From the NCBI RefSeq assembly GCF_001687105.1, contig NZ_CP014597.1, forward strand, positions 186,001-250,000: a DNA stretch of 64,000 nt, written 5' to 3'. Source of the DNA: Salipiger sp. CCB-MM3. Its GTDB lineage: Bacteria; Pseudomonadota; Alphaproteobacteria; Rhodobacterales; Rhodobacteraceae. The position numbers were made by a program, and so were the translations under genes. Shown in pieces: positions 1-64,000 of the stretch (positions are counted from its first letter, which is position 1; every line of letters starts with the position of its first letter). The notes under the pieces were generated by a model. It was given only the letters and a program-made list of their open reading frames with translations, did not search any database and was not told where the DNA came from.

Positions 1-1
1 T

Positions 2-568
2 CCAGAAATGTGCCTAAGCTCTGTCACTCCCTGCAATCGATCAGCCGCGACGCTCGCGACCCGCCATCTGGCTCGCTTAGGACATGAGCGGATCGCTTTC
101 TTAAGCCGCCCCGGGAGGCGCACTATCACACGTCGCCTAGAAGGATGGCGCGATGCGCTCGGCTCCAAGGCTGAACGAACTCTGGAGTTCGACGTCGAAG
201 ACTGGACCGCCGAAGCCGCAGCGGCCCGGATCAACCGGGCACTTGACGAAGGGCAGCAGTTCACGGCGGTTGTCGCGGCGGCAGATATACTCGCGGCGGG
301 CGCAATCCAAGCATTGCAGGCCCGGGGTGTACGTGTTCCTCACGACATCTCAGTGATCGGCATAGATGGCCTACCGCAAGGGCAGTACATGTCACCGGCT
401 CTGACGTCAGTGCGTATTCCTATGCAGGCAGTCGGTAGCCTTTCGCTCGACCTGCTTGTGGAAACGGTCAAGCTTCGCACGGCGGGCGTCCCCATGCCAT
501 CTCGACGAATTGAGCTGGCATGCGAATTGCTCCACCGTGCGAGTGCAGGCCCAGTTGCCGAGCCCTGA
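2..568 (+). CDS. LacI-family transcriptional regulator, C-terminal part (cut by window start)
   Basis: The reading frame is open to the first base, so the N-terminal helix-turn-helix lies outside the window and only the effector-binding half is seen. It resembles the second lobe of LacI/PurR regulators: a Gly-His-Arg-like start (LGHERIAFL), an 'AADILAAGAIQAL' helix, 'RGVRVPHDISVIGIDG' (the conserved P-x-D-[IV]-S-V-[IV]-G-[FIY]-D motif) and 'PALTSVRIP'. The stop lies 4 bp from the converging kduD. The neighbours handle uronates, so it probably represses that block in response to a pathway sugar; this is inferred from position only. Confidence 0.85.
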   Translation, partial: PEMCLSSVTPCNRSAATLATRHLARLGHERIAFLSRPGRRTITRRLEGWRDALGSKAERTLEFDVEDWTAEAAAARINRALDEGQQFTAVVAAADILAAGAIQALQARGVRVPHDISVIGIDGLPQGQYMSPALTSVRIPMQAVGSLSLDLLVETVKLRTAGVPMPSRRIELACELLHRASAGPVAEP

Positions 569-572
569 GACC

Positions 573-1313
573 TCAGCGCGCCATCCAGCCCCCGTCCACA
601 TTCAGAACGGTTCCCGAAACGTAGTCACTCGCAGGTGCTGCAAGGAACACGGCAGTCTCGGCAATATCCTCTGCCCGGCCCCAACGACCTGCGGGGATAC
701 GCCCCAGAATTTCCTTGGAGCGCTCAGGATCTTCACGAAGTGCTTGGGTATTGTTGGTGGCGATATAGCCTGGCGCGATGGCGTTCACGTTGATACCGCT
801 CTTGGTCCATTCGTTCGCCAAAAGTTTGGTCATCCCAGCAACCCCGTGTTTGGCCGTCGTATAGGACGGCACACGAATGCCGCCCTGAAACGACAGGAGC
901 GAGGCAATGTTCACGATCTTACCCGTGCCACCGCGAGCGAAGACCTCGCGCGCGAACGCCTGCGATGTGAAGAAGACCGCCTTAGCGTTGACGTCCATGA
1001 CATCATCCCAATCAGCCTCGGAGAAGTCGACGGCATCGGCACGCCGAATGATCCCAGCGTTGTTAACGAGGATATCGATTTCAGCGTCTTTGAAGAGCTC
1101 CACGCCTGCCATCGGGTCGCTAAAGTCAACTAGCACCTCGCTGGCTTGCCCTCCTGTGCCCGTTATCTCCTCGATAGTTTTAGCGCAGCTGCGTCGCCCA
1201 ACACAGGTGACCGCAGCGCCTGCGCGCGCCAGGGCAACGGCGATCGCCTGACCGATCCCTGTGTTCGCACCTGTCACAAGCGCATGTCGATTAGTTAGAG
1301 AAAATGCAGACAT
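573..1313 (-). CDS. kduD: SDR-family 2-deoxy-D-gluconate / 2-dehydro-3-deoxygluconate 5-dehydrogenase (KduD-like)
   Basis: A 246-aa classical short-chain dehydrogenase. The N-terminal TGANTGIG motif binds NAD(P), NNAG follows, and the active-site Ser and Tyr-x-x-x-Lys are in 'NIASLLS' and 'YTTAKHG'. The segment 'NNAGIIRRADAVDF' followed by 'WDDVMDVN' is typical of KduD, which interconverts 2,5-diketo-3-deoxygluconate and KDG in pectin and alginate uronate catabolism. I chose the ATG at 1313 because GGGAG lies about 8 nt upstream; the longer open frame to 1382 overlaps dctM and has no support. It is the last gene of the minus-strand TRAP operon. Confidence 0.8.
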   Translation of the reverse strand: MSAFSLTNRHALVTGANTGIGQAIAVALARAGAAVTCVGRRSCAKTIEEITGTGGQASEVLVDFSDPMAGVELFKDAEIDILVNNAGIIRRADAVDFSEADWDDVMDVNAKAVFFTSQAFAREVFARGGTGKIVNIASLLSFQGGIRVPSYTTAKHGVAGMTKLLANEWTKSGINVNAIAPGYIATNNTQALREDPERSKEILGRIPAGRWGRAEDIAETAVFLAAPASDYVSGTVLNVDGGWMAR

Positions 1314-1326
1314 CAGAGGTCTCCCA

Positions 1327-2655
1327 TCATGGTTGCATGAGGCCAAGGAAGCGAGGGAGCGCCATGGTGAACCAGGGGACATAGGTCACCAGCGCCAACG
1401 CAAAGCTCGTGGCGAAAAAGAAAGGCAGGATTGGGCGGATTACCTGATCGATCCGAAGCCCGGCAACTGCGCAACCGACGAAAAGTACGCTTCCAACAGG
1501 CGGTGTCATCGACCCGACCCCGAGATTGAATATCATCATGATCCCGAGATGAACTGGGTGGACCCCGATCTCCTGGGCAATCGGAAGAAAGATCGGCGTG
1601 AAGATTAGGACGGCGGGCGTCAGGTCCATGAAGAAGCCGATAATGAGCAAGCTGATGTTCATAATCAGCAAGATGACGATCGGATTATCAAATGATAAGA
1701 TGCCTTCGGCGATGATGTCCGGAATACCCGCAATCGTCATGACGTAAGACATGATCCCGGATGCTGCGATCAAAAACAGGATGGAGCAGCTGGTCACGGC
1801 AGACGATTTCAGAGCCTCAATGTACTCACGCCAGCTGGCCATGCGATAGAGCAGTGACAGAAGGAAGGAATAGAGCACAGCGACCGCAGCGCCTTCGGTC
1901 GCGGTAAACGCGCCTATGGCTATGCCGCCGATGACAACGACGACCATCAAAAGCGAGGGCAGCGCTGCCCAGAATGTGCGCAGCACTTCGCCAAAGCCAG
2001 TCCTGGCCTCACTACGATAACCGCGGCGCCAGGCTATGACGGTGATTACGGTCATCACCGACAGGCCCATCAAGAGGCCGGGCCCGTAGCCCCCCATGAA
2101 GAGGGCTGAGATCGAAGTCCCACCGGAAACCAACGAGAACAAGATTAGCGGCCCAGAGGGCGGAATAAGGATGCCTGTGGGGGCGGACGCAATATTAACC
2201 GCCGCCGAGAACCGGGGGTCGTAGCCTTCCTTGGCTTGAAGCGGCCCCATCACGCCACCGACCGCGGCCGCCGCTGCGATGGACGATCCCGAAATCGAGC
2301 CGAATAACATGTTGGCTATGACGTTGGTGTGAGCGAGCGCACCCGGCATCCGACCACCCAGAAGCTTAGCGAGATTGATAAGCCGGATAGCGATGCCGCC
2401 CTTGTTCATAATGTTCCCAGCCAAAACGAAGAACGGGATCGCCAACAGTGTGAAACTGTCGATCCCGGAGAACATCTTTTGTGCGCCGACAAAGAAGATC
2501 ACGTCCGTCGGCAGGTACACCATTCCGACGAGCAGAGACGATACACCGATCGCGATCGATATTGGAGTTCCAAGCGTCAGAAGCCCAAAGAACACAGCGA
2601 AGAGCACGACAGCCGCCCCCGCAGGGTCGAACATGTAGTCTATAAGAAAGTCCAT
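1327..2655 (-). CDS. dctM: TRAP transporter large permease (DctM family)
   Basis: 442 aa, the usual length for the 12-13-TM DctM subunit. Hydrophobic helices run through the whole protein, with conserved pieces such as 'GTPISIAIGVSSLLVG', 'AGNIMNKGGIAIRLI', 'PPSGPLILFS' and 'MTPPVGSVLFVGCAVAG'. It forms the Na+- or H+-driven channel that takes substrate from the periplasmic DctP protein. Its ATG follows the dctQ stop by one base (TGAaATG), so the two are translationally coupled. kduD starts just beyond its stop, in one operon. Confidence 0.92.
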   Translation of the reverse strand: MDFLIDYMFDPAGAAVVLFAVFFGLLTLGTPISIAIGVSSLLVGMVYLPTDVIFFVGAQKMFSGIDSFTLLAIPFFVLAGNIMNKGGIAIRLINLAKLLGGRMPGALAHTNVIANMLFGSISGSSIAAAAAVGGVMGPLQAKEGYDPRFSAAVNIASAPTGILIPPSGPLILFSLVSGGTSISALFMGGYGPGLLMGLSVMTVITVIAWRRGYRSEARTGFGEVLRTFWAALPSLLMVVVVIGGIAIGAFTATEGAAVAVLYSFLLSLLYRMASWREYIEALKSSAVTSCSILFLIAASGIMSYVMTIAGIPDIIAEGILSFDNPIVILLIMNISLLIIGFFMDLTPAVLIFTPIFLPIAQEIGVHPVHLGIMMIFNLGVGSMTPPVGSVLFVGCAVAGLRIDQVIRPILPFFFATSFALALVTYVPWFTMALPRFLGLMQP

Positions 2656-2656
2656 T

Positions 2657-3157
2657 TCAGAGGGTCTCCTCGGGCAGGTCTACTGGGCTCGCCCGCCCGG
2701 TTGCGATCAGAAAGGTGTTGATCGCCTGCAACGTAATGATCAGACCAGCGGAGACCGGTACTGCGAGATAGATCAGTCCCATCGACAGCTGCATGATCGG
2801 CGAAAGCTGAGACATCGCCGATTGACTTGCCTGCCAGCCCCCCATCAGCATGACGAACCCGGCAAATGCGATTGTGACCAGGCCATTGAAGACCCCGAGT
2901 GCTTTCTGGATCAGCGGCGGGCTGACGTGCACCAAGAGCTCAAGCGATAAGTGCCGCCGTGTTCCAAAGCAATAAGCTGTCCCGAGCAGCGCCATCCAGA
3001 TCATCGTGAAACGCAAGGTTTCCTCGGTGAACAGTGCCGGGGTCGACAGCACATACCGCGTGAAGACCTGCCACAGCATCAAGCACACCATGATGACCAG
3101 CAGGGCGCAAATCAGAGCCAGAAGCACGCGCTCCAAGCCCTTTTTAATTATCAGCAT
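2657..3157 (-). CDS. dctQ: TRAP transporter small permease (DctQ family)
   Basis: 166 aa with four predicted TM helices and the DctQ signature region 'WQVFTRYVLSTPALFTEE' followed by 'RFTMIWMALLGTAY'. It forms the membrane complex with DctM. The start at 3157 is preceded by GAGGAGG at good spacing; the longer open frame to 3277 is not needed. It heads a minus-strand operon dctQ-dctM-kduD, divergent from dctP. Confidence 0.9.
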   Translation of the reverse strand: MLIIKKGLERVLLALICALLVIMVCLMLWQVFTRYVLSTPALFTEETLRFTMIWMALLGTAYCFGTRRHLSLELLVHVSPPLIQKALGVFNGLVTIAFAGFVMLMGGWQASQSAMSQLSPIMQLSMGLIYLAVPVSAGLIITLQAINTFLIATGRASPVDLPEETL

Positions 3158-3249
3158 GTTTGCCTCCTCTCCGGCACACCGTAGGGCACAGCACTCCTCG
3201 CGTGTCCTCCCGCGGTGCAGCCCCGGCGCGACCTTGGAATGTGAAATCT

Positions 3250-3261
3250 TGTTGTGCAACA
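3250..3261. promoter_or_regulatory. Candidate LacI-type operator in the dctQ/dctP divergent region
   Basis: TGTTGTGCAACA is an interrupted palindrome (5-bp arms, 2-bp centre) in the 397-bp divergent region 3158-3554, close to the dctQ side. LacI-family operators often have this size and a central CG or TG. The same region also holds CACATGTG (3275-3282) and a TGCATG-rich stretch near 3421-3475. Assignment to the LacI protein at the window start is inference. Confidence 0.3.
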
Positions 3262-3554
3262 TGAAAAATATTTCCACATGTGCACTTCACCGGCTTGTGT
3301 TCGTCAAAGGTCAGGCATGGCTTTGTGATCAAGAAAGGCGTGCATCGTACGTCTGTCTGAAATCTGCAAGCTGCGTGTCGAGTTTACCGGAAGCGCGTCA
3401 TGGAAACCGTCAGAACAACTTTGGGTATGCAAATTATTTACATGTAGCAATTTCTTTGCATGGTCTGCATGTTGCAGACGTCTCCGGCAAAGCGCCGAAC
3501 GACACCTCAGTGCCGCCCGATGGAGGGGGTGGCGCTTTCTCCAGGGAGGACGAC

Positions 3555-4529
3555 ATGAAACTCAAGACCCTTGCTCTTTCCGCTACCGCTGCATTGGCTT
3601 TGATAGCCGGAAGCGCGGATGCGAAAACACGCCTGCGCCTCGCGAACTCGCTTTCCGAGGACCATCCCACGAGCACCGCACTTCAGCAATTTGCTGACGA
3701 GGTTGAAGAGAAAACTGACGGCGAAGTCACGATCCGTGTTTTCCTCAATGGAGTTCTCGGATCTGAACGAGAAGTGCTGGAGCAGCTGCAGAACGGAGCC
3801 GTCGACATGACGCGCGTCAGTGCCGGCAACCTCGAGAACTTCGATCCAGTCTTTAAGGCTTTCACCCTGCCTTACATTTTTACGAGCGAGGATCAGTTCT
3901 ACCGCGTTATGACCGGTCCCGTGGCTGACCAGGTCTACGCCGCGACCGAAGGGAGCGGCTTCACAGGCCTGACCTTCTTCGACAGCGGCGCCCGCTCGTT
4001 CTACACCAGCGACAAGCCTATCGAGACGCCGGCCGATCTAGAGGGCGAGAAGATTCGAGTCATGAACTCCAACAGTTCAATTCGAATGGTCGAGATGATG
4101 GGGGGCACACCGACCCCTATGCCCTATGCTGAAATCTACACCTCGCTTCAGCAGGGCGTCATCGACGGTGCCGAAAACAACGTCACGGCGCTGACCATCG
4201 GCCGCCACGGCGAGGTGGCTAAGTACTACAGCCAAGATGAACATCTGCGGGTTCCAGATTTCCTTGTCATCTCCAACGCGGCGATGAACAAGCTAACCGA
4301 AGAACAGCAGGACATCGTAAAGCAAGCTGCGGTGAATGCCACCGAGGCATTCCGTGGTATTTGGGACAAGGCCATCTCCGATGCGCGCGCCGAAGCCGAG
4401 AATATGGGCGTCACTTTCGTAGAACCGGACCAGGCGCCCTTCCGTGAGAAAGTCATGCCGCTGCTCGACGAGTATCGTGACGATCCTGATTTCGGCGACG
4501 TGCTCAGCCAAATCCTCGCAACTGAATAA
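3555..4529 (+). CDS. dctP: TRAP transporter periplasmic substrate-binding protein (DctP family)
   Basis: 324 aa. An N-terminal Sec signal peptide (KLKTLALSATAALALIAGSADA) is followed by the mature DctP fold: 'LRLANSLSEDHPTSTALQQF', 'GEVTIRVFLNGVLGSEREVLEQLQNG' and the diagnostic 'VMNSNSSIRMVEMMGGTPTP' with 'PYAEIYTSLQQGVIDGAENN'. The latter holds the conserved Arg region that contacts a substrate carboxylate. The ATG at 3555 has GGAGG 6-8 nt upstream; the frame is open further upstream but without coding character. It is followed by the GH105 hydrolase 45 bp downstream, pointing to unsaturated uronides as substrate. Confidence 0.92.
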   Translation: MKLKTLALSATAALALIAGSADAKTRLRLANSLSEDHPTSTALQQFADEVEEKTDGEVTIRVFLNGVLGSEREVLEQLQNGAVDMTRVSAGNLENFDPVFKAFTLPYIFTSEDQFYRVMTGPVADQVYAATEGSGFTGLTFFDSGARSFYTSDKPIETPADLEGEKIRVMNSNSSIRMVEMMGGTPTPMPYAEIYTSLQQGVIDGAENNVTALTIGRHGEVAKYYSQDEHLRVPDFLVISNAAMNKLTEEQQDIVKQAAVNATEAFRGIWDKAISDARAEAENMGVTFVEPDQAPFREKVMPLLDEYRDDPDFGDVLSQILATE

Positions 4530-4574
4530 GAAGCAAGCCCGCGTAGACCGATCCCCGAAGAATAGAGTAGCGAC

Positions 4575-5672
4575 ATGATGACCGATACTGTGAACCTGCA
4601 AGAAGACATCCGGGAGAAGATCGCCCTGATCGTCTCCGGGCTGCGCAACCTTAGGGATGAGGGCCGTTTCAACGAACCAAATCTCGATGGCACAGCAGGT
4701 GACTACGTCAGCTTCGATAGCTGGGAATGGCCGCAAGGCGTCGGTCTGTATGGCATTGCGCAACTCTGGAAACAGACTGGGGATACCGATGCGCGGGCAC
4801 TTCTGGAGGACTGGTACAGCACCCAGTTTTCCAGAGGCTTGCCGAAAATGAACGTAAATACGACAGCGCCCATGCTGGCGCTGTCGATCCTCTGGTCGGA
4901 AACCCGCGATCCCAAATGGGAGCCTGCAATGCACGATTGGGCGCAAAGGCTACTCACAGAGGCCCCGCGCACCGCGAGCGGAGGCTTTCAGCACGACGTG
5001 TCGGACAAGATCAACGAAGGCGAGCTTTGGGACGACACGCTGTTCATGCTGGCGCTGTTCCTTGCCAGCTACGGTCAGGCTAGCGGCCGTAGCGACCTTG
5101 TGGAGGAGGCGAGCTTTCAGTTCATGGTTCATACCCATTATCTCGCCGAGCGAGAGACCGGGTTATGGTTCCACGGTTGGACGTTCGATGGGAACCATAA
5201 CTTTGCGCGGGCCCGTTGGGCCCGTGGCAACAGCTGGATTTCAGCTGGCGTTCTCGACCTCTTCGATTTGGCTGAGCTCGACCCGGCTACCAAGCGCTTT
5301 CTGTCTTGGATTGTCACGTCACAGCTCGAAGCCTTGCTAAGCTACCAATGTGACAGTGGCGCTTGGCGCACGCTTGTTGATGACGAAACTTCGTACGAAG
5401 AAATCTCCGCGACCGCGGCGATCGGCTATGCGCTCCTCAAAGCTCACCGCTTAGGTCTCGGAGACGCGCGCTGGCGCGACGCTGGCTTCAAAGCGCTAAG
5501 GGCCGTTCTCAGCCACATTGATAAGAATGGCGTTGTGCAACAAGTTTCTTATGGCACGCGTATGGGTCATGATCTTCAGTTCTATCGGGACATCCCCATA
5601 CAACCGACTGGATACGGTCAATCAATGGCTCTGCTTTGCTTGGTCGAGGCACTCAACCACGTGCCGAAGTAA
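4575..5672 (+). CDS. Glycoside hydrolase family 105-like unsaturated uronyl hydrolase
   Basis: 365 aa, the normal size for the alpha/alpha-barrel GH88/GH105 hydrolases that remove the 4,5-unsaturated uronic acid left by polysaccharide lyases. Diagnostic pieces are 'FDSWEWPQGVGLYG' near residue 50, 'ELWDDTLFMLALFLA' near 150 (the catalytic Asp region), 'GLWFHGW', 'ARARWARGNSW' (the WxRGNxW motif, favouring GH105 over GH88) and 'PTGYGQSMALL' at the C-terminus. There is no signal peptide, so it is cytoplasmic. Its product would become DKI, the substrate feeding the KduD step encoded opposite. Confidence 0.85.
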   Translation: MMTDTVNLQEDIREKIALIVSGLRNLRDEGRFNEPNLDGTAGDYVSFDSWEWPQGVGLYGIAQLWKQTGDTDARALLEDWYSTQFSRGLPKMNVNTTAPMLALSILWSETRDPKWEPAMHDWAQRLLTEAPRTASGGFQHDVSDKINEGELWDDTLFMLALFLASYGQASGRSDLVEEASFQFMVHTHYLAERETGLWFHGWTFDGNHNFARARWARGNSWISAGVLDLFDLAELDPATKRFLSWIVTSQLEALLSYQCDSGAWRTLVDDETSYEEISATAAIGYALLKAHRLGLGDARWRDAGFKALRAVLSHIDKNGVVQQVSYGTRMGHDLQFYRDIPIQPTGYGQSMALLCLVEALNHVPK

Positions 5673-5774
5673 ACCTGCCAACAAATTCTGGTTCCAGAAG
5701 CGTTATGGCCCCATCATTCTGCCGTGGCGCTTCTTTTCTTTCGCGACATTACCCACATCAAAATCCTAAAAAAT

Positions 5775-7271
5775 TCAGAAAATGAAGGCGTCGGGGCCAT
5801 AAGGGGCGAATATCTCACCGTCAGCTTCGAGGATTGTGAAATCTTCAGCTGACTTTGGAACTCCGTGCGAGACCGCTGCCCGCCACTCGAGGCCGCCCTC
5901 AACCTCCTCAGTCACCGCGACCATCAGTTGGTTTCCCATGGCACCTAGCACGAGCACCAAGCTGTCTGCGTCCCCTTCCACTAGATCGAGGGCCGACACG
6001 TGATCCTTCCTCGGATCGTAGACGAAGAGGTCGTAGCCGTATTCCTCGGTACGGGCTGCAAAGTAGAGCTTCCCGCGGAACTCCGTGAAGGTGGGATCGA
6101 TGCCGAGAAGGGAACCTTCTGCCCCCGGCTCAATGTCCCACACCAGACGCGTGCTCTCATCACGCAGATCGTAGGCCCATAGCTCAAGGCCATGCTCTCC
6201 GTCATGTGCGGCAAAGTAGATCTCACCTCGCATCTCTACGAAACCATATCGACCTGCGTTGGCACTCTCCGGTCCGGGACGGATGCTGTCTATCAACTCG
6301 AGGCTATCGTCGCCTGGCGAATAGACCCAGAGTTCAGCGCCAGTCGCGTCATTGAATGCATTGAAGAAGAGTTTCTCGTCGAAGACCGCCATTTCAGCGT
6401 AGCCACTGATGAACGACGGCCCATCAGGATTGATGTCCGCAACCTGCTGGGTCAGTCCGGTCTCTGTGTCATGACGGTAGAGTTCAATGTCGACTATGTA
6501 GCTCACTCCTGACGGCGCGAAGGTGGTCGCGAAGAAATAGAGCGAGCCATCTAGCTCCGTGAACTCCATGTCGAGCCCATTGAGCGATGAGCCATATGGG
6601 TTGATGTCGCTGACCGGTGAAGCGGCGTCCTTGCCCGGGTCGTACATCCAGAGCTCGTGGCCCAGCTCGGGCGTGTAGGCGATGAAGTAGAGCTTACCGG
6701 AGACGGAGATAAAATTGCTGGCGTAGGAGCTGCCCTCGGGATTGATGTCCGCTGTTAGAGAAGCGGTTCCGGATGCAAGGTCGTACGACCAGAGTTCACG
6801 GCCATGAGTACCATCATCAGCCATGAAGTAGACAGACCCGCCAAGCTTCTCGAACCCAGTTTGGCCGGCGTAAGAGCTTCCAGTGGGGTTGATATCCTCG
6901 ATCCTCAGAAGCTCACGCTTCGGATCATAGAGATACAGTTCATTGTCCTCCTCGGTATCATATGCCCTGAAGAACAAGAGCCCATCAGTCTCGAAAAAGC
7001 TCGACGGCGATGATCCGATGCTGCCATCCGCAATCTCTGCCAATAGGCTGAGGTCTTTGCTATCATACAGCCACGGCTCATAGTTGAATGGAACCGTGGC
7101 GCCGACGAGAACCGCATGCTTGTCCGGTGCCCGGTCGCGCCCTTCCCCACCACATGGCCAACCACCTCCTTTGTGATGATCACCACCATGACCAACGGCG
7201 TCTTTGCGATCGAAATGGTGATGGCCCGTTTTCAGAGTCTGATGGTGACCGGATGCCTTGTGCCTACCCAT
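5775..7271 (-). CDS. ELWxYD-repeat (hyalin-like beta-propeller) protein
   Basis: 498 aa. About eight repeats of the pattern [DINPxGSS...GKLYFxA...GxELWxYD] fill residues 70-450, a signature of large secreted or cell-surface propeller-like proteins. The first ~60 residues are rich in His, Gly and Lys and contain no Sec signal. The ATG at 7271 is preceded by GGGAGG with 7-nt spacing. No type I secretion gene lies nearby and the function is unknown. A TTCAGAGT element (7231-7238) falls inside its N-terminal coding region. Confidence 0.75.
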   Translation of the reverse strand: MGRHKASGHHQTLKTGHHHFDRKDAVGHGGDHHKGGGWPCGGEGRDRAPDKHAVLVGATVPFNYEPWLYDSKDLSLLAEIADGSIGSSPSSFFETDGLLFFRAYDTEEDNELYLYDPKRELLRIEDINPTGSSYAGQTGFEKLGGSVYFMADDGTHGRELWSYDLASGTASLTADINPEGSSYASNFISVSGKLYFIAYTPELGHELWMYDPGKDAASPVSDINPYGSSLNGLDMEFTELDGSLYFFATTFAPSGVSYIVDIELYRHDTETGLTQQVADINPDGPSFISGYAEMAVFDEKLFFNAFNDATGAELWVYSPGDDSLELIDSIRPGPESANAGRYGFVEMRGEIYFAAHDGEHGLELWAYDLRDESTRLVWDIEPGAEGSLLGIDPTFTEFRGKLYFAARTEEYGYDLFVYDPRKDHVSALDLVEGDADSLVLVLGAMGNQLMVAVTEEVEGGLEWRAAVSHGVPKSAEDFTILEADGEIFAPYGPDAFIF

Positions 7272-7420
7272 GGCGCGTCCTCCCTTTAGCACCCAGACAG
7301 AAGTCAGTTCGTTCGTAGCTCACGAGAGCACATCCAGAGACGTAGCCCTATGCGCCAGATCAATGGCAACGCAGGGATGACACGCATTTCGGCGGCAAGG
7401 TGCTTGCAGGTACGACTTGG

Positions 7421-7535
7421 AGAGGGGGAGGAGCGGCGACCCTAGGGAGGAGGAGAAGGGCCGCCGCAGATTTCCGGGGTCTCAGGGAGGAGGAGAGAGA
7501 CCCCAGGAAACTCGCTGACGCATTGCTGCGCCATG
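7421..7535 (-). ncRNA. Putative small RNA with two anti-Shine-Dalgarno hairpin loops
   Basis: Read on the minus strand, two unrelated stems carry the same 13-nt loop, TCTCCTCCTCCCT. The stems are 7433-7443/7457-7467 (11 bp with one G-U) and 7476-7483/7497-7504, extended by 7471-7475/7506-7510 past one bulged A. A third CTCCTCCCCCTCT lies at 7421-7433. Identical loops on different stems argue for selection on the loop. CCUCC-containing loops are known from alphaproteobacterial trans-acting RNAs that pair with ribosome-binding sites. A candidate promoter lies just upstream: TTGTGC (7565-7570), 17-nt spacer, TATTCA (7542-7547). No clear terminator is visible, so the 3' end is approximate. Confidence 0.55.
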
Positions 7536-7552
7536 TGAAGATGAATACAGAA

Positions 7553-7567
7553 TGCTGCATTGCAGCA
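7553..7567. promoter_or_regulatory. TGC-rich palindrome (PhaR-like site) within the small-RNA promoter
   Basis: TGCTGCATTGCAGCA is palindromic around one central base and sits exactly between the candidate -35 and -10 of the small RNA on the minus strand, a usual repressor position. The same GCTGCAnTGCAGC core occurs at the phasin promoter (49831-49843). PhaR of Rhodobacter and Paracoccus binds TGC-rich CTGC...GCAG sites; the assignment here is inference. Confidence 0.45.
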
Positions 7568-7750
7568 CAACGCCAAGCTTTGCAGACCCGTCCTGACGTG
7601 AGCGCATATCATGCACGCGTACGAGGTCTGTGTGCGCCATTTGGTTCCATGAAATCATAGTGACTCTGTGGCCTGATCCGACGTGGAACGTTGGCCGTAA
7701 CTCGGTGTTGGGCAATCGGAAACTCAAACGAACCTCTTGGAGGACCTACG

Positions 7751-8308
7751 ATGAAACGTCTGACCACCACCGCCGCCCTGATCGCGCTCACCGCCGGCAC
7801 CGCCGCCTACGCGGACAACCACAACGCCGAAAAGGCAATGGAGAACGCAGAGCAGGCAGCGCAGAACACCGGCCAGGCCATCGAGACCGAGACCAAAGAA
7901 ACCGTCGCGCAGGGCGAGCAGGCGATGGAGAAGGCAGCTGATGACCTCTTCGGCAATGAGAACGACGGCCTCATCCGCACTCGTGATATTACCGGCGGCG
8001 CCGTCTATGCCATGGACACAGAAGGCGAAGGCAGCGACTGGAACCCGGACATGTCCTATGACAGCGTCGAAGACGGCTGGGAGCAGGTCGGCGAGATCGA
8101 AGACATCGTGCTGAACGCCGATGGCTCCTTCAAGGGGATCGTGGCCGAAGTCGGCGGTTTCCTGGACATGAGCGACAAGCACGTGATGCTCGAGATCAGC
8201 GACGCAAAGTTCGTGCCGATCGATGATGGCTCCTATTCCGTTGTCACCAACATGACGCCGGATGAGCTCGACAGCCTGGAAGACGTGGACGAAAGCCCGA
8301 TGAACTGA
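7751..8308 (+). CDS. PRC-barrel domain periplasmic protein
   Basis: 185 aa. It has a Sec signal peptide (KRLTTTAALIALTAGTAAYA) and then a helical, acidic, Ala/Glu/Gln-rich stretch (residues 22-75). A C-terminal PRC-barrel-like domain follows, with 'DITGGAVYAMD', 'QVGEIEDIVLNADGSFKGIVAEVGG' and 'FVPIDDGSY'. Such proteins are common in Rhodobacteraceae, often under stress, with no assigned reaction. The ATG has GGAGG nearby. The gene stands alone and ends at a strong terminator. Confidence 0.85.
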   Translation: MKRLTTTAALIALTAGTAAYADNHNAEKAMENAEQAAQNTGQAIETETKETVAQGEQAMEKAADDLFGNENDGLIRTRDITGGAVYAMDTEGEGSDWNPDMSYDSVEDGWEQVGEIEDIVLNADGSFKGIVAEVGGFLDMSDKHVMLEISDAKFVPIDDGSYSVVTNMTPDELDSLEDVDESPMN

Positions 8309-8327
8309 TCGGCGTCCCGAAAATACG

Positions 8328-8355
8328 AAGGGCCGGGGTACTTCCCCGGCCCTTT
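8328..8355 (+). terminator. Rho-independent terminator after the PRC-barrel gene
   Basis: A perfect AAGGGCCGGGG/CCCCGGCCCTT stem with a 5-6-nt loop, starting 20 bp after the stop; the T-rich side is interrupted (TTTCGCTTTT). Confidence 0.85.
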
Positions 8356-8744
8356 CGCTTTTAGTGGCGCAGGTAAATGATGCTTGGCTCAGACCTCAGT
8401 GACCGCTGCGAGCCCAAAGTTCTCGGGATTGTGCTGGAGCTTCGCTGCGACTGCATTCTTCCGCTGTCAGCCCGAAGCTGCCGGTCGTCGTCGGCGCGTC
8501 ATGGCAGCAAGCTCTGACACAAAGGGCGGGGAGCGGTCGTTCGCTGCGGCTTGAACCAATGTCGGCATTGTTGAGCCTCTCACGCCGAGGGGGGGGGCGA
8601 CGCGCTCGGTCAGATCCTTCGCCAGATCGCGACCGTGCCGGCGCGTCGACACTAACACGTTCATTTCTTTACGACCAATGCCGGATGTCTACCTCGCCAA
8701 GATCGTGTTACATTGACGCTGGAACCACGAGGAGGAGCGGGGTT

Positions 8745-9767
8745 TTGCTGGAACACGCGCTTGTTCTGGATTCGCTGGGTGCGCCGATCCGGCACCAGCA
8801 GAAGACCCATTCGGCTGATTGGGACGAGGTGGAGGACTTTTGCCGGTCGGTCTACATGCGGTATCGCGTGCGGCCATTGGATCGCCTTTCCCGGCCCGAT
8901 GCGACCATGATCTCGGCCAAGGCGGGTTGTGTGACTATGACCCGGTTTGCCTATGGTACGGGTATCCACCTTGACCGGTTCGACCCTGAGGCTGGAAACA
9001 TCCTCGTCCTGAACACCCTCCGCGGGGCGTTGGATCACCAGATCGATGGCGGGTCTGTCGACACCGGCGCCGGGGAAAGTTTCGTCGTCGATTGTTCCCG
9101 CGCCGAATACTGGCTTGAGGGGGATCCCGACCATATGCAGCTGAACCTCACGATCCCGCATCAGGCGATGGCGGATACGGCCGAGCGGTGGTTCGGGTTT
9201 GTCCCCGATGACCGGCTATGGACCAGCCGCGTCAAGATCGGTGGCCCGAACTCGGCCTGGCCCGCGCTGCTCGACTATGCCACCCGTGCTCTGACGCACG
9301 CGGGCGAGGTTTCTGCGGACGCGGTGCTGGCGCGGCATATCGAAGAGATGCTCTGCGTCGAACTGCTGCGTCAATGGGCGTCGGCGGCGGGGATGAGCCT
9401 TGAAACGGGCGCACGCTGTGCAGCCCCTGCCTATGTTCGCGCGGCCGAGGAGATCATGGAAGCCGAAGCGCGCGAGGCACCATCCATCGGCGATGTGGCC
9501 AAGCGTGTCGGCGTGTCCGCGCGGACGCTCTCCGGTGGATTTCACAAGTTCAGGGGCATGTCGCCCAGGGCGTTTCTCGTGGCGCGGCGGCTCGAGGGCT
9601 TTCGCCGGGACCTCGAAACGAAGCCACAGGATGTGACCGTCACAACGATCGCGTCCGACTGGGGCTTTTCGAACTTCGGTGCCCTGGCCGGCCGCTATCG
9701 CGACAGGTTCGGAGAAACGCCGTCGCAGACGCGTAGCCGATCGGTGCGACGCGTCCGCCCGCACTGA
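8745..9767 (+). CDS. AraC-family transcriptional regulator
   Basis: 340 aa from the proposed TTG start. The C-terminal ~100 residues form the two AraC helix-turn-helices ('SIGDVAKRVGVSARTLSGGFHKFRG' and 'VTTIASDWGFSNFGALAGRYRDRFGETP'). The N-terminal half matches the AraC-binding-like domain of FeaR-type regulators. I prefer TTG 8745 because GGAGGAG lies 7 nt upstream and homology-like sequence begins there. ATG 8685 or 8559 in the same frame are alternatives with weak ribosome sites. It lies 97 bp upstream of the serine hydrolase gene and probably regulates it. Confidence 0.85.
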   Translation: MLEHALVLDSLGAPIRHQQKTHSADWDEVEDFCRSVYMRYRVRPLDRLSRPDATMISAKAGCVTMTRFAYGTGIHLDRFDPEAGNILVLNTLRGALDHQIDGGSVDTGAGESFVVDCSRAEYWLEGDPDHMQLNLTIPHQAMADTAERWFGFVPDDRLWTSRVKIGGPNSAWPALLDYATRALTHAGEVSADAVLARHIEEMLCVELLRQWASAAGMSLETGARCAAPAYVRAAEEIMEAEAREAPSIGDVAKRVGVSARTLSGGFHKFRGMSPRAFLVARRLEGFRRDLETKPQDVTVTTIASDWGFSNFGALAGRYRDRFGETPSQTRSRSVRRVRPH

Positions 9768-9863
9768 CTTTGCTTCCGAAACGAGACAGGCCTTGCCGGT
9801 CGCGGACAGCGCGCCCACCCGATGATCCGCATCCTTCCCTGCACGTCTTCAAGGGAGGAACCA

Positions 9864-11063
9864 ATGAAGGACATCAACTCAAACGATCTGAAAGCCCGGT
9901 GTGACGCCGTTCTGAACGGGCTGGTCACCGGTCCGTCGCGCGTGCCGGGTGTCGTCGCAATGGCGACGGACCACAATGCCGACATCTATTCCGGCGCGGC
10001 CGGTGAGCGGCGGCTGGACGGGAACGCGATGACCGAAGATACCGTCTTCGCCATCTTCTCAACCACCAAGGCCATCGCGGGCACCACCGCCCTGCAATGT
10101 GTCGAGGAGGGTCTGCTGAACCTCGATGCGCCTGCCAAGGACTACGCCCCGGCCATAGGCAACCTTCAGGTGATCGACGGGTTCGACGCGGACGGCACCC
10201 CCCGCCTGCGCGCGCCGAAAAGCGATGTCACGACGCGCCAGTTGCTCCTGCACACGGCCGGTTTCGGCTATGATTTCTTCAACGAGGTCTACAAGCGCCT
10301 CGCCGAAGAGCAGGGTCAGCCCTCCGTCATTACCGGAAGCCGCGCCTGTATCGAAACGCCGCTGCTGTTCGATCCGGGCACCAAGTGGGAATATGGCACG
10401 AATATCGACTGGGTCGGACAGGTTGTCGAAGGCATCCTTGGCAAACGTCTGGGCGAGGTCATGCAGGAGAGGATATTCGACCAGCTCGGCATGCAGGATA
10501 TCGCCTTTACCCGGACCCCCGGCATGAAAGAGCGGACCGCGACCATCCATGCGCGGGGCGCGGATGGCGGGCTGACCCCGATGGACGACTTCGCGCTGCC
10601 CGATGAGCCGGAGGTCCACATGGGCGGCCATGGGCTCTACGCAACCGTGCCGGAATACATGAAGTTCATCCGCATGTGGTTGAACGACGGTGCCGGTCCC
10701 AACGGACAGGTCCTGAAACCCGAAACCGTCGAATGGGCCGTCCAAGGTGCGCTGGTCCCGCCGCAGAAGGTCACCATGCTTCCGGGTGTCATCCCGTCGC
10801 TGTCGAATGATGCAGAGTTCTTTCCAAGCATGTCCAAGGACTGGTCCTATACTTTCATGGTCAACACTGAAGACGCGCCGACCGGTCGCCCCGCCGGTGC
10901 CATCGGTTGGGCCGGGCTCGCGAACAGTTACTACTGGATCGACCGCAAGAACGGGATCGGCGGCTACTGGGCGACCCAGATCCTGCCGTTCGCGGATGGT
11001 GTCTCGTTCCCCGGCTACATGGATTTCGAGAGCGCGGTCTACGCGGCCCTCTCGGGGCAATAA
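9864..11063 (+). CDS. Serine hydrolase, class C beta-lactamase/esterase family
   Basis: 399 aa, typical of the EstB/beta-lactamase-related group. The nucleophile motif S-T-T-K ('[12 protein letters not shown]') is near residue 72, the Tyr-x-x-Asn motif ('[11 protein letters not shown]') near 180, and the 'GGHGLYAT' third motif near 255. There is no signal peptide, so a cytoplasmic esterase or amidase is more likely than a true beta-lactamase. The ATG has GGGAGG 5-6 nt upstream; an upstream in-frame start at 9822 is less likely. Probably controlled by the preceding AraC regulator. Confidence 0.87.
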
Positions 11064-11550
11064 CGGCATTTTCCTGCTAAGCTGAAGGACTGGGCGCTTG
11101 CGCGCCCCGTCCGACTTGCCGGTTTTCTCGCCTTAGATAAGTTAGGATTCAAAGAAGCCATTGGACGAGTTTGGACCGAACGTCCGCTCAGGGCCGACCA
11201 CGTCACGAAGGAGCGATGCTGATCGGCCCTTCGCTATGGCGGCTACCTGCGCCAAGGCGACCTTTAAGGTCGACAACTCCCGAAGACCTTTTCGGGATCA
11301 GTTGTGGGACATGGCGTCGTGTCCACAAGGGGTTAACGATGAAGCTGCATCACGAAGCGCATGGCCCGACGCCCCTACCACTGGCCTGCCTCGTTTCAGC
11401 ACGGGGTGTCATTTGACATTGGCGGAATGTCGCAAGCGCCGAATGATGCCCTTGCCGCAATCGTACCGCTCCGGCAGCATTCCAGCATTAGACGTCTGAG
11501 CCAAAATTCTTCGGCTCTCATTACCGATATTTTTTAGGATGGCTTTTCAT
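11064..11550. other. Intergenic stretch without a supported gene
   Basis: About 490 bp. It holds a GGGCGC/GCGCCC hairpin (11092-11107) after the hydrolase gene without a T-run. A second hairpin-like palindrome, CCCGAA/TTCGGG flanked by CAACT/AGTTG, spans about 11275-11307. A 112-codon frame across it has no coding character. Confidence 0.5.
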
Positions 11551-11853
11551 ATGCTCAAAGCATTTTCGGCACTCTGTCTGGTGGTCTGGACGTCGAGTGC
11601 TCACGCCTACTCAGGAGATACGTACGAAGTTTGTCGCCTAGACCCGAATGGCGACAACTTTTTGGCCCTTCGGTCAGGCCCGGGGTCATCACACCCAATC
11701 GTCTTAAAACTGGGGCCTGGCTCGGTTGTCGAAAACCGGGGGCAACAGCAGGGCAAGTGGCTCCTTGTGGTCGTCGAGCACGCCAATGGTAAGCAGTACC
11801 TTCGAGACCTGCCCAGAGGGTACGTCTACACCGATTATCTTTGCCCGATTTAA
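11551..11853 (+). CDS. Small secreted SH3-like domain protein
   Basis: 100 aa. It has a Sec signal peptide ending in 'SSAHA', then a compact bacterial SH3 (SH3_3-like) domain with 'FLALRSGPGSSHPIVLKLGPGSVV', where LxxRSGPG and the K-L-x-x-G-x-x-V pattern are diagnostic. Such domains bind peptidoglycan or proteins in the periplasm. Start 11551 has AGGATGG 8 nt upstream; ATG 11539 is too close to any ribosome site. The next gene starts 39 bp later and may be co-transcribed. Confidence 0.75.
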   Translation: MLKAFSALCLVVWTSSAHAYSGDTYEVCRLDPNGDNFLALRSGPGSSHPIVLKLGPGSVVENRGQQQGKWLLVVVEHANGKQYLRDLPRGYVYTDYLCPI

Positions 11854-11892
11854 CCCGAAAATTCTCTGAATTTATCTGCGAATAGGCCCCTC

Positions 11893-14397
11893 ATGCACAA
11901 CGCTCGACTGCCTCTGAAAAAGCTCGTGGCCATCACCGCGGTCTTCAACATCTCACTCGCGATAGGCGCAAACGCTGAGACGCCATCCCCCGAGGGCTCT
12001 CGTGCCCATGCAAAGCGATCCATCGAGCTTCTCCTGAATGAGGGAAACCAGGAAGCTGCCATAGCAGAGGCGCTCCTTGGCCTGCCAAGCTCGCCAACGC
12101 AGGCGGATATCGAAGCCTTCCCTGAAGCCTGGCTTGCGCTTGGACGCTCAATCGCTTCCCGCAGCATTGTCATGGACGACTTCAAGGGCCTATTCGCCTC
12201 GGGCTACATGAGCCCGGATGGCCGCCGGGTCTTGGTTACCCAACAAATAAGCGGCGATACGGATCCGGACGCACGGGTCACGGCACGCTTGGTAGATCAG
12301 GCCACCAGTGAGATCATAGCGACCTACGAGGCGTCCAAGCCCATCGGCTCACCATGGACCTCTATGGCCAGCGCTGCATTCTCACCTGACAGCACACTCG
12401 GAGTGGTATCGCTACAGGACGGGCAGGCCATTCTCTTGAATGCCGAGACCGGCGAAGAACTTGGCCGGGTACCGGGCGACGCGATCCGCATTCTCTTCTC
12501 TCCGAACGGCGAGTACGTCCTACTTCAGGCTATGCAGACGTCCTCGGTGTATGCCGTTAGCGATGGCTCGAAGGTCATAGAATTCCCCGACCCCTTCAAA
12601 ACGGTGTCTGCATGGGCATCCGACGGGAGTGTGCTGGGCTCCAACATTTCTTCCGATGCCAAGAGCGCAGATATTGTAGCCCGCAATCTCGACGGATCAG
12701 AACGTATCATCTTGCAGGGCCGGGCTGTCCCATCCGCAGCCCTGATGGCGTCCCCTACCGAGCCCGTTTTTGCGGTCTCCGACAACATGCAGACCCTTCT
12801 GTTCGACCTGAACGGTGAGATGATCGCTGAACTGCCAGGTGATGTCGGCGTCATGCGCTTTGTTCGCAATGGGACTGCAGCTGCCTTTGCCGACGGTGAC
12901 GACTCTCCTCGTATGTCAGACATGATGGTCAACGTGTTCGCCTTCGATGGATCGCAACTCGACGCGCAGGCGCAGGACTACGTCGACTTCAATCAAGCCA
13001 TCTATTCACCGCAGGCGGAGCCAATCGGCTACATGGTGACCACGCGACATGCGGCCCCACTGGCCGGCAGCATCCCGACAGGGCTTGATCTCTATCAGAC
13101 AGCTCTGTCGCTGGCGCCGAACCTAGAGACAAGCGACAGCGCACCCGAAGACACGATGTCTCCGGTGTTAGAAGCCTCGGAAAGCTATGCTCGAGAGGCG
13201 GAAAGACTGCTCCACACCGGTAACCGACAGGCAGCCATCATTGCCGCCCTGAAGGGGCTGCCCGCGGAACCGACCGAAGAGGACTTCGAGAGGTTTAATG
13301 CCGCCCACCTCCTCCTATATCGGAGCGTCGCTTCGCGCGTGCTCCGGTTGCCTCTCGAGGAACCCGCGTTCCCAGCCAAGAGTGCTAGCGGGGGCGTCGT
13401 GTCGCCAACAGGTGAAGTCATGGCGACGATGAGCGAGCATGGCGCACAACTCTATTCGATGCCCGAAGGTGAGCTTGTAGCCGATTTGCGCAAGCCGGAT
13501 GGAACCACACTATTAGCAACGAGCTACCCGTACTTCACTTCCACCGGAGATCTGGTTGTCATTGCACCGATGGATGCGCCCACCCTTCATTTCTTTGACG
13601 GCCGAACCGGGGCCTATCGAGCGAGTGTCGATTTCCCGATACCTGATCCTGAACGCCTTCTACGCAGCCGCAACGCGCTGATCTGGCCAATCGGTTTCTC
13701 TCATAACGACCAAACGCTCGCGGTGAATACCGCGGTAGGACACTTTCTTGTAGAACTGGCCGACTATTCCCTCAAACCGTTGCCATTGCCTGAGCGACGC
13801 CAGTTTGAGCTATCGTGCCTTCCGGACGGGACGTTTCTCCCATTCGAAGGGTTTCGGCAGCGGGAAGACGAGGTGAACGTTGGAACCGTTTACATCTACG
13901 ATGGCCAGGACCTAACCCCCATTTTTTCGATCCCGCGAGATCCGGAGTGGATACAGAGCGAGGGCGGAATGGTAGTCAATCGACAGGGGAACGCAGCCTT
14001 CACAAGGGATGGAGGCAGCGAAAGAGTGGTGATCTTCGATGGCAAAGGCACGCCGCGCCTGAAGTTCTCCGACAGCGATGGGTATCATGCATTCGTGCGT
14101 GACGGTACGGCGATCGCCTACCGCAATCCGACTGGCTCGCTGCACGAGAGCCTGAAGGTGCTATCCATAAGTACCGGCGAACAGGTTGCCGCTGAGTTTT
14201 CCGACTATCCGGTCCTTGATCAGACCCTGTTCGACTTGGACGGTAATAATCGCATGGATCAATCCCCGCACTTTGGTGTGCCCCGATACAGAGGAGAGGA
14301 CATCCCAACTGGCATCGCATTGATAGAGATGGCTCTAGGCTCCGTGTCCGAGACAGAGCTCGCAGAAGTTCAAGACGAGCGCATCAATCTCAATTGA
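11893..14397 (+). CDS. Large periplasmic protein of two tandem helical + beta-propeller-like modules
   Basis: 834 aa with a signal peptide ending 'GANA'. The protein is an internal duplication. A short helical unit ('IELLLNEGNQEAAIAEALLGLPSSPT...LGRSIASR', residues ~40-95) recurs at ~432-492 ('ERLLHTGNRQAAIIAALKGLPAEPT...LYRSVASR'). Each unit is followed by ~330 residues of WD40-like blades ('FSPDSTLGVVSLQDGQAILLNAETGEEL', 'FSPNGEYVLL', 'VSPTGEVMATMSEHGAQLYSMPEGELV'). No catalytic motif is recognised. It may be a scaffold or surface protein. A terminator follows. Confidence 0.75.
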   Translation: MHNARLPLKKLVAITAVFNISLAIGANAETPSPEGSRAHAKRSIELLLNEGNQEAAIAEALLGLPSSPTQADIEAFPEAWLALGRSIASRSIVMDDFKGLFASGYMSPDGRRVLVTQQISGDTDPDARVTARLVDQATSEIIATYEASKPIGSPWTSMASAAFSPDSTLGVVSLQDGQAILLNAETGEELGRVPGDAIRILFSPNGEYVLLQAMQTSSVYAVSDGSKVIEFPDPFKTVSAWASDGSVLGSNISSDAKSADIVARNLDGSERIILQGRAVPSAALMASPTEPVFAVSDNMQTLLFDLNGEMIAELPGDVGVMRFVRNGTAAAFADGDDSPRMSDMMVNVFAFDGSQLDAQAQDYVDFNQAIYSPQAEPIGYMVTTRHAAPLAGSIPTGLDLYQTALSLAPNLETSDSAPEDTMSPVLEASESYAREAERLLHTGNRQAAIIAALKGLPAEPTEEDFERFNAAHLLLYRSVASRVLRLPLEEPAFPAKSASGGVVSPTGEVMATMSEHGAQLYSMPEGELVADLRKPDGTTLLATSYPYFTSTGDLVVIAPMDAPTLHFFDGRTGAYRASVDFPIPDPERLLRSRNALIWPIGFSHNDQTLAVNTAVGHFLVELADYSLKPLPLPERRQFELSCLPDGTFLPFEGFRQREDEVNVGTVYIYDGQDLTPIFSIPRDPEWIQSEGGMVVNRQGNAAFTRDGGSERVVIFDGKGTPRLKFSDSDGYHAFVRDGTAIAYRNPTGSLHESLKVLSISTGEQVAAEFSDYPVLDQTLFDLDGNNRMDQSPHFGVPRYRGEDIPTGIALIEMALGSVSETELAEVQDERINLN

Positions 14398-14408
14398 GAC
14401 GAAGGGTA

Positions 14409-14448
14409 ATCCGGTCACCTCAACCTCCCTCGAGGCGACCGGATTTTT
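14409..14448 (+). terminator. Rho-independent terminator
   Basis: ATCCGGTC (14409-14416) pairs with GACCGGAT (14437-14444) and is followed by a run of five T. It ends the two-module gene. Confidence 0.88.
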
Positions 14449-14586
14449 GGAGATGACTACTCCTCCCAAAGAGCCACCTCATGACCGACCAACCTCCCAG
14501 AACGCCGGTCAAAATGTCACAGGCCACGACACAACAAGTTCATGTGAGTGTAAAGAGGGCAATTCCGCCGCAGCGCAGCGTTAGCG

Positions 14587-14948
14587 TCAAACAGCCCGAG
14601 GCCCGGCGCACGGCCGCCTAGGCGCTGCTGCACGGGGCACCGCAGCTGCGCGCTTGTTGCGAACTTCGGTCTGCAGGTCCAGGATGAACATGAACTGGTC
14701 CTCGGACTCTCGAATGAGATCCCAGTTCTCGACCAGCTTTGCCCACATGTCGCTGACCTCCGCCATTTCTGGCAGGCGAGCACGAAGCTCGGGAACGGCC
14801 TCCAGCAAGGCTTCGCAGCGACCGAAGTCACCACCATCGTGCGGTTATCTCCCCTGACCGGCAGGCCCATCATGTGGCGAGCGATGCAGGTTGCCGAAGC
14901 ACCGGTCGAGCGGCCCAGCGCCCAGGTCGCAATTGATTTATAATCCAT
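14587..14948 (-). pseudogene. Small protein of unknown function with a 1-nt frameshift
   Basis: The first frame from ATG 14948 reads 'MDYKSIATWALGRSTGASATCIARHMMGLPVRGD'. The coding-like sequence then moves to another frame at about 14843 ('HDGGDFGRCEALLEAVPELRARLPEM...') and ends at 14587. One missing base in the AACCG stretch joins the halves into one ~120-aa protein. I recall similar small proteins from alphaproteobacterial phage-like regions, but name no function. It may be a real mutation or a sequence error. Confidence 0.55.
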
Positions 14949-14967
14949 GTCTCGATTTCCTCTTGTG

Positions 14968-15153
14968 TTAGTGCGGGAGCTGCATGTCGAAGAGCCGTTC
15001 CCACCAGTTGTCCGGTCTGCGCAATCTCTGCAGCTTCGTTAGGGCTTCGTCTTCGGTGATATCACCACGCCGAAAGGATAGGCGGATATCTCGAGCCTCT
15101 TGGCTCACACGGTGAAGCCGCTCGTACTGCTTTTCCTTGCGCCTTCCCATCAT
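14968..15153 (-). CDS. Small basic hypothetical protein
   Basis: 61 aa, highly charged ('MMGRRKEKQYERLHRVSQEARDI' at the start, then 'RRGDITEDEALTKLQRLRRP'), predicted helical. Its ATG overlaps the stop of the upstream 100-aa gene by 4 nt (ATGA), which supports translation and co-expression. No known family recognised. Confidence 0.55.
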   Translation of the reverse strand: MMGRRKEKQYERLHRVSQEARDIRLSFRRGDITEDEALTKLQRLRRPDNWWERLFDMQLPH

Positions 15154-15452
15154 AAGATGAAGAACAAGACTGAAAGCTTTTTGGTAGCGAGTTCCTGCTT
15201 TCTAAGTTCCTCATCAGGGCCCAACAATAGTAACTTCGAAACGTCCTTGCCCTCGTAGACCCGAAGAATACCACCCAGGCGACGGCTCAGGATCACTAGC
15301 TCATCTCGAACTGCCATCGAGTCCCACTCGCCCTCTGTCCACCAAACCGCCACAAAATGGCTATACACGAGCCTGAGTTCGCCCGCGAGAGCGTCTGCCA
15401 GGCTCCCCTCGTTGAATTGCTGAATAAGCATAGATGAGGCAATGTTCTCCAT
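15150..15452 (-). CDS. ~100-aa paralogue family protein (copy A)
   Basis: 100 aa. It belongs with the genes at 15556, 17009 and 17727. Shared features are a 'YSHFVAVWW' aromatic block, a mid 'GGILRVYEGKDV' segment and a hydrophobic C-terminus 'KKLSVLFFIL'. No signal peptide or known domain. The start may instead be the internal ATG of 'MLIQQFNEG'. It overlaps the downstream 61-aa gene by 4 nt. Confidence 0.55.
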   Translation of the reverse strand: MENIASSMLIQQFNEGSLADALAGELRLVYSHFVAVWWTEGEWDSMAVRDELVILSRRLGGILRVYEGKDVSKLLLLGPDEELRKQELATKKLSVLFFIL

Positions 15453-15555
15453 AAATAAAGAATAGGCTGGCGAGATTTAAAGATCAACTCGTTCCGGCGC
15501 CGAGAACCTGTAGCCGGCGGCAGCAAAATGTGCCACTGAGCCACTCTCACGAGTG

Positions 15556-15864
15556 TCACATATTGAAGAAAACAATGGTAAGGGTCATGTTCTCCCATTC
15601 CTTGAGCGGCAGGACTGCTGCTCCATTGGTTCCGTTCTCGAACGATCGCAGAATGGTCTTCCCATCGACGTCAGAAGTCGGACCGCGCATCTCATTTGCA
15701 AAAGCGAGCGCCTCTTCCCTATCGGATTCCGTCGCCTCGTCGCCTTCTGCCCACCACACCTCAACGCAGTGGCTGTAGTTGGGCGCCAGATCAGGTGCGT
15801 GGCATGCTGCGAGCGTGTCGGGCTCGACCTTCTGAACCTTGGTAATGAGACCAGTCATGATCAT
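15556..15864 (-). CDS. ~100-aa paralogue family protein (copy B, divergent)
   Basis: 102 aa. 'YSHCVEVWWAEGDE' matches copy A, and the protein ends in a hydrophobic 'MTLTIVFFNM' like the other copies. It is divergently oriented from the ribonuclease gene at 16073, an arrangement repeated at 17727/18219. Function unknown. Confidence 0.55.
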   Translation of the reverse strand: MIMTGLITKVQKVEPDTLAACHAPDLAPNYSHCVEVWWAEGDEATESDREEALAFANEMRGPTSDVDGKTILRSFENGTNGAAVLPLKEWENMTLTIVFFNM

Positions 15865-16072
15865 AATGTCGCCCTTCTGATTTATTTTTAAAGGATAGTC
15901 TTTAATGAATAAAACATCAAGTCATGAACGCTTTTGGAGTGCTCCGCGTCGAGCTCGATATCACTCGCACGTGCCTGCGAAGCCACGCCGCTCAAGGCAC
16001 CGGTTTGAGACCTCTTGCCGAAGCTAAAGGCGTCCTTATAGTCGCTCCCCGGATTTTACGGAGTACTGAATT

Positions 16073-16948
16073 TTGAATGACCTCATTGGCCGCATCAGGG
16101 TTCGCTTGAACAGGCTGCTCACGCTGATCATTAGCCCGCTCAAAACAGGGGGCTTACGTACAGCCGGCACTACTGAAGGTGGCGCAGGAGATGCCGCCGA
16201 GAACGAAGTGGAGCAAGCGCGTAGGCAACTAGAGCGCATCCGCCTGGTGAGCTCCATCTTCGAGACCACCGATGCCGATCGTATAGATGGATACCACGTT
16301 CAGCCGCTCGGTTGGGTTGCAAGCGAACGCGTGGAGCGCAGCTCAGCAGAGTATGCTTTGCGGGACGAAGCCGCACGTACGCATCCCGAGGCCAATGTCC
16401 TGATCAAGCTGTCGTCGACTTCCGTCTCTGAGCGTTACGTGGCCGGAGTCGGCGCGAAGGGGAATGCCTATTACCAGAGCCGCAGAAAGACGACCTGGGA
16501 AGCCCTCGCTGCCCACGCGACCCCGTTAGCCGAGGTCGACCGCCCGGCGCGTCGTTGGCGGTCTGATCTGGCTATCGTTGATGGCTCGAATGTCATGCAT
16601 TGGGATGAGCAGACACCGAAGATCGAGACCCTGCAGGCGGTAATTGATCTGCTGCTTGCCAATCGTCAGACACCGCATGTCGTCTTTGACCGCAATGCGG
16701 GTTTCAAACTCACCGGCAAGCCCGCAACCATACAGAAGATCAAGAGCTTGATGGCGCGCGATGTGAACATGGAATACTGCCCTCCCTCCGAGCCGGCCGA
16801 CATCAGCATCATCTCTTTAGCGATCGATCTTGGCGCGCCCATCGTGTCCAACGACCAGTTTAAAGACAGCATCCGGGCTCGACACGTCCCCAAAATCAAA
16901 GGCTTCTCAGTGAACGGCACTACCGAGCTTCTCGACCCGCGGCCTTAA
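16073..16948 (+). CDS. NYN/PIN-fold ribonuclease, Regnase (Zc3h12a)-like
   Basis: 291 aa. The C-terminal ~150 residues show the Regnase/NYN PIN-like pattern: 'LAIVDGSNVMHW' (first catalytic Asp), 'PHVVFDRNAGFKL' and 'EPADISIISLAIDLGAPIVSNDQFKD', where S-N-D-x-[FY]-x-D is diagnostic. The family cleaves RNA with Mg2+ bound by these acidic residues. Residues 65-170 form a region shared only with the paralogue at 18219 ('IFETTDADRIDGYHVQPLG'). Start is TTG with CGGAG 9 nt upstream. The gene converges with copy C at a bidirectional terminator. Confidence 0.75.
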   Translation: MNDLIGRIRVRLNRLLTLIISPLKTGGLRTAGTTEGGAGDAAENEVEQARRQLERIRLVSSIFETTDADRIDGYHVQPLGWVASERVERSSAEYALRDEAARTHPEANVLIKLSSTSVSERYVAGVGAKGNAYYQSRRKTTWEALAAHATPLAEVDRPARRWRSDLAIVDGSNVMHWDEQTPKIETLQAVIDLLLANRQTPHVVFDRNAGFKLTGKPATIQKIKSLMARDVNMEYCPPSEPADISIISLAIDLGAPIVSNDQFKDSIRARHVPKIKGFSVNGTTELLDPRP

Positions 16949-16963
16949 GGACCACACACGACA

Positions 16964-16987
16964 AAGGGCAGGGAGCGCCCTGCCCTT
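16964..16987. terminator. Bidirectional terminator between ribonuclease 1 and copy C
   Basis: A perfect 10-bp stem, AAGGGCAGGG/CCCTGCCCTT, with a 4-nt loop between convergent genes. Confidence 0.75.
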
Positions 16988-17008
16988 ACGGCGAGATAAC
17001 CTTCGCTT

Positions 17009-17314
17009 TCAGAGGTCGAAGACCATCAGGGTCAGCTTCTTTGAGAACTGAGCCCCGACGGGCGCCAAATTCTTGAACTTCTCGTCCCGCTCGGATGCCT
17101 CCAATACCTCTTTGCTCGTGAACGCTTTCAGAGTTCCCCCAACCTTCGCGTGCAGGGCCTGCAGAGATTGGAGTTCGATTTTCTCGGCGTCAAAGCTCTC
17201 AGAATGCCATGCCCCCGCATAGTGCTTCGGGCCTTCACCCACTTCATCCGCCATCAGCATAGTCGCGTAGGTCGCGCCGTTGCGGTTAATCTTGGTCGAG
17301 CTGAAAAACGCCAT
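17009..17314 (-). CDS. ~100-aa paralogue family protein (copy C)
   Basis: 101 aa, clearly homologous to copy D at 17727: 'YATMLM', 'HYAGAWHSE', 'LHAKVGGTLKAFTSKEV', 'DEKFKNLAPVGAQFSKKLTLMVFDL'. No signal peptide or known domain. A TTCAGAGT element (17127-17134) lies in its coding region. Confidence 0.65.
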   Translation of the reverse strand: MAFFSSTKINRNGATYATMLMADEVGEGPKHYAGAWHSESFDAEKIELQSLQALHAKVGGTLKAFTSKEVLEASERDEKFKNLAPVGAQFSKKLTLMVFDL

Positions 17315-17376
17315 CTATTGGTCCTTCCTGAGTTGTCCTGAGTTCTAGTCACTTGGGCGAGTTCGGACAAGCTCGA

Positions 17377-17630
17377 TCAGAGTTCGTCTTCCTCGTCATC
17401 GCGCCATTCGATGTTGCTCTCGGGGTGCTTTTCCCCGTCCTCGTCATAGAAGAGCTTCTCGCCCTTCCGGCTCAGTGCTTGGCATCATCGTCGTAGAGCT
17501 CACGGTCGCTGCCCGCGGCGTAATCCCAACCGATCTTCCCCTGATCCCCCTGGGAGATAGGGTAGCAGGCCTCGATGACCTCAGCGGTGCCTTTGATGAC
17601 GGTGTTGGTCCCTTTTACGTAGTGCGGCAT
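17377..17630 (-). pseudogene. Small acidic protein with a 1-nt frameshift
   Basis: ATG 17630 is preceded by GGAG at 7-nt spacing and gives 'MPHYVKGTNTVIKG...ELYDDDAKH' to a stop at 17472. A second frame directly continues with a coding-like acidic tail, 'ALSRKGEKLFYDEDGEKHPE...EEDEL', ending at 17377. One base lost in AAG(G)CACTG near 17479 would join them into a ~84-aa protein. It may be a true mutation, a programmed shift or a sequence error. Confidence 0.5.
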
Positions 17631-17726
17631 TGAATTCTCCTGGAAGTGGCCGACGCGCGGTCCGTGTTTAGGCAACCCTGCCGGGCTCGATCCGAAAGGG
17701 TTTGTTTTCAGAGTCTGCGGGTGTCG

Positions 17727-18032
17727 TCAGAGATCGAAGACGAGGACGCTCAACTTTTTCACGAACTGGGCGCCGACGGGCATGAGGTTCTTGAAGCGTT
17801 CGTCCGTCTTGACGACTTCAGCGATTTCTTTGCCGTGAAACTCTTTGAGAGTGCCGCCCACTTTGTCATGCAGCTCCCACATCGCGCGCCGCTCCGGGCA
17901 TTCTTCCGCCGGCTGGTTGTCAGGATACCAAGCACACGCGTAGTACCCACTCTTTGCGCTCGGAACCGGCAGCAGCATTTTTGCATAGTTGACCCCGTTC
18001 CAGCCGCGGTCAATTTGTTGGAAAGCCGGCAT
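17727..18032 (-). CDS. ~100-aa paralogue family protein (copy D)
   Basis: 101 aa, closest to copy C: 'NYAKMLL', 'YYACAWYPD', 'LHDKVGGTLKEFHGKEI', 'DERFKNLMPVGAQFVKKLSVLVFDL'. It is divergent from the second ribonuclease gene at 18219. Function unknown. Confidence 0.65.
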   Translation of the reverse strand: MPAFQQIDRGWNGVNYAKMLLPVPSAKSGYYACAWYPDNQPAEECPERRAMWELHDKVGGTLKEFHGKEIAEVVKTDERFKNLMPVGAQFVKKLSVLVFDL

Positions 18033-18218
18033 GTCTGTTCCTCAATTTGGATGTCAACATTTATGGCATCTCACAAGCCCACACGCAAGAATAGATTGCG
18101 GTCCAGCGCCACAAAACGTGTCACCGATGTGAAGAAATGCGGAATCTGTTCTTTTCATTGCCAAGGGCTCGCGCCCGACATATCGTGGGGAAACTCTGAA
18201 TCTCAAACAGGTGTTCGA

Positions 18219-19109
18219 ATGATCGGTATCAAGGGGTCTCTGCCGGGAACATTGAGCCAGCTACTGCGAAAGCTCTTCACACTGGTGCCCCAGGCAACCA
18301 AGCAACGCGCGCCTGACCATACGCAGACGGTTCCAGCTCCTGCCTAGAGGACACCGGAAGAAATCGAGGTCGACGGTCTTCGACAGCGAGTTCATCGTGC
18401 ACGCCGATACTCTCGGATCTTCGAGGTGACGTCCGCCGACTACCTCGATGGCTACAAAGTCGAACGACTGGGCGCGCTGACAGTTCAGGCGAAGTCCCGA
18501 ACCAAAGCAGACCGTGCTTTGAAAGACGCCGCTTTGAATAAGCATCCAGATGTGAACGCCCTCCTAGACCTAGTGTGCGAAACACAGATTAAGGAGCTCA
18601 CATCTGGCACCGATGTGGGTGGGTCTGCGAAAACGAAACGGAAAACCATCAAAATCTGGACGGCTACCGCTTGCCAAGCAATCGCGCTGGAGCGTGTTGG
18701 AGAGCCGCCGCGCTTGTGGCGGCAAGATATCGCTATTGTAGACGGTTCCAACGTGATGCACTGGGATAGCGGACAACCGAATTTGAAGCCCCTCCGCGAC
18801 GTGATTGACCTGCTACAGAAGAAAGGCCGAGAGCCGTACGTAGTGTTCGATCGAGGGGCCGGCTACAAGCTTCAGGGAAAGCACCTCACCTCTACGGCGT
18901 TGGGAGAAGAGCTTGGCCGCCAAGTGCAGATCGAACTCGCGCCAAAATATGAGCCTGCAGACCACAGGATCCTCGACCTGGCGGAGCAGCTTCTTGCTCC
19001 GATCGTCTCCAACGATCACTTCCGGGATAGACCCGAGGCCCGAGACATTCCAAAGATTAAGGGCTTCAGCAAGCATGGTGTCACCGAAATCCTGAAGCCT
19101 TTACCGTAG
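18219..19109 (+). pseudogene. Second NYN/PIN Regnase-like ribonuclease with an in-frame amber stop
   Basis: From ATG 18219 the frame reads 42 codons ('MIGIKGSLPGTLSQLLRKL...'), meets TAG at 18345-18347, and continues in the same frame to 19109. The part after the stop aligns with the first ribonuclease: 'RIFEVTSADYLDGYKVERLG', 'IAIVDGSNVMHWD', 'YVVFDRGAGYKLQG', 'LLAPIVSNDHFRD'. The part before it aligns with the N-terminus of the first ('LIGRIRVRLNRLL'). It is therefore one 295-residue gene broken only by a stop codon. All catalytic acidic residues are kept. GTG 18426 could restart translation downstream. Confidence 0.65.
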
Positions 19110-19198
19110 GGAATTCAGACAACGGATTGTACCCCCGAGTGGACGCCTCTATTGGTCACGCAAACCTAGAGCCGGCAGCAGATCGGAATGGAGTACGT

Positions 19199-19660
19199 GT
19201 GCCTAGTATCACCGTGAACTACGATGTGAACGACGTTAAAGACCTAATAGCAGCCGACCTCCGCGCCCGGTTTGGGCTGCGCCCGCGGCGGAGTGACATC
19301 AACCCGGACACGGCCGCCGCACAAGGAGAGTGGGTCGCCTGCGTCCCATCAGGTCCCCTCGGAGCGCCCTGCTCCGATGCGGAGCCGCCAGTAAGCTTCT
19401 CATACACGGCTGACCGCATCCGAAAGCTCGTCATGCACGACATCGATCTGCATTATGGCACACCGCCGCAGAAAGATGCCGTGCAGATCGGTCCCGCAAG
19501 CCACGCGGCACACTGGACCGTCACAGTGGAAGACCACTCCACGCTCGGACGTGACCTTGCCAGGAAAGTTCTGCATAGAAATCGTGCTCGCCTCTTTCGA
19601 AGGCTGACGAAAACATTTCGGAACTCTAGCCGACGGGAGAGCATAAATCTCGGTGCGTGA
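19199..19660 (+). CDS. Protein with two copies of a 'YDxDxxxxLIAxD' repeat domain
   Basis: 153 aa from GTG 19199 (GGAG 5 nt upstream). A longer TTG start at 19127 exists but the homologous part begins at 'PSITVNYDVNDVKDLIAADLRARFG'. A second copy starts near residue 63 ('VSFSYTADRIRKLVMHDIDLHYG'), followed by 'WTVTVEDHSTLGRDLARKV'. The two genes downstream each carry one copy. Unknown family; small, mixed alpha/beta by eye. Confidence 0.6.
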   Translation: MPSITVNYDVNDVKDLIAADLRARFGLRPRRSDINPDTAAAQGEWVACVPSGPLGAPCSDAEPPVSFSYTADRIRKLVMHDIDLHYGTPPQKDAVQIGPASHAAHWTVTVEDHSTLGRDLARKVLHRNRARLFRRLTKTFRNSSRRESINLGA

Positions 19661-19758
19661 TCGGCCAGACCCGGCAACTCTGAACTCTCTATCCTTATTT
19701 TTTGACATCCCCTCGAAGCTGCCGCAGTCTATCCTGAGAACAACAGGAATAGATCGCA

Positions 19759-19959
19759 ATGCCCGCTATCAGCGTCACCTATGACGAGGACGAAATCCGT
19801 GCGCTCATCGCCAAAGATGTGAGTGAACGCTTCGGAATCCGCCGCCCTGACGACGAAGACATCCAACCGGACCTGTCCCATAGTGACGGTCGCTGGGAAG
19901 TCGACATCGGCAGCGGCAATCTGGACGCCAGCAAAGCCCGCCACGTCGACGAGAGCTAA
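19759..19959 (+). CDS. Single-copy YDxD-repeat protein
   Basis: 66 aa. 'ISVTYDEDEIRALIAKDVSERFG' is the repeat, followed by a short acidic tail with 'RWEVDIGSGNLDASKAR'. Its TAA shares a base with the ATG of the next gene (TAATG), so the two are co-translated. Confidence 0.6.
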   Translation: MPAISVTYDEDEIRALIAKDVSERFGIRRPDDEDIQPDLSHSDGRWEVDIGSGNLDASKARHVDES

Positions 19960-20312
19960 TGTCGATGGCCAAGATTACCTTCAGCTATGACGAAGACGAC
20001 GTGAGAGCTCTTATCGCAGCCGATGTTGAAAAGCGGTACGGGCACACAGCGAAGGCATATGATGTCGAAAGGGATGAAGGCGGGACTTCGACTTGGTCAA
20101 TTTCTGTGGAAGACCAAAGCGCGAGTGGAAGAGCCATCTCAATCAAGCTACGTGAGAAGCCCAAACTCGGCGCGAAGCTGCTGGCAGCCCGCAAGCGCGT
20201 ATTTGGGAGACGGCAGTCCCCTATGGCTTACAACGCTGACACGATCCCCCGCATTAGCCATTTCTACTTCTCTGACCTCATGGAATCTGAAGCATGGAAG
20301 GGCTCCCAATGA
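19959..20312 (+). CDS. YDxD-repeat protein with longer C-terminus
   Basis: 117 aa. 'ITFSYDEDDVRALIAADVEKRYG', then 'WSISVEDQSASGRAISIKLREKP' (matching the second half of the 19199 protein) and a unique tail. Its stop overlaps the next ATG by 4 nt (ATGA at 20309-20312). Function unknown. Confidence 0.6.
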   Translation: MSMAKITFSYDEDDVRALIAADVEKRYGHTAKAYDVERDEGGTSTWSISVEDQSASGRAISIKLREKPKLGAKLLAARKRVFGRRQSPMAYNADTIPRISHFYFSDLMESEAWKGSQ

Positions 20313-20479
20313 TCTGCGAACACAACCGCCTGCTCTCCAAACCCTGCATCGACTGCGACCCCGTCGCGTTCTTCGAAGCCAAGCTCACAGAAGCCCTCGA
20401 TGGTCCGGAGGACCAACTGCGGGAAAAAGTCACCCGTTGGCGCGACCGCGCCAAGGAAGCTGTAGCTGAGCGCGCATAG
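20309..20479 (+). CDS. Small protein with a Cys-rich N-terminus
   Basis: 56 aa beginning 'MICEHNRLLSKPCIDCDP' with three Cys and one His that could bind metal, then a charged helix. Start 20309 overlaps the stop of the previous gene by 4 nt; an in-frame ATG at 20294 is an alternative. It closes a four-gene run. Confidence 0.55.
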   Translation: MICEHNRLLSKPCIDCDPVAFFEAKLTEALDGPEDQLREKVTRWRDRAKEAVAERA

Positions 20480-20715
20480 CCACCTCGAGGCTCAACTTGT
20501 CTCGACTGTTTGCATTTCGCTCACGAAAGTAGCGAAATATCGGCCCTAGGATTGCCTCGGGTTGCTCTCCATATGGCTCCGCTCGCAGATAGGTTGCAAA
20601 ATGCGGTTCATTCCTCGCCTGATCGCCCACCCCAGCTAAGTGGCCGCTTGAGGGTGTGTTCTTGCCTGGGTCTAGTGCTCCTTGTTCAGCGGGAGTTGGG
20701 TGACAATTTTTGCTC

Positions 20716-20745
20716 CCGGCCGGAGCCCACCTCCCGCCGGTTTTT
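20716..20745 (+). terminator. Terminator-like hairpin
   Basis: CCGGC/GCCGG arms with a 15-nt loop followed by five T, in the 385-bp non-coding stretch 20480-20864. Confidence 0.5.
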
Positions 20746-20754
20746 GATCACGTA

Positions 20755-20786
20755 GCCGGGGGTTCCTCCCCTTGCCCCCGGCTTTT
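20755..20786 (+). terminator. Rho-independent terminator
   Basis: GCCGGGGG (20755-20762) pairs with CCCCCGGC (20775-20782) and is followed by TTTT. With the hairpin just upstream it ends the ribonuclease/repeat cluster. I see no gene in the rest of 20480-20864. Confidence 0.75.
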
Positions 20787-20864
20787 CCCTCAAAGTGCCT
20801 TCAATCTATTCTTAAATTGGAGTAGGATACCTTTGACGCACCTGTTGAGTGCGCGAAGGTAAAT

Positions 20865-21140
20865 ATGAACAGACTTATCACCGATATTCTCAGAGGCGCA
20901 AAGACGCTGCCCGACTGTGGGTCTCACCCGGGCACTGGGGCCGTTGTCATCCTCACCATCCTTACTGGGCTCGCCGGCGGTCAGTCCGGTGGCTTGGTTG
21001 GGTTTGCCTTCGGAATGGCTTTGGCAGCCTTCGTCTACGTACCCATGTGGCTCTGCGGTTGCGTCAGCCGGGCGCGATACCAAGATCGGATCGATGCCAA
21101 GGCAGAAGCAAGGGAGAAAGCTCATGCTGCCCAATCCTGA
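20865..21140 (+). CDS. Small membrane protein
   Basis: 91 aa with one or two TM segments ('AVVILTILTGLAGG' and 'LVGFAFGMALAAFVYVPMWLCGCV') and a charged C-terminal helix. First gene of an operon; the next gene starts inside its 3' end (17-nt overlap). Confidence 0.65.
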   Translation: MNRLITDILRGAKTLPDCGSHPGTGAVVILTILTGLAGGQSGGLVGFAFGMALAAFVYVPMWLCGCVSRARYQDRIDAKAEAREKAHAAQS

Positions 21141-21531
21141 AATGGCACCCGATCTTCCTGAATTTGACCCCGAGACCGGGGTGGCACTGAGCGAACTTCC
21201 CGAACGCAATTGGGTGTCGGATCACGCGGTCAAAAGGATCCGCAAACGGCTCGGTGTGCCCAAGAAGGCTGCCCAGCGCGAAGCGGAGCGGGCCCTTGAT
21301 GGCGCGAAGATCTCAGATTTTGTGGGCCAGTTTCGGAGGCACCTAGACTGGCTACGGCATCGTCACGGTGTGGGAGCCACCTACCGAGTGACCAGCAACG
21401 CGATATTCGCATTTCAATATGGGGACTTGGCCACTGTTCTGCCGATCCCTGCCCAGTACAGGAACACGGTCAACGCCCAGCTCAAGCGGATGGAAAATTC
21501 AGAGTTTCTCCCCGCTTCGGCCTCAGCCTGA
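21124..21531 (+). CDS. Hypothetical protein of a four-gene operon
   Basis: 135 aa, starting at ATG 21124 with AGGGAG 7-8 nt upstream. 'WVSDHAVKRIRKRLGVPKKAAQREAERAL' is a basic, helical segment. The rest resembles small toxin-like or RelE-like folds only loosely ('TYRVTSNAIFAFQYGDLATVLPIP'), so I assign no function. 26 bp upstream of the ATPase gene. Confidence 0.6.
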   Translation: MLPNPEMAPDLPEFDPETGVALSELPERNWVSDHAVKRIRKRLGVPKKAAQREAERALDGAKISDFVGQFRRHLDWLRHRHGVGATYRVTSNAIFAFQYGDLATVLPIPAQYRNTVNAQLKRMENSEFLPASASA

Positions 21532-21557
21532 ATCTCATTCGAAGGACACCACCACAC

Positions 21558-22247
21558 ATGCTGATCGAGAAGATCGAATTCACCGAGGACTTTCGCCTGT
21601 TCAAGAAAGGCGACACCTTCACCCTAACCGATCGGGTGACTGTCATCACCGGGGATAATGGCTCTGGCAAGAGCACCCTGGTGGGCTGCATCCGAGCCCA
21701 TTTCGAAACCGCCTGGTCGCGCTCGCAGGTCATCAGCAACTTTGACAAGAGCCCGGTTGCTATCACACCCAAGGTGCCGCGCGGCACGAAGATGGCCTAT
21801 ATCGATCTGGCGAAGGATCACCTGCAGGTGCGGTCTGATTTTGACTTCGACAATCTTGACCTGCAGCTGTCGCTCACGAGCAAGTCCTCGGGTCAGGCCA
21901 CCGCCCATCAGACTATTTCGATCGCTCGCTCTGCTACGGCGCCGATCCAGATCATCGACGAGCCTGAACGTGGTCTGTCGGTTGCAAAGCAGATTGTCGT
22001 GGGGCACGGCCTCAAGGAAATCATTGCCTCGAAGCCGGACGTGCAGTTCATTGTCATCACGCATAGCCGTGAAGTCATGAGTGCCTTGTGTGAGGAAGTC
22101 TTGGTGACCCCAAGCGGTACGCGCCTGCACTTTGACGATTACTATGGCCAGATGCAGATCAACGGCCTCGGGCAAGCGGGGAAATACATCGAGGCCATGC
22201 AGGCCGATCTCGCCGATGCAGCCAAGGAGATGAGCCAGCCCCTTTGA
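21558..22247 (+). CDS. ABC/AAA-type ATPase (RecF/SMC-like, single domain), C-terminus altered by IS insertion
   Basis: 229 aa with Walker A 'GDNGSGKST' at residues ~33-41, a signature-like 'SGQATAHQTISI', Walker B 'IQIIDEPERGLS' and a switch His in 'VITHSREV'. It is a short cytoplasmic ATPase of the type often paired with a small partner in defence or repair operons. IS copy 1 entered at 22231, replacing the last residues: the uninterrupted gene would have ended '...AKESNS' with its TGA overlapping the GTG start of the 23483 gene. The enzyme core is intact. Confidence 0.75.
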   Translation: MLIEKIEFTEDFRLFKKGDTFTLTDRVTVITGDNGSGKSTLVGCIRAHFETAWSRSQVISNFDKSPVAITPKVPRGTKMAYIDLAKDHLQVRSDFDFDNLDLQLSLTSKSSGQATAHQTISIARSATAPIQIIDEPERGLSVAKQIVVGHGLKEIIASKPDVQFIVITHSREVMSALCEEVLVTPSGTRLHFDDYYGQMQINGLGQAGKYIEAMQADLADAAKEMSQPL

Positions 22248-22307
22248 AGTGGTCCACCCACGAAGCCTGAAATCCGATAGGATTTCGGCGAACAGGAGGA
22301 CTACGGA

Positions 22308-22586
22308 ATGGCTGGAAAGCGTGAGAAGCCGGAAGACATTGTCACCAAGCTGCGTCAGGTCGAGGTGTTGCATGGCCAGGGCCTGTCGATGGCCGATGCG
22401 GTGCGGCAGATCGGGATATCGCAGCATACCTTTTACCGGTGGCGGAAGCAGTATGGTGGGATGAACCGGGCACAGTTGTCGCGGCTGAAGGAACTCGAGA
22501 AGGAGAACCTGAGGCTGCGGCGGGCGGTATCTGACCTGACGCTCGAGAAGCTGATCCTGACCGAGGCTGCCCAGGGAAACTTCTAA
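22308..22586 (+). CDS. IS3-family transposase OrfA (copy 1)
   Basis: 92 aa helix-turn-helix/leucine-zipper DNA-binding half: 'SMADAVRQIGISQHTFYRWRKQYGG', then 'RLKELEKENLRLRRAVSDLTLEKLIL'. The orfB frame is -1 relative to orfA and is read through near GGGAAACTTCTAA at its end. Confidence 0.92.
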   Translation: MAGKREKPEDIVTKLRQVEVLHGQGLSMADAVRQIGISQHTFYRWRKQYGGMNRAQLSRLKELEKENLRLRRAVSDLTLEKLILTEAAQGNF

Positions 22587-22609
22587 GCCCTTCGCGCCGC
22601 CGCGAATGC

Positions 22610-23437
22610 GTGGAGCATGTGTGCGAGACACTCGGCATCTCCGAACGCCGGGCCTGCCGGGTGCTCGGCCAACACCGCTCCACGCAGCGCAAGCCACCAC
22701 AGGGCCGGGAAGACGAGGCGCGGCTGACCGCCGACGTCATCGATCTGGCCCGGGAGTATGGCCGCTACGGCTACCGCCGGGTCGCCGTGCTGCTGCGGCG
22801 TGCCGGCTGGCAGGTGAACCACAAGCGGGTGGCGCGCATTTGGCGGCGCGAAGGGCTCAAGGTCGTCCCACACAAGCAGAAGAAGCGCGGCAGGCTCTGG
22901 CTGGACGATGGCTCTTGCGTGCGGCTGAAGCCCGAGCACCCCAACCACGTCTGGTCCTACGACTTCGTGCAGGACCGGACCAGTGACGGCCGGACCTACC
23001 GGACGCTCAACATCCTCGATGAATATACGCGGGAGGCGTTAATGATCCGTGTCGACAGGCGACTGAACTCCACCGATGTCCTGGACGCCCTGACCGATCT
23101 CTTCATCCAGCGCGGCCCGCCGCGGTTCATCCGGTCCGACAACGGCCCGGAGTTCATCGCGCAGAAGGTGCGCGACTGGATCGAGCTGGTGGGGGCGAAG
23201 ACCGCGTACATCGAGCCGGGGTCACCCTGGGAGAACGGTTATTGCGAGAGCTTCAACAGCAGGTTCAGGGACGAACTCCTCAATGGCGAGGTCTTCTACT
23301 CGTTGAGGGAGGCGCAAATCCTCATCGAACAATGGCGAAAGCACTACAACACCGCTCGGCCGCATAGCGCTCTTGGATATCGGACACCGGCACCGGAGAC
23401 CTTCATCCCCATAGATCGAAGGCCGACCATGCATTAG
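22610..23437 (+). CDS. IS3-family transposase OrfB, DDE integrase domain (copy 1)
   Basis: 275 aa from GTG; the natural product is probably an OrfAB frameshift fusion. HTH_21-like N-terminus ('ISERRACRVLGQHRSTQR', 'YGYRRVAVLLRR'), then rve catalytic core with D in 'WSYDFVQD', D in 'SDNGPEF' and E in 'ENGYCESFNSRFRDE'. Intact. Confidence 0.92.
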   Translation: MEHVCETLGISERRACRVLGQHRSTQRKPPQGREDEARLTADVIDLAREYGRYGYRRVAVLLRRAGWQVNHKRVARIWRREGLKVVPHKQKKRGRLWLDDGSCVRLKPEHPNHVWSYDFVQDRTSDGRTYRTLNILDEYTREALMIRVDRRLNSTDVLDALTDLFIQRGPPRFIRSDNGPEFIAQKVRDWIELVGAKTAYIEPGSPWENGYCESFNSRFRDELLNGEVFYSLREAQILIEQWRKHYNTARPHSALGYRTPAPETFIPIDRRPTMH

Positions 23438-23482
23438 CATTTAACCCGGACCACTCGATGGGGTCAGCTCAGAGAGCAACTC

Positions 23483-23740
23483 GTGAATCCTGAAAAGTAC
23501 GCAAAGGATGTCGCGAAGGTACGCTCGGTGTGCGAGGCGCTGGGCCTCAAGTCTCAGGGGACAGTGATCTTCATCGGGTTGGATGACGAGCGCATCGGGA
23601 TCCCGGCCTCGAGCGTCGACCCCGAAAATCCAGTGGCGAGCCTTCTGAAAATTGCCTTCGACCGCGGAAAGGCGATTGGAGACTCTGAAACCAAGGTCGA
23701 GGTCGAGACCCGCAAGCTGAGCGAAAGCGGCGATTTCTAA
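23483..23740 (+). CDS. Small hypothetical protein, operon partner of the ATPase
   Basis: 85 aa, GTG start. Before the IS insertion this GTG overlapped the ATPase stop (GTGA), so the two were one translational unit. It is now separated from its promoter by the 1.2-kb element. Central 'GTVIFIGLDDERIGIPASSV' suggests a beta-rich fold. A TTCAGAGT-type element (23682-23689) lies within it. Confidence 0.6.
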   Translation: MNPEKYAKDVAKVRSVCEALGLKSQGTVIFIGLDDERIGIPASSVDPENPVASLLKIAFDRGKAIGDSETKVEVETRKLSESGDF

Positions 23741-23772
23741 TTAGGCTGATGCCCTGACAACTTGGAGTTCGC

Positions 23773-23790
23773 ATAGCCCACTTGGGCGAT
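23773..23790. promoter_or_regulatory. 18-bp palindrome upstream of PLP enzyme 1 (putative LuxR-type box)
   Basis: ATAGCCCACTTGGGCGAT, with GC before and G after also shared with the site at 37831. A -10-like CATAG lies 24 bp downstream, and the gene start is 81 bp away. See 37831-37848. Confidence 0.5.
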
Positions 23791-23870
23791 GTCAGACCAT
23801 CGACTCCTTGCTCTCATAGCAATTGAGAAGCTCCACGAAAGCCGGGGCATTCACAGCTGCAGGGGGCAAA

Positions 23871-25172
23871 ATGGAACTCAACGTAGGATACGACCCTTCC
23901 TGGTCTGTCGCAGACCATCAGTCTTCAGTAGGCAAGAGCTTTTCATCGAGGTATGCCGCTCTCACACGGGACGTCTCGGATGCGAGTGCCGCTGGCCTTT
24001 GGCAATATTTCAGAACCCACGATTATCGCGTAGCTCCCAGATCGACCGTCCAGGATGAAAGCGGACGGTCCTTCGAGGCCATCAACCTCGGCTCGCAAGA
24101 CTATCTCGGGCTGGCCTCTCATCCTGATGTGCATCGTCGGGCCATCCAAGCGATCACTGATTACGGCGTCCACAGCTCTGGATCGGCGCCAATGGGCGGC
24201 GGCTCAAAGGCCGGGAAGGCCCTGGCGCAATCCCTATCGGACACGCTCGGCCTTCAACACACGCTTCTCTTCCCGACAGGCTGGGCTGCAGGCTACGGCG
24301 CAATCCGCGGCATCGTGCGCTCCCATGACTACATCGTCATGGACGCTCTCGCCCACAACTGCCTTCAGCACGGAGCGCAGGCATCCACGCAGAACGTCTC
24401 GGTCTTCATTCACAACTCACCTGAAAGCCTTGCCAAACGGCTCGAGCGCATTCGACGAAAAGCTCCTGATGCCGCCATACTGGTCGTGTTCGAGAGCCTA
24501 TACTCGATGGATTCAGACTGCCCGCCAATAGAGGAGCTGGTTCGCGTTTCTCGACAATACGACGCACACACAATGGTCGATATCGCGCACGACTTCGGCA
24601 TTTTGGGCAAGGATGGCCGGGGCCTTCTCGCGGACCAAGGCGGCTATGGTTCCGTCGACCTGATCATTGGCTCCTTCTCGAAGGTTTTCGGCGCCATTGG
24701 TGGATTCGTGGCTTCCGGCGACCTCAACCTGATTAGGGCCATCCAAGGTTTCAGCGGATCGTACACCTTCTCGAACTTCCTAACCCCTCCGCAGATTGCG
24801 GCCGCGCATGCTGCGCTTGAGATCGCTTTTTCTGAGGAAGGACGGAAACTGCGTAACGATGCATTGCGATCATGCAAATACCTCAGAGCCTTGCTCGATG
24901 CACAGGGCCTACAGACATTCGGGATCGACTCCGGCATGGTGATCGTGAAGGTCGGCCAGGAAGCCCGCGCGCGGGAGGCCTACAAACGCATCTTGGACGA
25001 TGGTGTGATTGTGAACTGCATCGAGTTCCCGGCTGTCCGGAGGGGAGAGGCAAGGTTTCGGATTCAGCTTACCCCAGAGCACACTGCAGATGACCTTCTC
25101 TACTCGGCCGGCGTGATTGCAGAGGCTCTGACATATGTTGGCCTTGTACAGGAGACCAAAAGGTCGGCCTAG
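23871..25172 (+). CDS. PLP-dependent alpha-oxoamine synthase-like enzyme 1
   Basis: 433 aa, fold-type I aminotransferase class I/II related to 8-amino-7-oxononanoate synthase, serine palmitoyltransferase and the CqsA autoinducer synthase. Such enzymes condense an amino acid with an acyl thioester. Visible: 'INLGSQDYLGLASHPDV', 'YGVHSSGSAPMGGGS', 'LFPTGWAAGYG', 'YSMDSDCPPI', 'VDIAHDFGILGKDGRG' (cofactor-binding Asp and His), and Lys in 'IIGSFSKVFGAIGGF' as Schiff-base residue. The motif is D-x-A-H-D rather than the usual D-x-A-H-[GS]. Start 23871 follows a GGGGG-rich site. Its paralogue is at 37907. Confidence 0.85.
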   Translation: MELNVGYDPSWSVADHQSSVGKSFSSRYAALTRDVSDASAAGLWQYFRTHDYRVAPRSTVQDESGRSFEAINLGSQDYLGLASHPDVHRRAIQAITDYGVHSSGSAPMGGGSKAGKALAQSLSDTLGLQHTLLFPTGWAAGYGAIRGIVRSHDYIVMDALAHNCLQHGAQASTQNVSVFIHNSPESLAKRLERIRRKAPDAAILVVFESLYSMDSDCPPIEELVRVSRQYDAHTMVDIAHDFGILGKDGRGLLADQGGYGSVDLIIGSFSKVFGAIGGFVASGDLNLIRAIQGFSGSYTFSNFLTPPQIAAAHAALEIAFSEEGRKLRNDALRSCKYLRALLDAQGLQTFGIDSGMVIVKVGQEARAREAYKRILDDGVIVNCIEFPAVRRGEARFRIQLTPEHTADDLLYSAGVIAEALTYVGLVQETKRSA

Positions 25173-25178
25173 CGGTTC

Positions 25179-25898
25179 CTATCGGCGCAGGCTCTGTGGG
25201 CTGAAGGTGACCTCGTAGTGGCCGTCGTCCACCGCGTAGCCATCTCCCTGACATCTTAAGAGCGTGCGCCGCACATTCTGAAAAGCAGTCTCAGCGGCTA
25301 AATCGTCACCGCCGGCCGCTGAGACCAGTAAGAGGTCTCGACCAACACGCCCTTGGGCCACGGTCACCCCCACAGTGACGCTGACACGCGCCGCTGCGCC
25401 TCCGACATCCACAACCCAACACTTTGAGGCTGCCTTGAGCAAGGCCTGGGCTTCTTCGCTCATTTGCGGCGTTGAGCACGTGTCGCCTTGCACGGCCAAG
25501 CTTTCACCGTTTGGGCCACTGGCATCGTGGATGACAACGTCCGCCACCAGGGGGTCCATCCAATCTTGACCGCGCCTGGTGCCGAAACGGATGTCTCGCG
25601 TCTCGCCAGGTTCGATGCCGCCTGGGATCGGAAGGCGATCCACTCCTTCTTTCGCCCAAGGCACCGCTCGGCCTTCGGTGCGGTAGGAGATCTCAGCGGC
25701 GAGGGCTGAGATGGCGACCTTGAGATGGTTTGTCACTGCCATAGAAAACTCAGCGCCGCGGCCGCCGTCGCTAGCTCTCACAGGTTCTGCGAAGATGATC
25801 GCCCCCTCCAGGCACGCTGAGACTTCGACGTCTGCTGACGAGGCTGTAGCCATGCTTGAAAGTACGAGGATGAAGGCAGAAAGGCACTGGATACGCAT
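25179..25898 (-). CDS. Periplasmic protein with TolA C-terminal-like domain
   Basis: 239 aa. Sec signal peptide (RIQCLSAFILVLSSMATASSA), then a ~120-residue unassigned domain ('AVTNHLKVAISALAAEISYRTEG'). The last ~80 residues match the TolA C-terminal/TonB-like fold of Rhodobacteraceae: 'LLKAASKCWVVDVGG', 'VTVGVTVAQGRV' and 'AFQNVRRTLLRCQGDGY'. It probably interacts with envelope proteins. Start 25898 marks the signal peptide; upstream codons are spurious. It converges with PLP enzyme 1, 6 bp apart. Confidence 0.75.
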   Translation of the reverse strand: MRIQCLSAFILVLSSMATASSADVEVSACLEGAIIFAEPVRASDGGRGAEFSMAVTNHLKVAISALAAEISYRTEGRAVPWAKEGVDRLPIPGGIEPGETRDIRFGTRRGQDWMDPLVADVVIHDASGPNGESLAVQGDTCSTPQMSEEAQALLKAASKCWVVDVGGAAARVSVTVGVTVAQGRVGRDLLLVSAAGGDDLAAETAFQNVRRTLLRCQGDGYAVDDGHYEVTFSPQSLRR

Positions 25899-25919
25899 GC
25901 CCCCATAGGCAGATTTTTC

Positions 25920-25956
25920 AGAGGTTTCGTCAAGCCAACTGATCAACGAAACCTCT
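25920..25956. repeat. 11-bp inverted repeat in the intergenic region 25899-26313
   Basis: AGAGGTTTCGT (25920-25930) and ACGAAACCTCT (25946-25956), perfect arms with a 15-nt centre, 22 bp upstream of the TolA-C-like gene. It could be an operator or mRNA structure. No gene is visible in the rest of this 415-bp stretch. Confidence 0.55.
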
Positions 25957-26313
25957 TGGGTGTCCCCAGACCGCTTGGCCTTGTCAAATCTTCCCTTATT
26001 CCAATCCACCGTCGTGCTGACGGATGCCCCTGATAGTCGGGTAGGGTTTCTTCGGAGTTCAAGAAGACTTCACTCTCGAGAAGCCGTGCCGCGGCGCCCA
26101 TTGGGTGTGGATATTTCGGCGCCGTCAAGCAAACTTGCTGCCTGACAGCGCCACTTGCGAAGAGCGTAGCCGTAGTGGACTTCCCTGCGCCTCCCTTTTT
26201 TCAATCCTCGCGCCAGATGGCGGATGCTCTGGATACCAGGAGGAGGTTCCACCGTGGTTTCGAATAGATGAGGCACTGGACACTTGCGCATTCCGTGAAG
26301 CCTCAGCACCTTC

Positions 26314-26901
26314 ATGGTCATGGATCACAAACTTTTGGGCATCGAACTCATATGCTTCGATCTTTTCGGCACCTTAGTCGAGATCAGGGAACCGCGCTGG
26401 CCGCATCTGAAGCTAGTGCGCGCTATGCAGGGCAAGGGCAAATGCCCGCATTACCGGATTCTGTTGACGCGCTCCATCCCTCTCGCGCACGTGCCCAGCA
26501 CCTTTGACGCCCCCGTGGCTTCGGAGGCCCTCTCAGCCGCGCAGGAGGACCTCTCGCATGAACTGGCATCGATCCGCCTGCGAGATGGTGTCAGCGCGAT
26601 GCTGGCCGGCCTTAGCGTTCCCTACGCCGTGTGCAGCAATCTAAGTGTCGATTACGCGCCCGCGCTGGAGATACACCCCGACCTCTCACCCGCTTTCTCG
26701 GTGCTGTCCTTTGAGGTCGGCTATGTGAAGCCGGATCCAGAAATCTACGAGATCACACTCGCCAAGGCATGCTTGAGGCCAGACCAGGTACTCTTCGTGG
26801 GCGATACGCCGGGTGCCGATATCGAAGGCCCACAAAAAGCTGGGATGAGGGCCATGCACATCGATGATTTCATGGGTGCCGTTGCGGAAGACGAGCCTTA
26901 G
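26314..26901 (+). CDS. HAD-superfamily hydrolase
   Basis: 195 aa. All four HAD motifs are visible: motif I 'CFDLFGTLVE' (nucleophile Asp), motif II 'VCSNLS', motif III Lys in 'GYVKPDPEIY', motif IV 'FVGDTPGADIEGPQKAG'. Probably a small-molecule phosphatase or dehalogenase-like enzyme; substrate unknown. The ATG two codons downstream (26320) is an alternative start. Confidence 0.85.
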   Translation: MVMDHKLLGIELICFDLFGTLVEIREPRWPHLKLVRAMQGKGKCPHYRILLTRSIPLAHVPSTFDAPVASEALSAAQEDLSHELASIRLRDGVSAMLAGLSVPYAVCSNLSVDYAPALEIHPDLSPAFSVLSFEVGYVKPDPEIYEITLAKACLRPDQVLFVGDTPGADIEGPQKAGMRAMHIDDFMGAVAEDEP

Positions 26902-27046
26902 ATCGTCATCAATAGTGCGATATATGCATCGCTTCCAGATCGAAAGAGATCCATTATCTTGGCATTTAATAGTCGAAAATCTAGGACTTAGGAACGTGTG
27001 GCAGCTCAAAGCCACGTGCAATAATTTCACTAGTAGAAGAACCCAG

Positions 27047-28420
27047 ATGAGCGAAAAATATGTGTCCGCAGTATCTTCCAGTTGGTGGGAGAACAAACTC
27101 CACAAATCTCCCATTAGCGTCTTCATCACTACCTCGATGTTAGCTGCCCTATTCGGCCTCGCGGTTTTGGTACTCCTCTTCTGGCTATTCCCACTTTTCG
27201 CATCATGGGGTTGGTACGACGGCACATCCGTTTCGGAAAGACTGGAGCGAATGACAGCGCTAGCCGGCGCGACACTGGGGATCTCTGTTTCCTTAGCTGG
27301 TGCGCTGACCGCTGTCGTTCTGGCCCGCAGAGCAGTCACGCATTCTGATGACACAAAAGAAGTTGCCGCCCGCCAATTGCGGGTAGACGAAACAGCGTTA
27401 TTCCGCGATTTCGTGCTAGAAAGCGGCGTCATTGAAAACGCGATTGACGACAGCAGGAGGGCTCTGAAGCAAATTGAACTGATATACGATGCGGCCATTA
27501 ACCTTCAGAAGGTCGATCTTGAGTATGAAATAAGGATGAATAAGGCGATTGCAGATGCTCACTGGGACATTGAATTTGGCGACACCTCAAAACGTGACAG
27601 CGTGGATGAAAACTCAATCAAAGAACCCCTCGAGAAAGAGCGTCAGAGTATAATTGACTCGGAGCAAGAGAAGATTGAATCTGCGATCATTGACCTGACA
27701 TACGTTATCAAGAATCTTCAGTATGGGCGCACGGAGATTTGCTCTATATTCAGCCCAGACGATATCAAAGATATTGGCACCGTCTATGTCAACTCTCCCT
27801 TCGTCGAGTGGGATATCGATATTCCGCAATACTCACTTGAGGACTTGGATCCGGACGAAAGCAAAGAGCATTGGGTTCGTGTTGAAGCTTTGTTGGATCT
27901 ACTCACAACAAAGATGTGGTTTGTCTCGACAGTTCCATTCGCATCCGAGGGAGACGGGCCAGCTTGGAGCGATGTTGCCAAGCTTCACGCGGCTTACCAG
28001 GCCTACCACAGGCCACCTCATGAATACTTCCCAGGACGGAACGCCCTCCCCTTGGGTCACATCCAGCTCGACAACAACAAATGGCTTCGAGCAGACTTTG
28101 GCGGGGCTCTGATGACGGCCGTACTCCGAGCTACGGCACCGAATATTATTCGAGACTACGTTCTTAAGACTGCCGATGAAATTGAAGGCACAAAGCCATA
28201 CCGCAGAATTATCGAAGAGGCGCTAAATGCAAAAATCGCCACACTGCAAAAGGAATTTCCTAAAGCCAGCATCTTGTACGAGCGAGTTGAGGCAACCAAA
28301 GCCACCCCAACCTTTATCTACCGCGAAGCGCACGATTACATGAAGGATAATAGGTTTGTACAAGTGCCTGAAATTGTCGTGCCGCTATCAGACTACCTAG
28401 ACGACCCTGAAATATATTAA
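27047..28420 (+). CDS. Two-TM membrane-anchored protein of unknown function
   Basis: 457 aa from ATG 27047 (the frame is open 61 codons further upstream without coding character). Two TM helices: 'VFITTSMLAALFGLAVLVLLFWLF' style at ~28-55 and 'LAGATLGISVSLAGALTAVVLA' at ~77-98. A long cytoplasmic part follows with a charged coiled-coil-like stretch (~105-240) and a mixed C-terminal domain. Base composition is more A/T-rich than its neighbours, suggesting transfer. It abuts a remnant CRISPR-Cas operon, so a defence role is possible but unproven. Confidence 0.6.
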   Translation: MSEKYVSAVSSSWWENKLHKSPISVFITTSMLAALFGLAVLVLLFWLFPLFASWGWYDGTSVSERLERMTALAGATLGISVSLAGALTAVVLARRAVTHSDDTKEVAARQLRVDETALFRDFVLESGVIENAIDDSRRALKQIELIYDAAINLQKVDLEYEIRMNKAIADAHWDIEFGDTSKRDSVDENSIKEPLEKERQSIIDSEQEKIESAIIDLTYVIKNLQYGRTEICSIFSPDDIKDIGTVYVNSPFVEWDIDIPQYSLEDLDPDESKEHWVRVEALLDLLTTKMWFVSTVPFASEGDGPAWSDVAKLHAAYQAYHRPPHEYFPGRNALPLGHIQLDNNKWLRADFGGALMTAVLRATAPNIIRDYVLKTADEIEGTKPYRRIIEEALNAKIATLQKEFPKASILYERVEATKATPTFIYREAHDYMKDNRFVQVPEIVVPLSDYLDDPEIY

Positions 28421-28427
28421 AATTATT

Positions 28428-28463
28428 GCCCGGGCTCACCTCTGAAAAATTAAGAGCCCGGGC
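28428..28463. terminator. Bidirectional terminator between the two-TM gene and cas7
   Basis: GCCCGGGCTC (28428-28437) pairs perfectly with GAGCCCGGGC (28454-28463). It is T-rich on the minus-strand exit side (AATAATTTT). It ends both converging genes. Confidence 0.75.
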
Positions 28464-28507
28464 GAAAAAGTCTGAAATCAATGACCTAAAAGGGTCGCGG
28501 TCGGCCG

Positions 28508-29425
28508 TCAGAAGGGTTCGAAAACCTCGATGCCCTTGGGGAGATCGTCCAGGTCGACATCGATATCGTAGTCTTTGAAGGCACGCGCCGGGGGCTGATT
28601 GTCCAGGCGCGGATCACCCACCTCGATAAGGTCCTCGCCGCTGCGGCGTTGAGTGGTCACGCGATCGAACAGCTTGTGAGCCTGAGCGTTGCCCAGCGCG
28701 CTTTGGTGCTTGAAGACGATCAGACGGCGCGCGGCCATCTCTCCGCGGGTGGCAGCGCGGTCGAAGTCGAACATGTCCCGAATTGCGACCCAAAGAAGCT
28801 GCAGGTCATCATCGTCAAAGCCGGACTTCTTGGCGCAGTTGGCATTGATGTAGCCGTGCACGCGATAGAGGCCGTATGGGATGATGAACTTGGAGCCCAT
28901 CGTTCGTTGCTTTTCGCGGTCTTTTTCGTTGGTGACCGTCCCGCGAGTGATCCCGATGTTGATCGGCATGACGGGCTCGACCGACCGGGCGAAGTTGATC
29001 TGCACAGGCCCACGAACCGAACCGGCGTTGACCTCATTGGTCATTACGGCACCGAAGGCCCGAATGTCGAAGAAGGTGTCACACATCCAACGGGTGATCG
29101 CGGCCGCCTTGTCTGCTTTTTCAGGAAGCTTGGCGGGCTTGGGTTTCTCACCCAGCGCTTCGTAGGCGCGAGCATGCGCTTCGTTCAAGACGGTGCCCTG
29201 TGACTGGTAGATGCTGAACCCGTCGTCTTCACCACAGTTCTCGCCCACGAAGTTGCGGATCTTGCGCTTTAGGGCGACGTCGGAAACGAGGCCGTGCATC
29301 GTCTCGGGGTCTTGCCGTGGCATGGCGCCGGCATCCGGGTCTCCATTGGGGTTGCCGTCCTTCACATCGAAGTAGAGGACGAACTCATAGCGGTTCTGGA
29401 TCGGATCGATTTCCGGCTTGCTCAT
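28508..29425 (-). CDS. cas7: Type I-C CRISPR-associated protein Cas7/Csd2
   Basis: 305 aa. 'NRYEFVLYFDVKDGNPNGDPDAGAMPRQDPETMHGLVSDVALKRKIRNFV' contains the Csd2 N-terminal signature (NGDPD, then G-x-V-[ST]-D-V-x-[LI]-K-R-[KR]-[IV]-R). Later come 'FDIRAFGAVMT', 'VRGPVQI' and 'YGLYRVHGYINANCA'. It forms the crRNA-binding backbone of Cascade. Its ATG shares the A of the cas8c stop (TGATG). No cas4, cas1, cas2 or repeat array follows; a terminator and a foreign gene do. Confidence 0.93.
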   Translation of the reverse strand: MSKPEIDPIQNRYEFVLYFDVKDGNPNGDPDAGAMPRQDPETMHGLVSDVALKRKIRNFVGENCGEDDGFSIYQSQGTVLNEAHARAYEALGEKPKPAKLPEKADKAAAITRWMCDTFFDIRAFGAVMTNEVNAGSVRGPVQINFARSVEPVMPINIGITRGTVTNEKDREKQRTMGSKFIIPYGLYRVHGYINANCAKKSGFDDDDLQLLWVAIRDMFDFDRAATRGEMAARRLIVFKHQSALGNAQAHKLFDRVTTQRRSGEDLIEVGDPRLDNQPPARAFKDYDIDVDLDDLPKGIEVFEPF

Positions 29426-31254
29426 CAGGCGGTCTCCTTTTCCTGTTCTGATTGGTTTTCGGCGGCTTCTGCAGCGATTGCTTCAGCCTTGCGCTTGGCT
29501 TCCTGGCGCGCCCATTTGTCGGCTTTCTGATGGTAGTAGCCGGTCGTAAAGCGCCCCTGCCCTTCCAAGCCCAGAATGCGTGGCATGGTCATTCCAAGAC
29601 CGCCCTTCACCTCCGCGACCTGCTTGTCGAACCAGTGGGCGAGGTGCCCGGACCCATTGCGTCTGATGAGCTTCAGATGGTGACTGATGTTGCGCTCCAG
29701 CATTGGAAAGATCCGAGCCGGAGTCGCCGAGGCCGCGCCGAAGTACCGATCCCGAATAGTCGAGTTGAGGCCGGGCAGAGCCTTGCTCTGGATGTCTTCC
29801 AGCAGGGCGAAGAGACGGCCCAGAAGGTAGGCCTCGTCAGTTACTGTCGTGTCTAGGCTCACGGGTAGTTTCTCCTTGTAGGTGGTTTGGTTGACGACGG
29901 CACGGCAGATGGCTGCGCGGCGGGCGTTCACCTCCTTGTCTTTGCGAATGCGCTCGAGGATCTTGCTCATCAGAGAGACGGGAAGGTTTCGTCCAGTCAG
30001 GACAGATTTCAGGATTTCCCCCGACAGCATTGGATCGGCGTCGCTGAGGCTGCGGGTCCCATTCTTGCCGGCTGGGACGGTCTCCAGAACGATCGACCAA
30101 ACTGCCGGGACACCCTTCCACCCCTCAGGGGCAATGGTCATCTCATCCCAAAATTTCAGAGTGTTCTCGGAAAACTCTGAAACGGTTCCCGGTTTCCAGA
30201 ACCTGACCACGATGCGACTTGCGTTTGGCGCGAGGCCGAGCAGAAATACTTCGGTTTCAGGGTCTAGCCGCGAGAAATCAGAAGGTTTGCCTTGGGACAG
30301 CTTTCGCATGGTGTCCCGGACCTTGGATGCCTCATCGGCGTCTGTTGGCGGGTCCATGACCGCGCTCATGATCCAGTCGCATTCGTCGGATGCGTCACCT
30401 TCGGCCGCCTTCGCCCAAAAGGCGACGGTGGTGTCTCCCAAAAGCGCATTCCTGCGGTTTTCACCGCGCTCAGCGAGCAACGTATTCAGAGCAGTTACGT
30501 ACCCGAAGGCGGCCCGTTCAGAAACGGGGGCGTTCGCTCCGTTCTTCTTGTCATGGGAACAGAACGAGGGCTTGTTGAACGAGACCATGTAGGCGCCGGA
30601 TGCTTGAGAACCTCGGACGCCTTTGATCTGCATATGGTTCTGCGCCAAGGGTCCTTCCTCACCGGTCACAAGGCACTTCACAAGTTCACCCTCACCCGGC
30701 TTTTGCGCCTCTGCGACAATGGACGGGTGCTGATGCAGGACAACTTTCTCGCTTCCCTCGCCGATCTCGATCTGAAGGGTCTGCAAGAGCGCCTGCGCAC
30801 TGAACTCGCGTTCGACGAACATCTCAGGCGTCCAACTTTCGAAGAAGCGCAGGACCGCTTGCAGATGCGGATCATTGGTGCCGGCAAAGAGCTCCCGGTG
30901 CCGTTCGATGAATGCGGTGTGTTTCTCGGCCGCCCGCGGAGACAGGTTTGCTTCAAACGACTTCCTTCCGCCGACTTTCACCTCTTTTGCATCGACACCG
31001 AGGACATAGGCGCAGGTGTCGGCTCCGAGCCGGGGCAGTACACCTGAGGTCCTCTGCGCGCGGGGCACAGGTTTCCGCACCGGTTGAGGGGCGTCATTCT
31101 TCAGGCTTCGAAGGTCCGTGAGACGCAGGAAGTTCCCTTCCATGTCGATCTCCAGGGCGAAGCCGACGTATTCCATCGAGAACCCGAAGTCAGGGGCCTC
31201 ACCATCTGCGCGCAGGCGCCCGTAGAGGTCATTGAGAGCTCTCAGCATCGTCAT
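29425..31254 (-). CDS. cas8c: Type I-C CRISPR-associated protein Cas8c/Csd1
   Basis: 609 aa, normal full length. Csd1 hallmarks: 'MLRALNDLYGRL' N-terminus, 'ADTCAYVLGVD', 'CLVTGEEGPLAQNHMQIKGVRGSQASGAYMVSFN' region, 'LLGDTTVAFWA' and 'YLLGRLFALLEDIQ', plus 'YYHQKADKWARQEAKRKAEA' at the C-terminus. It is the large subunit for PAM recognition. Its ATG overlaps the cas5 stop by 4 nt. Two inverted TTCAGAGT elements (30155-30162 and 30174-30181) lie in it. Confidence 0.93.
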   Translation of the reverse strand: MTMLRALNDLYGRLRADGEAPDFGFSMEYVGFALEIDMEGNFLRLTDLRSLKNDAPQPVRKPVPRAQRTSGVLPRLGADTCAYVLGVDAKEVKVGGRKSFEANLSPRAAEKHTAFIERHRELFAGTNDPHLQAVLRFFESWTPEMFVEREFSAQALLQTLQIEIGEGSEKVVLHQHPSIVAEAQKPGEGELVKCLVTGEEGPLAQNHMQIKGVRGSQASGAYMVSFNKPSFCSHDKKNGANAPVSERAAFGYVTALNTLLAERGENRRNALLGDTTVAFWAKAAEGDASDECDWIMSAVMDPPTDADEASKVRDTMRKLSQGKPSDFSRLDPETEVFLLGLAPNASRIVVRFWKPGTVSEFSENTLKFWDEMTIAPEGWKGVPAVWSIVLETVPAGKNGTRSLSDADPMLSGEILKSVLTGRNLPVSLMSKILERIRKDKEVNARRAAICRAVVNQTTYKEKLPVSLDTTVTDEAYLLGRLFALLEDIQSKALPGLNSTIRDRYFGAASATPARIFPMLERNISHHLKLIRRNGSGHLAHWFDKQVAEVKGGLGMTMPRILGLEGQGRFTTGYYHQKADKWARQEAKRKAEAIAAEAAENQSEQEKETA

Positions 31255-31655
31255 GACAGCAAGCCTTCCTGGCGGGCGCCAGCGACGTCGATGACTCCGT
31301 CAGACATGAGAGCCTCATAGAAGATCGGCGTGACGCCTGCTTCGTAGTCGATATCGTAAAGCATGAGACCGAGCTCTCTTTCGCCTTCGAGAGCAGACCC
31401 CGGGATGTCGTCATCGATCAGCTCGAAGTCCGCGGCGAACTCCCGCAGACCCAGGAACGGACGCTGGAAACAGGCTCCCCGACGAGCTCGCCGGCGGAAC
31501 ATGCTCAGATGCTTTCCGACCGTATCCTTTTCTGATTTCCCGGTAAGCTCTATGTGGGCCTCGATGACATAGTCCACGTCTTTCAAAGCCTGCATGGCCC
31601 GCTGCTGGCGATGCTTGCGGTTCGAGACATCGTATTGAGTGAGAGATGGATCAGA
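31251..31655 (-). pseudogene. cas5c: Type I-C cas5 (Cas5d), 5' end removed by an insertion sequence
   Basis: The open frame continues upstream of the first ATG to the IS border at 31655 ('YDVSNRKHRQQRAMQALKDVDYVIEAHIELTG...'), so ~134 C-terminal residues remain of a ~220-aa protein. Diagnostic: 'DVDYVIEAH', 'KHLSMFRRRARRGACFQRPFLGLREFAADF' and 'LGLMLYDIDYE'. Cas5d normally processes pre-crRNA in type I-C, so its truncation together with the missing cas3 suggests the operon cannot interfere. 4-nt overlap with cas8c. Confidence 0.88.
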
Positions 31656-31727
31656 TGTCCGTCATCACATAATTTGGGACCCGGAATGCTCAGCCGGTCA
31701 GGAGGGTCTGGCTCATACTGTTCGAGG

Positions 31728-32708
31728 TTAGGCCGCCTGAGTTCGGTTGAGCAAGCGGCGCTGGCGGATGGTGTCGGACTTGATCCTCCTTCGTTCGGCT
31801 AAGATGGCTTTGGCGCGACCGAAGTAGACGTCGGCCGGGGTGACGTTTCCGAGGCTCTCATGGACGCGTTGATGGTTGTAGTGGTCGACGAAGGTCTCGA
31901 TCGCGGCCTCGAGTGCGCCGGGGAGGTAGTGGTTCTCCAGCAGGATGCGGTTCTTCAGGGTCTGGTGCCAGCGTTCGATCTTGCCCTGCGTCTGCGGATG
32001 GTTGGGGGCCCCGCGCACATGCTCCATCTGCTTGTCCTTCAGCCAGATTGCGAGATCGCCTGCGATGTAGGACGAGCCGTTGTCGCTGAGAAGTCGTGGT
32101 CGGTGTAGCACGGTCGGCTGGTCGCAACCGGACGCCTCCAGCGCGAGCTGGAGTGTGTCAGTGACATCTTCGGCTCGCATGGTCGTGCAGAGCTTCCAGG
32201 CGATTACATATCGGCTGAAGTCATCCAGGATGGTGCTCAGATAGTACCAACCCCAACCGATCACCTTCAGGTACGTGAAGTCGGTCTGCCAGAGCTGGTT
32301 TGGCCGGCTCGTCTTATCGCGGAACTCGTCCGCAGCCTTGACAACGATGAAGGCAGGGCTCGGGATCAGGTCGTGCGCCTTGAGGATGCGATACACCGAA
32401 GCCTCTGAGACAAAGTACTTCTTCGTATCTGTGAAGCGCACCGCAAGCTCCCGTGGAGAGAGTTCGGGCTCCTCCAGCGCCAAGCCGACCACATCCTGCC
32501 GGACATCATCAGGGATGCGGTTCCAGACCCGACCCGGGTGGGGTCGGCGATCCTCGAGACCGGCCTCGCCAAGGGATCGGTATCGGTCGTACCAACGATA
32601 GAAGGTTGTCTTCGGAATACCGAACATCTCCAGCGTGCGCGCCGCGGGCAGATGTGATCTCTCGACGAGCCGGATAATCTCGAGCTTTTCGGATGCAGGG
32701 TACCTCAT
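31728..32708 (-). CDS. IS3-family transposase OrfB (second IS type)
   Basis: 326 aa. HTH N-terminus ('MRYPASEKLEIIRLVERSHLPAARTLEMFGIPKTTFYRWYDRY' region), then the rve catalytic core with 'WQTDFTYLKV', 'LLSDNGSSY' and 'QTQGKIERWHQTLK' (D, D, E). Intact. Its ATG overlaps the orfA stop by 4 nt, so coupling here is by restart rather than by frameshift. Confidence 0.9.
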   Translation of the reverse strand: MRYPASEKLEIIRLVERSHLPAARTLEMFGIPKTTFYRWYDRYRSLGEAGLEDRRPHPGRVWNRIPDDVRQDVVGLALEEPELSPRELAVRFTDTKKYFVSEASVYRILKAHDLIPSPAFIVVKAADEFRDKTSRPNQLWQTDFTYLKVIGWGWYYLSTILDDFSRYVIAWKLCTTMRAEDVTDTLQLALEASGCDQPTVLHRPRLLSDNGSSYIAGDLAIWLKDKQMEHVRGAPNHPQTQGKIERWHQTLKNRILLENHYLPGALEAAIETFVDHYNHQRVHESLGNVTPADVYFGRAKAILAERRRIKSDTIRQRRLLNRTQAA

Positions 32709-33085
32709 TCGTGGTCTCCCCCATCCCCGATCATACTTTTTTTGAGCAGCCGATTCTCAAGGGTGGCCTCTGCCAAGGCCTCCTTCAGCGCGCTGGCCTC
32801 AGCCCGCAGGACCTTCACTTCCGGGCTGCTCGCCTGGCGCGCTGTGTCACCAGCAAGCCGCTTCTTGCCGGCCTCGAGAAACTCTTTGGACCAACTGTAG
32901 TACAGGCTCGTCGCAATCCCCTCGCGCCGGCAAAGCTCGGCTATGCTCTCCTCGCCGCGAAGGCCCTCAAGCACGATGCGGATCTTTTCCTCCGCCGAAT
33001 GCTGTTTGCGGGTGCGTCGGCGGATGTCCTTCACAACCTTCTCGGCGGAAGGCTTAGGTGTTCCGGGTTTATGTCTCATCTCCAC
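32705..33085 (-). CDS. IS3-family transposase OrfA (second IS type)
   Basis: 126 aa. Helix-turn-helix 'KIRIVLEGLRGEESIAELCRREGIATSLYYSWSKEFLEAGKKRL', then a leucine-zipper helix 'VLRAEASALKEALAEATLENRLLKKS'. Intact. Confidence 0.9.
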   Translation of the reverse strand: MEMRHKPGTPKPSAEKVVKDIRRRTRKQHSAEEKIRIVLEGLRGEESIAELCRREGIATSLYYSWSKEFLEAGKKRLAGDTARQASSPEVKVLRAEASALKEALAEATLENRLLKKSMIGDGGDHE

Positions 33086-33132
33086 TCCTTGGTGGTTACG
33101 ATGAGCCAGAAACCCTCCTTTCCGAAATCAAT

Positions 33133-34058
33133 TCAGATGTCCCATAGGCGCTGACGCCGGACACTCATGATCTCCGCTAGGACGTTCGCAAGAGCACGGA
33201 CGTGACCATCTCTCACGCACCGCGCGCGGAGTCTGGCCTCACGCTTGTTTTGGGCCTCCTTGGCCGAGACATCCCAGAATCCATTTGCGCTTGGCGCGAC
33301 CAACATGTCGAATTTGGCGTGCTCCCCGATATAGGCTCTCACCAGAAGCTCCTGTGCATTGGGGTGCGGCCGCCGGCAGGCGTATCCGCGAGCTTTCAGA
33401 ACGCTCATCCATTCCCGCGTCTCGAGCTCGGCCTGCCCGAAGATCCTGATTGCCTCATCTCGCCGCCGCTCCCGATCTTTCCGATCCCATGGCGACAATT
33501 CAAAGTCGGACGGGATCGGCCTCACGCACTCGATCCTGAAAACGCGATCATCTCGTGTCGTCCAGGGATGGAAGTCACCTCCGACACGTGCCCTCGTCAG
33601 GAGGTAGTTGCGCTTCAACTTCGCCAATCGCACTTGATCCGCGACGTCGTGAAATTGCAGCTCCAGTTGCCCTTTCCGCCCGCCCAGGACCCTTTCATCA
33701 TGCTCAGCCGCGATCATCTGGGCCAAGTGGTCGAGTTGCTCTTCAAGCTCGTCGGCATCACTTGGCTGCCTCCGAAGAACGATTTCACCGCGGGCCTCGA
33801 TATGCTTCCGGTCTTTGGCCTGGCTCGATGTCTCGATAAGGCGCACTTGGGAGACCTCAGTGGGGTTGAGGTCGAGCACCTTAGGCATCCCATGGCGGTT
33901 CCGGTGTGAGGATGCTACGAGGAACGCCATGCCAGCTGTGAGGGTGACCTGTCCGCGAGCGGCAGAAATCTTTCCGCCCGCATCATCGCTAACAGGGTGC
34001 GCGAATTGCACTTCGATGTGATCGCCGTGCGCGATGTCAGAAAATTACAATTATTCAT
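33133..34058 (-). pseudogene. Unknown ~300-aa gene, frameshifted at the start and cut at the 3' end by the IS
   Basis: ATG 34058 has GAGG upstream and reads 'MNNCNF'. A one-base loss in a T4 run near 34041-34044 (plus-strand AAAA) then moves the coding sequence to the frame '...SDIAHGDHIEVQFAHPVSDDAGG...' open to 33133. Codon use (GAC, CTC, GAG, ATC rich) supports coding on this strand. The last native residues are '...VLAEIM'; 'SVRRQRLWDI' comes from the IS end. Middle: 'GGDFHPWTTRDDRVFRIECVRP'. No family recognised. Confidence 0.55.
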
Positions 34059-34349
34059 GTTGCCTCACCATCAGCGCACATGGCGACATGCGCACTACCT
34101 ACTTTCGATAGTATTCTTATTTATTTTTGGGGGGGTGAGGAAAGCCTCAGACTACAAGTGAGCGATTTTTTATGGAAAAGCTTGCATGCGTTCATATTTT
34201 CGCCTTTTATGGCCCTACTCGAGGAATCGAGTACTATCGTATGAGGGTTGAGTTAGTGGCTGAAATTTTCAGAGTTTTTCGGTTATCGTAAATTCAGAGT
34301 TTTCTCGTCTATTCCTCTACGCACGCAATCCCAAAAATATCGAGGGACT

Positions 34350-35228
34350 ATGAAGTACTTTATCCTAAGCGCGTCCGCACTGAGCCTCCTTGCTGCATGT
34401 GGTGGAGGCGGCAGTGACAGCGCTGCCTTCTCCGATCGGCCGGAATTTGCATCCTTCGCCGAAGCGCAGACCGAAGGCGGCGATTACCGCGCAGACGGCA
34501 CTGTCACCTCCGCACGCTACGAGGTCTCCTCCGATGGCACTGTGACCATCACCGATGGCCCCGACACTGAACGTGACGCGGTCGCCGGCCTCAGCTTCGA
34601 AGACGAGGTCATCACCGCGCTGAAAGTGCGCGACTCCAACGCGGATATCACGCTCGCGGAAGAGAACGGCGACTACATGATGGTGACCGACGGGTACATC
34701 ATCGCTGCGACCGAAGATGGCGGCGACGTCGCGATCGTCGGCGACACGGATCAGCTGGGCTACAACTACCAGTCCTATGGCATCTGGCAGACCGGCCTCA
34801 ACGGCACCTCCGGGCGCGCCGCGGCAGGCAGCTTCGGCGCAGAAACGGCGAGCAGCGAAATGCCCGATGCCGGCACCGCCAGCTACTATGGCGAAAGTGT
34901 CGGTCAGGTCGTGACCGACGGCGTCGACTATGCCACGCAGTCTGATGTCTATGTCGAAACTGACTTCGAGGACGTCTACGTTTCGAGCGCCGGGACCTAC
35001 GCCTACGACCCGATCGAAGACGAGTATGTCGAAGGTCGCTCCGATCTGGATTTCGAAGCGATCGGAAGCCTCGACGGGTCCGGCTTCAATGCTGAGATCG
35101 CGGACGCCGACATGGCAGGCGATGTCGCTGGCCAGTTCTATGGCCCGGGCGCAGAAGAAGTGGGTGGCACCTTCTCGGCAGTCACCGATGACAGCGCATA
35201 CCTCGGCTCGTTCGGCGCTTCGCAGTAA
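34350..35228 (+). CDS. TbpB-like surface lipoprotein, probable Slam/T11SS cargo
   Basis: 292 aa lipoprotein: signal 'MKYFILSASALSLLAACGGGG' with lipobox L-A-A-C. The acidic, beta-rich body ends in 'GQFYGPGAEEVGGTFSAV', the GxFYGPxAxExGGxF signature of transferrin-binding-protein-like beta-barrel domains. Such proteins are flipped to the cell surface by Slam. The Slam-like gene starts 2 bp after its stop. Promoter region 34059-34349 is A/T-rich and holds CGATAGTA/TACTATCG inverted repeats ~130 bp apart. Confidence 0.8.
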   Translation: MKYFILSASALSLLAACGGGGSDSAAFSDRPEFASFAEAQTEGGDYRADGTVTSARYEVSSDGTVTITDGPDTERDAVAGLSFEDEVITALKVRDSNADITLAEENGDYMMVTDGYIIAATEDGGDVAIVGDTDQLGYNYQSYGIWQTGLNGTSGRAAAGSFGAETASSEMPDAGTASYYGESVGQVVTDGVDYATQSDVYVETDFEDVYVSSAGTYAYDPIEDEYVEGRSDLDFEAIGSLDGSGFNAEIADADMAGDVAGQFYGPGAEEVGGTFSAVTDDSAYLGSFGASQ

Positions 35229-35230
35229 TC

Positions 35231-36472
35231 GTGAAGCTTAAGAGCACTCTCGCAGCGGCTGCCCTGGCGGCCGCTGCACTTTCTTCGGGAGCCGACGCGC
35301 AACAACAGCAGCCGGCGCCCGTTCGCATGGAAGTTGCTTTCAAGGTGGCTCTGAATTCGATCGCCACCGGTCACCCCGAGCAGGCCGTCAGGATTCTGCG
35401 AAAGATGCTTGCGGTCGATCCGGGTCTCGTCCGGGTTCGCCTTGAGCTCGCGCGCGCTCTCTACGAAGCGGGCGAGTACACGCAAGCCCAAGAACAATTC
35501 AGGATCGTCCTCTCCAGCGGTGAGCTTCCCGCTCCTGTACGTGCCAACGTCCTTCGGTTCCTGCGTGCGATTGATGAGGAGCGCGGTCTACGCACAAGTT
35601 TCTCAATCGGCCTCGAGGCGCCGCAGGGCGCTGGACGCAGCTACGATACTGATGACATCGACGTCGACTTTGGCGCTGGACCGCTGAAGTTCAAGATGGA
35701 CCGAGAAGACCCGCCACTTACGGGCCTAGCTCTCGCCGGTTCCTTTCGGAAGCAGTGGCCCCTCAAGACCTTCGAGAGCGGTGTGAACCTCACCGGATAC
35801 GTGCGCGGAAGCGCCGAGCTCTACGAGACAACCGGAACCGTATACGACAAGGAAACCGCTGAGGTTGCCACCGGCCTGCAGTTTACCTGGCCGCGAACCA
35901 CGACCTTTGTCGAAGCCACCGCGGGCACCACTTACCGCGACAAAGAGATGTCTGAGGAATACATTGGCGTGGGCTCCGGGCTCTCGTGGCGGACCCAAGC
36001 CGGTCTCACCACCGCCATCGAAGTTGATTTTCAGGATGTTTCCCTTGGTCGATATCCTGACGTCGACGCTCAGCGCACCAATGCGTCGGTCACCGTCGTG
36101 AAACCGCTACGCGGCCGTGACCAGGTTGCGGTGAAGCTCTCTTATCAGAGGCAGAACGCTGACCGCGCCGACCTTGCCTACGACTATGCCGAGCTTCGCG
36201 TAGGGCGCCGAACCGAGATCGGAGGTGGCTTTCTTCTCGAACCATCGGTGTTCGCTGAAGGCTTTTGGCAAGAGGAGGCTACACCCGGCCTGGCGGAGCC
36301 GCGCACCGAGCACGAGTTCGGCGTCGATCTCAGGCTAGACAAGACGGATACCTTCATCTTTGGGCGGTTCACCCCATACGTTGAAGTCGGACTCTCCAAG
36401 CGCACGAGTTCGATCGAAGCATACAGCTATCGGGACACCCACATCAGTGCCGGCCTGACGAGCGCGTTCTAA
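35231..36472 (+). CDS. Slam-like (DUF560) outer-membrane protein, type XI secretion
   Basis: 413 aa, GTG start 2 bp after the lipoprotein stop. Signal peptide ending 'GADA', then a TPR-like N-terminal domain ('AFKVALNSIATGHPEQAVRILRKMLAVDPGLVRVRLELARALYEAGEYTQAQEQFR' pattern, residues 35-115). A ~280-residue beta-barrel of alternating strands follows, ending 'ISAGLTSAF' with terminal Phe. This domain order and size fit Slam/T11SS proteins, which deliver TbpB-like lipoproteins to the cell surface. Confidence 0.8.
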   Translation: MKLKSTLAAAALAAAALSSGADAQQQQPAPVRMEVAFKVALNSIATGHPEQAVRILRKMLAVDPGLVRVRLELARALYEAGEYTQAQEQFRIVLSSGELPAPVRANVLRFLRAIDEERGLRTSFSIGLEAPQGAGRSYDTDDIDVDFGAGPLKFKMDREDPPLTGLALAGSFRKQWPLKTFESGVNLTGYVRGSAELYETTGTVYDKETAEVATGLQFTWPRTTTFVEATAGTTYRDKEMSEEYIGVGSGLSWRTQAGLTTAIEVDFQDVSLGRYPDVDAQRTNASVTVVKPLRGRDQVAVKLSYQRQNADRADLAYDYAELRVGRRTEIGGGFLLEPSVFAEGFWQEEATPGLAEPRTEHEFGVDLRLDKTDTFIFGRFTPYVEVGLSKRTSSIEAYSYRDTHISAGLTSAF

Positions 36473-36703
36473 GTTACCGGCCGACAAACTCGAAACCAAG
36501 GTGATCGTGGCCCTCCTCAAAGGGCTGCGATCAACCATTGCCAAATGGGGAAGCGAACTCCTGATTTGTCGGGTTGATTTTGACCACGCCAAATAGGGTG
36601 AAATTGTGTCCATCCTGATGTAGTATCCAGATCGGCCCTTCGCATATTCCGCGATCCACGGGCTACCATTTTGGATCCACACGCATTTTGAAACGATGGC
36701 CCC

Positions 36704-37834
36704 GTGATACAGAGCGATGATTTTTCGAGACTCACCACGACATTATTTTCAGCGGCGATGGGGGCATCTGGTTGGGATGCCTTCCTTGACGAGCTAACCC
36801 GGCAATCAGGCGGCGTGTGCACCCATATGTTCGGCTTCGACACTGAGGCTCAGATCAGCATGGGACTGACTGCGAGCGGATATGACCCCTCGTACATCGA
36901 GACCTACAACGCCCACTATGCCGAGAGAAATGCCTGGGCCCCGGGCTTCGCCGAGCATGATGCCGGCGTCTTCGTTGACTGCGAGCAGATGTGCCCCTCA
37001 ACCGAGCTGGCTCAGACCGAATTCTACAATGATTGGCTTCGACCTCAGGAAGAGATCAGCACCGGTGGAGGCGTACTTCTCTTCAAAGGTGACACACGGG
37101 TCTTCCTTCTTGGGGGAAATATCCGCGCCAAGGACGAGGATAAGCTAAAAGGCGGATGGACTGAGCTTGTACGACTGATGACCCCGCACATGCAGCAGGC
37201 GTTTGAAGTCAGCCGCGCGCTGGCCGGCGCCAAGCTTGAGACGATGATGGCCACCAGCCAGCGCCTCGGAGAGGTCCCTGGCATTGTCGTCCTGACCGAT
37301 ATTGGCCGTATTGTGTATGCCAACGGCATAGCCAGTGAGATGATCGACCGCGGGAGCCCGATTGGAGTGGACCTGATGGGACGCCTGCGGCTTGATGGAG
37401 GACGCCTGCCGATCCACCGCCTCCGAGATCATCTGCAGATCAGCGCGAAGACCGTGACGTTCACCCTTCATGGAGAAGACGATAGCAAGGACTATGAAAT
37501 ACGCCTCGTCCGCCTATCGCCTGACGCCTGCCCGTCCCTGTCGTTTATTCGGGCCCTTGGCGTATCCAGAGAGTGCTCCGTGCTGCTGATTACGGGCAGA
37601 GATCATGCACCCGATCTTGCATTCATCCTGAAAACTCGCTTCCAACTCACCGATGCCGAAGCTCATGTTGCCCTTCTTCTGGCCGAAGGCATGTCAACGC
37701 GCGAGATTTCCGAACAGCGCGAGGTCAGCATCCACACAGTTCGCCACCAGGTGAAAACGATCCTCCAGAAGGTCGGTGTCCGCCGGCAGACGGAGCTGGT
37801 TAGAACTCTGAGCGTAATTTCTGCAAGCGCATAG
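36704..37834 (+). CDS. LuxR-type transcriptional regulator (no AHL-binding domain recognised)
   Basis: 376 aa, GTG start. The C-terminal ~65 residues are a LuxR/GerE helix-turn-helix ('LTDAEAHVALLLAEGMSTREISEQREVSIHTVRHQVKTILQKVGVRRQTELVRTL' pattern). The N-terminal part is a long sensory region without the conserved AHL-binding Trp/Tyr set; residues ~195-235 ('VPGIVVLTDIGRIVYANGIASEMI') look PAS-like. It ends inside the palindrome that precedes PLP enzyme 2, and probably regulates that gene and enzyme 1. Confidence 0.82.
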   Translation: MIQSDDFSRLTTTLFSAAMGASGWDAFLDELTRQSGGVCTHMFGFDTEAQISMGLTASGYDPSYIETYNAHYAERNAWAPGFAEHDAGVFVDCEQMCPSTELAQTEFYNDWLRPQEEISTGGGVLLFKGDTRVFLLGGNIRAKDEDKLKGGWTELVRLMTPHMQQAFEVSRALAGAKLETMMATSQRLGEVPGIVVLTDIGRIVYANGIASEMIDRGSPIGVDLMGRLRLDGGRLPIHRLRDHLQISAKTVTFTLHGEDDSKDYEIRLVRLSPDACPSLSFIRALGVSRECSVLLITGRDHAPDLAFILKTRFQLTDAEAHVALLLAEGMSTREISEQREVSIHTVRHQVKTILQKVGVRRQTELVRTLSVISASA

Positions 37835-37848
37835 CCCAGCTGGGCGAT
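37831..37848. promoter_or_regulatory. 18-bp palindrome upstream of PLP enzyme 2 (putative LuxR-type box)
   Basis: ATAGCCCAGCTGGGCGAT, nearly perfect dyad symmetry, 16 of 18 positions identical to 23773-23790. A -10-like CAATAG lies 24 bp downstream and the ATG 59 bp away. The stop codon of the LuxR-type gene is inside the site. Confidence 0.55.
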
Positions 37849-37906
37849 GAGTCCCCCGCGAGCTTGAGCTGCAATAGGTCTCATATCCCAGTGAGGAGTG
37901 CTCGGA

Positions 37907-39199
37907 ATGAATGACCCAGTGCTGTTTGGCTCCGTGCCGGATTTTCTCGATTACACCGCGGCAGATGCTGCGATTAGGTTCGGACAACTCACTGCGTGGC
38001 TGGACGCGAGGCATGCTCAGGGGCTAGATCCGTATTCTCGCTCGACCTCCAGCCGCGTTGGGCCGCAGATCACTGCACATGGTCGTCTTGGAAGAACCTA
38101 TGAGGGGGTGAACTTCGCGTCTCAGGACTATCTCAACCTGTCGACACACCCCGCAGTAATGGAGGCAGCCAAGCAGGCGATCGACGCCTATGGCGTACAC
38201 AGTGCAGGCTCCTCAGCGTTAATGGGAAATACTCATGCCTCCCTTGAGCTCGAAAGGAAGCTTGCGGATTTCACTGGCTTCGCGGATTGCACGCTCTTTC
38301 CGACGGGTTGGGCCGCAGGCTACGGCATCATCAGGACCCTTGTCACTCCACAGGATCACGTAGTCATCGATGTCCTGGCACACGCTTGCCTCCATGAAGG
38401 GGCGAGAGCTGCAACCTCCATTGTCCACACCTTCCCCCACCTCTCAAACGAGGGTGTTGAACGGCGGCTCCGCAAAATCAGAGAGAGCGATGACAGCTGT
38501 TCCATAACGGTTGTGACCGAGACCGCCTACAGCATGGACTCTGACGTGCCGGACCTCCGCGGGCTTCAGACAATCTGCCGTCAGTATGGTGCCACCCTGG
38601 TCGTCGACTGCGCTCATGACCTTGGGGCCATCGGCGAGCATGGCGGGGGCTACCTGGAATTGCTGGGCATGACCGGCGGCGTCGACATCCTGATGGGATC
38701 GTTCTCAAAGACCTTCGCGTCCAACGGTGGCTTCGTGGCGACCAACCAGGCCGAGCTCAAGCTCGCCATCCGCTACACCTGTGGCCCGCACACGTTTTCC
38801 AACGCCATGTCCCCGGTCAATGCGAAGATCGTCTCTCGGTGCCTCGACATCATTCAGTCGGATGAGGGCTTTGCGCTTCGGCAAGACCTCCTGCGAAACA
38901 TCCGCTTAATGCGCACTCTTCTTTCGAACAGAGGCTTCACGGTTCTTGGCCGGGACAGCGCGATCGTGCCGGTTATCCTCGGCGACAGTGCGACCTCGCG
39001 CCTGATCACCAGAAGCACACTCGAGGCCGGGGGCATCGTGAACCTCGTGGAGTTCCCCGCAGTCGCCCGTAATTCCTGTCGTTGGCGTCTTCAGATGATG
39101 GCGCGCCACACGGACGTACAAATCCGGCACCTCGTTGACCTGGCCTGCGATGCAAGAGCAGGTCTCGCGCAGAACCCGAAATATCGAGCGGCTCTGTGA
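37907..39199 (+). CDS. PLP-dependent alpha-oxoamine synthase-like enzyme 2
   Basis: 430 aa, paralogue of the 23871 enzyme: 'VNFASQDYLNLSTHP', 'YGVHSAGSSALMGNT', 'LFPTGWAAGYGIIR', 'YSMDSDVPDL', 'VVDCAHDLGAIGEHGGG' and Schiff-base Lys in 'LMGSFSKTFASNGGF'. Again D-x-A-H-D. Start 37907 with GAGGAG 8 nt upstream; a GTG at 37898 is an alternative. No acyl-carrier or ketoreductase gene is adjacent, so product (biotin-type, sphingoid-like or a CqsA-type signal) is open. Confidence 0.85.
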   Translation: MNDPVLFGSVPDFLDYTAADAAIRFGQLTAWLDARHAQGLDPYSRSTSSRVGPQITAHGRLGRTYEGVNFASQDYLNLSTHPAVMEAAKQAIDAYGVHSAGSSALMGNTHASLELERKLADFTGFADCTLFPTGWAAGYGIIRTLVTPQDHVVIDVLAHACLHEGARAATSIVHTFPHLSNEGVERRLRKIRESDDSCSITVVTETAYSMDSDVPDLRGLQTICRQYGATLVVDCAHDLGAIGEHGGGYLELLGMTGGVDILMGSFSKTFASNGGFVATNQAELKLAIRYTCGPHTFSNAMSPVNAKIVSRCLDIIQSDEGFALRQDLLRNIRLMRTLLSNRGFTVLGRDSAIVPVILGDSATSRLITRSTLEAGGIVNLVEFPAVARNSCRWRLQMMARHTDVQIRHLVDLACDARAGLAQNPKYRAAL

Positions 39200-39321
39200 G
39201 CGGGTCTCTTGCGCTCGAGCCTTTCGACGCCTATCTTCAGCGCATGGCTTAGATTTTCCCTCCTGGCTTCGCACCGAGCGCCCGCAATTCCGCGGGCCGG
39301 TCAGCTATGGAGGTTTAGCCT

Positions 39322-39498
39322 TTGAAGCACAGCAAAATCGACGAACGCGAGAAAGCGTTCAAGCGCGACCGTGTGATCCGGACCGCCGAATGGGTCCTCG
39401 CGCAAGCCTACCGCCACGCCTATCGCGGTGAAATCATCGCCAGCCAGCTCCGCATCCAGAAAGATATTGTCAGAGAGATGGGGCGGCGGGCCAAGTAG
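39322..39498 (+). CDS. Small basic protein with TTG start
   Basis: 58 aa: 'LKHSKIDEREKAFKRDRVIRTAEWVLAQAYRHAYRGEIIASQL...' then 'DIVREMGRRAK'. GGAGG (39309-39313) lies 8 nt before TTG 39322, and a terminator follows the stop, both supporting expression. Helical, very basic. It follows PLP enzyme 2 by ~120 bp. Confidence 0.55.
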   Translation: MKHSKIDEREKAFKRDRVIRTAEWVLAQAYRHAYRGEIIASQLRIQKDIVREMGRRAK

Positions 39499-39504
39499 AG
39501 AAGC

Positions 39505-39533
39505 AAAGGGGCCGTCCTTCTGATGGCCCCTTT
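39505..39533 (+). terminator. Rho-independent terminator
   Basis: AAAGGGGCC (39505-39513) pairs with GGCCCCTTT (39525-39533). Ends the PLP enzyme 2/small protein unit. Nothing else is seen in 39534-39825. Confidence 0.8.
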
Positions 39534-39825
39534 CGCGAGGGATAGGACTTCAACACTGCGCCACTGAAGGCGCATCCTGGAGGGAGTGTTGGAGCCAGCC
39601 TCATTTGCAGAAGTCTATGTGCAAGACGCTGGTTCGATTGTCGCCTTTGCGCAGGGAGCTGACATCACTTGCTGAGGAACCATGCCCGTATCGGTCGACG
39701 CACCCGGCCCTAAGCGGACGGTCGCGTGTGCCTGTGTCGCCGCGCTGCAGCTCACTCAAAGCGGTCGTTGGGCATTATTGTCAACGCGCAAGTAGTTGAC
39801 GATTGGGAAATAAGGTAGGCCGCTG

Positions 39826-40611
39826 TTATTCCGTTGGAAATACGGACATTTTTCCCTCAAACCACCCCTGTCGATCGCCCCCTCCATATCGATTTACTGC
39901 CTTCGCTGACGGGTGTCCGGTTATCAAAAACAGGACACCCTGGTGGTCTGGTTGCAGCCTGCGGATGGCTCTCATGGGGCCGCTATCTCGGCGCCGGATG
40001 TTTAAATGAGCATCGTTAACTGGGCGGCCCAGGCCTATGACAACCCTTGCCCGGACAGTTCGGAGTTGCGCCGACAAGCGAAGAAGGTTTTCTGGAGATT
40101 CGACTTCCGACATCCGAGGTGTAGAACGCCGGTCTTGCTCACGCCACTTGGGGACGTGATGAGCATTCATGAGCGTATAGTCATCGATATGTAGAGAGCG
40201 AAAGTCAGGGGGCCGGAGACCATACATCTCCCCTTCTGCGAGTCTATTGAGCACCGCCAACAGGCTGCTGAGATTGATTCCTGATTGCCCTGCGAATGGA
40301 CGCTGTGGCCTTGCCGCCGATTCCTCCTGCCCTGGGCAGGCCCCAAGCAAAACCAAATCTGGACTTGCGTCTCCGCGGCGAAAATCTACAGAGTTTTGGC
40401 ACATGATTTCAACTATCCGCCCCGTAACTTTTGATCCAGTATTATCTGCTGATAGCTCTTGTAGCGTCAAGTTCGTCCCAGAGCCGACCTTCGTGCCAAG
40501 CGCGGCGGATAGCCAATCCCAGCCCAAGGTCTCGGTAACGGCGATCCACAGGCCAAGAGGAAGCCGATTTACACTAGAGTCGCTCCGAACGGCCGCTAGC
40601 GGACAAAGCAC
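39826..40611 (-). CDS. Uracil-DNA-glycosylase-fold protein
   Basis: 261 aa. 'PDLVLLGACPGQEESAARPQRPFAGQSGINLSSLLAVL' pattern matches motif A of family 4/5-like UDGs (G-x-x-P-G-x-x-E and R-P-F-x-G-x-[AS]-G). 'YTLMNAHHVPKW' and 'ITGHPSAKA' resemble the later substrate and [H]-P-S motifs. An N-terminal ~70-residue extension precedes the domain. Whether it excises uracil is uncertain. It starts ~170 bp from the divergent protease gene. Confidence 0.6.
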   Translation of the reverse strand: MLCPLAAVRSDSSVNRLPLGLWIAVTETLGWDWLSAALGTKVGSGTNLTLQELSADNTGSKVTGRIVEIMCQNSVDFRRGDASPDLVLLGACPGQEESAARPQRPFAGQSGINLSSLLAVLNRLAEGEMYGLRPPDFRSLHIDDYTLMNAHHVPKWREQDRRSTPRMSEVESPENLLRLSAQLRTVRARVVIGLGRPVNDAHLNIRRRDSGPMRAIRRLQPDHQGVLFLITGHPSAKAVNRYGGGDRQGWFEGKMSVFPTE

Positions 40612-40778
40612 GAATTCGTTGCGACTGCACCAAAGTCTGCGTTCGACACATTTGGGAGGTCAAAAACGGTTCTTATGGGTCCAAACATTAAAGCCCCGCA
40701 TTGACTTCTTCTACTTTCAGGTGTGACTGGCAAAGACCTAAATGCTAAATTGGTGACAGGTTCCGGAGGCAAGCAGGG

Positions 40779-41948
40779 ATGCGCCGTACATTTGCAATCA
40801 GTGTCTGTTTCGGGCTGCTACTTGTGTTGGCGTCCTCAAAGGTCGTTTTGTCGCAAGATACCGTCCAAACTGATGACATTGCGGCCAGATTGGTCGAAGC
40901 TGAGAATGCCCTCACCGGGCTGCAGGGTAAGCAAAAAGACTTCTGGGACAAACTTGAAGCCGCATCAGGATTGATAACTGGCGGTCTGGTTGCAATCATC
41001 GTCTTCATCGCGACGCAATGGCTCAACCACCGGCAAGGCAAGGCAGAGAATTTGCGGAGAGAAGAGCTTGCGTCGGCCGAGCGTGTGCGGGCGGAGGAGC
41101 TAAGGGCCTCTGAGACAGTAGAGCGAGAGAGAGATCGGACCAGTCAAGAATCTCAGAGTAGCCGGGACGCCCAAATCCTCAAAGTTCAAACCATACAGGG
41201 ATTGATCGTGTATTTGGCGTCGGATGATCCAAAGATGGTCAGCGCCGCTTTGGTGGCTGTTGAAGCGCTTGGCGACAGCGCGCTGTTTGAAAAGCTCGCT
41301 GTTCTGTTCCGAGGGAAGGGTTCGTTGGATGCAATATTCAGAGTGGCAGGCCAAAGAGATGAAATTTTCACAGGGCGGGCCGAGTTAGCTCTAAGTCAAG
41401 TCATCTCTGGCTATCAGAGTTCAATCGTAAAAGTCAGCGATATGGATGGCAAGCAAGTTGGTACAGGATTCTTCGTAAAAGATGGCAGCAACATTATCAC
41501 AACGAAGCACGTTATTGACATGCTGCCTACTATAACGGTTGAAACCGCCACCGGAGCAAAGTTGCGGGCGCGAGCACAAGCCATAAATGAAGAGTTTGAT
41601 CTAGCTCTCTTGATGGTTGATGACACCAGCAGCACACACCTTCCTGTCGACATAGATATCAAACCGAATATTTTCTCAAAAGTTGCAGTGCTCGGCATTC
41701 CCGGAGGTCGCGGCCTGACCGCAAGGTTGGGCGAGATAACATCTACAGAAGCTAACTTAACTGATTCACATCGCGGTATGATTGAGTTTCGAATGACCGC
41801 AGAACCAGGAATGTCCGGTTCGCCGGTTATCAACAGCGAAGGCAATGTGATCGGCGTCCTGATGGGTAGCGACCGGAATCGCGAACTTACCTATGCTGTT
41901 CCAATCGGTGCGGCTCAGGAAATGCTCCAGCTCGCATCGACTGATTGA
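40779..41948 (+). CDS. Membrane-anchored trypsin-like serine protease
   Basis: 389 aa. N-terminal hydrophobic segment (residues 5-25), a second TM helix ('GLITGGLVAIIVFIATQWL', ~64-82), a charged coiled coil (~85-130), a helical linker, then a trypsin-2-like domain with catalytic His244 ('ITTKHVI'), Asp274 ('EFDLALL') and Ser346 ('EPGMSGSP'). With signal-anchor topology the protease faces the cytoplasm. Such domains appear in quality control and in some defence systems; no clear partner is adjacent. Confidence 0.75.
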   Translation: MRRTFAISVCFGLLLVLASSKVVLSQDTVQTDDIAARLVEAENALTGLQGKQKDFWDKLEAASGLITGGLVAIIVFIATQWLNHRQGKAENLRREELASAERVRAEELRASETVERERDRTSQESQSSRDAQILKVQTIQGLIVYLASDDPKMVSAALVAVEALGDSALFEKLAVLFRGKGSLDAIFRVAGQRDEIFTGRAELALSQVISGYQSSIVKVSDMDGKQVGTGFFVKDGSNIITTKHVIDMLPTITVETATGAKLRARAQAINEEFDLALLMVDDTSSTHLPVDIDIKPNIFSKVAVLGIPGGRGLTARLGEITSTEANLTDSHRGMIEFRMTAEPGMSGSPVINSEGNVIGVLMGSDRNRELTYAVPIGAAQEMLQLASTD

Positions 41949-42196
41949 AGTGGCACTCCCGGGCTGCGTCGGACCACAAAACCGTGGCGAAGACGGTGTC
42001 TTTAGGCACGAGGTGTCCAGTTCCCGTGCCCTTCATACTCTCGCTAGGCCAGGCGTTTCGCAGCATGCGAGCGGCAGATAAGCGCTGGCTCCGGTGATGT
42101 AGAGCGCCTCGCCCGACCGGCGGCAAGGGGCTGGTGGCGACCATGTCACAGAGTCACTACTTGCTCGCCCTAGGCAGAGACCTAATCTGTTCGACC

Positions 42197-42337
42197 ATGA
42201 AAATGCGCAAGAAGTCAGAGCTCCCAACTAAGGTCTGCCCGGTATGCGGTCGCCCTTTCACATGGCGTAAGAAGTGGGCTCGGGATTGGGAGTACGTCAT
42301 TTACTGCTCAGACCGGTGCCGGCGATCGGCAAAGTGA
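42197..42337 (+). CDS. DUF2256-family zinc-ribbon-like protein
   Basis: 46 aa: '[20 protein letters not shown]' then '[21 protein letters not shown]', the full DUF2256 pattern with four Cys (CPxC and CSxxC) likely to bind zinc. The start may be at 42197 or two codons on; the long upstream extension is not conserved. Often found near FAD or photolyase-like genes; here the 41949-42196 stretch shows no gene I can support. Confidence 0.75.
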
Positions 42338-42438
42338 GCGTGCTTGGATGCCACCAGCCCCGCTCTAAGCAAACACCAGCAGAGCGAGGTGCTCGTGCCC
42401 AGGCTGCCCACGATAGGCCGCCCGAGCCTTCCCATACT

Positions 42439-42454
42439 TTACCGAATACGGTAA
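42439..42454. promoter_or_regulatory. hipB operator-like palindrome O1
   Basis: TTACCGAATACGGTAA. It is the exact reverse complement of O3 at 42539, 100 bp away. Confidence 0.65.
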
Positions 42455-42488
42455 TTTTCACCTCGCAACGAGCCCTGAGCGTCGATTT

Positions 42489-42504
42489 TTACCTTAAACG
42501 ATAA
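42489..42504. promoter_or_regulatory. hipB operator-like palindrome O2 (degenerate)
   Basis: TTACCTTAAACGATAA, 12 of 16 positions shared with O1, exactly 50 bp from both O1 and O3. Confidence 0.45.
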
Positions 42505-42538
42505 ATGCATTGCTCTTCGGTGCGATCTCCCGTAGCGT

Positions 42539-42554
42539 TTACCGTATTCGGTAA
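42539..42554. promoter_or_regulatory. hipB operator-like palindrome O3
   Basis: TTACCGTATTCGGTAA, ending 11 bp before the hipB ATG, where bound antitoxin would block initiation. Confidence 0.65.
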
Positions 42555-42565
42555 GAGGCGGCGCC

Positions 42566-42856
42566 ATGAACATCGATGAGAACGGAGATATCTTGACCCG
42601 GGTCGGGGCTGAAATCCGGCGGCAGCGACAGGCCGCTTCTCTTAGCTTGCATGACCTCGCACTCTTGTCCGGCATCTCGAGCTCGGCCCTGTCGCTGATT
42701 GAGACCGGCAAACGCGATGCCCGGCTGAGCACTCTTGATAAGATCGCGCGCTCACTTGGCACCGACATCTCAACGCTCTGCTTCCGCTCGACTAAAGCGG
42801 ATCCTGCTCAGGTCGGGGATAAGGGCCCAGGCTATGATCTGAGTGGCTTCGAATGA
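42566..42856 (+). CDS. hipB: HipB-like antitoxin, XRE-family helix-turn-helix
   Basis: 96 aa. Cro/C1-type HTH: 'IRRQRQAASLSLHDLALLSGISSSALSLIETGKRDARLSTLDKIARSLG' pattern. It represses its own promoter and neutralises HipA. Its stop overlaps the hipA ATG by 4 nt. The toxin is broken, so this is now effectively a lone regulator. Confidence 0.85.
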   Translation: MNIDENGDILTRVGAEIRRQRQAASLSLHDLALLSGISSSALSLIETGKRDARLSTLDKIARSLGTDISTLCFRSTKADPAQVGDKGPGYDLSGFE

Positions 42857-43325
42857 GCGAGGTTGAAGTCTACTTTGGCCGTCTGCTTGTTGGGCGCATT
42901 GGTGTGGCTCCGGAAGGCGACTTGAGCTTTTCGTATGAGCCCGCATGGCGAGCCACCGAGGGCACCTTCCCGATCTCGCTTAGCATGCCGATCAAGACTG
43001 CAAGCTACCCGTCAAACATCATTTCGCCCTGGCTCGCAAACCTCCTCCCCGAGGAAGAGCAACTCGACATGCTGACGCGCTCTCTGGGACGCTCACGAGC
43101 GGATATCCTGGGCCTCCTATCGGACATCGGCGGCGACACAGCTGGGGCGCTGTCGTTTGGAGAACCGAGCGATCCAACCGCTTGGCAGTATAGCCCGCTT
43201 ACCGAGTTTTACGGGACAAAAGACGCCGCAGAAGCTCTTGAAAAGCACATTGCGGACCTCGATCACAGACCATTCCTTGCCGGAGAAGAAGGCGTCCGCT
43301 TGTCCTTGGCCGGCGGACAGAAAAA
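42853..43325 (+). pseudogene. hipA: HipA-like toxin kinase, truncated by IS copy 2
   Basis: Only ~158 N-terminal residues remain: 'VEVYFGRLLVGRIGVAPEGDLSFSYEPAW', 'FPISLSMPI', 'ANLLPEE', 'LGLLSDIGGDTAGALSF' and 'GVRLSLAGGQK', the conserved piece just before the kinase domain. The serine/threonine kinase catalytic half is lost at the IS border (43326). The frame runs into the IS and stops at 43419, so no active toxin can be made. Confidence 0.85.
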
Positions 43326-43402
43326 TGAGCCAGCCCCTTTGAAGTGGTCCACCCACGAAGCCGGAAATCCGATAGGATTTCGGCGAACAGGAGGAGTATG
43401 GA

Positions 43403-43681
43403 ATGGCTGGAAAGCGTGAGAAGCCTGAAGACATTGTCACCAAGCTGCGCCAGGTCGAGGTGTTGCACGGCCAGGGCCTGTCGATGGCCGATGCGGTGCG
43501 ACAGATAGGGATATCGCAGCACACGTTCTACCGGTGGCGTAAGCAGTATGGCGGTATGAACCGGGCACAGTTGTCGCGGCTGAAGGACCTCGAGAAGGAG
43601 AACCTGAGGCTGCGGCGGGCGGTATCTGACCTGACGCTCGAGAAGTTGATCCTGGCTGAGGCTGCCCAGGGAAACTTCTAA
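43403..43681 (+). CDS. IS3-family transposase OrfA (copy 2)
   Basis: 92 aa, two residues different from copies 1 and 3 near the C-terminus (RLKDLEKE and LILAEAA). Same HTH and zipper. Confidence 0.9.
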   Translation: MAGKREKPEDIVTKLRQVEVLHGQGLSMADAVRQIGISQHTFYRWRKQYGGMNRAQLSRLKDLEKENLRLRRAVSDLTLEKLILAEAAQGNF

Positions 43682-43704
43682 GCCCTTCGCGCCGCCGCGA
43701 GTGC

Positions 43705-44529
43705 GTGGAGCATGTGTGCCAGACACTCGGCATCTCCGAACGCCGGGCCTGCCGGGTGCTCGGCCAGCACCGCTCCACGCAGCGCAAGCCGCCCCAGGGC
43801 CGGGAAGACGAGGCGCGGCTGACCGCCGACGTCATCGAACTGGCCCGGGAGTATGGCCGCTACGGCTACCGCCGGGTCGCCGTGCTGCTGCGCCGGGCGG
43901 GCTGGCAGGTGAACCACAAGCGGGTGGCGCGCATTTGGCGGCGCGAAGGGCTCAAGGTCCCACACAAGCAGAAGAAGCGCGGCAGGCTCTGGCTGAACGA
44001 CGGCTCTTGCGTGCGGCTGAAGCCCGAGCACCCCAACCACGTCTGGTCCTACGACTTCGTGCAGGACCGGACCAGCGACGGCCGGGCTTACCGGACGCTC
44101 AACATCCTCGATGAATATACGCGGGAGGCGTTAATGATCCGTGTCGACAGGCGACTGAACTCCACCGATGTCCTGGACGCCCTGACGGACCTGTTCATCC
44201 AGCGCGGTCCGCCGCGGTTCATCAGGTCCGACAATGGCCCGGAGTTCATAGCGCAGAAGGTCCGCGACTGGATCGAGCTGGTGGGGTCAAAAACCGCCTA
44301 CATCGAACCCGGGTCACCCTGGGAGAATGGCTACTGCGAGAGCTTCAATGCGCGCTTCCGTGACGAGCTGCTGAATGGCGAGGTCTTCTACTCGTTGAGG
44401 GAGGCGCAAATCCTCATCGAAAGATGGCGAAAACACTACAACATGGAACGACCACATAGTGCCCTCGGATATCGAGTGCCCACGCCAGAGGTCTTCATCC
44501 CCATAGATCGAAGGCCGACCATGCATTAG
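43705..44529 (+). CDS. IS3-family transposase OrfB (copy 2)
   Basis: 274 aa, complete DDE set (WSYDF, SDNGPEF, NGYCESFNARFRDE). One Val is lost relative to copies 1 and 3 ('GLKVPHKQ'). Expressed through -1 frameshift from orfA. Confidence 0.9.
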   Translation: MEHVCQTLGISERRACRVLGQHRSTQRKPPQGREDEARLTADVIELAREYGRYGYRRVAVLLRRAGWQVNHKRVARIWRREGLKVPHKQKKRGRLWLNDGSCVRLKPEHPNHVWSYDFVQDRTSDGRAYRTLNILDEYTREALMIRVDRRLNSTDVLDALTDLFIQRGPPRFIRSDNGPEFIAQKVRDWIELVGSKTAYIEPGSPWENGYCESFNARFRDELLNGEVFYSLREAQILIERWRKHYNMERPHSALGYRVPTPEVFIPIDRRPTMH

Positions 44530-44563
44530 CATTTAACCCGGACCACTCAATGGGGTCAGCTCA

Positions 44564-45039
44564 AGCACATCCTCGTGCGGCCAACCGACCTGTGTTTCAG
44601 GGGTGCCAAGACTGCCCTTCAGGACGCAGTCGCCGGCAAGCACGATGATGATCGCCCCTGGGAGATCATTGATCTCAGAGGGGACCGCTACCAGTCCTCG
44701 GCCCTCAACTCTCTCTGCGCTCGCGAGAAGCGATCCCCGGGCGCTAGCCACAAGCTAGTCCTGATGAGTGCGGACCTCTCATTTCAGACCCTGTTCGACA
44801 CCACCCGTGCCGCCCGCAACGGTGTCACCATCGCAATGACTGCCAGGCGCCCAGCGCGATACCGGTTGGCGCAAGGCGTTCAATTCGAGAGCGCAACCAG
44901 ACGGTTCGAATACCGCGCGACACGGTCCTGGTCTGGTGCCTTTCGTCTTGAGAAACGAGATCCCGAGATGAGCCAGGTTCCGACACCAGCGGAGCTGCGG
45001 GCGCACTACGCCAAGGGAGGGCACATCCATGACATCTGA
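44564..45039 (+). pseudogene. Hypothetical gene, 5' end lost at IS copy 2
   Basis: Open frame entering directly from the IS border; the first possible start is GTG 44575. ~154 residues: 'DDRPWEIIDLRGDRYQSSALNSLC', 'LVLMSADLSFQTLFDTTRAARNGVTIAM', ending 'VPTPAELRAHYAKGGHIHDI'. The C-terminal 'PTPAELRAHYAKGGHI' suggests a partner-binding tail. No family recognised. Overlaps the next gene by 11 nt. Confidence 0.5.
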
Positions 45040-45376
45040 TATTCAAATCGGGCAGCCTGAGATCCAGCGCAGGGCCTACTGCGTCGAGATTGACGTGGCC
45101 GACATGTTGGCGATTACCAACGCCGAACACGAAAACCTTTTCGACTATCACGACAAGCTCGTTTTCAGACTCGAAGGCGATGGCACCGCCAAAGAGGCCG
45201 AGGTCAAATACGTCCACAGTGTCGAGTACGACGGTCACTTTGGCGCAGCGATCTTCTACTCTGTCGATGACGAGGACGACACGCCGGAACTCCACGAGCA
45301 GGTCCGCGAAATCATCCGTGATCAGATCGAAAAGGCGCGCGGGCTGACCGCCGCGCCCGCTGCGCCCTCTCCTTGA
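45029..45376 (+). CDS. Hypothetical acidic protein
   Basis: 115 aa: 'YCVEIDVADMLAITNAEHENLFDYHDKLVFRLEGDG' region, 'YDGHFGAAIFYSVDDEDDTPELHEQVREIIRDQIEKARG' at the C-terminus. No signal peptide. Co-translated with the truncated gene upstream. Unknown function. Confidence 0.6.
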   Translation: MTSDIQIGQPEIQRRAYCVEIDVADMLAITNAEHENLFDYHDKLVFRLEGDGTAKEAEVKYVHSVEYDGHFGAAIFYSVDDEDDTPELHEQVREIIRDQIEKARGLTAAPAAPSP

Positions 45377-45430
45377 CGTGAGAGCTCTTCAACCCCATCG
45401 TCCGCCCACGGCGCGCCAACGATCAGAAAG

Positions 45431-45835
45431 ATGACGGTCATGAAGTACTTCGCTCTCCCACTCCTCCTCGCGCTGGGCGCCTGTGCCTCTACGCAAGAGG
45501 TCTGCATAGATCGCGCAGGAGAGCGCCTGAACGCCATCCAGGAGCGCATTGAGACCGCTGAGGGCAACATCTCCCGCGGCTATGCGATCCACGTCTCAGA
45601 GGAGCCCAGAGCCTCCGTGGGCTTCTGTACCGGCAATGGATACGGTGGTGGCTACCACAGCAATATCGGTATCTCGACCTGCATCGGCACCGACAACGGC
45701 CCCCGTGAGCAGGCCGTGGCGATCGACGTCAGCGAAGAGCGCGCCAAACTAGAGCAACTCCGAGAGGCCTTTGCTCAGGAGCAGGTGACCTATCAGGCGC
45801 AGGTCGCTCAATGCCGATCTGCCTTCCCTGACTAA
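45431..45835 (+). CDS. Small lipoprotein
   Basis: 134 aa; signal with lipobox 'LLALGAC' (Cys near 18), then a helical, Cys-containing body (five further Cys) with 'GFCTGNGYGGGYHSN' in the middle and a C-terminal coiled coil. Start 45431 or 45440. Unknown function. Confidence 0.65.
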   Translation: MTVMKYFALPLLLALGACASTQEVCIDRAGERLNAIQERIETAEGNISRGYAIHVSEEPRASVGFCTGNGYGGGYHSNIGISTCIGTDNGPREQAVAIDVSEERAKLEQLREAFAQEQVTYQAQVAQCRSAFPD

Positions 45836-45925
45836 TACTCTATTCAAGCGTCGCGGCAACTAGGCGTAGACTACGCCTGTGCGCCTTTCATTTTGTGCGG
45901 TATCCGGATCGCTTGAGAGTGCCAC

Positions 45926-46348
45926 ATGCCGTCGAAATGCAGAGCTCGCTATACCATGTCCTTTGCGATGTTTGCCCAGATTGCAGCAGGTTGTGTAGGC
46001 AATGCGAAACCGCCCGCGCTTTCGGGTGTGGCCACCCAGGTCGACGGCAAGGCGCTAAAGCTAGATCAGTCCCCGTCGATCCAGTTTCATGATGACGGCC
46101 GCTTCTCGATGTTCGCCGGCTGCAACACCCATAACGGCCAGGAAGAGATCACAGACACCGTGTTCATGCTCGTCGGCCCCATGGCCAGCACCCGGAAACT
46201 ATGCTTCGAGGATTGGCGCACGCAACTGGAACAGGCCATGGTCGACCCGCTGGGCGAGGCGGAGGGCTACGTGTTGAATGGCCCCAAGCTCACGCTGACA
46301 AACGCAAGCGGCGTGCCCCTGGCCTCCTTCACCGCATCCGCAAAGTGA
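45926..46348 (+). CDS. META-domain (HslJ-like) lipoprotein
   Basis: 140 aa. Hydrophobic N-terminus with lipobox-like A-A-G-C ('FAQIAAGC'), then a META domain: 'ALSGVATQVDGKAL', 'FHDDGRFSMFAGCNTHNGQ' and 'MLVGPMASTRKLCFEDW', where GCNxxxG and the [AS]-S-T-[RM]-x-x-C motifs are diagnostic. HslJ-type proteins are linked to envelope stress and novobiocin resistance. Confidence 0.75.
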   Translation: MPSKCRARYTMSFAMFAQIAAGCVGNAKPPALSGVATQVDGKALKLDQSPSIQFHDDGRFSMFAGCNTHNGQEEITDTVFMLVGPMASTRKLCFEDWRTQLEQAMVDPLGEAEGYVLNGPKLTLTNASGVPLASFTASAK

Positions 46349-46391
46349 GTCACCGCCGAGCGACGCTGATGTCCGCGGAAGTCTCTGAATA

Positions 46392-46658
46392 TCAGAAAGT
46401 TCCCAGATCTCCGTCGGCACGTTTCCGTTCTATCGCCTCTTCTGTAAGCCGCCTGCCCTCGTCCCCTTCGACGAACTCTCCGGCTCGGCGTTCTATAAGC
46501 AGCTGGCTGAGGGTGTATGCGATCTCGTTTTGCTGACGCATTAGTTCGACGGCTTCCTGCATCACGGCACTCAAGCTGGAGAAATGGCCCTCCTCCACTA
46601 GCCGGCTTGCGTACGCCGCCTGCTCTTCAGTCAGAGAGATCGACAGTTCGACGTTCAT
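46392..46658 (-). CDS. ParD-like antitoxin without a visible ParE partner
   Basis: 88 aa. N-terminal ribbon-helix-helix pattern ('VELSISLTEEQAAYASRLVEEGHFSSLSAVMQEAVELM'), charged C-terminus. The start has AAGGAG at 7-8 nt. The toxin gene normally follows directly, but the next 40 bp run into the convergent META-domain gene, so this is an orphan. Confidence 0.75.
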   Translation of the reverse strand: MNVELSISLTEEQAAYASRLVEEGHFSSLSAVMQEAVELMRQQNEIAYTLSQLLIERRAGEFVEGDEGRRLTEEAIERKRADGDLGTF

Positions 46659-46727
46659 ATCGTGCTCCTTACGAGGGCCACCCGTGAGAATGGACCCCTG
46701 AAGGCCTGCTGTCAAAGTCAGAGCCCC

Positions 46728-46761
46728 CTCACCGCCCCCTTTGCAAAAGGGGGGCGGTGAG
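46728..46761. repeat. Strong hairpin upstream of parD
   Basis: CTCACCGCCCCCTTT (46728-46742) pairs with AAAGGGGGGCGGTGAG (46746-46761), one extra G, 3-nt loop. No T-run. It may be a terminator for minus-strand transcription arriving from 46799-46987, or an mRNA structure. Confidence 0.6.
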
Positions 46762-46798
46762 TGTCCCGCCTCTCGTACGCATGTCTCCCTTCAAACCC

Positions 46799-46987
46799 TC
46801 ATACAGCGTTCAATAACGGCGCAGCTGGATACTCCCATCCTCCAAGTTTTTCGCCCGCATGATCCATAAGGCTCATGCGCAAATCCCTCCAGTCCGGCAT
46901 TACTCTACCTCCATCCAACATCTCACCGTCACCAGTGCACTCGGAGATCACAAGCGACAATATCTGATCGCCACTCCAAGTCAGCAT
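46799..46987 (-). CDS. Possible small protein
   Basis: 62 aa, 'VISECTGDGEMLDGGRVMPDWRDLRMSLMDHAGEKLGGWEYPAAP' looks coding in composition. No clear ribosome site and no family recognised. Confidence 0.3.
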   Translation of the reverse strand: MLTWSGDQILSLVISECTGDGEMLDGGRVMPDWRDLRMSLMDHAGEKLGGWEYPAAPLLNAV

Positions 46988-47004
46988 TATAGAGGAAATT
47001 TCCT

Positions 47005-47310
47005 ATGGCCCATTTTAAATCCTTCACACTAGTTATCATGCATTCGTTTCTGACGGCCATTCCCCCTCAAGCCAGTTTGGCCGGGAATTGTTACGATTAT
47101 AACTCCACGGAATATAATTCTCCGATGTGCCAAAATCAAAGAAACGCTGATCGTGTATTCGAGCAACAACGTCGCGAGCAAGAAGCTAGCAGGCAACGGG
47201 AGTTAAATCGCCAGCACGATCGCGAACACAGCATCAACCAACGCCAGGGCTTCGTGGGAGCCCCATCTGGTGACGGGGCCTGGATCGGACACAACTGGAC
47301 CACCGATTGA
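47005..47310 (+). CDS. Small secreted Gln/Arg-rich protein
   Basis: 101 aa with signal peptide (to 'ASLAG'), mature part with two Cys and a charged helix 'VFEQQRREQEASRQRELNRQHDREH'. A/T-richer than neighbours. The next secreted protein gene follows in 25 bp. Confidence 0.55.
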   Translation: MAHFKSFTLVIMHSFLTAIPPQASLAGNCYDYNSTEYNSPMCQNQRNADRVFEQQRREQEASRQRELNRQHDREHSINQRQGFVGAPSGDGAWIGHNWTTD

Positions 47311-47335
47311 AATAATTAATTGATGGAGATATGCC

Positions 47336-47734
47336 ATGAAAATTATCATTCTCGCAGTTTGCGCCATTGCACTCGCTACACCCACCCTCGCTGCCCAAGC
47401 CAATTTTAGGGCTGAGTGTCGAAAGACAAGCGACAGAGGATGTTCAGCCAATGCCAATGGCGTCTACAACGCTCCTCCTGGTAAATACATCGAGGAGCAA
47501 AGTGTTACATCTGGCCAAGTGCTCAACTACTGGCTGAAACAGCCAATTTGCGGGAAGCCCACCCTTGAAGGCAAAGTCTACAAACAATTTCCCGGCACAA
47601 CAGCGACTGCGACATTTCACACGTCATTTAAGGCGCCCATCCACGTGGAGAGTGGTTCCGGCGGCGGCAACATTGGGAAAGTTGCATTCATAGACTGCCG
47701 ATATAACTTCCGCCTTGGCGATCTACCTCAATAA
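47336..47734 (+). CDS. Small secreted Cys-containing protein
   Basis: 132 aa: signal peptide 'MKIIILAVCAIALATPTLAA', mature domain with four Cys and beta-strand character ('GKYIEEQSVTSGQVLNYWLKQPICG', 'GTTATATFHTSFKAPIHVES'). Good ribosome site (GGAG 7-8 nt before ATG). Probably co-transcribed with the preceding gene. Unknown function. Confidence 0.6.
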   Translation: MKIIILAVCAIALATPTLAAQANFRAECRKTSDRGCSANANGVYNAPPGKYIEEQSVTSGQVLNYWLKQPICGKPTLEGKVYKQFPGTTATATFHTSFKAPIHVESGSGGGNIGKVAFIDCRYNFRLGDLPQ

Positions 47735-47807
47735 CAAGGCGACCGACCCTAAAATCCTTTGAGTGGCTCCTCGGCGCCACTCATTGCACTAGGTTTCCAC
47801 TAGAAAC

Positions 47808-48956
47808 CTATGCGACTGGAGGTAGTACTCTCAGAATCAACCTGATAAGCTCCGCTCTGCTTCTAACACTGGTTTTGGCAAGTATCGCCGCCACTTGATT
47901 CTTCGCTGTAACGGGACTGGTGCCTCGGCGCTCCGCGATTTCTTGCACAGCCGCGCCATCAGCAATCAATCTGCACACATCAGTTTCCGCCTGGGTTAAG
48001 CCATAAAGCTTGGTGAAGCGATCAAGGCGCAAGTACGGGATGTTTTCTGGATCAATTATAGTTACCAGCGCCCCGTCTAAACCTTTTTCAATTTCCGCCT
48101 CACAGTCCCTTATAGGGGCGACATCCAGGAGGAAAGGTGTTAACCCAGATTTTCGCTCGACCGAAACTAAGAATTCATGCTGACCGCCCTGCCCCAACGC
48201 CGTCGCGCTGACTTCAACAATGTGACTCTGAACTTTTGATGTTACATCAGGACGTGTCGTTACAATTTTCGCGTCTCGCCCCAATGCCATACCATCATCA
48301 AGATCAAATATCCGTTCCGCCTCCGCATTCATAACAACGATCTGTCCATCTTGAAGGGCGATCGCAACCCCAGCCTGCACCCGATCTATGGCCGCTAAAG
48401 CCGATCTATATCTCGCCCTCAGGAGGGAGAAAACACGGCCCATCTCAACCGCCTTGGTGAGATGAGGAAGCAAAAACCTTGCTCTATGTGCTCCGATGTC
48501 TGAAAGCTCTTTCTTGGAACTAGATAATCCGATGCTTAATGCATCGAACCAAACCGCGTCCTCGTTTAGACGAACTCCAACGCGGCGACCTACCCCCGTT
48601 CGGCCCCTTAAATAGGCGTAGTCCTTCCGAGAATCCAGATCGCCCTCCGAGCGACCGGTTGCTGTGTCAGGTATCAGCTGATGGGAACTCTGTGATTTGA
48701 GAAACTCCCAATCCTGGTTCTGAATTTTAGATAGCCAAGCCCCGTAGTACCAACCGGCCGGCGTACGGGAGAACTCAAGGTAGACGCTCGATAGCATGGT
48801 AAGGTCCTTCACACCCGCGCGTCTGCCACGGATCACAAGAGCTATCGCCTTGGCATCGATCGCATCGGCTGTCGCGTCTAGGGCACTGCGCCATCTCCCG
48901 GGGTTCACCGGCGTGTCGTAGATTGCTTCAAGAGCTCGAAACCCTTCTGCATCCAT
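47808..48956 (-). CDS. LuxR-type transcriptional regulator with PAS-like sensor
   Basis: 382 aa. C-terminal HTH 'LTQAETDVCRLIADGAAVQEIAERRGTSPVTAKNQVAAILAKTSVRSRAELIRL' pattern. Residues ~195-290 resemble a PAS fold ('RVQAGVAIALQDGQIVVMNAEAERIFDLDDG'). Same architecture as the 36704 regulator, only distantly related in sequence. Stands alone; target unknown. Confidence 0.8.
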   Translation of the reverse strand: MDAEGFRALEAIYDTPVNPGRWRSALDATADAIDAKAIALVIRGRRAGVKDLTMLSSVYLEFSRTPAGWYYGAWLSKIQNQDWEFLKSQSSHQLIPDTATGRSEGDLDSRKDYAYLRGRTGVGRRVGVRLNEDAVWFDALSIGLSSSKKELSDIGAHRARFLLPHLTKAVEMGRVFSLLRARYRSALAAIDRVQAGVAIALQDGQIVVMNAEAERIFDLDDGMALGRDAKIVTTRPDVTSKVQSHIVEVSATALGQGGQHEFLVSVERKSGLTPFLLDVAPIRDCEAEIEKGLDGALVTIIDPENIPYLRLDRFTKLYGLTQAETDVCRLIADGAAVQEIAERRGTSPVTAKNQVAAILAKTSVRSRAELIRLILRVLPPVA

Positions 48957-49306
48957 TATATATTATTACCCTAGAGCCAATGCGTGTGGAGAAAACGAGA
49001 TGCAATGCCTCATCTTGCTTCGTCGGTTGAACTAACGCAATAGCTGTGCTGGCTCTCATATTATCAACCATGGGAAAAGGCACGCCCAGCGCGGACGTAC
49101 CCTTCTACGATAATGGGTTGGCGCGCCTAGGCTGCCGGAGAAGCCTACTTCCCGCCCGAAGCCGTACGCGTCGTTTTCGAAAAGGTCTCCTCAGCCCTAT
49201 CAGTAGCGCCAGCCGACACTGCGCCCATCTTCCCGCCGGTTGTCTGCGCGACGTCGTAAAGCGCCGATCACGCGCCCAACGCGCGAAAGGCCTCTGCGAT
49301 GCTTGC
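48957..49306. other. Intergenic stretch without a supported gene
   Basis: About 350 bp between the LuxR-type gene and the phasin 3' end. A plus-strand frame from 49046 runs through it into antisense phasin sequence and is judged spurious. No repeat or RNA seen. Confidence 0.5.
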
Positions 49307-49780
49307 TTAGACCGGTGTCGATTTCACCTTATGGTCGCCCTCGGGCTCAGCCTTTTCGACCACATCCTGGGCTTCTTCCGTCACCTCAACAGACGCCTCG
49401 ATAACTTCCGTCATGACCTCAGTCGTCTCTTGTGCGGCTTCAGTCGCGAGCTCGCTGACCTCTGTACCGCTTCCCTTCATTATCTCGGAAAGGGACGCCG
49501 CAGTGTCCTGCGCGACTTTTGCCTGGGCCTGCATAAAATCTAAAAAAGCTTGGGCGTAGTTGGATCGATCACGCGCCTTGGTGAGCGTCCTGACATTTTC
49601 CAAGGCATCTTTCGTTCCCTTCAGAAGTACATCAGTGGACATCGACGCCGACGCGATAGCTATCTCCGAGAACTTCCCCTGAAAGTCTGAAAACGAAGCG
49701 AAGGCTCCCTTGAAGGCATCACTATCGTAGACGTTGGGAAGGCTGGAGAAGGCTTTGGTGAATTCAGTAGCAGTACCCAT
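49307..49780 (-). CDS. phaP: Phasin-family protein
   Basis: 157 aa, helical: 'FTKAFSSLPNVYDSDAFKGAFASFSDFQGKFSEIAIASASMSTDVLLKGTKDALENVRTLT' pattern, then 'SNYAQAFLDFMQAQAKVAQDTAASLSEI', a typical phasin domain, and an acidic Ala/Glu/Val-rich tail. Phasins coat polyhydroxyalkanoate granules. Start 49780 has GGAG at 6 nt. A TGC-rich palindrome overlaps the likely transcription start, as expected for PhaR control. Confidence 0.85.
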   Translation of the reverse strand: MGTATEFTKAFSSLPNVYDSDAFKGAFASFSDFQGKFSEIAIASASMSTDVLLKGTKDALENVRTLTKARDRSNYAQAFLDFMQAQAKVAQDTAASLSEIMKGSGTEVSELATEAAQETTEVMTEVIEASVEVTEEAQDVVEKAEPEGDHKVKSTPV

Positions 49781-49830
49781 GACGAGCTCCTCAATCTGGA
49801 TGGGCAGTCTCGAATGAGTGTGCTCGCTGC

Positions 49831-49843
49831 GCTGCAGTGCAGC
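49831..49843. promoter_or_regulatory. TGC-rich palindrome (PhaR-like site) at the phasin promoter
   Basis: GCTGCAGTGCAGC lies 7 bp downstream of a -10-like TATAAA (49851-49856, minus strand) and 51 bp before the ATG. It has the same core as 7553-7567. Confidence 0.6.
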
Positions 49844-49932
49844 AAGAGGCTTTATAGATCGCTCGACGACCCCGGCAAAACTTCGCCTTACCGCCGGCAC
49901 CCCTGCTAGGTGCCGGCCATCAGCTTAGGGCT

Positions 49933-50655
49933 TTAGTCCTCCCACCGATAATGTTTACGCACCTCCGTGTAGGTGTCGTAGTTGTCTAGGAAGCGGACTC
50001 TCCGCGTGGTCTTGTAGTGCACCGGCATCACGGAGCCTGTTGCACCCAACACGATCACTAGCATCAGTATCGCGCCTCCCACCTTGAGCGGAAGATATCC
50101 AACACCGTGCAGCCAAACTGCGATCCCGTAGGCCCAGCCGGCAAAGTGAGAAAGCTCAGGAAGGAGGTAGGCAATCAGGATTAGCAGGGGCAGTCTGCAC
50201 AGTGTCCAGGTGATGACTGAGATCATGATCAGCACAGGCGTGGGGCGTGTGTCGGCCTCCCATTCTTGGCGACATAGGGAGACAAATCCCGGAATCTTTG
50301 CGAGAAGGAGAAGTCCGGAAATCCCAAGCACCCAATAGGCGCTCTCGCCCAGCGCGTGCCAGCCTGGGAAAGATGCCAGCAGGTCCATGGTCGAAGACTT
50401 CAGACTGTGCCAGGAAATCGGCGCTTCCAGAGGGATATCGTTCGCGCCTGCCTGGAATGCGTTTGCTAGCTGATCCCTAAAAGTTGCATTGGCAACGAGC
50501 AGCATGAGAGCCACACCGGCTAAAATTCCCTGCAGCCGATAGATGAACTCCAGACCACTACTGCTCAGCTCCCAGTCGTTCACTTCATTTCGCAGTTTGA
50601 CGATCAACGATCGCATGAGAAGGGCGAACCCACAGAAAATCAAGAAACCGGTCAT
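49933..50655 (-). CDS. Integral membrane protein of unknown function
   Basis: 240 aa with five or six predicted TM helices (residues 1-15, 38-58, 105-125, 140-165, 170-195, 195-215) and a short charged C-terminus 'YDTYTEVRKHYRWED'. No family recognised. Divergent from the metallo-hydrolase. Confidence 0.6.
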   Translation of the reverse strand: MTGFLIFCGFALLMRSLIVKLRNEVNDWELSSSGLEFIYRLQGILAGVALMLLVANATFRDQLANAFQAGANDIPLEAPISWHSLKSSTMDLLASFPGWHALGESAYWVLGISGLLLLAKIPGFVSLCRQEWEADTRPTPVLIMISVITWTLCRLPLLILIAYLLPELSHFAGWAYGIAVWLHGVGYLPLKVGGAILMLVIVLGATGSVMPVHYKTTRRVRFLDNYDTYTEVRKHYRWED

Positions 50656-50850
50656 TCATACTCGCCTTGGATGCTGTAATCTTTGAATAATCTCGAACTC
50701 GGACAAAAGTAAGACCGCTAGGTCAGAAACATGGAGGCACGGGCAAACCGCAGCACTCCTAAGGATGCGCCCGCCTCTACCGCCGGCGGAAACCCTTGCG
50801 CCGGTCTGCCAAACAGCCACATCAATGAGGCACCAACTTTCAGGATCCTC

Positions 50851-51834
50851 ATGCCCCGCAATCGATACTACTCCGGACCCGTCAGCGCCCACTTCGATGG
50901 GGAGAGGTTCCAGACACCAGGTCACCGCACCGATCGCTCTTTCAAGGACCTTCTGAAATGGCACCGGAGTGGGCAGCGGGCAAAGTGGCCGACGCATGTC
51001 CCAATCACGCCGGCCATCCCTGTGGAGCGCAGCCAGGCGCCGCGGATCACGATGATCGGCCACGCTTCTGTCCTCATCCAGGTTGCCGGCTTGAACATCC
51101 TGACGGACCCTGTCTGGTCAGATCGCGCGAGCCCCTTCAGCTTCATTGGTCCCAAGCGGGTCACTGCACCTGGGATCGACTTCGACAAGCTGCCTCCAAT
51201 CGATGTCATCCTGGTCAGCCACAACCACTATGATCACCTGGATGTCGCCACCCTGAAGCGTCTGCAGGTCCGCCACAGCCCGCAGATGGTGATGCCACTC
51301 GGGACGGACGTTACCGTCGGCCGTGCGGTGCGAGGCGCCAACATCAGTACCGGCGACTGGCACGACCAATTCGAGATCGGCAATGGTGTCACCGTGGCCC
51401 TCACTCCCGCAAACCACTGGTCGGCCCGCGGCCTAGGCGATCGCCGCATGGCGCTGTGGAGCGGCTTCTGGATTGAGACCCCGCAAGAACGCATCTGGTT
51501 TGCCGGGGACACCGGCTACGGGGATGGCTCCATTTTTCAGAGTCTGCGCAGCCGCTACGGCTCTCCGGAAATCGCCCTTATCCCGATCGGCGCATACGAG
51601 CCGCGGTGGTTCATGGCCCCCCAGCATGTTGCTCCCGAAGAGTCCGTGCAGATCTTCAATGACATCGGTGCTGGCCAGGCACTTGGCTTCCACTGGGGGA
51701 CGTTCCAGCTCACCGATGAGCCGCGGGATGAGCCAGCTGAGTTGCTCGCGCAAAGCCTAGAGGCTGCAGGCATCCCTCGGGGTCGTTTTCAGGCTCTCTC
51801 TCCAGGAAATGTCTACGCGCATCCCTCAGGCTGA
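50851..51834 (+). CDS. Metallo-beta-lactamase-fold hydrolase (NAPE-PLD/UlaG-like)
   Basis: 327 aa from ATG 50851 (AGGA 5-9 nt upstream; the frame is open 40 codons further). Metal site 'SHNHYDHLD' (H-x-H-x-D-H) near 155; further ligands in 'PANHWSARG', 'FAGDTGYGDG' and 'LGFHWGTFQLTDEP'. 'MIGHASVLIQVAGLNILTDPVWSDRASP' and 'IGAYEPRWFM' match the N-acylphosphatidylethanolamine phospholipase D-like subgroup. Cytoplasmic; the true substrate may be a lipid phosphodiester. Confidence 0.87.
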   Translation: MPRNRYYSGPVSAHFDGERFQTPGHRTDRSFKDLLKWHRSGQRAKWPTHVPITPAIPVERSQAPRITMIGHASVLIQVAGLNILTDPVWSDRASPFSFIGPKRVTAPGIDFDKLPPIDVILVSHNHYDHLDVATLKRLQVRHSPQMVMPLGTDVTVGRAVRGANISTGDWHDQFEIGNGVTVALTPANHWSARGLGDRRMALWSGFWIETPQERIWFAGDTGYGDGSIFQSLRSRYGSPEIALIPIGAYEPRWFMAPQHVAPEESVQIFNDIGAGQALGFHWGTFQLTDEPRDEPAELLAQSLEAAGIPRGRFQALSPGNVYAHPSG

Positions 51835-51850
51835 TGAAGGCTTAGACGCG

Positions 51851-52309
51851 TCACATGCCGGCCGCGAAGCGCGAGGCCGTCGGCTGCTGGAAGGTCTCGA
51901 TTTTCAGAGTCTTCGGGTCCATCACGCCGATGTGGAACGCTTTCCATTCGCCAAGGTCGTAGTTTTCTGAGATCTCATCCCAGAACTCACCACTGTCGAG
52001 TTCGGCATCTCCGTCATAGACGAACGTGTTGGCCACATAGACAACCATGCTGTGGCGATCGTCGAAGGCTCTCATGGTTTCTTCGTCGTTGCGGTCCGAT
52101 GTATTGACGATGAAGACCTGAGCCTCCCCCTCGCGCGCGCCGGCCACTTCCGCCTCAGAGACACGTGGCTGAACAATCAAATCGCGGATGTCAGCCATCG
52201 TATCGGCCATATGGGGGCCAAACTGCGCCAGCTTCGGATTGTCCCAATCGCCCTGAAGGCGCGCCTGGATAGCCTGGAGGATGTCTTCTGCGGTATTCAC
52301 GTTGCTCAT
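51851..52309 (-). CDS. Hypothetical acidic protein
   Basis: 152 aa starting 'MSNVNTAEDILQAIQARL'. 'AQVFIVNTSDRNDEETMRAFDDRHSMVVYVANTF' suggests an alpha/beta fold. No signal peptide. No family recognised. It contains a TTCAGAGT element (51903-51910) near its end and is divergent from the metallophosphoesterase gene. Confidence 0.65.
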   Translation of the reverse strand: MSNVNTAEDILQAIQARLQGDWDNPKLAQFGPHMADTMADIRDLIVQPRVSEAEVAGAREGEAQVFIVNTSDRNDEETMRAFDDRHSMVVYVANTFVYDGDAELDSGEFWDEISENYDLGEWKAFHIGVMDPKTLKIETFQQPTASRFAAGM

Positions 52310-52448
52310 GTGACCTCTCTGTCTGTGCTCGAGCATATGCGGTGCCTGATGAGAAGATCCAGAACCGCCTTACCCAATCAAACTGCGTACGAAATCAGAA
52401 ATTTACTTCGCTGTGGCATCTTCATGAGCACTAAGAAAGCTCAAGACA

Positions 52449-53270
52449 ATGAAGAATGACGACCAAAACATCCTGTTCTACGGAGACCCGCACGGCAACT
52501 ACGCACCACTGATCAGCGCTTGCCTTGCAGAACGCCCCGACACTGTTCTGATTGCCGGTGACATGACCGGTCCCAAGGATGGGCCCGACCGCATCGTCCC
52601 CATTCGGGAAGCGATCGCTCCGCTGCTACGTGATGGTGTCGAGGTCATCTGGACCCACGGCAACCACGACACAGACTCCGAAGAAATCTTCGATGCCACG
52701 TTCGGAAGCTACCCGGAGCGTCATCTTCACGGCGACGTCCGCACGCTCAAGGGCTCATCGCTGCGCGTGGGTGCGCTGGGCGGGGTGTTCCGCGGCGCCA
52801 TCTGGTTTCCGGAGATGGATTACGAGGATGCAGCTCGGTACGATAGCCCAGAGCATTTCATGTCGGAAACGGATACCCGGTGGAGAGGCGACCTCCCGCT
52901 CCGGCACTGGAGCTCGATCTTCCCGTCCGATGCCGAACGCATCCGCAATCTCGGTGCGGACATTCTTCTGACGGACGAAGCACCTTCGAACATGACAAAA
53001 TTCGGCTTCATGGCACTTGACCAGTTGGCAGACGACATGGGGGCGAAGATGATTGTTCACGGACATCATCACACAGCCTCTAGGGGACGCCTCATGAATG
53101 GCCTGCATGTTTGCGGTTTGGCGAAGGCAGAGCCCTTTCGGTTTAGATTGCCTCGCCAGCAGGTATGCCCGGGCGCCTCACGGGACGGTGCAGACACCCG
53201 GGCGACCGAGCAATCTGGGGGACTGGTCGGCCTCAGCGCACGAGGGAACGCGCACCACGCGTCTCTATGA
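52449..53270 (+). CDS. Metallophosphoesterase, C-terminal tail probably replaced
   Basis: 273 aa. Calcineurin-like motifs: 'YGDPHGNY' (D-x-H), 'IAGDMTG' (GD), 'THGNHDTD' (GNHD) and 'VHGHHHTAS' (GHxH). Native sequence seems to run to about 'LHVCGLAKAEPFRFRL' (~53150). The remaining ~40 residues are Gly/Ser/Arg-rich with no domain character and approach the IS110 remnant, so the natural C-terminus may be lost. Metal set intact. Confidence 0.78.
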   Translation: MKNDDQNILFYGDPHGNYAPLISACLAERPDTVLIAGDMTGPKDGPDRIVPIREAIAPLLRDGVEVIWTHGNHDTDSEEIFDATFGSYPERHLHGDVRTLKGSSLRVGALGGVFRGAIWFPEMDYEDAARYDSPEHFMSETDTRWRGDLPLRHWSSIFPSDAERIRNLGADILLTDEAPSNMTKFGFMALDQLADDMGAKMIVHGHHHTASRGRLMNGLHVCGLAKAEPFRFRLPRQQVCPGASRDGADTRATEQSGGLVGLSARGNAHHASL

Positions 53271-53329
53271 CCACAGGTGGAGGAAGACGATAGTGCGCGG
53301 GCTTGCGTAAAGCACGTAAAGTGGCATTC

Positions 53330-53509
53330 CTGTGACAGGTTCGTTGGAGGGTATCCACCGCTGCAGATCACCGCGACACCCAGAAGCGCGTACATCTTGT
53401 GGTCGCCCCTGAAGTAGTCTTCGCCCTCCCGCCAGCGACCGGCGACCATCAGGACGATGAACGTCGCCCACCCCGCATAGTGGATATTCATGAGGTCAAA
53501 GGTGTCCAT
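53330..53509 (-). pseudogene. Fragment of a small membrane protein gene
   Basis: Reads 'MDTFDLMNIHYAGWATFIVLMVAGRWREGEDYFRGDHKMYALLGVAVICSGG', with two hydrophobic segments, then loses coding character toward 53330. Squeezed between the metallophosphoesterase and the IS110 remnant, so probably truncated. Confidence 0.3.
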
Positions 53510-53524
53510 GAGAACGTCGCGCAT

Positions 53525-54060
53525 GACGCTGGAGCATCAGCAACGAGTTTGCGCACCCGCGCATCAAACCCTGTCGCGCCGACCATTCCCACCTTGAGGC
53601 CAAAATTTCGCAGCTGCCCGCGCAGATCGTTCTCTATGTCTGCAGCTTTGCGCTGCAGGAGTTTGCGCGAGGTCAGGAGAAGACGCCTTTGCTGGCTCGC
53701 CGGCGTCTTGACGTGGACGAGCCTGAAAAGGCCGACCCGCATCATTTGCGCTATCCCGAGCGCGTCGTTCCGGTCGGTCTTGTTGATCCGCGCGGCCAGC
53801 GCAGCGTGCATATGGCGTGTCTCGACGCGAATTGCGGGAAGACCCGCGTCGACAAGGCCGGCATAGAGCCAAGGTGAAAGCGGGCCAGCCTCGAGACCAA
53901 TCCGGCCAAAGCCGAGTTTCAAGGCGAGGAGGCTCGCGCAGATCATCTGCGGGTCGCTCTCGACGGACTCGCGTTGAACGACTTGGCCGCCTGGACCGAC
54001 AACGCAGATCGCGGTCGTCTTCACAGAGATATCGAGGCCTACGAAGTGTTGCTGTGACAT
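53525..54060 (-). pseudogene. IS110-family transposase, C-terminal half missing
   Basis: ~178 native residues: 'FVGLDISVKTTAICVV' (first DEDD Asp), 'IGLEAGPLSPWLYAGL' (Glu), 'RINKTDRNDALGIAQMMR' (two Asp) and 'LLTSRKLLQRKAADIENDLRGQLRNFGLKVG'. It breaks off near 'RKLVADAPA' before the Tnp20 catalytic-Ser domain. Non-functional. Confidence 0.85.
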
Positions 54061-54134
54061 GGAAACGCTCCCGGTTGCTATGGAAGAACATCATGCAGCG
54101 AGTCCCACAGCAGGACGCCCCTCCGAATACCCCA

Positions 54135-54301
54135 TCTAAGCCCTTCGCGCCGCCGGGAGTGCGTGGAGCATGTGCGAGACACTCGGCATCTCCGAACGCC
54201 GGGCCTGCCGGGTGCTCGGCCAGCACCGCTCTTCATCCCCATAGATCGAAGGCCGATCATGCATTAGCATTTAACCCGGACCACTCGATGGGGTCAGCTC
54301 A
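54135..54301 (+). mobile_element. Internally deleted IS3 remnant (same family as copies 1-3)
   Basis: Begins inside the orfA/orfB junction ('TCTAAGCCCTTCGCG'), keeps ~95 bp of early orfB, jumps at CACCGCTC/TTCATCCCC over about 720 bp, and ends at the normal right end GGGGTCAGCTCA. It lies 140 bp left of copy 3. Confidence 0.85.
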
Positions 54302-54437
54302 TCCACTTTGCTGCTTTTCAGCAAGTTTTTGCCCTGTATCTGCTGGGCGTTTCGGTGTGCCAATTGCAATGAGGCCGCGCCTGAAAGACTCTGATTTACA
54401 GGCGCGGCCCGGACGCCAAGTTACTGGTTCACCATCT
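54302..54437 (-). pseudogene. Severed 3' part of the transglutaminase-like lipoprotein gene
   Basis: With copy 3 and one GTGG removed, the minus-strand frame of the 55675 gene continues here for ~45 codons ('PDGEPVTWRPGRACKSESF...TGQKLAEKQQSG') and meets a TGA made by the end of the IS remnant at 54301. So the original gene was cut twice by the same IS family. Confidence 0.65.
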
Positions 54438-54518
54438 GTGGTGAGCCAGCCCCTTTGAAGTGGTCCACCCACGAAGCCTGAAATCCGATAGGATTTCGGC
54501 GAACAGGAGGACTACGGA

Positions 54519-54797
54519 ATGGCTGGAAAGCGTGAGAAGCCGGAAGACATTGTCACCAAGCTGCGTCAGGTCGAGGTGTTGCATGGCCAGGGCCTGTCGA
54601 TGGCCGATGCGGTGCGGCAGATCGGGATATCGCAGCATACCTTTTACCGGTGGCGGAAGCAGTATGGTGGGATGAACCGGGCACAGTTGTCGCGGCTGAA
54701 GGAACTCGAGAAGGAGAACCTGAGGCTGCGGCGGGCGGTATCTGACCTGACGCTCGAGAAGCTGATCCTGACCGAGGCTGCCCAGGGAAACTTCTAA
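54519..54797 (+). CDS. IS3-family transposase OrfA (copy 3)
   Basis: 92 aa, translation identical to copy 1. Confidence 0.92.
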   Translation: MAGKREKPEDIVTKLRQVEVLHGQGLSMADAVRQIGISQHTFYRWRKQYGGMNRAQLSRLKELEKENLRLRRAVSDLTLEKLILTEAAQGNF

Positions 54798-54820
54798 GCC
54801 CTTCGCGCCGCCGCGAATGC

Positions 54821-55648
54821 GTGGAGCATGTGTGCGAGACACTCGGCATCTCCGAACGCCGGGCCTGCCGGGTGCTCGGCCAACACCGCTCCACGCAGCG
54901 CAAGCCACCACAGGGCCGGGAAGACGAGGCGCGGCTGACCGCCGACGTCATCGATCTGGCCCGGGAGTATGGCCGCTACGGCTACCGCCGGGTCGCCGTG
55001 CTGCTGCGGCGTGCCGGCTGGCAGGTGAACCACAAGCGGGTGGCGCGCATTTGGCGGCGCGAAGGGCTCAAGGTCGTCCCACACAAGCAGAAGAAGCGCG
55101 GCAGGCTCTGGCTGGACGATGGCTCTTGCGTGCGGCTGAAGCCCGAGCACCCCAACCACGTCTGGTCCTACGACTTCGTGCAGGACCGGACCAGTGACGG
55201 CCGGACCTACCGGACGCTCAACATCCTCGATGAATATACGCGGGAGGCGTTAATGATCCGTGTCGACAGGCGACTGAACTCCACCGATGTCCTGGACGCC
55301 CTGACCGATCTCTTCATCCAGCGCGGCCCGCCGCGGTTCATCCGGTCCGACAACGGCCCGGAGTTCATCGCGCAGAAGGTGCGCGACTGGATCGAGCTGG
55401 TGGGGGCGAAGACCGCGTACATCGAGCCGGGGTCACCCTGGGAGAACGGTTATTGCGAGAGCTTCAACAGCAGGTTCAGGGACGAACTCCTCAATGGCGA
55501 GGTCTTCTACTCGTTGAGGGAGGCGCAAATCCTCATCGAACAATGGCGAAAGCACTACAACACCGCTCGGCCGCATAGCGCTCTTGGATATCGGACACCG
55601 GCACCGGAGACCTTCATCCCCATAGATCGAAGGCCGACCATGCATTAG
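54821..55648 (+). CDS. IS3-family transposase OrfB (copy 3)
   Basis: 275 aa, translation identical to copy 1, intact DDE set. Identity of copies 1 and 3 plus perfect duplications indicates recent transposition. Confidence 0.92.
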   Translation: MEHVCETLGISERRACRVLGQHRSTQRKPPQGREDEARLTADVIDLAREYGRYGYRRVAVLLRRAGWQVNHKRVARIWRREGLKVVPHKQKKRGRLWLDDGSCVRLKPEHPNHVWSYDFVQDRTSDGRTYRTLNILDEYTREALMIRVDRRLNSTDVLDALTDLFIQRGPPRFIRSDNGPEFIAQKVRDWIELVGAKTAYIEPGSPWENGYCESFNSRFRDELLNGEVFYSLREAQILIEQWRKHYNTARPHSALGYRTPAPETFIPIDRRPTMH

Positions 55649-55674
55649 CATTTAACCCGGACCACTCGATGGGG

Positions 55675-56346
55675 TCAGCTCAGTGGAGCGCGATGGATGT
55701 TCACCGGGAACTTCGGGTCATTCACCAGCCAGCGGTCGGGGCGGTTGAGGTAGACCCAATGACTGATCCGGTCGAGTTGCTTGTGCAGGAGTGTCGACTT
55801 GCGCTTCGTGTCGCCCATGCTCCAAAAGTTGCCTGCATCATCCCGGTAGAACCCTAGGATGTGGTTGGTCACGTTCTCGGCGTTGTCGAAGTCTGGGGAC
55901 GTGATGACAAAGCCCATCTTCTCTCGTGGCACGCCAGCGCAAATTGCCATGGCGACAGTGGTAGCAGCCTGGTCATCGCAATCGCCTTTCACGTTGCCGT
56001 CCGTTTCGAGCAGGATGTCGGGGTGAGCATCCCAATGATCTCCTTTGTCCCACCGGTAGCGGAACCGACTGCGAACCATGCGATCAATTTTCTGGATCAC
56101 GGAGACGCTGTCTCCGGTTGGCCAACCCTGCTGGAAATAGGCCTTCTGATACTGGTCGCAGCTGTAGAGCTCGGGGCTGCGCGAGAACATCTGTATAGAC
56201 TGGTAGATCCTGACTGACTTTGGAGCCTCTCGCGGAAGGGAGATGGGGTCTTGTACGGTTCCAGCGCAAGCGGTCAGAGTGGAAAAAAGGGCCAGAGCAG
56301 AGAGTGCTCGCCCAGCGGATGTCTTAAAATAGGATAGAGTATGCAT
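55675..56346 (-). CDS. Transglutaminase-like cysteine peptidase (BTLCP) lipoprotein, 3' end displaced by IS copy 3
   Basis: 223 aa with lipobox 'STLTAC' (Cys near 27). Catalytic triad pattern of the bacterial transglutaminase-like family: Cys in 'GDCDDQAA', His in 'NHILGFYRDD', Asp in 'FWSMGDTKR'; Gln in the preceding helix. BTLCP proteins act in the periplasm, often on adhesins. The last residues ('PLS' stop) come from the IS; the original tail lies at 54302-54437. The catalytic core is complete, so activity could remain. Confidence 0.8.
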   Translation of the reverse strand: MHTLSYFKTSAGRALSALALFSTLTACAGTVQDPISLPREAPKSVRIYQSIQMFSRSPELYSCDQYQKAYFQQGWPTGDSVSVIQKIDRMVRSRFRYRWDKGDHWDAHPDILLETDGNVKGDCDDQAATTVAMAICAGVPREKMGFVITSPDFDNAENVTNHILGFYRDDAGNFWSMGDTKRKSTLLHKQLDRISHWVYLNRPDRWLVNDPKFPVNIHRAPLS

Positions 56347-56551
56347 GGCCCTTGGCTAGCCGAGGGCAGTTTCAGTGCATTTAATGCTTTAAGGATAGGC
56401 GGGATTGCAGTATCATAGGCATGGACGAGCATGGTGCGCCGAAGACACACCTCAAGGGTGTGGAAAACTTCCCATCTTATCAGCTCGTTAATTCGACGTG
56501 ATAGTCGTCGAGCGCAAATCACTGCGTAGATGGTGGGTGACAGAGGTTTCA

Positions 56552-57055
56552 ATGTTCAAGGAAACAAACGAGGCTGGGAGAGGAATTCTCAAGCTCGTGA
56601 GTGTAGTGGGTGGCGTCTCAATCGCGATTGGGGCCTTATCAGTACTTTATGGCCTAGGGGAGATGCGTGGCTTTGGGTCTATCTTTGTTGGAAGCGGTAT
56701 CGCAACAGCCGTCGCTGGCATGATCCAAATCGCAGTCGCACAGATCGGCGTCGCCGTCTTCGACCAAAGAGACATCTCTCTGGAGATGCTGCGCATGATG
56801 AAAGGGGAGGCCACGCAGGGTCAGGAGCCCGTAAAGGAAGAAGCGAGTGCCGAGTACGTTGCTCCACAGGCCATCACTCGACAAATCGCTGAGGGCGTTC
56901 GGGTCTACAAGGGCGTGGAGATCCACAAGATCGGCAACAGGTGGTTCATTGGGGCGCAGGAATTTATGACGCTTGGGAAAGCCAAGCAATTTATCGACAA
57001 AGAGCCGAGCGCCGCAAAGGCTGCCGGTGCGAATTCTGTACAACTAGGGGAGTGA
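56552..57055 (+). CDS. Two-TM membrane protein
   Basis: 167 aa. Two helices ('LVSVVGGVSIAIGALSVLYGL' and 'FVGSGIATAVAGMIQIAVAQIGVAVF', residues ~15-75), then a soluble C-terminal part with 'GVRVYKGVEIHKIGNRWFIGAQEFMTLGKAKQFID'. AGAGG precedes ATG 56552. The M48 protease gene begins 2 bp after its stop, so the two are co-expressed. Confidence 0.7.
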   Translation: MFKETNEAGRGILKLVSVVGGVSIAIGALSVLYGLGEMRGFGSIFVGSGIATAVAGMIQIAVAQIGVAVFDQRDISLEMLRMMKGEATQGQEPVKEEASAEYVAPQAITRQIAEGVRVYKGVEIHKIGNRWFIGAQEFMTLGKAKQFIDKEPSAAKAAGANSVQLGE

Positions 57056-57057
57056 GT

Positions 57058-57927
57058 ATGAGTAGAGCGATTTTTAACAAGACGCTGCGGGGAGGGCTCA
57101 TTTTGGGTCTGCTCGCAGCAGTCTCTGCATGTGGCACCACCTATAACGTGCCGACCGCATCCGATAAGAATACGCAGATGGCAGCTAACATGTTCGCTGA
57201 GGAGCGAGACCCGGCGACAGCGCAAGCGGGCCGGCGTTTGTCGACATCAGCTGCCTTGCGGCAGTTCGCGCAGGTTGTCGCGCGAGTCGAGCCGGTTGCA
57301 GAGCGGTTCTGCAAGCAAGAGACGGCGGATCGTCCCGACTTCAATTGCGACATCAACATCGTTGTCGACGAACAGATGCCTGTCCGGAACGCCTACCAGA
57401 CCTACACCAAGGATGGACGACCGGTCGTGGCCTTCACTGTGCCGATGATTGCAGATGCGCGAAACCCAGACGAACTCGCTTTTGTCATGGGCCATGAAAT
57501 GGGTCACCACCTTGGCCAGCACATGCACAAGCAGAAGCAGCAGGCGATGGCAGGCGCCATCATCCTAGGGGCGGTCGCAGCCTACGGTCAGGCGTCGGCG
57601 AATGCTTCCAATCCGTACCGTTACCGCGGCAACGATCAGCAGGTTCTGCAGGATTCCATGACGCTCGGTGCTGGCGTCGGTCAAATGGCGTACTCGCAGA
57701 CCTACGAACTGGAATCCGATGTCATCGGCGCCGCGATCACCAAGGCGGCAGGCTACGATCCTGTGAAAGGCGCTCGTTTCTTCGCACGGCCTGAAGGACA
57801 GAAAACTCAGGACGGAAATCTGAGCTTCTGGGGCACCCATCCGCCGGACGCTAAGCGGCTTGCAACAGTTCTCGCGACCGTGGAAGGGATCGAAGCCAAC
57901 GGAGGCATCACCCGGAAAACGAACTGA
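57058..57927 (+). CDS. M48-family zinc metalloprotease, lipoprotein
   Basis: 289 aa. Lipobox 'AAVSACG'. Peptidase M48 domain: zinc motif H-E-x-x-H in 'VMGHEMGHHLGQH' near residue 150, third ligand Glu in 'YSQTYELESDVIGA', and 'ARFFARPEG...FWGTHPPDAKRLA' with the conserved THP. Periplasmic quality-control protease of the LoiP/YcaL type. Translationally coupled to the two-TM protein upstream, a possible partner. Confidence 0.88.
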   Translation: MSRAIFNKTLRGGLILGLLAAVSACGTTYNVPTASDKNTQMAANMFAEERDPATAQAGRRLSTSAALRQFAQVVARVEPVAERFCKQETADRPDFNCDINIVVDEQMPVRNAYQTYTKDGRPVVAFTVPMIADARNPDELAFVMGHEMGHHLGQHMHKQKQQAMAGAIILGAVAAYGQASANASNPYRYRGNDQQVLQDSMTLGAGVGQMAYSQTYELESDVIGAAITKAAGYDPVKGARFFARPEGQKTQDGNLSFWGTHPPDAKRLATVLATVEGIEANGGITRKTN

Positions 57928-58167
57928 TGATTGGCGCCGGGATACATTGATTTTTGTATTCCGGTGAGCTACTTAGGCTTTGCCTTATGACCGGTGCCCC
58001 CTGACCTGGCCTTCGTCGCCTTGTTACGGCCCGGTCTTCTTCTTTCTGATGAGATTGGCGTTTCGCCGCCGTCTAGCAGGCCCGCTCGCTTGGAAGCTTG
58101 CGTGGTGAGCCGAGATCGCTGATCGTCAATCGGCCGGCGCATCCGGCATTTTCAGGGAGGAATTTAG

Positions 58168-58869
58168 ATGGGCGATAGCATCCCGGTGGTCGATGCAGTG
58201 AAGTACGGAGATGATCTGATTGGGTCGGCTCTAGAGACCAAGGATTTTGCGATGGCAGGAACCTTGTTGAACGAGACTCCTTATAGCTGGAAGCAGGTGG
58301 ATCAGTTCGGGGGGCCGATCGAGAATTTCTTTTCCATGGTCCCGCACGGGTTTGCTGCCTTATCTGGGTATACACCGGCAGATAGCAACCCAGGTTGGAA
58401 GCACGCGCCTGACTCCTACGTCCAACCGTACGATCCGAAGTTAGGAGACGTTCGGAACTCTCTCGATCTTTTCGTCGTGGAGGGGACCAGTCATGTCTAC
58501 AATTTTAAGCAGGCTGGCGGCTTCGAGGTATGCGTGTCGTTTCATTGCGCGGAAATTGAAGTGACGATTATCCTTTACATGAACCACTGGCAGTACGCGA
58601 GCGACGACGTAGAGCGCGAGGTTGGAGGCCTGCTATGTGGACCGAGCCCTTACATAAAGAAGACCAATGGGACGCATCTTTCCGAGCGTGAGACAATCAC
58701 CTTGCTTGAAAAAGCGTATAAAACAAAGCGAGGCAAGAGCTCCGGCCTGCTTGGGTTCTCAACCGGTAACGCGAAGGAAATCAAGATTCCGATCGATGGT
58801 AAGAACGACATCACGTTGGCTTTTGTGGCTGCTGAGAACACGATGTTTCACCTAAAGGGCGGTGACTGA
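58168..58869 (+). CDS. Hypothetical protein
   Basis: 233 aa, good ribosome site (GGGAGG 7-8 nt upstream). No signal peptide or TM. 'GDVRNSLDLFVVEGTSHVYNFKQAGGFEVCVSFHCAEIEVTII' suggests beta structure. No family recognised. Ends at a hairpin. The 240 bp before it hold no gene. Confidence 0.6.
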   Translation: MGDSIPVVDAVKYGDDLIGSALETKDFAMAGTLLNETPYSWKQVDQFGGPIENFFSMVPHGFAALSGYTPADSNPGWKHAPDSYVQPYDPKLGDVRNSLDLFVVEGTSHVYNFKQAGGFEVCVSFHCAEIEVTIILYMNHWQYASDDVEREVGGLLCGPSPYIKKTNGTHLSERETITLLEKAYKTKRGKSSGLLGFSTGNAKEIKIPIDGKNDITLAFVAAENTMFHLKGGD

Positions 58870-58878
58870 TTTTATTCC

Positions 58879-58907
58879 AGGGTGCCTCTTGAGACGTGAG
58901 GCACCCT
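58879..58907 (+). terminator. Terminator-like hairpin
   Basis: AGGGTGCCTC (58879-58888) pairs perfectly with GAGGCACCCT (58898-58907), no T-run on the plus strand. Confidence 0.65.
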
Positions 58908-59000
58908 ACCAGCGTCGGCCTGGTATCTGCGTAGAAAGACGCTAGGGCGGTGCTCGGGAAGCATGGGTAGACTCGTCCCAGCATCGCCCTCAAGGGGTCG

Positions 59001-59675
59001 CTATAGAAACTCTGGTGAGCCGACTGCCCAGCCGAGTGTCAGTGGCAGCCCTGACGGCAAGACGACTTCTAATGGCTGGTTCAACTCGGTGTTCTGCCCC
59101 ATGGCTTCGCAGAAGAGTGCGAAATCCTCAAACCAGCGATGCTGCTGCGAAAAGGACTGAACTACCATAGCTGCGCGATCAGTCTTGAAGCGTTGGGCTT
59201 CGATAACCGCGGCGGCCGTACGGTGAAGCAGTTGGTAACGTAGCTCCTCGGGAAGAGGGCCCTCTAGACCGAGTGCCTCGCAGATGAATGAGATACGCTC
59301 CCGCTTTCCCGGGCTGGGGTTCTGCATCCACTCTTTGACAGTGGGGCCGAAGGGCTCGTTTACCTTTGCCTCTACAGCGAGGGAAATCGTATTGTTGGAC
59401 GCGCTGACCAAGGCAAACACGTCGCATTGGCTTTCGCGTCTCCCGCCTGGCAGGGGCACTTTGTGCTCGGGAATAGCCAAGAGGAGCTCAATGTCCCCGG
59501 CGAAGAGCGTCGCGATTTCAGTTGGCAAAGAGCCTGCAGCGGCTTCCCATGAGAGAGCTGCAGCCATGGCCGAATACCCGCGCTTCCACTGTTTTTCAGG
59601 GTCTGCCAGAAACTGGCGCCAATCGTTAGGACCATCCGTCGGAACGAGAATATGGGCGATCGCTACTACCTCCAT
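59001..59675 (-). CDS. DUF6946-like protein with possible PD-(D/E)xK nuclease core
   Basis: 224 aa. 'ESQCDVFALVSASNNTISLAVEAKVNEPFG' gives D-x(13-15)-E-x-K, as in PD-(D/E)xK folds. Flanking 'GRRESQCD', 'ERISFICEALGL' and 'LRYQLLHRTAAAVIEAQRF' recall the DUF6946 family, whose members are uncharacterised. The family call is from memory. Cytoplasmic; no restriction or methylase gene nearby. Confidence 0.55.
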   Translation of the reverse strand: MEVVAIAHILVPTDGPNDWRQFLADPEKQWKRGYSAMAAALSWEAAAGSLPTEIATLFAGDIELLLAIPEHKVPLPGGRRESQCDVFALVSASNNTISLAVEAKVNEPFGPTVKEWMQNPSPGKRERISFICEALGLEGPLPEELRYQLLHRTAAAVIEAQRFKTDRAAMVVQSFSQQHRWFEDFALFCEAMGQNTELNQPLEVVLPSGLPLTLGWAVGSPEFL

Positions 59676-59819
59676 TCGGGGCTCTGATGCTACCTGCCCC
59701 GAGTGATCATGAACCAGGTCACCACTCTATGCCAAGTTCGAATTCCTACGAGTGTCGCGAGAGATGCTTCAGATGCCCGGGGCGCTGACAGTACTAGCCT
59801 CCAGCTCGAGTGGCCCGTC

Positions 59820-60170
59820 TTACTTTGGTGTCAGTTCAAGCGGCTCTCGCGACAAAATCAGGATTTCCTCAAGGCCATCCTGATCGACGCCGCCAATTTC
59901 GTACGCATCTAGGTTCACCTCATCGTTGGTCCCAAAATAGAGATGATAGGTGCCCGGCTCGACCTTCCGGTGGATGATGTCTTGATGCTCCTCCACCCGC
60001 AAGGCGGAAGCCGAGGCAAAGCTAAAGCGCGAACACCCTGATGTCGTCCAGCATGAGGTCGTTCTTCGAGGTGCTTTCCGCAAGTAGCCGACCTGCACCT
60101 CCATCCCTGGTAGCAGTCAGCAACCGGCGCGAACTCGCGCGATGCGAACTCCTCCCTTGAAGCACGCGGG
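59820..60170 (-). pseudogene. Probable frameshifted gene remnant
   Basis: The 3' part is coding-like in one frame ('LRVEEHQDIIHRKVEPGTYHLYFGTNDEVNLDAYEIGG...'). The 5' part is coding-like in another ('LLTATRDGGAGRLLAESTSKNDLMLDDIRVFAL' then stop near 60027). One shift near 60025 would join them. No family recognised. Confidence 0.35.
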
Positions 60171-60191
60171 TGGCAGAGATAGCTCTCTGGC

Positions 60192-60842
60192 ATGGCAGCC
60201 AAGACTTTCGTTTTGACCCCGCGCGAGGACGGCAGCGTCCACTTTTCGCTGAGCTACCGAGACCCCCGGCATAGTGGTCTCGCGCGCATAAGCTGTGAAC
60301 TCACAGCTGAGGAAGCTCAGAAGCTTTCACTGTTCGCAGAGGCGACCAGCCTGCACCGCTCTCTGAACGTGCCGGGACAATCTGAGCTCGACCTCGAGGG
60401 ACTGTCCCTGACCCATGATCCCGCTCGAGATGCGCTCTGGGTGGAGCGACGTGTCGGATTCAACAGTCAGACCGCGGAAATACCCTACGAGACCTTCCGC
60501 CAGGAAATGATCGATATCATCGATATGTGCCTCACCCGTGCCAGGGAGAGTAAGCACGGCGAACTCTTGAATGAGGTCTTGGTCGACTGTCCGCGGATCG
60601 AGGCATTGGAGTTCTCCTTGCCACCGAACGAAGCCGACATCGTCCAGCACAGGCTTCAGGAGATCACGTTGATGATTTTGGAACCAGAAGCTTCGCGCCG
60701 CGGGTCCGACCTCGGGCGGATGCTTCGCGCTAAGAAGTCAGGAGATGAAACCAAGGCCGAGGTCTACTGTATCATCACCACGCTTGCAGACGGATTGCTT
60801 CCGTCTGTTAGCCGTGATGTCGAGCAATCGGTCGCGAGGTAG
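60192..60842 (+). CDS. Hypothetical protein
   Basis: 216 aa: 'TFVLTPREDGSVHFSLSYRDPRHSGLARISCELTAEEAQKL' N-terminus, helical C-terminus. Soluble. No family recognised. Divergent from the remnant at 59820. Confidence 0.6.
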   Translation: MAAKTFVLTPREDGSVHFSLSYRDPRHSGLARISCELTAEEAQKLSLFAEATSLHRSLNVPGQSELDLEGLSLTHDPARDALWVERRVGFNSQTAEIPYETFRQEMIDIIDMCLTRARESKHGELLNEVLVDCPRIEALEFSLPPNEADIVQHRLQEITLMILEPEASRRGSDLGRMLRAKKSGDETKAEVYCIITTLADGLLPSVSRDVEQSVAR

Positions 60843-60896
60843 GCTTCGTTATTCTCAAACTAGCGCATCCGAGATCTCGTGGCGAATGCAACATAG

Positions 60897-61715
60897 TCAG
60901 TCTACGAAATATCTAGCAAGCCACTTTGATGAGAACGACACTGCGTCTGTTAGACCCATGGTTTGAACAAACTCACGGCTTGCCCCACGCTCACCATTCG
61001 TTCTGAAAGTGGCGCTACAGCCCTCGGCCTTCATCGCTCCGCGCAACAAGTCCAACGCGTCGTTCCCACGAAAACCAGGCCTATATTGGCTAGCGGAGCT
61101 AGATGTCTTGCCCGATTTACGAATGCCTCCGCACGTTATTGAAAAGTTCGACCCGCGGTGCAATTTCGAGGGCAAGAATGAGACTGCCACCTCTCCCGAC
61201 TTATCGAGCCGGAAGGCTATACCCTTCGATGGAGACTTCCGCACCCCGCTCCTAGGGTAGGTCTCACCGCTCCATGGCTCGAGAGTACAATTAGGCTCTC
61301 CAATGATTTTTCCGGAGATCTGCCGCGAGCACTCGATGTTCCAGCGCTTCGATGCAGCCAGTTCAGTACGCCACTGCTGGATCCCACCAGAGACTCTCGA
61401 TTGATAAACGCTGACTTCGGCAAGCGCGGCTCCAGCAGGAAGGAACGCGGTCAATAGCCGCCGTGAAGCCATGCTCATCGCGAAGCCGCTCGAATACCCT
61501 CTTCGCCGTGTGCCGTTGCTTTCGATGGACCTCGCGATCCCCTTCCAGCCAGCCATCGATGATCTCGGTAAGGCGACTAGAATGAGCGCGTATAGGGCGG
61601 CGGCGACCGGTATGTTAAAATTTCGATCAAACACGGACCGCAAAGATTTCAGCTGTTCCTCACTACCGAGGGGTGCGCTGAATATCTGTTCGACGTCCCA
61701 CCTTAGCTTATCCAA
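60897..61715 (-). CDS. Hypothetical protein with two hydrophobic segments
   Basis: 272 aa. TM-like segment at ~33-52 ('IPVAAALYALILVALP') and a second at ~84-100 ('RRLLTAFLPAGAALAEVSVY'). Then a soluble part with 'GIAFRLDKSGEVAVSFLPSK' and paired Cys. Could be an envelope protein; an internal start at 'MASRRLLTAFLPAG' would give a signal-anchored form. Unknown function. Confidence 0.5.
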   Translation of the reverse strand: MDKLRWDVEQIFSAPLGSEEQLKSLRSVFDRNFNIPVAAALYALILVALPRSSMAGWKGIARSIESNGTRRRGYSSGFAMSMASRRLLTAFLPAGAALAEVSVYQSRVSGGIQQWRTELAASKRWNIECSRQISGKIIGEPNCTLEPWSGETYPRSGVRKSPSKGIAFRLDKSGEVAVSFLPSKLHRGSNFSITCGGIRKSGKTSSSASQYRPGFRGNDALDLLRGAMKAEGCSATFRTNGERGASREFVQTMGLTDAVSFSSKWLARYFVD

Positions 61716-61783
61716 AGACCCGCACCCGACATACTAACGTCAGATATCTGCGAGAACCTTGTTAAGAATACCTCAAAAGGTCA

Positions 61784-62515
61784 TCAGGAGTTCACCAGTC
61801 GGTACCCCACACCTCGTACGGTCTCGATAGTAACATGACCCCGAAGCGGCTCCCCCTTAAGGAGGTGGCGCAACTTGAAGATGTGCTGATCAAGAGATCT
61901 ATCATCATACGACGGCTCACGGTTGAGGATGCGGCGGTAGAGGTCTTCTTTCGACACAACGTCTCCGAACGAGCCTATGAGGCAATCGAGGATCTTCGCC
62001 TGCGTTGAGGTGAGTTTCACGCTCCCCGACCTACCTTTCACCGTGAGAACTCGGCCGCTTTTGAGCTCAAAGGGTCCGCTCCCAAGCGAGGGAACATCCA
62101 CACCTTCGTTCTTCAGTGTATAAATGACCCGCTCCAGGAGATCGTCAGGTTCGAAAGGCAGATTAAGGCGTCCAACGATACGAAAATCCTCGCGCATGTC
62201 GCCTACAAAAGAAATTTCTGCGCTCAAAAGGGCCAGGACCCTTACCCTGCTGCGTGCCATTCTGAAAGCGCCGGAAAAATCCGTGATCGCCCCATCTGAA
62301 AAAGGCGGATGACAGACAAAGAGGTCTGGAAACCCACCCTTAGAAACAGCGTCTGTGGCCTCATGGATGGAAGACACACAGTCTACGCGCCAATCAGGGC
62401 GAGCACTTCTAAGTGCCTGTGACATCAATAGGACCATGCTGCTGTCTGCGCCAACCACGGTAATATGGAGAGCTTTTTGTGTTTCACAACCATGAAGGTC
62501 TCTGGAAATCTTCAT
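61784..62515 (-). CDS. OmpR-type winged-helix regulator with degenerate receiver
   Basis: 243 aa. C-terminal Trans_reg_C winged helix: 'VKLTSTQAKILDCLIGSFGDVVSKEDLYRRIL', 'RSLDQHIFKLRHLL' and 'IETVRGVGYRL'. The receiver lacks the usual phospho-acceptor: 'FPDLFVCHPPFSDG' has His-Pro where Asp is expected, and the acidic pair is absent. It probably works without phosphorylation. No kinase gene adjacent. Start 62515 has GGGGAG at 6 nt. Confidence 0.8.
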   Translation of the reverse strand: MKISRDLHGCETQKALHITVVGADSSMVLLMSQALRSARPDWRVDCVSSIHEATDAVSKGGFPDLFVCHPPFSDGAITDFSGAFRMARSRVRVLALLSAEISFVGDMREDFRIVGRLNLPFEPDDLLERVIYTLKNEGVDVPSLGSGPFELKSGRVLTVKGRSGSVKLTSTQAKILDCLIGSFGDVVSKEDLYRRILNREPSYDDRSLDQHIFKLRHLLKGEPLRGHVTIETVRGVGYRLVNS

Positions 62516-62710
62516 ATTCGCTCCCCTAGACGAAACCAACGCAAAAAATGACCACATACTCTGTACTAGGCTGACCTTGAACAGATCAACTCGAAACCAA
62601 CAAGTATGTCATTTAGCCGGCACATCCTCAAATTTGGTTACACGATTAACCACGTAAACTGCCCCTACATCATGAATTGTTACATGATTAGGAAGCCATA
62701 GGAGTGTATC

Positions 62711-62896
62711 ATGTCGGCAACACAAATTCGCAAAATTACAACCGTCTGCCCTATCGGGACCAAAGGTCTTCAACTTGCACAAGGTGAAATGCTGAGCATC
62801 GGTGACAACGATCACGCCTCAGGAACCAAGAGCATCGCAAGCATTCGTGTAGGAAAGCGCGTTGTAGAAGGTGAGCTTCTAGCTGAAATGACATAA
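62711..62896 (+). CDS. Small protein of unknown function
   Basis: 61 aa, AGGAG 7-8 nt before ATG. 'CPIGTKGLQLAQGEMLSIGDNDHASGTKSIASIRVGKRVVEGELLAEM' looks beta-rich. Preceded by an A/T-rich ~190-bp divergent promoter region shared with the OmpR-type gene. Confidence 0.55.
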   Translation: MSATQIRKITTVCPIGTKGLQLAQGEMLSIGDNDHASGTKSIASIRVGKRVVEGELLAEMT

Positions 62897-63029
62897 GAGA
62901 ACTGTCTTTCAAAACATCCAATCATAGAGAACTACCAACCTAATGATCAGCCGGCGTCGAAATAAGGATTGACTCTACCTAAACTGTTCTTTAAAAATTG
63001 TGGCGTCTTTTGGTTTTAACGAGGATGAT

Positions 63030-63560
63030 ATGAAGGATTTCTCCGACATTCCCGCAACCCCTGCTCATGGCGAAACCGACGCCGCAACGATGGATACTGA
63101 ACAGATGATTTTTCGCCTGGTCGCCGCCAAAGCTGCCGCCAGCGCGCGTGCGGGCCAACCAATGGGCCCTGAAGCCATTGCCAAGATGACGCTCGATCTT
63201 CACAAAATGATGTCTTCCAGTGACCTGCCCGTCGTGGCATCACTCGACAAAGAACCCAAGGCAGCGCCTGCCCCAAAGACTTGGAAAGGCGAACGCGCTC
63301 CTGACGATCCTTTTTGCGCGATCGAAGATACGGTGCAAGACGACTACATCGTTTGCCTCGAGAACGGCCGCCACCTCTCTATGCTCAAGCGTCACCTCAA
63401 CGAGACCTACGGCATGACACCCGCGGAGTACCGTGCCAAGTGGGGCCTGCCGGACGACTATCCGATGACCGCCCCCAACTACACCGCGAAGAAGGCGAGC
63501 GCTGCGTTCAAAAGTGGGCTGGGCCGGCATGCTCGATCGGCAAAGGCAGTGCTCGCCTGA
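63030..63560 (+). CDS. MucR/Ros-family transcriptional regulator
   Basis: 176 aa, C-terminal Ros/MucR zinc-finger fold: 'DYIVCLENGRHLSMLKRHLNETYGMTPAEYRAKWGLPDDYPMTAPNYTAKKA' pattern. The zinc ligands are atypical (one Cys, several His). N-terminal ~70 residues are helical and Ala-rich, as for the oligomerisation domain. MucR proteins are H-NS-like silencers in alphaproteobacteria. Start 63030 has GAGG 7-8 nt upstream. Confidence 0.87.
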   Translation: MKDFSDIPATPAHGETDAATMDTEQMIFRLVAAKAAASARAGQPMGPEAIAKMTLDLHKMMSSSDLPVVASLDKEPKAAPAPKTWKGERAPDDPFCAIEDTVQDDYIVCLENGRHLSMLKRHLNETYGMTPAEYRAKWGLPDDYPMTAPNYTAKKASAAFKSGLGRHARSAKAVLA

Positions 63561-63580
63561 CAAGCACGACATCGCACAGG

Positions 63581-63606
63581 AAAGGCCCCGCAACCGCGGG
63601 GCCTTT
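63581..63606 (+). terminator. Rho-independent terminator
   Basis: AAAGGCCCCGC (63581-63591) pairs with GCGGGGCCTTT (63596-63606), 4-nt loop. Confidence 0.88.
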
Positions 63607-63804
63607 CTAGTAATTGTAGATAGAAAAGCAGGAGCCGCATGTAGCTAAAGAGATTGAACAAAAATTTCTGATCGATACCGATCATCCACACCTTAAGGCA
63701 ATCTTTGCCATGAACCCATTGCGCATCAAGCAAGCCTATCTCTCGACAAGTGCAGGCTCCACCGTCCGTCTTCGAGTGCAAGATAGCCATGCATTCCTAA
63801 ACGT

Positions 63805-64000
63805 TACTGCTTCCGCCACCGATAGAACGTGTGCTGCGATATCCCGATCTGGCGCACCGCATCGGCCGTCGACAGGCCCTGACCGTGCAGCACCTCAACG
63901 TGGCGCAGCCTGGTGACAATGTCTTCCGGCTTCTCTCGCTTTCCAGCCATTCCGTAGTCCTCCTATTCACCGAAATCCTATCGGACTTCAGGCTTCGTGG
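63805..64000 (-). mobile_element. Truncated IS3 copy 4 at the window edge
   Basis: Matches the 5' part of copies 1-3 in reverse orientation (orfA start and upstream leader), beginning abruptly within orfA at TACTGCTTCCGCCAC and running out of the window. Base differences in the TTCTACCGGTGG region show it is an older or different copy. The transposase cannot be complete. Confidence 0.85.

Follow-up and report, generated by a model that had tools for sequence, protein, structure and literature searches.

A putative LuxR-type regulon on a 316-kb plasmid, linking two alpha-oxoamine-synthase-like genes and an RTX-repeat gene through a shared palindrome

CqsA/CqsS and LqsA/LqsS are described in PMC3376566 as alpha-hydroxyketone quorum sensing systems, and the account of the VqmA-DPO system in PMC8284805 gives the VqmA operator as GG-N6-CC. 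The window analysed here, the whole stretch of 64,000 nucleotides, corresponds to bases 186001-250000 of C3, a 315,806-bp (316-kb) replicon, or plasmid, in a 5.52-Mb genome of 7 contigs. It contains two alpha-oxoamine-synthase-like genes, AONS1 and AONS2, and two LuxR-type genes, LuxR1 and LuxR2. As in CqsA/CqsS and LqsA/LqsS, enzymes of the alpha-oxoamine synthase family would be tied here to a regulatory partner. However, the partner is a predicted cytoplasmic LuxR-type protein, and both AONS1 and AONS2 score far below the CqsA cut-off. Relatives of AONS2 in three other loci (L052, L090, and L095) resemble the two described systems further, as they adjoin histidine-kinase and response-regulator genes, a CqsA/CqsS-like layout in alphaproteobacteria. 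The response regulators of L090 and L095 have GGDEF-EAL output. No histidine kinase was recognised among the neighbour genes scanned beside AONS1 or AONS2, and the L090 kinase had no match on C3 when used as a tblastn query.

Unlike VqmA, LuxR1 is predicted to have an extra AHL-receptor-like domain in front of its PAS-like domain. It also differs from the AHL-type LuxR proteins (LasR, TraR, and YenR) in carrying this inserted PAS-like domain and in having no Pfam match to the autoinducer-binding domain PF03472 (Autoind_bind). No LuxI was found here, by a search that had no positive control, since 14 control genomes likewise gave no match. The circuit without an acyl-homoserine lactone that the earlier note held possible therefore gains no support from this negative. 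With BioF, KBL, and serine palmitoyltransferase (SPT), the two AONS enzymes share the fold family and the PLP lysine motif GSFSK, and KBL and SPT are their best solved matches. However, their NCBIfam scores are far under the cut-offs of these enzymes, and their DxAHD stands where KBL has DDSHA. No description of the putative three-unit plasmid regulon set out below was met in the literature searched.

A palindrome shared by three putative promoters

The 18-mer is present as ATAGCCCACTTGGGCGAT at 23773-23790 and as ATAGCCCAGCTGGGCGAT at 37831-37848, and the LuxR1 stop codon TAG (37832-37834) is inside the latter. The only three copies of the strict motif TAGCCCANNTGGGCGATG in the 5.52-Mb genome are on C3, before AONS1 (P1), before AONS2 (P2), and before a gene encoding a protein with RTX calcium-binding repeats (P3). 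P3 is 168 kb from P1, and the three sites have one common orientation relative to their genes. The dyad is better described in its 20-bp form, CATNNCCCANNTGGGNNATG, with 14 fixed positions, from which P3 deviates by two mismatches in the outer arm. Its TGGGC fits TRGGY, the half-site of GerE proteins.

Table 1. Positions of the genes, candidate sites, and promoter-like elements (numbering of the window unless a contig or locus is given)
Feature	Position	Strand	Description
AONS1	23871..25172	+	PLP-dependent, alpha-oxoamine-synthase-like, 433 aa; DIAHDFG, GSFSK
AONS2	37907..39199	+	alpha-oxoamine-synthase-like, 430 aa; DCAHDLG, GSFSK
LuxR1	36704..37834	+	376 aa; predicted AHL-receptor-like domain, long helix, PAS-like domain, GerE HTH; favoured reader
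LuxR2	47808..48956	-	382 aa; GerE HTH, weak PAS; nearest to the AONS-linked LuxR genes of L087 and L038
Operator P1	23772..23791	+	candidate site CATAGCCCACTTGGGCGATG, before AONS1
Operator P2	37830..37849	+	candidate site CATAGCCCAGCTGGGCGATG, before AONS2, overlapping the LuxR1 stop codon
Third site P3	C3:41713-41730	-	candidate site, upstream of the RTX-repeat gene
-10-like element of P1	23814..23819	+	TCATAG, in register with P2 and P3
-10-like element of P2	37872..37877	+	CAATAG
Dyad in L119	9040		beside LuxR1-family gene
Dyad in L114	7766		beside LuxR1-family gene
Dyad in L113	8751		beside LuxR1-family gene
Dyad in L116	8086		beside LuxR1-family gene

A chance origin of the dyads was rejected. 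Dinucleotide shuffling of the window, repeated 100 times, never gave as many as the observed four matches (two sites, each counted on both strands), and the pattern was absent from all 40 Markov-3 sequences generated at the length of C3. When C3 was scanned with a matrix built from the three sites, these scored 26.8-27.7 bits, and the next place, reverse readings apart, scored 16.3. Markov replicates of the LuxR loci (see below) gave the same answer.

A search of the genome allowing up to 3 mismatches revealed five places with at most 1, three on C3 and two on the largest contig. The two chromosomal places (1 mismatch each) fall within two Proton_antipo_M (NuoN/NuoM-type) genes. The 12-bp core GCCCANNTGGGC was found at 12 places in the genome, and most of the outer bases are also present only in the three C3 sites and the two NuoN/NuoM-type genes. 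A repeat scattered through the genome was also rejected, as only these 5 of the 12 core places, three of them on C3, have most outer bases. The flanks of the three sites differ outside the columns that they share, so that the three are not repeat copies. Among the 393 other genomes of the family sample (394 with our own), the strict motif was found once each in five. Four of these five matches are within ORFs whose AHMGY motif resembles that of NuoM/N, and the fifth (L026) is within a 345-aa mechanically called ORF. The scan of genome and relatives that the earlier note had suggested thus found a palindrome that is not scattered. That note had also reported 18-bp palindromes before both AONS genes, a -10-like element behind each, and a LuxR-type gene ending inside the second site, all of which our analysis confirmed.

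The -10-like elements (CATAG, AATAG, and CATTG) have an identical register to the dyad at all three sites; in P1 and P2 they occupy nt 25-29 past the 18-mer (CATAG at 23815-23819 and AATAG at 37873-37877). In a gapless alignment on the dyad, 9 of 32 downstream columns are identical in the three sites, against a null mean of 2.2 (P=0.0002; 20,000 random triples from C3), and they include A, T, and G at nt 26, 27, and 29, the expected -10 position. Upstream of the dyad, 4 of 32 columns are shared. An operator-like site common to three units is thus found in fixed register to their putative promoters. The centre of the dyad is about 32 bp before the -10-like element, which is a usual location for LuxR-type activators. 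From the 18-mer, the ATG of AONS1 (23871) is 81 nt on and that of AONS2 (37907) is 59 nt on, and by inspection a purine-rich stretch precedes both.

The AONS enzymes and their relatives elsewhere

PF00155 (Aminotran_1_2) scored above its cut-off in both AONS1 and AONS2, and the presence of GSFSK and D-x-A-H-D likewise assigns them to the superfamily. Both are outside the named AONS subfamilies, as every NCBIfam cut-off was failed: CqsA (NF005526) has a cut-off of 428 bits (143.1 for AONS1 and 201.7 for AONS2), BioF (TIGR00858) 426.45 (243.1 and 267.3), KBL, the glycine C-acetyltransferase (TIGR01822), 493 (178.9 and 206.9), and serine palmitoyltransferase (NF047599) 500 (233.4 for each). By sequence, the best solved match of AONS2 is KBL (189.9 bits, CqsA 147.2) and that of AONS1 is SPT (167.7 bits, CqsA 98.8). 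A CqsA identity of the enzymes, which the reading in the earlier note implied, is therefore not supported. The D-x-A-H-D motif of that note is indeed present in both enzymes, but it is not unusual as had been thought, being found in 119 of the 120 best AONS2 homologues. In the rebuilt tree the motif pattern is missing in two of 20 relatives, L091 and L092.

AONS1 and AONS2 are 41% identical. In the rebuilt tree, AONS1 grouped with G324_A1 (the second AONS of genome G324) and AONS2 with the Amylibacter enzyme of L038, each with a support of 1.000. Their separate relatives, together with the 41% identity, indicate that they are old paralogues. The AONS tree was built without CqsA, BioF, or SPT reference sequences; the trees were built without rows L034 and L035 (AONS) and L101-L104 and L109 (LuxR), and two loci gave no row.

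Of the 7,997 proteins scored, 5,136 matched AONS2 at E<=1e-60. Counting our own genome at each level, relatives of AONS2 at E<=1e-65 were found in 7 of the 394 genomes sampled from the family, 8 of 398 from the phylum, and 1 of 20 from the genus. The AONS2 group is sporadic, and it is plasmid-borne here. No 18-mer with up to 2 mismatches was found before the AONS gene in any of the 19 AONS loci scanned elsewhere.

A LuxR-type gene was close by in 4 of 25 AONS loci (L038, L039, L040, and L087) belonging to three lineages, L039 and L040 being close relatives. The 25 loci represent 24 sources, as L044 and L089 are one contig. In G324 (L087), which is of another genus, a LuxR gene, an AONS2-like gene (56%), a nitroreductase gene, and an AONS1-like gene (57%) follow one another over about 5 kb, and transposase-type genes flank this cluster on both sides. 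In the protein searches, P0265 and P0017 share a longest contig of 17433 (source jgi), P0247 and P0074 one of 3502 (source ena), and P0127 (LuxR) and P0005 (AONS) one of 3029 (source lgn). These equal lengths suggest that further contigs carry both LuxR and AONS genes.

The dyad beside relatives of LuxR1

The predicted fold of LuxR1 combines an AHL-receptor-like domain with a VqmA-like PAS domain and a GerE helix-turn-helix, the last of which scored 34.0 bits (Pfam cut-off 23.5). Directly upstream of LuxR1 are a TbpB-like surface lipoprotein gene and a Slam-type (SlipAM) gene (34350-36472, +). Relatives of LuxR1 (E<=1e-40) were found in 10 of the 393 other family genomes. None of these 10 is among the 6 other genomes with AONS2 relatives in the 394-genome sample, in which both surveys scored the best few candidates per genome, and LuxR1 and AONS2 are therefore not obligate partners.

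The neighbourhoods of all 10 relative loci were read, two of which end at contig ends. CATNNCCCANNTGGGNNATG with up to 2 mismatches was found in four of them, downstream of the LuxR1-family gene: without mismatch in L119 (259 bp) and L114 (304 bp), and with 2 mismatches in L113 (181 bp) and L116 (703 bp). The other six had no dyad at this threshold. In 60 Markov-3 replicates there were 32 sites, every one with 2 mismatches and none within 750 bp downstream. A site in L111, 266 bp downstream, was left out of the count because its 3 mismatches are at background (6.2 per set). The 26 other loci (372,282 bases) yielded five dyad sites, of which two are in NuoN/NuoM-type genes and one is in L088. 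The remaining two are in L038, and one of these (1 mismatch) precedes by 95 bp the mechanically called start of the LuxR gene that lies near the AONS2 relative. In L087 a different dyad, CGTCGGGCAACCGACG, follows the LuxR stop.

That the dyad was found again downstream of LuxR1-family genes, in 4 of 10 other genomes, points to LuxR1 as its reader. On this footprint LuxR1 is most likely the protein that reads the dyad, and its binding we infer. In L119 and L114 the dyad stands between genes without an evident target, and there it must serve something other than AONS genes. A small RNA or peptide gene at these two dyads is conceivable, as with VqmA and VqmR; a search for small ORFs or Rfam RNAs adjoining the dyads of LuxR1 relatives gave nothing convincing.

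The proposed regulon and its alternatives

The reading we lean towards is that of a small LuxR-type regulon on the 316-kb plasmid, in which LuxR1 would bind the dyad and activate AONS1, AONS2, and the RTX-repeat gene. A LuxR1 dimer would occupy the 20-bp dyad, centred about 32 bp before the -10 element, at roughly -44, and would activate rather than repress three separate units, the RTX-repeat gene being 168 kb from P1. The AONS enzymes would probably join an acyl thioester to an amino acid, giving an alpha-aminoketone or a derived product, and this product or a derivative may feed back on the receptor-like domain of LuxR1. A LuxR regulon controlling both condensing enzymes had been proposed before; the in-register sites, the dyad beside LuxR1-family genes, and the G324 cluster all speak for it, and we amend it by a third member and by LuxR2 as a competitor. 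Speaking against it are the separate genomes of LuxR1 and AONS2 relatives, the negative scan for the dyad before the 19 AONS genes elsewhere, the dyads of L119 and L114 without an evident target, and the branches of the LuxR genes that adjoin AONS genes elsewhere.

It appears very improbable that the palindrome is a terminator or a plasmid-maintenance site rather than an operator. P2 does overlap the LuxR1 stop, P3 directly follows the end of a 180-aa ORF, P1 lies 32 bp past an 85-aa ORF, and RNA of the palindrome could form a 4-bp stem (-7.3 kcal/mol). However, no T run follows the palindrome, its register to the -10-like element is conserved, and the dyad recurs in other genera beside LuxR genes. 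As for the reader, LuxR genes that adjoin AONS genes in other genomes are on branches other than that of LuxR1. The G324 cluster's LuxR shares 35.5% identity with LuxR2 (E 7e-65) but 25% with LuxR1 (E 2e-9), the Amylibacter LuxR is also a closer match to LuxR2, and in the rebuilt tree LuxR2, L087, and L038 form one branch with a support of 1.000. With the 1-mismatch dyad before the L038 LuxR gene, this is consistent with LuxR2 reading the dyad, alone or with LuxR1, while LuxR1 adjoins P2 for historical reasons. We consider this the less likely reading, LuxR2 being nonetheless a real rival, since it is the LuxR1 gene that P2 overlaps, no dyad with up to 2 mismatches is present in L087, and the dyad was found beside LuxR1-family genes, in a survey directed at relatives of LuxR1. 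In the rebuilt tree the LuxR2 branch is nested within the broader LuxR1 family, where inner supports are weak, and the footprint therefore does not cleanly separate the two proteins; by position and survey, it favours LuxR1 over LuxR2.

If LuxR1 is the reader, its ligand is a separate matter. There is about an even chance that the function under LuxR-type control, biosynthetic or lipid-modifying, yields a product that is not the ligand of its regulator; LuxR1 would then sense a foreign signal, redox, or a host compound, and there would be no loop. None of the sampled genomes was found to have both a LuxR1 relative and an AONS gene, AONS relatives elsewhere adjoin quite different genes (YcaO, FeeM, nitroreductase, and histidine kinases), and an RTX-repeat gene is among the putative targets. 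Against this are the receptor-like domain predicted in LuxR1 and the LuxR-type genes near AONS in 4 of 25 loci and three lineages. Signalling by an AONS product is plausible. A doubtful, fuller version of it would have the AONS enzymes make an alpha-aminoketone, or a pyrazine from its dimerising, which is read directly by a cytoplasmic LuxR-type receptor with AHL-receptor-like and VqmA-like PAS domains, not by a membrane histidine kinase, in a positive loop acting on both synthases across the plasmid.

The proposed LuxR1 regulon would concretely tie an uncharacterised AONS group to LuxR-type regulators, through three promoters, one operator, and two candidate readers. If the AONS product were the ligand, LuxR receptors would gain a new class of signal, and the fields of alpha-hydroxyketone and pyrazine signalling would be joined. 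Even if it were not, the dyad is a candidate operator for an alphaproteobacterial LuxR subfamily for which no assigned function was met in the literature searched.

Several other arrangements were observed around the AONS genes. Nitroreductase, FeeM, and histidine-kinase partners had no tblastn match on C3 at 1e-3, and a FeeM partner in our own genome was rejected, the 3 weak matches resembling, by inspection, other GNAT-type proteins. In the Amylibacter MAG, a FeeM-type N-acyl amino acid synthase gene (L038 7423-7980, -) is convergent with the AONS2 orthologue. A YcaO gene (L044 4601-7287, +) is immediately 5' of an AONS relative. In L098 (371-2197, +) an AONS enzyme is fused to a cyclic-nucleotide-binding domain, and the next ORF (1937 aa) also has an AONS-like stretch. 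Within the window, Cas7-type and Csd1 (type I-C-like) CRISPR genes are found between the two AONS loci (28508-31254, -). Two similar transposase ORF pairs with integrase core domains (43403-44529 and 54519-55648, +) apparently represent one insertion sequence that was copied.
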